Shown here piece by piece: positions 1 through 23,337 of a stretch of 23,337 nucleotides of DNA. This DNA is from a virus, in IMG/VR virus record IMGVR_UViG_3300020371_000060, positions 1 through 23,337 of that record. One strand, written 5' to 3'. The notes under the pieces are model-generated. The model was not told the DNA's origin. It ran no database searches and saw nothing but the letters and a program-made list of their open reading frames with translations. Numbering within the stretch: the stretch's first letter is position 1; each line of letters opens with the position of its first letter. A program made the position numbers and the translations under genes.

Positions 1-3000
1 TCATACACTTCATCTGAAGCAGATATTAAATACTCTACATCTTCCAGAACTACCAGTGGTTCTATTGAAGACTTATTGGTTGTCGATCCTGGTGTAAGAT
101 ATTCCAAACTTCCTGGTATTACTTCAGTTACAAGTGATAATGGAGAGGGTGCTATCTTAGAATTAGATACTGAAACTATTGGCAATGTAGTATCTTATGA
201 GATACAAAATATTGGTTTTGAGTATTCTGCGGATAGTACACTACGTCCTACTGCAAAACTTCCACAACTCTTAAGAGTTTCTCCATTTTCAAGTTTTGAT
301 CATATCGGAATTTCCTCAGTAGGAAGATTCTACACAATTGCACCAGATCTTATTGTTCTGGACTCTCTTACCAATAGTGTTATTCGTGATGTTGATCTGA
401 AATATGACCTTGGCGATAAAGAAGTAACCATTCTTAAGAATACAAAAGGAATTACTGATATTGAACCAGTAGTTATTCCTATTAATAATACTAATGGTGT
501 TGGTATCAACTCCATGACTTTTGATTATGTAACACAAGAAGTAACAGTTGGTCTTGCGGTAAGTTATAGCGATGCAGCAGATTATCCTTTTGTTGTTGGG
601 GATAAAGTTCTCATTGAAAACACAAGTGTTGGTATCGGATCTACCCAAAGAGGATATAACTCTTCTGCATATGGATATGCTAGGTTTACATTAACATCAA
701 TTGATCCAAATATTGGTGGCGCAAATGGAACTGTAACTTATAGTCTTGACGATTATCTCACATTTGGTGAAAATCCAGGCACATTTAACCTAACATATTC
801 TTCTGGTACAATTACTCCAGAAAAATTCTTCCCAGTATTTGATATTTCTCTTAAAACTAACATTTTCCCTAAAGGAGAAACTGTAGTATCTGGAGAAAAT
901 ACCGGTATTGTTGAGCATTGGGATAGTCTTAATAAAATATTGAAAGTTTCAAGTAAGGATTCTTTCTCTGAAGGTCAATATATCACTGCAGAAGACTCTC
1001 AAAATCAAGGTTTCATCATTTCTGTTGATGAATATGACGCAATTTACACAGTTTCTTCAAATTCCGTCGTTAGACAAGGTTCACACACTGAAAGAGGATT
1101 CTTAAACAACAGTTTCCAAAGAATTCATGATAATGACTACTACCAATACTTCTCATATTCACTCAAATCTAAGATTGAGTATGAAGATTGGAATGATGCT
1201 GTAAGTAGTATGAACCACACTGCTGGATTTAAGAAGTTCAGCGACTTGATTGTTGAATCTCAGGATGGTGGAGACTTCTCAGGCATATCAACTGCTCAAA
1301 ATGAAGGAGACTTCTCTGGACTTGCTGATTTTATCAGTGTTATGGACGTAGAATGCGTCAATGACTTTGATCTTGCGACAGAAAGGACCCTCACTATTGG
1401 TTCAGACTTGATTTCTGACGAAATTGTCTTCAATTCCGCCATTTTACAAGATTATTTTGAGTCTGTTGGAAACAGAGTTCTTATTATTGACGACTTTAGT
1501 GATCGTTTCAACAGTACACCCAGAAATACTCGTTTTGTCGCTGTTGGAACCTTTGATCTTGATACTGCAAATGCACGTAAATTCATTACTTTTGTCAGAG
1601 ATAGAAGATTTACAGCAGAAAGGCAAATTTACTTGGTAACTCTACTTCATGATGAAACTTACGGTTATATTAACCAATATGGTAGAGTTGAAACTGTTGC
1701 TGAGTTGGGTTCATTTGACTTCTCAATGTCTGGTGACCAAGGAGTTCTTGAATTCTACCCAATTGAATACCGAGTCAATAACTTTGACGTAACTTATGTC
1801 TCATATAACCTGAAAGACACTATTTCGGGTGTTGGGTCAACTGTATTGGGTGATGTTGTTGAACTTAAAGTTTCAAATGCACTGATTTCTGCTGGTTCTA
1901 CTGCTGCAAACACTATTGTTGGAATTGAAACCTCAAATACGGCATCTAAAGTCCTCGTTGAAATTGCTGGAACTGACGGAAGCTACTATGAGTTCAATGA
2001 GGTGATGATTCTCCACGATGGAACAGATGTTGGGTTCATTGATTATGGACAAATCGTAAGTTCTTCTGGTGCAACATCATCTTCTGGTATTGGAACGTAT
2101 CATGTTGAGTATTCTGGTTCTAATATTAACCTTGTATTGACTCCAACCGTTGGTGCAGGTGTTTCTTACGTCGTCAATACGATGCAAGTCTCCATTGCTA
2201 ACACAGCATCAACTGGTATTGGAACTGAGGACTTGAACACTGGTATTCTGGAATCCTCCTACACATCTATTGCAGCGTCGGGTTCACCTTCTCAGACGAC
2301 TATTGCCGAATATGACAACTCTGCATACAATGTTGCATATTACATCGTATCTGTAGAAGATACAACTAACTCAAATACTCAAGTATCTGAAGTTGTTGTT
2401 GCAGATGATGGAAGTTATGCATCTATCACTGAGTTTGGTCAGTTATACTCCGATGCAAGTCTCGGCACTATTGATGCAGGACTTTCTGGTTCAACAACAC
2501 AACTCTACTTCACACCAAATGCAGGAATAGACGTTCAAGTCAGAGTATTCCAAAATGCAGTCGGTGACATCAATGAGGAATCTACAAATGACTTCATTGA
2601 CCTTACAAGTGGTTCTGTTGATACCAGCTTTGCTATTTACAGAGGAACTGAAAGTGATGTTAGAAGAGAGTTTGTCTTAACTCACGACGATCTTCCGATA
2701 TTTGAGCGTTACTTTGATGGTAGTGATGTTTCTATTGCAAATACGACCACTGATAGAATTACGATTCCAAATCACTTCTTTGTAACGGGTGAAGAGATTT
2801 CATATACTCATTCTGGAGCAGGAACAACTCAAGCAATCGGTATTGCACCAACAAATATTGTTGGTTTTGGACTTACCGATAAACTTCCATCTACATTATA
2901 TGCAGTTAAGGTTGATGACCTTCATATCAAACTTGCAGGAAGCGCAGAGAATGCTCTTGCTGCATTACCATCAACTCTTAATTTAACTCACGTTGGTATT

Positions 3001-5934
3001 GGAACATCTCATAGATTTGTTGCTAGAAAACAAAACTCAAGAGCACTTGTTTCTATTGATAATGTTATTCAATCACCAGTTGTTTCTACAGCAGTAACAT
3101 CTTCACTTGCACTTGAAGCAAAAGTCATTGATGACTTGGTAACATTAACGGGTATTACATCAATATTTGGTGGAGACCTGTTAAAAGTCAACGATGAAAT
3201 TATGAGAGTCAACTCTGTTGGCATTGGAACTACAAATAGAATTCTTGTTGAAAGAGCGTGGATGGGAACTGGGTTATCTACTCATTCTCCAAGTGCATTA
3301 GTCACTAAAGTTCAAGGTGACTATAACATCGTTGACAATAAGATCAACTTTGTCACTGCTCCATATGGTCCATCTCCACTGAGCACAACTTCAAACCCAC
3401 CAGACTCTAGAGACTGGACGGGTATCACGACTCATTCTACATTTAGTGGAAGAACATTTATGAGATCTGGAGTTGTAGGAGCAACTACTCATCCATATGA
3501 TAAAAACTACATCTTTGATAGCATCGCTGATGGGTTCAATGGCATTACAACTCAGTTTACTCTTAAGAGCGATGGAGTTGATGTTTCTGGCATTTCAACA
3601 AGCAATGCAATCATACTTGTTAATGAGATCTTCCAAAAACCACAACCAGCCACTGCACCATTTGACGGAACATACGATATCATTGAAAATGCTGGTATTT
3701 CTAGCGTTCAATTCACTGGCGCTGCAACATCTGCATTCTATGATATCAATACATCCACTCTCCCAATCGGTGGTGTTATAGTTTCGGTTGGTTCTAGCGA
3801 AGGTCTTGGATATCAACCACTAGTTGCTGCTGGTGGAACTGCTACTATCTCTGGTCTTGGCACTATCTCTGCTATTAGCATTGGAAACAGTGGTTCTGGT
3901 TATAGAGCAGGTATTCAAACTGTAGTCAACGTTGGTATTGCAACATCTAGCACTGGAACTCCTAATATTGAGTTCATTGGCACTGCTGCTATCAGTGGTG
4001 GACACATTGTTAGTGTTGCTATCACTAACCCAGGTGCTGGATACACTGCAACCAACCCACCAGTAGTTGTATTTGATGATCCATTATCATATACCAACAT
4101 TCCACTGACATATAGTTCCACATCTTCTGGTATTGGAAGCAATGCAACCATTGATATTGTTGTTGGACAAGGTTCCAGCGTAATTGACTTTGAAATCAGA
4201 AATACTGGATATGGTTATGGTCAAGGTGAAACACTTACAGTTGCTATTGGCGGAACTGCTGGTATTCCAACTGATACTTCATATCCATTTGAAGAGTTCC
4301 AGATTAGAGTAGACAGAACTCAGTCAGATACATTCAGCGGATGGACTGTTGGTGATCTGCAAGTATTTGATACCATTGATGACCTTTTTGATGGTGTAAC
4401 TCTTACGTTCCCACTTTCTGTTAATGGAAACCAGACAACCATCAGAGCAAGAGTTGGTTCTATCATTGATATCAAAGCAACTCTGTTGGTATTCATTAAT
4501 GATATTCTTCAGGTTCCCGATCAAGGTTATATCTTCAATGGTGGTAGCTATCTGACATTCACTGAAGCACCAAAAGAGGGTGATACTTGCAAGATTCTGT
4601 TCTACAGAGGAACTGGTGATGTTGACGTTGTTGATGTTGACGTTTTAGAGACTATTAAGGTTGGTGATAACGTAAGACTCAATGACGATGACCTTGCATA
4701 TAAAGAAGATGAAAGATTAGTCACTGATGTTGTTTCTACGGACACTATTCATACCAATGCATATGCTGGACCTGGAATAACTCAAAATGAAACTTACAGC
4801 AGACCACTTATCTGGTGCAGACAGAGAGATGACTTGTTTATTGATGGTAAAGAAGTCACCAAAGATAGAGTTATCTATGAACCACTGATTCAACCAACCA
4901 CAAATATCATTGAGCACTTTGGAGTTGGTTCAACCGTAATGTATGTTGAAAGTGTTAGAACTTTCTTTGATAATGAACAGGAAAACTCAACTAAACAGGA
5001 TAAGGTAACGGTTATCTCACAAGATTCTAAGATTGCTGCTGCAGCAACTGCTATAGTTTCTGGATTGGGTACTATTTCTGCTATCAATATTACAAATATT
5101 GGTTATGGATATAGCACAGCACCTTCTGTGACTATTGCAAACCCAGTTGGACTCGGAACCGATCAGAGAGCATCTGCAGTTGCCAATATTACCAATGGAA
5201 TTGTTGACTTGATAACTGTTACTTCACCAGGAACAGGTTACACTTCATCAAACCCACCAGTTGTAATAGTAGAAGAACCAAAACCAACAACTGAAGATAT
5301 TGATGATGTTTCATACGTCGGTGATTTTGGAGTTGTTGTTGGTTATGGAGTTACTACCATTGGTACTGACGATAATGCAATATTTGACTTCTATATCCCA
5401 GAAGACTCATATCTGAGAGATACAAGTGTTGTCGGAACTGCTGTTACCCTCAGTGGTATCGGAACAGGTGACTTCTTCGTTATCAACAACTCTAATGTTG
5501 GTCGTGCAAATACAACATCCTTCTCTTATAGACTTGATGGTTCAATTATCGGCATTTCTACACAATATGTCGATTCTACTTATCAAGTAAATGATACTGA
5601 AGTTATTGAGAAGGAGATTGTTGGTATTGGTACAACCACTGTTGTCAGAGTATTCACTGTTGTTGAACCAAGTGCAGGCGTCAGCACCGTCAGTATGGGT
5701 GCAAGTGATATATTCTTTGATTCTACATACTACACTTGGGATATTGCTGGTGTCACAACATATAGTGGCGCTATGACCACTTCAAACTACCTTGGAGACT
5801 TCACCTGGGGTAAGATCTTTAACCTTACAAGACCCGATCCACAACAGTTCACTTCTTACGGTTATACTGGCATCAACACATCGCCAGTTGTAGTTCGTAC
5901 CAACCCCTTGAGATATATCAACTATAATACCTAA
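1..5934 (+). CDS. Huge virion structural protein, gene-7 position (5' truncated)
   Basis: The frame is open from base 1 (reading SYTSSEADIKYS...) to the TAA at 5932-5934, so the true start lies left of the window; at least 1977 residues are present. A TTG at base 76 is not a credible start. The protein is rich in Gly, Ser, Thr, Val and Ile, with many GIGT-type turns and no visible signal peptide or membrane helix. A less repetitive block near residues 380-420 (DYYQYFSYSLKSK, then MNHTAGFKKFSDLIVES) resembles a conserved block I recall from giant cyanophage structural proteins. Later parts hold an internal duplication (about 637-856), a turn module (about 1045-1110) and Gly-Tyr beta-repeats (about 1278-1760). 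Position before gp8 is that of T4 baseplate wedge gp7 (1032 aa), but I see no clear sequence match to gp7. The role as a baseplate or peripheral virion component is inferred from position and composition. Confidence 0.75.
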   Translation, partial: SYTSSEADIKYSTSSRTTSGSIEDLLVVDPGVRYSKLPGITSVTSDNGEGAILELDTETIGNVVSYEIQNIGFEYSADSTLRPTAKLPQLLRVSPFSSFDHIGISSVGRFYTIAPDLIVLDSLTNSVIRDVDLKYDLGDKEVTILKNTKGITDIEPVVIPINNTNGVGINSMTFDYVTQEVTVGLAVSYSDAADYPFVVGDKVLIENTSVGIGSTQRGYNSSAYGYARFTLTSIDPNIGGANGTVTYSLDDYLTFGENPGTFNLTYSSGTITPEKFFPVFDISLKTNIFPKGETVVSGENTGIVEHWDSLNKILKVSSKDSFSEGQYITAEDSQNQGFIISVDEYDAIYTVSSNSVVRQGSHTERGFLNNSFQRIHDNDYYQYFSYSLKSKIEYEDWNDAVSSMNHTAGFKKFSDLIVESQDGGDFSGISTAQNEGDFSGLADFISVMDVECVNDFDLATERTLTIGSDLISDEIVFNSAILQDYFESVGNRVLIIDDFSDRFNSTPRNTRFVAVGTFDLDTANARKFITFVRDRRFTAERQIYLVTLLHDETYGYINQYGRVETVAELGSFDFSMSGDQGVLEFYPIEYRVNNFDVTYVSYNLKDTISGVGSTVLGDVVELKVSNALISAGSTAANTIVGIETSNTASKVLVEIAGTDGSYYEFNEVMILHDGTDVGFIDYGQIVSSSGATSSSGIGTYHVEYSGSNINLVLTPTVGAGVSYVVNTMQVSIANTASTGIGTEDLNTGILESSYTSIAASGSPSQTTIAEYDNSAYNVAYYIVSVEDTTNSNTQVSEVVVADDGSYASITEFGQLYSDASLGTIDAGLSGSTTQLYFTPNAGIDVQVRVFQNAVGDINEESTNDFIDLTSGSVDTSFAIYRGTESDVRREFVLTHDDLPIFERYFDGSDVSIANTTTDRITIPNHFFVTGEEISYTHSGAGTTQAIGIAPTNIVGFGLTDKLPSTLYAVKVDDLHIKLAGSAENALAALPSTLNLTHVGIGTSHRFVARKQNSRALVSIDNVIQSPVVSTAVTSSLALEAKVIDDLVTLTGITSIFGGDLLKVNDEIMRVNSVGIGTTNRILVERAWMGTGLSTHSPSALVTKVQGDYNIVDNKINFVTAPYGPSPLSTTSNPPDSRDWTGITTHSTFSGRTFMRSGVVGATTHPYDKNYIFDSIADGFNGITTQFTLKSDGVDVSGISTSNAIILVNEIFQKPQPATAPFDGTYDIIENAGISSVQFTGAATSAFYDINTSTLPIGGVIVSVGSSEGLGYQPLVAAGGTATISGLGTISAISIGNSGSGYRAGIQTVVNVGIATSSTGTPNIEFIGTAAISGGHIVSVAITNPGAGYTATNPPVVVFDDPLSYTNIPLTYSSTSSGIGSNATIDIVVGQGSSVIDFEIRNTGYGYGQGETLTVAIGGTAGIPTDTSYPFEEFQIRVDRTQSDTFSGWTVGDLQVFDTIDDLFDGVTLTFPLSVNGNQTTIRARVGSIIDIKATLLVFINDILQVPDQGYIFNGGSYLTFTEAPKEGDTCKILFYRGTGDVDVVDVDVLETIKVGDNVRLNDDDLAYKEDERLVTDVVSTDTIHTNAYAGPGITQNETYSRPLIWCRQRDDLFIDGKEVTKDRVIYEPLIQPTTNIIEHFGVGSTVMYVESVRTFFDNEQENSTKQDKVTVISQDSKIAAAATAIVSGLGTISAINITNIGYGYSTAPSVTIANPVGLGTDQRASAVANITNGIVDLITVTSPGTGYTSSNPPVVIVEEPKPTTEDIDDVSYVGDFGVVVGYGVTTIGTDDNAIFDFYIPEDSYLRDTSVVGTAVTLSGIGTGDFFVINNSNVGRANTTSFSYRLDGSIIGISTQYVDSTYQVNDTEVIEKEIVGIGTTTVVRVFTVVEPSAGVSTVSMGASDIFFDSTYYTWDIAGVTTYSGAMTTSNYLGDFTWGKIFNLTRPDPQQFTSYGYTGINTSPVVVRTNPLRYINYNT
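1911..2568 (+). repeat. Internal tandem duplication of a ~90-residue module
   Basis: Two diverged copies lie head to tail inside the first gene, about 1911-2199 and 2305-2568. Copy 1 contains FNEVMILHDGTDVGFIDYGQ and then NLVLTPTVGAGVSYVV. Copy 2 contains VSEVVVADDGSYASITEFGQ and then QLYFTPNAGIDVQVRV. The order of elements (EV-DG-GQ, then L-TP-aG-V-V) is the same in both. The divergence indicates an old duplication of a beta domain. Confidence 0.7.
3832..5280 (+). repeat. Two copies of an ~80-residue Gly-Tyr repeat module
   Basis: Copies at about 3832-4083 and 5041-5280 share the same order: SGLGTISAI, then N-x-G-x-GY, then about 35 residues later a second GxGY followed by T-x-x-NPPVV(V/I) and an acidic-Pro ending (FDDP or VEEP). 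A further single repeat (NTGYGYGQGETLTV) lies near 4200-4242. The modules are separated by about 950 bases of other sequence, so this is a dispersed internal duplication. The same repeat type is found in gp14 and singly in other genes of the window. Confidence 0.7.
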
Positions 5935-5940
5935 TAAATA
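5933..5940 (+). promoter_or_regulatory. Late-promoter-like motif before the fibre gene
   Basis: AATAAATA overlaps the stop codon of the upstream gene and ends 22 bases before the ATG at 5963. It resembles the T4 late-promoter core TATAAATA and the NATAAATA form described for T4-like cyanophages. A second AATAAATA at 5977-5984 lies just inside the gene, so chance in AT-rich sequence is possible. Confidence 0.45.
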
Positions 5941-5962
5941 CAACTAAAAGAACTTTCTATCA

Positions 5963-8900
5963 ATGGCAAAGTTAGGAATAAATACAGGTTCTGCGCCCGA
6001 TGCTGGAGATGGCGATAGTCTCCAGCAAGGTGCTATAAAAATCAATAGTAACTTTGATGAGGTTTACACTTTGCTTGGAGATGGCAGTGCGCTGGCTCCT
6101 GGTATTGTAACCTCTATCGTTGGTGGAAATAATGTACAAGTATCTTCATCTACTGGTCAAGTTACCGTAGATGTTTCAGGTAGCACTTGGGGTGAAAATT
6201 CTACTGGTATTCATACTTTATCCAATGTTGGTATTGGTACAACTAATGCAACGGATGAACTTAAGGTCTCTGGAACTGTAAAGACAGATCAATTGGTTGT
6301 TGTTGGTGTTTCTACATTCCAAAATGATGTAAACTTTGAATATGACCTGGTAATTGGAGAAGATGCTGCTCTTGAAAGAAACCTGAAAGTCACTGGTGTT
6401 TCTACTTTTGTTGGAGAATCTAATTTTGATGATAGTGTTTTAATTGCTGGTATTACTACTTGTAGCAATGACCTTGATGTATCTAATGATATTGTCGTCG
6501 GGGGTGGAGTTTCAGTAGCTGGTGTTTCTACATTTACCAATAGTGTAAATCTTAATGATGGTGCAACAATTCCAGCAGGAGACAGTCTTGATTTTGGAAC
6601 TGATTTTTCAATCTCTAGATTTAGTAATCAGAATAAAGCACGTATTCAGTATACTGGTCCTGGTGATTTCACTTTTGAAATAGATGATGTTGATTTTAGA
6701 AATAGTGGAAATACTGAAACTCTTATGACCCTTAGAGATGGGGGAGGAGTAAGTCTTTACTATAACAATAACCAAAAACTTGTTACCACAAACACTGGTG
6801 TAACAGTTACAGGAGCAGTTAATGCAACCTCATTTGTAGGTGATGGTTCTGGACTGACTGGTATTAATGCTACTGGAACAGGAGTTTCTATATCTGATGG
6901 TGGTTCTTTTATCGGCGTAGCATCAGCAATCAGCTTCGGCAATAACTTATCAGTATCTCCTATCTCTGCGGGTATTGTTACTATAACTGGTCAAGCTGGT
7001 GGTGGTTCAACTGCTGATGTAAGAACTAATACTCTATCTGTTGCAGGTGTTTCTACATTTACGGGTTACACTACATTTGGAAATCATGTTTCACTAGGGG
7101 ATAATGATGAAATAAGACTTGGTTCTGGTGACCTGATGAAGATGTACTATTCTAGTGCAGGAGACGTTGGTGCATTTGTTCAAAGTCTTAATAGTGATCT
7201 TCATTTGATAGGTTCTACCAGTGGTGGTGTACGCATTATAACTTACAACCAAGATTCTCTTGTTGCGAACCGACTTGGTTCAGTTGACCTATATCACAAT
7301 GGTTCCAAGAAATTTGAAACCACAGGATATGGTGTTACAGTCACCGGTGGTTTGAGTGTTTCTGGTATCTCTACAATTAATGGGAATATTATTGTTGGAC
7401 ATAATCCGAGTACTCAGGGAAGTGGGTCTATTCTAAAAGCTAACGAACTTAATCTTACTGGTCCTAATAGCAGTGATTCAAACTCTACTTATTATAGCAA
7501 TATTAGAGCAAATAAAGTCGGTGGTGGGTTTAAATATGATATAGAATTCCATTCCAATGGTTATTCTTCTGGTGACATTGGTGACTTCATCTTCTATACA
7601 AGAAACACAGGTTTCCAAAGAACCGAAAGAATGAGGTTGACTGGCGAAACTGGAAAACTGACCGTAACTGGTGATGGTAATTTTGGTGGTAGTTTAATAT
7701 CTTCTTATACAGGTAATACAAAAACATATACAGTAACCACTGCTTCTAAATCATCAGCACACAGATATAATGGAACAGGAAGTGGAACTGGATATCTTAT
7801 TGATGGAGTCCAAGCACCATTCTTAACACTCACACCTGGAAAAACTTATAGATTCACAAACGATAATACAGGTTCTCATCCGCTCAAGTTCTATCTTGAG
7901 GCAGATAGGACTACTGAATACACAACAGGTGTAACTTTTGACAATTCTTATACTGAGATAACAGTATCAGACACTACTCCACAAGTTCTTCATTACCAAT
8001 GCACTAACCATGCATATATGGGTAATGCAGTTTATACAAATGCAAATAAGGTACAAACTCCATATAGTGCCTCTGTTGGAGCAGGTTCATCTGTTAATGG
8101 AATTGATTCTCCTGCACTTACATTATCTCATAATAACCCAATTATCACTGGAACTGCAGGAACCACTGGTGAAATTAAGCAGATTGGTGGAACACCATTC
8201 TATTATGATGGAAGTTCTTGGAGAGAGTTCGTTCTTTCTTCGGGAACGCCAGTAACTGTCCCCGCAGATACCGAGTGGGATAATGTTATCTATAGAAACA
8301 CTTTTGATAGTAACTTTGTAGACGCAAAGTTTAATGTAAATGGAACAGTTGGTGGTGGTATTACTGTTGCAGGATCTCCAGTTAAAATCGGAGGAGGTGC
8401 TTTACGTATTGATGGAAGTGCTAAGTGTGGTGTAGAATATGCAAACAGAAGTGAGTATAGCTTTACAGGTTCGTGGACTATTGAGGGTTGGATTTATTTT
8501 GATGGACCTCCATCAACAAGTCGATACCACTCGTTAGTTAGTATGCTTGGCAATGGGGCCACCGAGTGGACATTTGGATATTATACTACTACAGGCAATA
8601 ATGTCGTCTTCCAGTTTGCAAATGAGGTCTCTAGTAGTGGAAAGAATGTTGGCATTGTTCTTTCTACTGATCGTGCGTCTAACTGGGATTATCAATGGAA
8701 CCACATTGCTTTGGTTAGAGAAGGTGATAGCGGTCGTTTCCACTTCTATATTAATGGCGTAGAACATGAGTATACCGCAGATAATATTGTTAGTGATAAT
8801 GATATTGAAAATAATGAGGGTAATAAACTGACTATTGGTGCTGATCCAGTAAACTCATTTTCTCTAATAAACGGTATTTATTGGAATAATGGTTATACTG

Positions 8901-9343
8901 CAGATGTTTACCTCGATGACTTAAGAGTTAGTGCAGGTGTTGGAACTGCTGGTCAAAGATACACTTCTATTGGATCTTCTACCGCACAAGTATTCACACC
9001 ATCAACTGTTGCACTTCCTACTACTGGAACACTTTCATCTATTACTAACCCACCAGGTGATAAATATGGTGAAATTGTTCTTGGAGGAACTCCTTCTTGG
9101 GTTGGAACATCAGGCGTCACTGTAAGTCAGCAGTCTTCTGGTAACTATCGTTTGACCTTTACAACATCTTATACCAACAGTAATGATTACTTTGCATTAG
9201 CACAAGCGATGGATCAAGGTTTTGCTTCATACGTTGGTGTTGCGAGATCTACAGATCATGTTGATTTCTCAGTCAATAGACAGAGTAATGATGCTGCTGT
9301 TGATACTGGTTCACTCTCAGTTCAGATTAAAAATCACATTTGA
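5963..9343 (+). CDS. Tail-fibre-like protein with cupredoxin-like and LamG-like domains
   Basis: The product has 1126 residues. The N-terminus (MAKLGINTGSAPDAGDGDSL, then a segment with INSNFDEVY) looks like the attachment end of marine T4-like fibre proteins. Residues about 80-300 are a beta-rich stalk built from VxGVSTF-type repeats, followed by YYNNNQK and GDGSGLTGI motifs common in such fibres. Residues about 587-697 resemble a small cupredoxin, and about 805-995 resemble a LamG/concanavalin-A-like lectin (SWTIEGWIYF, WNHIALVREG, YLDDLRV). The C-terminal ~130 residues are unassigned. The ATG at 5963 follows an AATAAATA motif and a weak A-rich ribosome site. The likely role is adhesion to the host surface, with the lectin domain suggesting glycan binding; this is inference from domains. 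The gene lies between the gene-7-position gene and gp8, which are adjacent in T4. Confidence 0.8.
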   Translation: MAKLGINTGSAPDAGDGDSLQQGAIKINSNFDEVYTLLGDGSALAPGIVTSIVGGNNVQVSSSTGQVTVDVSGSTWGENSTGIHTLSNVGIGTTNATDELKVSGTVKTDQLVVVGVSTFQNDVNFEYDLVIGEDAALERNLKVTGVSTFVGESNFDDSVLIAGITTCSNDLDVSNDIVVGGGVSVAGVSTFTNSVNLNDGATIPAGDSLDFGTDFSISRFSNQNKARIQYTGPGDFTFEIDDVDFRNSGNTETLMTLRDGGGVSLYYNNNQKLVTTNTGVTVTGAVNATSFVGDGSGLTGINATGTGVSISDGGSFIGVASAISFGNNLSVSPISAGIVTITGQAGGGSTADVRTNTLSVAGVSTFTGYTTFGNHVSLGDNDEIRLGSGDLMKMYYSSAGDVGAFVQSLNSDLHLIGSTSGGVRIITYNQDSLVANRLGSVDLYHNGSKKFETTGYGVTVTGGLSVSGISTINGNIIVGHNPSTQGSGSILKANELNLTGPNSSDSNSTYYSNIRANKVGGGFKYDIEFHSNGYSSGDIGDFIFYTRNTGFQRTERMRLTGETGKLTVTGDGNFGGSLISSYTGNTKTYTVTTASKSSAHRYNGTGSGTGYLIDGVQAPFLTLTPGKTYRFTNDNTGSHPLKFYLEADRTTEYTTGVTFDNSYTEITVSDTTPQVLHYQCTNHAYMGNAVYTNANKVQTPYSASVGAGSSVNGIDSPALTLSHNNPIITGTAGTTGEIKQIGGTPFYYDGSSWREFVLSSGTPVTVPADTEWDNVIYRNTFDSNFVDAKFNVNGTVGGGITVAGSPVKIGGGALRIDGSAKCGVEYANRSEYSFTGSWTIEGWIYFDGPPSTSRYHSLVSMLGNGATEWTFGYYTTTGNNVVFQFANEVSSSGKNVGIVLSTDRASNWDYQWNHIALVREGDSGRFHFYINGVEHEYTADNIVSDNDIENNEGNKLTIGADPVNSFSLINGIYWNNGYTADVYLDDLRVSAGVGTAGQRYTSIGSSTAQVFTPSTVALPTTGTLSSITNPPGDKYGEIVLGGTPSWVGTSGVTVSQQSSGNYRLTFTTSYTNSNDYFALAQAMDQGFASYVGVARSTDHVDFSVNRQSNDAAVDTGSLSVQIKNHI
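6305..7378 (+). repeat. GVSTF repeats of the fibre stalk
   Basis: The DNA word GGTGTTTCTACATT(T/C) or close variants recurs at 6305, 6395, 6449, 6521, 7046 and 7364, always in frame, encoding G(V/I)(S/T)T(F/C/I). The first four are spaced 90, 54 and 72 bases apart (30, 18 and 24 residues), all multiples of six residues. This fits a regular beta-structured shaft such as those of trimeric fibres; trimerisation is inferred. Confidence 0.65.
7721..8053 (+). other. Cupredoxin-like domain in the fibre protein
   Basis: Residues about 587-697 of the fibre begin with KTYTVTT, pass through LTPGKTYRFTNDNTGSHPLKF and end with LHYQCTNHAYMGNAVYTN. H639 in GSHPL together with C680, H683 and M686 forms a complete set of type-1 copper ligands. 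The C-x2-H-x2-M spacing is that of amicyanin. The long strand-loop-strand character with a His in the early loop and Cys/His/Met in the last loop also fits the fold. Copper binding is not shown by sequence alone; the residues may be structural or may bind another metal. Confidence 0.55.
8375..8950 (+). other. LamG / concanavalin A-like lectin domain in the fibre protein
   Basis: Fibre residues about 805-995 show the order typical of Laminin_G_3 / ConA-like domains: a GGGALRIDGSAK strand, W838 in SWTIEGWIYF, a central strand pair, WNHIALVREG, FYINGVE, and a closing YLDDLRVSAGV near 983-993. In this superfamily the jelly roll often binds sugars and calcium. Here it probably gives the fibre a carbohydrate-binding tip region, which is inference. 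Confidence 0.7.
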
Positions 9344-9350
9344 TTTTTAA
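9327..9350 (+). other. Perfect 10-bp inverted repeat across the fibre stop codon
   Basis: TTAAAAATCA (9327-9336), loop CATT, TGATTTTTAA (9341-9350). The right arm contains the TGA stop. The stem is almost all A/T and is followed by ACAGCAAAAAA rather than a T-run, so it does not look like a strong intrinsic terminator on the + strand. It could modestly stabilise or end the fibre transcript. Confidence 0.4.
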
Positions 9351-9365
9351 ACAGCAAAAAACCTC

Positions 9366-9377
9366 AATAAATAAATA
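9366..9377 (+). promoter_or_regulatory. Late-promoter-like tandem motif before gp8
   Basis: AATAAATAAATA contains two overlapping AATAAATA octamers (9366-9373 and 9370-9377), 14-18 bases before the gp8 ATG. It lies in the 48-base gap between the fibre and gp8 genes, where no purine-rich ribosome site is evident. It resembles the T4-like late promoter core. Confidence 0.5.
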
Positions 9378-9391
9378 AAAACTCCCGCAAA

Positions 9392-10945
9392 ATGTCTGCA
9401 ATAATTACTGATCAACTTAGGATATTGAATGCAAAAAGTTTTGTATCTGCGGCTACCACGGATACAAATGCTTTTTATGCATTTGTTGGTCTTCCTAATG
9501 CATCGGACTATAGTTCTACATGGGAAACTACTCCTCCTGCTCCTAAAGATAACTTTGAGCAGGAGAATGATTATTGGGATACGATGATTGCGTTGAAAAA
9601 AGTCAACGATGGAGATGTGAAGCAAGTTGTAAAGAAGAACACCTGGACTTCTGGTACAACTTATGACATGTATCGTCATGATATTAGTAGAACTAATACT
9701 TCAAAACCATCAGGTGCAACTAGTTTATATAATGCAAACTATTACGTTGTAAACGAAGACTTTAAGGTTTATATTTGTCTTCAGAATGGAACTAACCCAG
9801 AAAACCCAACTGGAAGACCTTCTTTAGACCAACCAACTTTTACTGACTTAGAACCAAGAACTGCTGGTGATAGTGGTGATGGATATCTTTGGAAATATCT
9901 TTATACTATCAAGCCAAGTGATATTGTAAAGTTTGACTCTACAAACTTTATGCCAGTTCCAAGAGACTGGGAAACGAATACAGAAGATGCTTCCATCAGA
10001 AACAACGCTGAAAATAGCGGTCAACTGAAAATTATTACTATCACTAACCGTGGAGTTGGTGTTGGAACTGCAAATAGAACTTATACTAAAGTTCCCATTA
10101 AAGGTGATGGAAGTGGTGCAGAAGCAACTATCGTTATTAACAATGAGTCAAAGGTAGACTCTATTACCTTATCTAAAGGTGGAAGTGGTTATACTTATGG
10201 TAGTGTTGACTTAGAAACTGCAAATGTTCCAACAGGAACTACTAGACCAACTTTTGATGTTATCATTCCTCCTCAGGGTGGACACGGAGCAGATATCTAT
10301 AGAGAACTTGGAGCATATAATGTTCTTGTATACTCAAGAATTGAAAATGATGAAGAAAACCCAGACTTCATCACTGGAAACCAGATTGCAAGAATTGGTA
10401 TTGTAGAGAACCCAGAACAGTTTGGTAGTTCTTTACTTTTATCTGAGGCAAAAGCAAGTGCTGTTTATGCATTGAAACTTGTGGGTGCTGGTTATAGCAC
10501 TGCATCATTCTCAGCAGACTCATACATCACTCAAACGATTGGTGTTGGTTCTACTGCTGTTGGTAGAGTAGTTTCTTATGATGAAAATACTGGTGTTCTT
10601 AAGTATTGGCAGGACAAGTCATTAGTTGGTTTTAATACTGATGGTTCTCAAAACAATGCACCAACATATGGTTTTGAACTGAATAGATTTACAGCATCTC
10701 CTGCGGCAGGTGGTTCATTAAATATTGTCGGTGGCAGCGTCACTTTAGGTATTCAAACTACATTTAGCGGTGTCTCAACCACAATAAATAGTAGGACATA
10801 TTACCTTGGTCAAACATTTACTGAAGGGGTATCGAATCCAGAGGTTAAAAAGTATTCTGGAAATATAGTATATGTTGACAATAGACCTTCAATTACAAGG
10901 TCTGCGAATCAAAAAGAAGATATCAAAGTTATTTTGCAGTTCTAA
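9392..10945 (+). CDS. gp8: Baseplate wedge protein gp8
   Basis: The 517-residue product matches T4 gp8 in several places. G162-D-G-Y165 followed by LWKYLYTIKPSDIV corresponds to GDGYVWEYLFEIPPDV in T4. The C-terminus (NRPSITRSANQKEDIKVILQF without its last residue is visible at about 497-516) corresponds to the T4 ending with NRPPI and a short beta tail. In T4, gp8 forms a dimer in each baseplate wedge and binds gp10, gp7 and gp6. T4 gp8 is 334 residues; the extra length here includes a Gly-Tyr repeat segment around 225-290 (GGSGYTYG at 263-270) and a VVSYDENTGVLKYW segment near 395. The start at 9392 follows the tandem AATAAATA motif; the next gene starts six bases after the stop. Confidence 0.9.
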   Translation: MSAIITDQLRILNAKSFVSAATTDTNAFYAFVGLPNASDYSSTWETTPPAPKDNFEQENDYWDTMIALKKVNDGDVKQVVKKNTWTSGTTYDMYRHDISRTNTSKPSGATSLYNANYYVVNEDFKVYICLQNGTNPENPTGRPSLDQPTFTDLEPRTAGDSGDGYLWKYLYTIKPSDIVKFDSTNFMPVPRDWETNTEDASIRNNAENSGQLKIITITNRGVGVGTANRTYTKVPIKGDGSGAEATIVINNESKVDSITLSKGGSGYTYGSVDLETANVPTGTTRPTFDVIIPPQGGHGADIYRELGAYNVLVYSRIENDEENPDFITGNQIARIGIVENPEQFGSSLLLSEAKASAVYALKLVGAGYSTASFSADSYITQTIGVGSTAVGRVVSYDENTGVLKYWQDKSLVGFNTDGSQNNAPTYGFELNRFTASPAAGGSLNIVGGSVTLGIQTTFSGVSTTINSRTYYLGQTFTEGVSNPEVKKYSGNIVYVDNRPSITRSANQKEDIKVILQF

Positions 10946-10951
10946 AGAATC

Positions 10952-13900
10952 ATGCCACAGGAAACAAATCTCAACGTCTCTCCTTATTTTGATGACTTTA
11001 ATCGTGATAATTCATATTATAGAGTCTTATTCAAGCCTGGGTATCCGGTTCAAGCAAGAGAACTGACCACAATGCAGTCCATGCTGCAGAATCAGATTGA
11101 GCAGTTTGGAAATCATACATTCAAAGAGGGATCAGTTGTTATTCCTGGACAGTTAAGTTACAGGAATGACCTGAGTTATGTAAAACTTGAAAATATTTTC
11201 CAGGGTATTCCTGTAGAAGCTAACTTACCATTTATTCCTGAGCAGGAAATTCGTGGTCAGACTAGTGGAGTTACTGCTGTTGTTGAGAGATTTGTCTCCA
11301 CAAATAGTGGCGCTGAGAACACAACTCTTTATGTTAGATATCTTTCTTCTGGTTCTGATAACTCCCAGGAGACTTTCTTGGATGGAGAGAACCTTGAGAT
11401 TATCAATGAACTGAATATTACTGATCCTGCCGATAGTGAGTTTGCAAGTTTCCAAGCAGGAGAAGTTTTTGCAACTGTAAAAGCACAAGATGCTACAGGT
11501 CCTGGATCTGGTGTTGCAATTCAAGAAGGGGTATATTTTTTAAGAGGAACTTTTGTAGATATTAATGAGGACTTTTTGTTCCTTGAAGAATATTCTAACG
11601 TTCCAAGTTACAAAGTTGGTTTTAAAATATTTGAAGAGATTGTCAATTCATATGAAGACCCAAGTCTGAATGACAATGCGAAAGGTTTTTCAAACTACGC
11701 AGCACCAGGTGCAGATAGATTCAGAATATATGCTCAACTTACAAAAGTAGAATTAGATAGCACTGATACTGATAACTTTGTAGAACTTGCAGAAATTAGA
11801 GATGGTAATCTTATCACTATCTCAAATACTCCTGAATATAATATCTTATCAGAAGAGTTTGCAAAAAGAACTTATGATGAGTCCGGTGACTATTATGTAA
11901 AGGCACCTAATGTTACTGCCAAAGAAACTTTAAATAATTTAAAAGGCAATAACGGTGTATTTAATGAAGAACAAGTAACTTACAACGGCAATACTCCAAG
12001 TGAAGACCTTGGAACGTATGAAATTGCCCCAATGACGGCATACGTTCAGGGTTTTGAAGTAGAAACTCTGAGTCCTGTATTTTTAGACTTTGATAAACCA
12101 AGAGAAACAAAAGAATTAGAAAATCAAAGTATTAACTACTTCACAGGACCAACATTTACACTCAACAGAGTTTATGGTTCTCCAAATATTGGTATCGCAA
12201 CTGGATATACAGTATCTTTGAGAGATGAAAGAGTTGGTGCATCTCAAACCACTGCACCTGGCACTGAAATCGGTCTTGCAAGAGTATATGACTTTGCATT
12301 AGAGTCTGGTTCATATAGTGCATCTAACCCAGATGAAAACCAATGGGACATTGCACTTTATGATATTCAAACTTATATTGATATTGAGTTAAACGAACCC
12401 ATTTCTCTGAGTGTTCCAACTCACGTAAAAGGTAGAGAAAGTGGTGCAGTTGGTTTCTTGCGTTATGATACTAATGATAGCAGACAGTTTACTGTATATA
12501 ACACCAAAGGTTCATTCTCTCTTGGAGAAAAACTGATCTTTGACGGTATTGAAAATACTAGAGTTTCAACAGCAGTAACGGCAAAAGGTATTGGTGATGT
12601 AAAGGCTGTCCACGGAATGGTTGGTAGTGGATACACATTTACTGGCGATACTGTACAGTCATCTCGCTTCTCAATCGGTCAAGTTAACATCACAGGTAAC
12701 AGTGGAGGTATCAGTACGGTATCCGCAGCAAATGCTATCTTTGTTGGTATCGCAACTGTCGGAAACCTTGTAGCGTTCTCAAACCCAGGTTTAACCGTAA
12801 ACACATTTGCAAGAATTGAGTCAGTTTCTCTCAACTCTCTGACCATCAGTGGAGTTACAACAGTTACTGATGTTGCTGATGGCGGTCTTCCTACTTCTGA
12901 TATCAACCCATCAGACTTTAGAATACTGACCACAAGACTTCAGTCTTCTACTGATAATACTCTTTATACTCCATTACCTAAGCAAAACGTTGCTAACGTT
13001 GACTTAACAGAGTCAAACTTGAGCATTAAGAAGCAGTATGATGTAACTATTACTGCTAACTCAACTGGTGCTATCAATGCGGGACCAAACCTGACATTCT
13101 TACCTTATGATGAAGAAAGATATACTTTAATTGGCGAGGATGGAACAACTGAAGAGTTGAGTCCTGATAAGTTGGTCTTTACCAATGGTTCTCAGACTCT
13201 TACCTTCATCGGTTTGAGTGGTGCAGGAGATGCTAAGTTAATTGCATCACTTAGAAAAACCACTGTAAAAGAGAAGAAGAAAATTAAGTCCAGAGCACAG
13301 ACTATTGTTATTGATAAGTCTAAGTATTCTGCTTCTGGTATTGGTGCAACTACTCTTAACGATGGTCTTACTTATGGTAACTATGCATATGGTACAAGAG
13401 TACAGGATGAAGAAATTGCATTACTCAAGCCAGATGTAACTAAACTGAATGGTATTTTTGAGTCTAGTGGAACTGGCGATCCTGAGTTACCTTCCATTAT
13501 TGTTTCTTCTTTAGATGGTCCTACAAATAAGACAAATGATCTTATTCTTGGAGAAGAGTTTATTGGTTCTTCTAGCGATGCAATCGGTATGTTTGCAGAG
13601 CGTGTCAATGACCTGAAGTTGTCATTCATTAATCTGAATAATAACAGATTTACTGATGGCGAAGAAATTACATTCAAAGAATCTGGTATCAAAGGATTTA
13701 TATCTTTGGTTGATGACGGTGATACCAATATCACTTCTTCATATACTTTAGACAATGCTCAGAGAAAAACTATCTATGATCAGTCCAGAGTAGTTAGAAA
13801 GACTGGAGTCAGTGAACCAACCAGAAAACTGAAAATTGTATTTGAGTCTGCTACTTTTGACGCGGCAGATGATGGTGATATTACTACTGTTAACTCATAT

Positions 13901-16255
13901 GAGCAGTTCCACTACTGCAACATTCCAGAAGTAAATGGAATTAGTAATGCTGATATGATTGATATCAGACCAAGAGTTTCAACTCCTGATATCACAGAAA
14001 ACGCTAGATCTCCTTTTGAGTTCCTTTCTAGATCTTTTACGCAACAAGGAAACTCGGCAGCAAACGTATTAGCATCTGATGAGTCTTTTGTAATAAAATA
14101 TTCTTTCTATCTTCCAAGAATTGACAAGATATACCTTACAAAAGATGGTATTTTCCAGGTAAACCAAGGTGTTCCTGCAGAAAACCCACAGGAACCAGTT
14201 GGAAGTGATGATGCTTTAGAGGTAGCAACTGCAATTTTACCAGCATACCTCTGTAATGTTGATGACGTTGTGCTTGACGTAACTCAGCACAAGAGATATA
14301 GAATGCAAGATATTGCAAAACTTGAGGACAGAATTAAGAACCTTGAGTTCTATACTGCATTGACTCTTCTTGAGGTTGACACTCAAAATATGCTTATCCG
14401 TGATGCTAACGGATTGAATAGATTCAAGGCTGGTTTCTTTGTTGATGATTTCTCATCAACTCTTGTACAGAAGAAAGTTACGACTGTTAAGAATAGTATT
14501 GATATTGGAGAAGGCGAGTTAAGACCAACACACCATACAACCTCTATTGACCTGTTACTTGGAACCAATGCTCTTGCTGGTATTGGAACTAATGTAAATC
14601 CATTGGCAGATGGTAGAACTGATACAAGTCTCGTTGGTTCTGGTGTTAAAAGAACTGGACAAGTAGTCACTCTTGACTATGAAGAAGTCAGTGCAATAAC
14701 ACAACCATATTCAACCAGAGTTGTAAATGTAACTCCATATGCTGTAGGTTTCTTTGGTGGTTCTATTTCTCTCTTCCCATCATCTGATGTTTGGGTCGAT
14801 CAGGTAAGAGTTGCACCTAAGACTATCATCGCAGAAGGAAATTACACTAAGACTCTTTATCAGTTGTCTGAAGAAGGGTTTGATAAGCAAACTGGTCTTG
14901 GTCCTGTAACGTGGGGTTCTTGGGAGACTGTTTGGACCGGTGAGTCCAAGACTACATCTACAAGAGAAGTCACTAGAAACTATCAAGTTATTGAAGAGAC
15001 TATTGAAACGACCACCAAGACTGGTACTAAGTCTAGAACGGGAACAAGAAGAGCACTTAAAGAAGAGTTTGATAACAATTCTTTTGGAGATCAAGTTCTC
15101 AGCAGTCAAGTAATTCCTTATGTAAGGTCTAGAAACGTTGAATTTACTGCTAAGAAGATGAAACTCTTTACAAGAGTTTATCCATTCTTTGATGGTGTTG
15201 ATGTCAGTAAGTACATCATTCCAAAGTTACTCCAAGTCACTATGACTCAGGGAACATTCCAGGTAGGCGAAACAGTTCACGGTTCTTTCAATATTCCTGG
15301 TCTTCTTCATTCATCTTACATTAGATTTAGAGTCGCTACACCAAATCATAAGTATGGTCCATATAATGCACCAAATGATGTCTTTACAACAAATCCATAT
15401 GATCAGACATTGACCATACCAGATGCATATTCAACAACTTCAACAATATTGAACGTTGATACTTATAGTCTGGCAAACCAACCACAAGGTCAGTTCTATG
15501 GTAGTGTTGAAGTTGGTATATCACTTAGAGGTCAAACAAGTGGAGCAGAAGCAACACTTGATAGTATGGCACTTGTAACCGACCACGTTGGTACACTTAT
15601 TGGTTCTTACTTTATTCCAGATCCCAATATTCTAACGAATCCCAAGTTTGAAGCGGGAACTAAGTTGTTTAGACTTACTAGTAGTGATACAAACGCTCAG
15701 ATTCCTGGTGCTGCAACAACTAGTGCAGAAGAAAATTATTTCGTAGAAGGTAAGGTTAACACCGTACAAGAACAAATAATTTCTATTAGAAATGGTAAGG
15801 TTGTAACAGAAAAACCAGTTGAAACTGAAAATGTATCTAAGGAGGAAACACCTGTCGTAATTGATAGTAAGGTTCTTAGAAATCTCCCAAGACCTGCACC
15901 TAGTTCTGGTGGCGGTGGCGGCGGTGGTGAAAAAATCTACCGAGGTATTGCGACTGGTTACATTGTCGCAACAGGTACTTATGGTACTGTTAACCAGAAT
16001 GCTGGTAACTACTCACCATGGAGAGCATCACAAGGTCAACCAGCAGTTATCTCACAACCTGCTATTGGACAAGGTGCTATCCAGAGAGCGGTTTCAAATG
16101 GATACTCACCATCATCTATTAGAGCTTGGATGAGTCAACCTGGCGTTATCGTGGGTCCATGGGCAGCTGCCTGGGCAAGAAGTGATATCAACCTTAAGAA
16201 GAACATCGCTCCTATTGATAATGCTCTAAATAGATTGATGAATATATCTCTTTGA
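10952..16255 (+). CDS. DUF4815-type virion structural protein ending in a truncated S74 domain
   Basis: The product has 1767 residues. The N-terminus (MPQETNLNVSPYFDDFNRD, then GYPVQARELTTMQS and EQFGNHTFKEGSVV) is typical of DUF4815 proteins, large structural proteins of T4-like marine phages. Other recognisable parts are SGA-type turn modules (about 96-150, 497-545, 1525-1545), KLEDRIKNLEFYTALTLLEV near 1120, and RVYPFFDGVDVSKYI near 1408. After about 1600 the protein becomes low-complexity, with seven Gly at 1653-1659 and a Gly/Gln/Pro-rich stretch. S1744-D-I-N-L-K1749 then opens a peptidase-S74 chaperone domain, which stops after 24 residues at TGA 16253-16255. The ATG at 10952 is six bases after the gp8 stop. 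A baseplate or fibre-network role is inferred from family and position. Confidence 0.8.
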   Translation: MPQETNLNVSPYFDDFNRDNSYYRVLFKPGYPVQARELTTMQSMLQNQIEQFGNHTFKEGSVVIPGQLSYRNDLSYVKLENIFQGIPVEANLPFIPEQEIRGQTSGVTAVVERFVSTNSGAENTTLYVRYLSSGSDNSQETFLDGENLEIINELNITDPADSEFASFQAGEVFATVKAQDATGPGSGVAIQEGVYFLRGTFVDINEDFLFLEEYSNVPSYKVGFKIFEEIVNSYEDPSLNDNAKGFSNYAAPGADRFRIYAQLTKVELDSTDTDNFVELAEIRDGNLITISNTPEYNILSEEFAKRTYDESGDYYVKAPNVTAKETLNNLKGNNGVFNEEQVTYNGNTPSEDLGTYEIAPMTAYVQGFEVETLSPVFLDFDKPRETKELENQSINYFTGPTFTLNRVYGSPNIGIATGYTVSLRDERVGASQTTAPGTEIGLARVYDFALESGSYSASNPDENQWDIALYDIQTYIDIELNEPISLSVPTHVKGRESGAVGFLRYDTNDSRQFTVYNTKGSFSLGEKLIFDGIENTRVSTAVTAKGIGDVKAVHGMVGSGYTFTGDTVQSSRFSIGQVNITGNSGGISTVSAANAIFVGIATVGNLVAFSNPGLTVNTFARIESVSLNSLTISGVTTVTDVADGGLPTSDINPSDFRILTTRLQSSTDNTLYTPLPKQNVANVDLTESNLSIKKQYDVTITANSTGAINAGPNLTFLPYDEERYTLIGEDGTTEELSPDKLVFTNGSQTLTFIGLSGAGDAKLIASLRKTTVKEKKKIKSRAQTIVIDKSKYSASGIGATTLNDGLTYGNYAYGTRVQDEEIALLKPDVTKLNGIFESSGTGDPELPSIIVSSLDGPTNKTNDLILGEEFIGSSSDAIGMFAERVNDLKLSFINLNNNRFTDGEEITFKESGIKGFISLVDDGDTNITSSYTLDNAQRKTIYDQSRVVRKTGVSEPTRKLKIVFESATFDAADDGDITTVNSYEQFHYCNIPEVNGISNADMIDIRPRVSTPDITENARSPFEFLSRSFTQQGNSAANVLASDESFVIKYSFYLPRIDKIYLTKDGIFQVNQGVPAENPQEPVGSDDALEVATAILPAYLCNVDDVVLDVTQHKRYRMQDIAKLEDRIKNLEFYTALTLLEVDTQNMLIRDANGLNRFKAGFFVDDFSSTLVQKKVTTVKNSIDIGEGELRPTHHTTSIDLLLGTNALAGIGTNVNPLADGRTDTSLVGSGVKRTGQVVTLDYEEVSAITQPYSTRVVNVTPYAVGFFGGSISLFPSSDVWVDQVRVAPKTIIAEGNYTKTLYQLSEEGFDKQTGLGPVTWGSWETVWTGESKTTSTREVTRNYQVIEETIETTTKTGTKSRTGTRRALKEEFDNNSFGDQVLSSQVIPYVRSRNVEFTAKKMKLFTRVYPFFDGVDVSKYIIPKLLQVTMTQGTFQVGETVHGSFNIPGLLHSSYIRFRVATPNHKYGPYNAPNDVFTTNPYDQTLTIPDAYSTTSTILNVDTYSLANQPQGQFYGSVEVGISLRGQTSGAEATLDSMALVTDHVGTLIGSYFIPDPNILTNPKFEAGTKLFRLTSSDTNAQIPGAATTSAEENYFVEGKVNTVQEQIISIRNGKVVTEKPVETENVSKEETPVVIDSKVLRNLPRPAPSSGGGGGGGEKIYRGIATGYIVATGTYGTVNQNAGNYSPWRASQGQPAVISQPAIGQGAIQRAVSNGYSPSSIRAWMSQPGVIVGPWAAAWARSDINLKKNIAPIDNALNRLMNISL
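15908..15928 (+). other. Poly-glycine linker
   Basis: Seven consecutive Gly codons (GGT/GGC only, residues 1653-1659) make a short GC-rich island in AT-rich DNA. It separates the DUF4815-type body from the Gly/Gln/Pro-rich stretch and the S74 start, and probably marks a flexible domain border or an old insertion joint. Confidence 0.7.
16226..16232 (+). promoter_or_regulatory. Possible late-promoter-like motif inside the DUF4815 gene
   Basis: CTAAATA followed by G lies in coding sequence, 25 bases before the ATG at 16258. The same word and a similar distance occur before gp13 (19258) and gp15 (22630). It could serve the small S74 ORF, but one short AT-rich word can occur by chance. Confidence 0.25.
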
Positions 16256-16257
16256 TA

Positions 16258-16506
16258 ATGATAGAAAAGATAATGAACATAAGTGGAAATAGTTATGAAT
16301 GGAATGAAGATATGAAAAACTTGACTGGTAGAACTGGAGTTCATCATGGAGTATTAGCTCAGGAAGTTCAAAAAGAATTTCCTGAGATGGTTATGAAAGG
16401 TAATGACGGTTATCTTCGTGTCGATTACATTCAACTCATTCCTGTTATGATTGAAGCAATAAAAGAGTTAAAACAGGAAATAGATCAACTTAAACAAGAT
16501 AAATAA
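16258..16506 (+). CDS. C-terminal part of S74 chaperone domain as a separate small ORF
   Basis: The 82-residue product starts MIEKIMNISGNSYEWN and carries the conserved S74 elements GVLAQEVQKEFPEMV (31-45), DGYLRVDY (50-57) and a C-terminal amphipathic helix (IPVMIEAIKELKQEIDQLK) that forms the trimeric coiled coil in known S74 chaperones. It lacks the Ser-Lys cleavage dyad, which is encoded at the end of the previous gene. The ATG at 16258 is two bases after the upstream TGA (TGATAATG), fitting coupled reinitiation; an in-frame ATG at 16273 and a TTG at 16252 are alternatives. No good ribosome site is seen. It may act in trans as a split chaperone, be joined by frameshifting, or be a non-functional remnant. 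The coding frame is well preserved, which argues for recent splitting or continued use. Confidence 0.7.
   Translation: MIEKIMNISGNSYEWNEDMKNLTGRTGVHHGVLAQEVQKEFPEMVMKGNDGYLRVDYIQLIPVMIEAIKELKQEIDQLKQDK
16498..16505 (+). promoter_or_regulatory. Late-promoter-like motif before the 834-residue protein
   Basis: GATAAATA overlaps the stop codon of the S74 ORF (16504-16506) and ends 25 bases before the ATG at 16531, in the same arrangement as the motif before the fibre gene. Confidence 0.4.
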
Positions 16507-16512
16507 CAAAAT

Positions 16513-16517
16513 AAGGA
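16513..16517 (+). promoter_or_regulatory. Ribosome binding site of the 834-residue protein
   Basis: AAGGA lies 13 bases before the ATG at 16531 and is one of the better Shine-Dalgarno-like sites in the window. It supports independent initiation of this gene and not merely read-through from the disrupted gene upstream. Confidence 0.5.
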
Positions 16518-16530
16518 ACCCTATAATACA

Positions 16531-19035
16531 ATGAGAGTCGTAGATCCACTAGCACAATCATTTTATGTTGAGGAACCAACAGGTATCTTCGTAACCTCTA
16601 TTGATCTGTTCTTTTATTCAAAAGATGAGACTTTACCGGTAACGGTTCAACTCAGACCAATGGAGTTAGGTCTCCCTACTACAAAGTTGTATCCTTTTAG
16701 TGAAGTTGTCATTGACCCCAAAGACATTGAACTTTCAGACGATGCAACTGTTCCTCACAGGGTAACATTTGAATCTCCAGTTTACTTGAGAGGAGATACA
16801 TTCCATTCTGTCGTCATCCTCTCAAACTCTGATAAGTATAATGTTTGGGTTTCTAAGTTGGGTGAAATTGATATTACGAATCAGTCTGGACCAGAGTCTA
16901 AGCAAATCTTTGTAGCAAAACAACCTCTTCTTGGTGGATTATTTAAGTCTCAAAATGCTTCTACTTGGAACGAGTCACCATATGAAGACTTAAAATTCAC
17001 TCTTTACAGAGCAAACTTTACAGAAACATCTGGCAACTTCAACTTATATAACCCAGAACTTGGAGTTGGTAATGGTCAGATTGCAACATTACTCCCCAAC
17101 TCACTGGAGTTTTCATCAAAAAGAATTCGAGTTGGTTTAGGAACTACAGTTCAGGATAGTGGTCTTGAACTTGGAAATACAGTTCTTCAACTAGCATCAA
17201 ATGCAACAGGTAACTATGTTGGTTCTGCTGGAACTTCAACTGGAGACCTGAGAATTATTAATGCAGGTATTGGATTCACACCATCTCTTGGAAATTCTGT
17301 TTACACTGGTGTTGCTCTAACAAGCATCACTGGAACAGGTAGAGATGCAACAGCAGATATTACTATCACCAATGGAGTAGCAGTTGCTGCAACGGTAAGA
17401 GCAGGTGGTACTGGATATGTTGTTGGTGATGTCTTAACTGCAACACAAATTGGTTCACAAGCACTTGGAAGAAACTTACAGTTATCAGTTCAAGGTTTAA
17501 GTGGAACAAATGAACTGATACTTGATAATGTTCAAGGAGACTTTATTACTGGTGCAGCAAGTACTGTTCAATATACAAATAGTTTAGGTGTTACGACTTC
17601 ACTTAATGCATCTATTGGTGCAAATGTAACTATTCCTGCTGATGGTATCCAAACAATAACTGATGGTCTGCACTTTAAAGTCAACCATAAGAACCACGGA
17701 ATGCACGCCGGTGAAAATATCGTAACGATATCTGGTGTATTTGGTGAAGTAAAACCAATCAAACTAACTGCTGGATATAGTAACACTGAAACTGGCGATA
17801 TTCCTGTAAATGATACCGTAAACTACTCAACTTTTGAGAATGTTGGAGTAAGCAGCACTAATCCTGGATATGTTCTGATTGGTGAAGAAATAATTGCATA
17901 TGAAGGAGTTACTGCTAGTACTCTCACAGGTGTTACTAGAGAAATAGATCAAACAAAGGCATTTACATACACTGAAAATACTTTAGTCTACAAGTATGAA
18001 ATTGATGGTGTTTCTCTGAGAAGAGTCAATACAAATCATACTCTTCAAGACTCAACTGTCGCTGATGATATTGAACTTGACTACTATCACGTCAAGATTG
18101 ATATGTCACAAGATGGTAAGACTGATCCATTACCAAATGGACAAGTTGATAGAAGTGTTGGAACAGTGTTTCCTAAACTGTATATCAATGAGTCTAAGTC
18201 TACTGGTGGTAACACAGTCAATGCAACTCAGAACATTCAGTTTGAGATTGCAAGACCAAATATTCAGGTGATGTCTCTTAATGGCACAAACGTTAGTGCA
18301 AAAACCAGAACAATATCTGGAACCAGTGTTGATGGCGAAGAGTTCTCCTTTATTGATAAAGGATTCAATGATATTAGCCTTAACGCTAACAACTATTATG
18401 ATTCACCAAGACTCATTGCTTCCAAAGTAAATGAAGATGAGAGACTTGATACTCTTCCAGGCAATAAGTCTCTGAATGTCAACCTTCAACTCTCTTCAGC
18501 AAACCCAGTTCTATCTCCACTCGTTGACTTAGATAGAGCAGCAATGATTCTGGTAACCAACAGAATCAATAGTCCTATTGAAAACTATGCAACTGATAAT
18601 AGAGTTGCAACACTCAGAGAAGATCCATCGGCATTTGTCTATGCTACTAGCACTATTGAACTTGAAGTTCCTGCAACTTCACTGAGATGTATGGTTGCTG
18701 CTTATGTCAACACTTCTAGTGACTTGAGAGCATTGTATGCTCTTCAGAATGATCCATCCGAAGAAGCAATTTACTATCCATTCCCAGGTTATTCAAACTT
18801 GAATAGTTTGGGTCAAGTAGATAATCCTTCACTGAGTGATGGTACTCCAGATAAGAAGACACCAAAAACTGATGTCTTAGGTTTTGAGAGTCCTGAACTC
18901 ATCTTCCGCGACTATGAGTGGAATGTTGATAATCTGGCACCATTCAGATACTTCAGTATTAAGTTGATTGGTTCTTCTACTAACCAAGCATTCCCACCAA
19001 GATTCAGAGACTTTAGAGTTATTGCACTTGCTTGA
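16531..19035 (+). CDS. Virion structural protein, resembling the C-terminal half of DUF4815 proteins
   Basis: The 834-residue product starts MRVVDPLAQSFYVEEPTGIF and continues through VTSIDLFFYSKDETLPVTVQ and HSVVILSNSDKYNVWVSKLG. From memory of this family, a DPLAQ(S/T)F...(G)xFVTSxDLFF segment normally follows the DUF4815 body in the same polypeptide; here it opens a separate gene almost exactly at that border. Later parts include a Gly-Tyr repeat (GGTGYVVGDVLT, 292-303), a turn module (LIGEEIIAYEGV near 449-460), and a C-terminal block with CMVAAYVNTSSDLRALY ending in RFRDFRVIALA. No signal peptide or membrane segment is seen. It is probably a baseplate-periphery or fibre-network component that associates with the product of the 10952 gene; this is inference from family architecture. 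Confidence 0.75.
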   Translation: MRVVDPLAQSFYVEEPTGIFVTSIDLFFYSKDETLPVTVQLRPMELGLPTTKLYPFSEVVIDPKDIELSDDATVPHRVTFESPVYLRGDTFHSVVILSNSDKYNVWVSKLGEIDITNQSGPESKQIFVAKQPLLGGLFKSQNASTWNESPYEDLKFTLYRANFTETSGNFNLYNPELGVGNGQIATLLPNSLEFSSKRIRVGLGTTVQDSGLELGNTVLQLASNATGNYVGSAGTSTGDLRIINAGIGFTPSLGNSVYTGVALTSITGTGRDATADITITNGVAVAATVRAGGTGYVVGDVLTATQIGSQALGRNLQLSVQGLSGTNELILDNVQGDFITGAASTVQYTNSLGVTTSLNASIGANVTIPADGIQTITDGLHFKVNHKNHGMHAGENIVTISGVFGEVKPIKLTAGYSNTETGDIPVNDTVNYSTFENVGVSSTNPGYVLIGEEIIAYEGVTASTLTGVTREIDQTKAFTYTENTLVYKYEIDGVSLRRVNTNHTLQDSTVADDIELDYYHVKIDMSQDGKTDPLPNGQVDRSVGTVFPKLYINESKSTGGNTVNATQNIQFEIARPNIQVMSLNGTNVSAKTRTISGTSVDGEEFSFIDKGFNDISLNANNYYDSPRLIASKVNEDERLDTLPGNKSLNVNLQLSSANPVLSPLVDLDRAAMILVTNRINSPIENYATDNRVATLREDPSAFVYATSTIELEVPATSLRCMVAAYVNTSSDLRALYALQNDPSEEAIYYPFPGYSNLNSLGQVDNPSLSDGTPDKKTPKTDVLGFESPELIFRDYEWNVDNLAPFRYFSIKLIGSSTNQAFPPRFRDFRVIALA

Positions 19036-19036
19036 T

Positions 19037-19261
19037 ATGAGATATTCAAAAGTTGAAGGGAATAAAAACTTAGTTCGTGATGAACAGACTAGAGCAATAT
19101 TAAATACAAATAAAACAGAGTATGACAACTATATTACTCTCAGAAACATCAAAAACTCTGAAGTTGAAAGAATGCAACAACTTGAGAGTGATGTTTCTAA
19201 TATGAAGAATGATCTCAATGAGATTAAAGATCTGCTGAGATCTCTAGCAAACAAACCCTAA
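19037..19261 (+). CDS. Small coiled-coil protein of unknown function
   Basis: The product has 74 residues (MRYSKVEGNKNLVRDEQTRA at the N-terminus, then NTNKTEYDNYITLRNIK). The C-terminal half (EVERMQQLESDVSNMKND and onward) has leucine/isoleucine spacing of a coiled coil and ends LLRSLANKP. The ATG at 19037 was chosen because it follows the upstream TGA by one base (TGATATG) and avoids a long overlap; an upstream TTG at 18968 would overlap the previous gene. Similar small proteins next to gp13 are, as I recall, common in cyanomyoviruses but have no assigned function. Position between the large structural genes and the neck genes suggests a minor virion or assembly component. Confidence 0.75.
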   Translation: MRYSKVEGNKNLVRDEQTRAILNTNKTEYDNYITLRNIKNSEVERMQQLESDVSNMKNDLNEIKDLLRSLANKP

Positions 19262-19264
19262 ATA
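19258..19264 (+). promoter_or_regulatory. Late-promoter-like motif before gp13
   Basis: CTAAATA overlaps the stop codon TAA at 19259-19261 and ends 20 bases before the gp13 ATG. An AGGA at 19269-19272, 12 bases before the ATG, can serve as the ribosome site. Confidence 0.45.
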
Positions 19265-19284
19265 TTACAGGATAAGTTGTAGAA

Positions 19285-20115
19285 ATGGCGCAACCATCAT
19301 CTAGACAAGAATTAGTAGATTATTGCAAAAGGCAACTTGGTGCCCCTGTATTAGAAATCAATGTTGCTGATGAGCAAATTGATGACTTAGTAGATGATGC
19401 GTTGCAGTATTTTCACGAAAGACACTTTGACGGAGTATCTCAAATTTACTTAAAGTATGAGATTACTCAAGATGATGTTGACAGGGGTAGAGGTAATGTT
19501 GGTACGGCAACCACAACTGCAACTACAACAATAGGTGGTTCTTCAGTCTCATTTAACTTTGAAGAAAATAGCAACTATCTTCAAGTTCCTCCTTCTGTCA
19601 TTGGAGTAAATAAGATATTTAAGTTTGATGGTACTAATAGCATCTCGAACAATATGTTCAGTGTTAAGTATCAGTTATTCTTAAATGACATTTACTTCTG
19701 GGGTTCAACAGAAATGTTGACCTATGCAATGACCAAAACATATCTTGAAGATATTGACTTTTTACTTACTACTGAAAAGCAGATAAGGTTTAACCAGAGA
19801 ATGGATAGACTTTATTTGGATATCGACTGGGGAAGTGCAACGGCTGGACAATATATTGTCATTGACTGCACAAGACTTTTAGATCCAAACGATTTTAGTA
19901 GAGTTTATAACGACTCTTTCCTTAAAAAATATCTTACTATTCTCATCAAGAAACAGTGGGGACAAAACCTTATTAAGTTCCAAGGAGTAAAACTCCCTGG
20001 TGGTATTGAACTGAATGGAAGACAAATATATGATGATGCTCAAAGAGAACTTGACCAGTTAATGGAAAGAATGTCCAATACATATGAACTTCCACCATTA
20101 GATATGATCGGATGA
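19285..20115 (+). CDS. gp13: Neck protein gp13
   Basis: The 276-residue product resembles T4 gp13 (309 aa) at the N-terminus: RQELVDYCKRQLGAPVLEIN, then DEQIDDLVDDALQYFHERHF followed by DG, compare [20 protein letters not shown] and YHFDG in T4. The middle region (KYQLFLNDIYFWGST) and the C-terminal part (RVYNDSFLKKYLTILIKKQW, then GQNLIKFQGVKLPGG) are also typical of phage neck proteins. gp13 works with gp14 to complete the head-tail connector and stop DNA leakage before tail joining. The gene follows a CTAAATA motif and an AGGA site. Its TGA is followed after one base by the gp14 ATG (TGATATG), so the two neck proteins are probably made by coupled translation. Confidence 0.9.
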   Translation: MAQPSSRQELVDYCKRQLGAPVLEINVADEQIDDLVDDALQYFHERHFDGVSQIYLKYEITQDDVDRGRGNVGTATTTATTTIGGSSVSFNFEENSNYLQVPPSVIGVNKIFKFDGTNSISNNMFSVKYQLFLNDIYFWGSTEMLTYAMTKTYLEDIDFLLTTEKQIRFNQRMDRLYLDIDWGSATAGQYIVIDCTRLLDPNDFSRVYNDSFLKKYLTILIKKQWGQNLIKFQGVKLPGGIELNGRQIYDDAQRELDQLMERMSNTYELPPLDMIG

Positions 20116-20116
20116 T

Positions 20117-22633
20117 ATGCTTAACCCATTTTTTCAACAAGGTTCAAAAACAGAACAGTCTTTAATACAAGACTTAATTAATGAACAACTCCGTATGTAT
20201 GGAGTTGAGGTATATTATATTCCAAGAAAATATGCCACGACAAATACAATAATAAGAGAAGTTATTGAGTCTAAGTTTGACAATGCATATCCTATTGAGG
20301 CATATGTTAATACTTATGAAGGATATGAAGGACAAGGAACTATCCTATCAAAGTTTGGTGTTCAACCTTTAGATGATCTGACACTTACGATATCTAAAGA
20401 AAGATTTGAAAACTATATTACTCCTCTGACAGAAAGTTTACCAAATATTGAACTTTCAACTAGACCGAAAGAAGGAGACTTAGTATATTTTCCATTGGGA
20501 GATAGACTGTTTGAAATTAAGTTTGTAGAACACGAAAAACCATTCTATCAACTTCAGAAGAACTATGTTTATGAACTGACTTGCGAACTCTTCAGATATG
20601 AAGATGAAGTTCTGGATACTGGCGTTGATGAGATTGATGATAATATCAAGGACGAGGGTTACATTCAAACTCTTACCCTTGTTGGAACTGCAGTAACGTC
20701 AACAGCAAATACATATATCGTTTACAGTGGAGTAAGATCTATTACTCTATCCAATAGAGGAGATGGATATTCTTCAGCACCTAGAGTTGCTATTTCTTCT
20801 GCACCAAGTGGAGGAATAACTGCTGTAGGTGTTGCAACTATGATTGGAGACTTGGTTGATTGTACTGGCGATAAGGGAGCATCCAAGGTTCAGGGTGTAG
20901 AATTAGTAAATGCAGGTTCTGGGTATACTGTTGCACCGTCAGTAGCATTCTTCGGCGGTGGAGGAGCAGGAGCAGCAGCCACAGCGTCTATTGGAACAGG
21001 TGTTGTAGGTATTGTTACTGTAATAGGTGGTGGTTCTGGATATACAACTTCTCCAGCAGTAACATTTAGTATGCCAAAACACGTAGGAGCTGCTGCAACT
21101 GCGGTTTTAAATTATCCAATAGTTGGTGGAGGTGTAAGTGTTGTTTCAGCACCAATTAGTATTGGAGGAACTGCATTCCTTTTCCCAGGAGGAACAACTG
21201 GAGGTGTATTTTATAGAACTGCACCAACAGTTACTTTTTCCTTACCAACAGGCACTGGAAATGCTGCAGAAGCAGTTGCAACTTTAGATAACATATCACA
21301 AACTGGAGGAACAGTAAAAACTCTTGGAATTACAACAGGAGGTAAATTCTATACTAGTACTCCAACTGTAATAATTGAACATCCAGGTACAAGTTACGCT
21401 ACAGCGACAGTTGGACTTGCTGGAAGTAGCATAGATCCAGGTTCAGTTGCTTTCTCAACGACTGGTAGAGCATATAGAACTAGACCTAATGTTGCTATTA
21501 CAACATCTGGCAACATGCTTCCTCCGTATCAACAGGCTGTTGGTATTGCAACAATTCATCCAATTACAGGTATCGTTACTGCAGTTTCCTTTGATGTTTC
21601 TGATCCATGGGCAGTAGGTACAGGAGCAACAGTTGGTTCAGGTTATACAGTTGCACCTAACATAGTTTTCTCTGGTGACACTGCAGCAACAAGGGCAACT
21701 GCAACAGTTACAGTTTCTATTGCTGGTACGGTGAATTCCATCAGTATTGGAAATAGTGGATATGGTTATATCACAACACCTACTGTTACTATTGGTCCAT
21801 CTCAAGGTGGTGATGAACAGTTTAGAGCACTTGGTATTGCAACCATTAGGGCAACTTCGATAAAAACTCAAGGAACAATTGGTATTGGATCAGATACTAT
21901 TACTGGAGTTACTACAACCAATATCGTTGTTGGCGATAGAGTTAGATTGGGTGTTGGTTACAGTGATTATTACAATTTCATTCCTTCAGATACATTTGTT
22001 ACTTCTATTGGTTCTAGTACTATATCCATTAATAATGCGGCAACTAATGTTGGTATAGCAACTTCAGTCTTTGAATTTGGTAGAGAAAACTGTGGTATTG
22101 TCACTGGAATCGCAGTTACATATGGAGGTGGAGGATATTTAGCACCACCAACAGTTACCATCAGTAATGAAGTATCTGAGAAAAATTATATAGATTTCCC
22201 AGGAATATCAACCGCAACTGGAACAGCAGTTGTCAATGATGGAGGAACTGTAACTCAAATTAATATTCTTGATGGTGGTTACGGATATACAGTCATACCA
22301 GAGGTAACTGTCGCTGCACCTGTTGGTTCTGGTTCTACTATTGGTATTGGTACGTTTATCTATAATGAGACCGTTACAGGAAGTGTAAGTGGTAATACTG
22401 CTCGCGTAAGAGAGTGGAATGCTGATACTACGAAACTTGAACTTGGAAACGTGACTGGTGATTTCGTACCAGGAGATGTTATAACAGGTGAAACTTCTGG
22501 TGCAATTTATAAGGTTAGAGTTGTTAACACAGATAACCTTGTTGATCCATATGCTCAGAATGATATCTTTGAATCTGAAGGTGATGCTATCCTCGACTTC
22601 ACTGAGGGCAACCCATTTGGAACTCCTTCCTAA
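20117..22633 (+). CDS. gp14: Neck protein gp14 with a long beta-repeat insertion
   Basis: Residues 1-~188 match T4 gp14 closely: MYGVEVYYIPRKY (T4 MRGVECYYVPREY), EAYVNTYEGYEGQGTILSKF (T4 AYLNSFEGYEGQKSFFSNF), RPKEGDLVYFPLGDRLFEI (T4 PKEGDLIYFPMDNSLFEI) and KPFYQLQKN. T4 gp14 has 256 residues; this one has 838. The added part, about 200-735, consists of ten Gly-Tyr beta-repeats. It is followed by an SGA-type module (about 750-804) and a tail (810-838, PYAQNDIFESEGDAILDF then NPFGTPS) that looks like the normal gp14 C-terminus. The extra domain is therefore an insertion before the tail and not a simple C-terminal extension. With gp13 the protein should form the neck; the repeats may project as a collar-like decoration, which is inference. 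Confidence 0.9.
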   Translation: MLNPFFQQGSKTEQSLIQDLINEQLRMYGVEVYYIPRKYATTNTIIREVIESKFDNAYPIEAYVNTYEGYEGQGTILSKFGVQPLDDLTLTISKERFENYITPLTESLPNIELSTRPKEGDLVYFPLGDRLFEIKFVEHEKPFYQLQKNYVYELTCELFRYEDEVLDTGVDEIDDNIKDEGYIQTLTLVGTAVTSTANTYIVYSGVRSITLSNRGDGYSSAPRVAISSAPSGGITAVGVATMIGDLVDCTGDKGASKVQGVELVNAGSGYTVAPSVAFFGGGGAGAAATASIGTGVVGIVTVIGGGSGYTTSPAVTFSMPKHVGAAATAVLNYPIVGGGVSVVSAPISIGGTAFLFPGGTTGGVFYRTAPTVTFSLPTGTGNAAEAVATLDNISQTGGTVKTLGITTGGKFYTSTPTVIIEHPGTSYATATVGLAGSSIDPGSVAFSTTGRAYRTRPNVAITTSGNMLPPYQQAVGIATIHPITGIVTAVSFDVSDPWAVGTGATVGSGYTVAPNIVFSGDTAATRATATVTVSIAGTVNSISIGNSGYGYITTPTVTIGPSQGGDEQFRALGIATIRATSIKTQGTIGIGSDTITGVTTTNIVVGDRVRLGVGYSDYYNFIPSDTFVTSIGSSTISINNAATNVGIATSVFEFGRENCGIVTGIAVTYGGGGYLAPPTVTISNEVSEKNYIDFPGISTATGTAVVNDGGTVTQINILDGGYGYTVIPEVTVAAPVGSGSTIGIGTFIYNETVTGSVSGNTARVREWNADTTKLELGNVTGDFVPGDVITGETSGAIYKVRVVNTDNLVDPYAQNDIFESEGDAILDFTEGNPFGTPS
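20759..22310 (+). repeat. Ten Gly-Tyr beta-repeats inside gp14
   Basis: Consensus G-x-x-Y-x3-P-x-(V/I)-x-(I/F/V). The copies in order are GDGYSSAPRVAI, GSGYTVAPSVAF, GSGYTTSPAVTF, GVFYRTAPTVTF, GKFYTSTPTVII, GRAYRTRPNVAI, GSGYTVAPNIVF, GYGYITTPTVTI, GGGYLAPPTVTI and GYGYTVIPEVTV. Each is typically preceded by a V-x-x-(I/V)-x-(I/V) strand and followed by an A/T-rich ATA(T/S)(V/I) strand. Spacing varies, so these are diverged domain repeats and not recent DNA-level tandem copies. Confidence 0.85.
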
Positions 22634-22636
22634 ATA
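22630..22636 (+). promoter_or_regulatory. Late-promoter-like motif before gp15
   Basis: CTAAATA followed by G overlaps the gp14 stop TAA (22631-22633) and ends 21 bases before the gp15 ATG. No clear Shine-Dalgarno is seen in the 24-base gap. Confidence 0.45.
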
Positions 22637-22657
22637 GTATATCGTATTGGTTGAAAA

Positions 22658-23337
22658 ATGTTTGAGTATTTTTACCACGAAATATTAAGAAGAACCGTAA
22701 TTGGATTCGGAACACTCTTCAATGATATCAATATCCGCCATACGGATTCTTCTGATAACACTGTAAGCGAACTGAAAGTTCCGCTTGCATATGGTCCTAC
22801 TCAAAAGTTTCTTGCCAGACTAGAGCAGGTAGCAGACCTGAACAAACCAACTCAGTTGTCTCTGCCAAGAATGTCTTTTGAGATGATTGGTCTGAGTTAT
22901 GACCCATCAAGGAAGGTAACTTCTACTCAAACATTTATTGCTGGACTTAACAGCGATAAAAAGAAACCAAGAAAGACATATATGCCCGTGCCATATAATA
23001 TGTCTTTTGAGTTAAGCATATACACAAAGTTAAATGATGATATGCTTCAAATTGTGGAGCAGATCTTACCATATTTCCAGCCAGCATATACTTTGACTGT
23101 TGACCTTGTAGATCAAATAGGAGAGAAGAGAGATATCCCTGTGGTATTTGAAGGCATCACAATGTCTGATGACTATGAAGGCAACTATCAGACAAGAAGG
23201 TCTCTCATTTATACTTTGAGATTTACTGCAAAGTCTTATCTGTTTGGTCCTATCTCCGATCCTTCCAAAGATATCATCAAGAAGGTTACTATTGGTTATG
23301 TTACTGGCGACAGAACAGATACACCAACCAGAGATAT
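22658..23337 (+). CDS. gp15: Tail sheath stabiliser gp15 (3' truncated)
   Basis: The frame is open from the ATG at 22658 to the right edge, giving 226 residues of a family that has 272 in T4. MFEYFYHEILRRTVIGFGTL matches T4 MFGYFYNSSFRRYATLMGDL. Residues near 139-153 (DDMLQIVEQILPYFQP) match DDMFQIVEQILPYFQP in T4 almost exactly, and EKRDIPVVF compares with FKRDIKIVL. gp15 caps the contracted or extended tail at its head-proximal end, binding gp3 and the last sheath ring, and gives the surface for joining to the neck. Its place directly after gp13 and gp14 is the T4 order. The sheath terminator role is known for T4; here it follows from similarity. Confidence 0.93.
   Translation, partial: MFEYFYHEILRRTVIGFGTLFNDINIRHTDSSDNTVSELKVPLAYGPTQKFLARLEQVADLNKPTQLSLPRMSFEMIGLSYDPSRKVTSTQTFIAGLNSDKKKPRKTYMPVPYNMSFELSIYTKLNDDMLQIVEQILPYFQPAYTLTVDLVDQIGEKRDIPVVFEGITMSDDYEGNYQTRRSLIYTLRFTAKSYLFGPISDPSKDIIKKVTIGYVTGDRTDTPTRD

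Follow-up and report, generated by a model that had tools for sequence, protein, structure and literature searches.

In the phage genome fragment analyzed here, the peptidase S74 chaperone, or intramolecular chaperone domain (ICA), is divided between two apparently translationally coupled genes, the products of which most likely act in trans. The window, that is, the whole stretch of DNA analyzed, is the entire IMG/VR record IMGVR_UViG_3300020371_000060 (23,337 bases), a fragment of a T4-like (Kyanoviridae-type) phage with the gene order of the T4-like baseplate and neck block. The split domain lies at an interruption of VrlC, described as a baseplate component (PMC7029224), and its two pieces are referred to below as the N-tail and the C-half. 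The relevant features are as follows.

5963-9343: gp9/10-like gene.
9392-10945, plus strand: gp8 homologue, baseplate wedge, 5' neighbour of the VrlC N-part (Pfam Phage-Gp8, 2.8e-13).
10952-16255, plus strand: VrlC N-part, DUF4815 baseplate protein of 1767 aa with the S74 N-tail at its end (Pfam DUF4815, 1.5e-57; phrog_358 positions 1-1415).
16181-16252, plus strand: S74 N-tail, SDINLKKNIAPIDNALNRLMNISL, 24 aa, with Ser (16181-16183), Lys (16196-16198), the first strand and the first copy of helix 1 (Pfam S74 positions 1-23; a tail of 22-26 aa is kept in the 15 tabulated split loci).
16220-16249, plus strand: helix 1, first copy, NALNRLMNIS, at the N-tail end (alignment with intact S74 domains).
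16253-16260, plus strand: putative coupling junction TGA-TA-ATG, that is, stop, 2 nt, start (in all split members, the start lies within -4 to +7 nt of the stop).
16258-16506, plus strand: S74 C-half, a separate 82-aa protein with the second copy of helix 1, the beta core and the predicted trimerising helix 4 (Pfam S74, 3.9e-9; equivalent stretch on the MyRF ICA, 599-696).
16258-16284, plus strand: helix 1, second copy, MIEKIMNIS, at the C-half start (alignment).
16531-19035, plus strand: VrlC C-part, 834 aa, continuous with the N-part in other phages (phrog_358 positions 1421-2055; one ORF in Kyanoviridae isolates).
3' of the VrlC C-part: two neck proteins, then the sheath stabiliser gp15.

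Because PHROG family 358 spans both VrlC parts, these correspond to one protein elsewhere: VrlC is a single ORF of ~2500 aa in the cultured Kyanoviridae SynMITS9220M01, S-B05, S-SCSM1 and S-SSM7, whereas the VrlC of the window is interrupted by the split S74. Both the DUF4815 and the phrog_358 profiles are matched, both VrlC parts match chain 0 of 9EUF, a solved single-chain relative annotated as "DUF4815 domain-containing protein", and the position between gp8 and the neck genes is shared with the Kyanoviridae VrlC. Elsewhere in the window, the neck protein ORF at 20117-22633 encodes 838 aa, compared with 472 aa in the related locus L001 (L numbers denote loci), and parts of it match tail-fibre and baseplate PHROGs; the ORF at 1-5934 (1977 aa), open at the contig start, has no Pfam match.

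The sequence-only reading of this stretch had placed an S74 domain across two ORFs with the catalytic dyad on one side, and this arrangement was borne out. The long ORF, which ends in the N-tail followed by the TGA at 16253-16255, holds Ser1744 and Lys1749 and stops 24 residues into the domain; the ATG at 16258, two bases 3' of the stop, begins the 82-aa ORF in a different frame, in agreement with the coordinates proposed earlier. Against the Pfam Peptidase_S74 profile (PF13884; 58 positions, score cut-off 22 bits), the 82-aa ORF matched positions 17-57 (E 3.9e-9, 37 bits, above the cut-off) and the end of the long ORF positions 1-23 (E 8.9e-4, 19.9 bits, just below the cut-off, which the N-tails of some relatives exceed), so that the profile is matched over both pieces. 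A profile scan of the whole record recovered the same two pieces, with several profile positions overlapping. The overlap is helix 1, which is single in aligned intact S74 domains and is encoded twice here, once closing the first protein and once opening the second; the previously reported repetition of MNIS in different codons is thus real. The Ser and Lys of the dyad are five residues apart, within an SDxxLK motif present in all split members with S and K invariant, and are equivalent to S587/K592 and S911/K916 (PMC8326128).

Many metagenomes contain the same split: 16 distinct junction sequences were identified, with identities as low as about 60%, and a chance origin of the arrangement is excluded because 15 distinct junction sequences other than that of the window have the same layout. 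Split relatives were initially found by searches with the VrlC C-part, and the set was enlarged by searches with the C-half; 15 split loci were tabulated, and the sixteenth, L381, has the same layout. The C-halves of these relatives are 59-96% identical to that of the window. In every split member, the chaperone part is separated from the polypeptide of the client by a stop and a new start, the latter being ATG, once GTG, in some cases within ATGA, GTGA or TGATG overlaps, and the members differ in gap length and in the phase of the second ORF with respect to the first, which can be 0, 1 or 2. A start within the observed range in a given other frame is expected by chance near ~20% of stop trinucleotides, so that a start placed there in each of the members carries information, with the caveat that the members are related. 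No clear Shine-Dalgarno sequence was seen by eye at the split junctions. The geometry of the junction points to termination-reinitiation, by which both proteins would be made side by side.

The variable phase also bears on the reading under which a programmed frameshift, ribosomal bypass or readthrough yields one fused S74 protein. The repeated MNIS could represent take-off and landing sites, 35 nt apart, and the two pieces of L215 share a frame with TAA between them, but no single event fits phases of 0, 1 or 2, differing gaps and a start kept at the stop in every member, so that we regard such recoding as very improbable; as a general explanation, frameshifting or bypass is ruled out by the varying phase. 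That the window is a metagenomic contig could be taken to indicate an assembly chimaera, a sequencing error or a decaying domain, to which we assign a negligible probability given that contigs from many metagenomes share the split and that purifying selection, described below, is strong; assembly error or a fresh indel is ruled out by independent contigs with the same split in all three phases. The 16 distinct junction sequences likewise uphold the earlier judgment that the repeat is neither a fresh duplication nor a sequencing indel, but the recent joint between two different S74 sequences that had been suggested in its place is contradicted by an arrangement that is old and conserved.

In an intermediate set of loci, the domain resides in a longer ORF in 320 of 363 S74 matches, and the short S74 ORFs among those 363, contig ends aside, come only from the split group and one Dyadobacter ORF. 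A search of bacterial and archaeal genomes found S74 domains in longer ORFs, with the exception of one short ORF (L322). This ORF, L322:7812-8084 from Dyadobacter bucti, has no upstream part and could stem from a frameshift or from a split of unrelated origin. In 7 whole records (15-122 kb), the only S74 matches were the two pieces, covering profile positions 1 to 24-32 and 14-16 to 57-58. Among the relatives found, none carries an unsplit, single-ORF S74 at the VrlC locus, and the single-ORF VrlC of more distant relatives has no S74 there. Searches of isolated phages gave no match to the window at the DNA level and none to the N-tail region at the protein level; the C-half matched isolate proteins only below 60% identity (at most 49% among the matches listed), and the match in S-SSM7, the one whose gene context was read, is an intact fibre. 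Some split loci show additional features: in L068 (3241-3327), the C-half has an extra tail of ~28 aa, and in one subclade (L074:3276-3692, L075, L076 and L404:1-339), a small SET-domain (lysine methyltransferase-like) gene, identified by Pfam SET (7.2e-13) for L074 and by eye for the other three, separates the S74 C-half from the VrlC C-part.

Both S74 pieces are under purifying selection. Pairwise dN/dS values are mostly 0.05-0.3 for the N-tail and the C-half core alike, with higher values in a few very close pairs that rest on few changes, and the pooled pN/pS values are 0.24 and 0.25, respectively. All 13 distinct N-tails share S1, D2, L5, K6, N8, I9, I12, L16 and L19. A contig end truncates 6 of the 49 distinct two-ORF VrlC loci, leaving 43 that could be scored (L002, where the tail is cut by the contig start, was counted as having it, and L141, where the C-half overlaps the next ORF, was counted by hand): both pieces are present in 15/43, neither in 28/43 and a single piece in 0/43. 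When the tail is compared over the tree of the VrlC C-part, it differs in at least five independent pairs; in 5/5 of these, the C-half differs in the same way; the state changed at least five times on the tree, each time for both pieces together, and an earlier, smaller tree contained two joint losses within the clade. The sign test over the independent pairs, all five of which agree, gives p 0.0625, five pairs being too few to reach 0.05, and the Fisher value for co-occurrence, 6.6e-12, ignores kinship. Because the split has been kept by evolution, the two pieces very probably work together. Of the "tolerated split" entertained in the sequence-only reading, the split stands, but "merely tolerated" is too weak for pieces that are under purifying selection and are gained or lost together.

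Because both pieces share one frame in L215, where the second start is one codon after the TAA of the first piece, its read-through translation was used as a stand-in for the complex. This artificial chain was modelled as a monomer, from an alignment of 13 C-halves and 44 intact S74 domains (L209 left out), and reached a pLDDT of 88.6 and a pTM of 0.77; mean pLDDT is 96 for the SDIRLKKNII strand (residues 1-10), ~63 for the first helix-1 copy and the joint, and mostly above 90 for the rest. The first eleven Foldseek matches of the model are ICA domains, and VIA-align places residues 26-110 (the C-half) on the MyRF ICA (7dc3, 599-696) with an rmsd of 1.7 over 85 residues and Z 7.8. The ICA fold with its C-terminal trimerising helix is thus present in a predicted model for which the alignment included intact homologues; modelled alone, without intact S74 domains, the C-half gave a poor fold (pLDDT 72), with no match to an S74 structure in the PDB. 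The 599-696 range begins after MyRF S587 and K592, consistent with the N-tail providing these residues. In the MyRF ICA crystal, the cleavage-site "cable" (S587/K592) from a neighbouring subunit threads a donut of beta-strands, helix 1 forms the collar, and helix 4 the trimer core (PMC8326128). Given that the cable comes from the neighbouring subunit, the S74 contact is already one between chains, and this architecture makes the boundary of helix 1 and the beta core a plausible point of division. Most likely, the second ORF adopts the known S74/ICA fold from helix 1 through the trimerising helix, and the N-tail is the catalytic cable.

The following mechanism can be proposed. The C-terminal 24 residues of the VrlC N-part would form the cable, with the cleavage site, the Ser-Lys dyad and one copy of helix 1, and the 82-aa protein would provide the remainder, namely, its own helix 1, the beta donut for passage of the cable and the C-terminal trimer helix. 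The two pieces would associate at the tip of the VrlC N-part, the putative client, and trimerise there, presumably in a 3+3 stoichiometry. An active dyad would cut the bond preceding Ser1744, and the 24-aa tail would then depart with the C-half; the second helix-1 copy may dock the tail on the collar. The full version of this proposal, a naturally split autoprotease-chaperone in which the client contributes the catalytic strand and the 82-aa protein the fold, with assembly and self-cleavage occurring only in trans and the duplicated helix 1 serving as the docking element, is advanced tentatively, as somewhat short of an even prospect.

The client would be unusual because no triple beta-helix is evident in the sequence before the cleavage site and the region is Gly/Pro-rich. 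The tip directly before the S74 tail is hypervariable (window 15860-16180; the same region in L010, L068, L072, L215 and L074), and in relatives that lack S74, the VrlC N-part often ends in a Lys/Arg-rich, Asn-rich or Ser-rich stretch. MyRF cleaves without stalk contacts (PMC8326128). Conservation of the dyad argues for cleavage; caution is warranted because no triple beta-helix that would complete the active centre is evident upstream. The two pieces could instead form a permanent trimer joint or cap, bound in trans at the VrlC-N tip without autoproteolysis, a sub-case of the trans-acting split that we consider rather unlikely: the C-half is not covalently bound, so that its release needs no cleavage, yet the catalytic Ser and Lys are invariant in the 13 distinct tails in which neighbouring residues vary.

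It is still less probable that the C-half serves some other protein on its own, as a small chaperone or trimer module, and that the N-tail is a relic or a device of translational coupling only. The C-half carries the entire fold, helix 1 to helix 4, and separately encoded chaperones resembling S74 exist, but the N-tail is under purifying selection, its dyad is invariant, and the pieces are never found apart at the VrlC locus. The trans-acting split that had been raised from the sequence is the reading that the evidence favours as the most likely one.

The split domain resembles the S74/ICA domains of endoNF, phage T5 pb1, GA-1 gp12 and MyRF (3GW6, 4UW8, 3GUD, 7DC3) in profile, dyad spacing of five, order of helices and strands, and C-terminal trimerising helix. 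Unlike those domains, it is made up of two proteins: the client bears the dyad, a second protein bears the core, and helix 1 occurs once in each. A further difference is that no triple beta-helix is evident upstream. With gp27 of V22 and gp9 of A5, both Alteromonas phages, and the Tfa-like gp25 of Pam3, all described as shaped like intramolecular chaperones (PMC10579305, PMC7289586, PMC9608196), it shares a small chaperone gene directly 3' of that of the client. Those are complete chaperones for which no gene fission is described, whereas here the sequence of the C-half identifies it as S74 and the catalytic strand has stayed on the client, V22 and A5 being compared by description only. By sequence and fold, the domain is a peptidase S74; by gene layout, it is like the separate fibre chaperones of V22, A5 and Pam3. 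In the part of the literature that was searched, we found neither an S74 domain described as split so that the client retains the dyad nor one described as working in trans.

S74 domains have been described as intramolecular chaperones, and a conserved split would place chaperoning, trimerisation and cleavage on two mixable proteins, a simple system for testing the role of each part and a naturally evolved split self-cleaving tag. It suggests how a covalent, disposable chaperone could become separately encoded, as in the V22- and A5-like phages, and the split autoprotease-chaperone, if true, would represent one path by which an intramolecular fibre chaperone becomes intermolecular.
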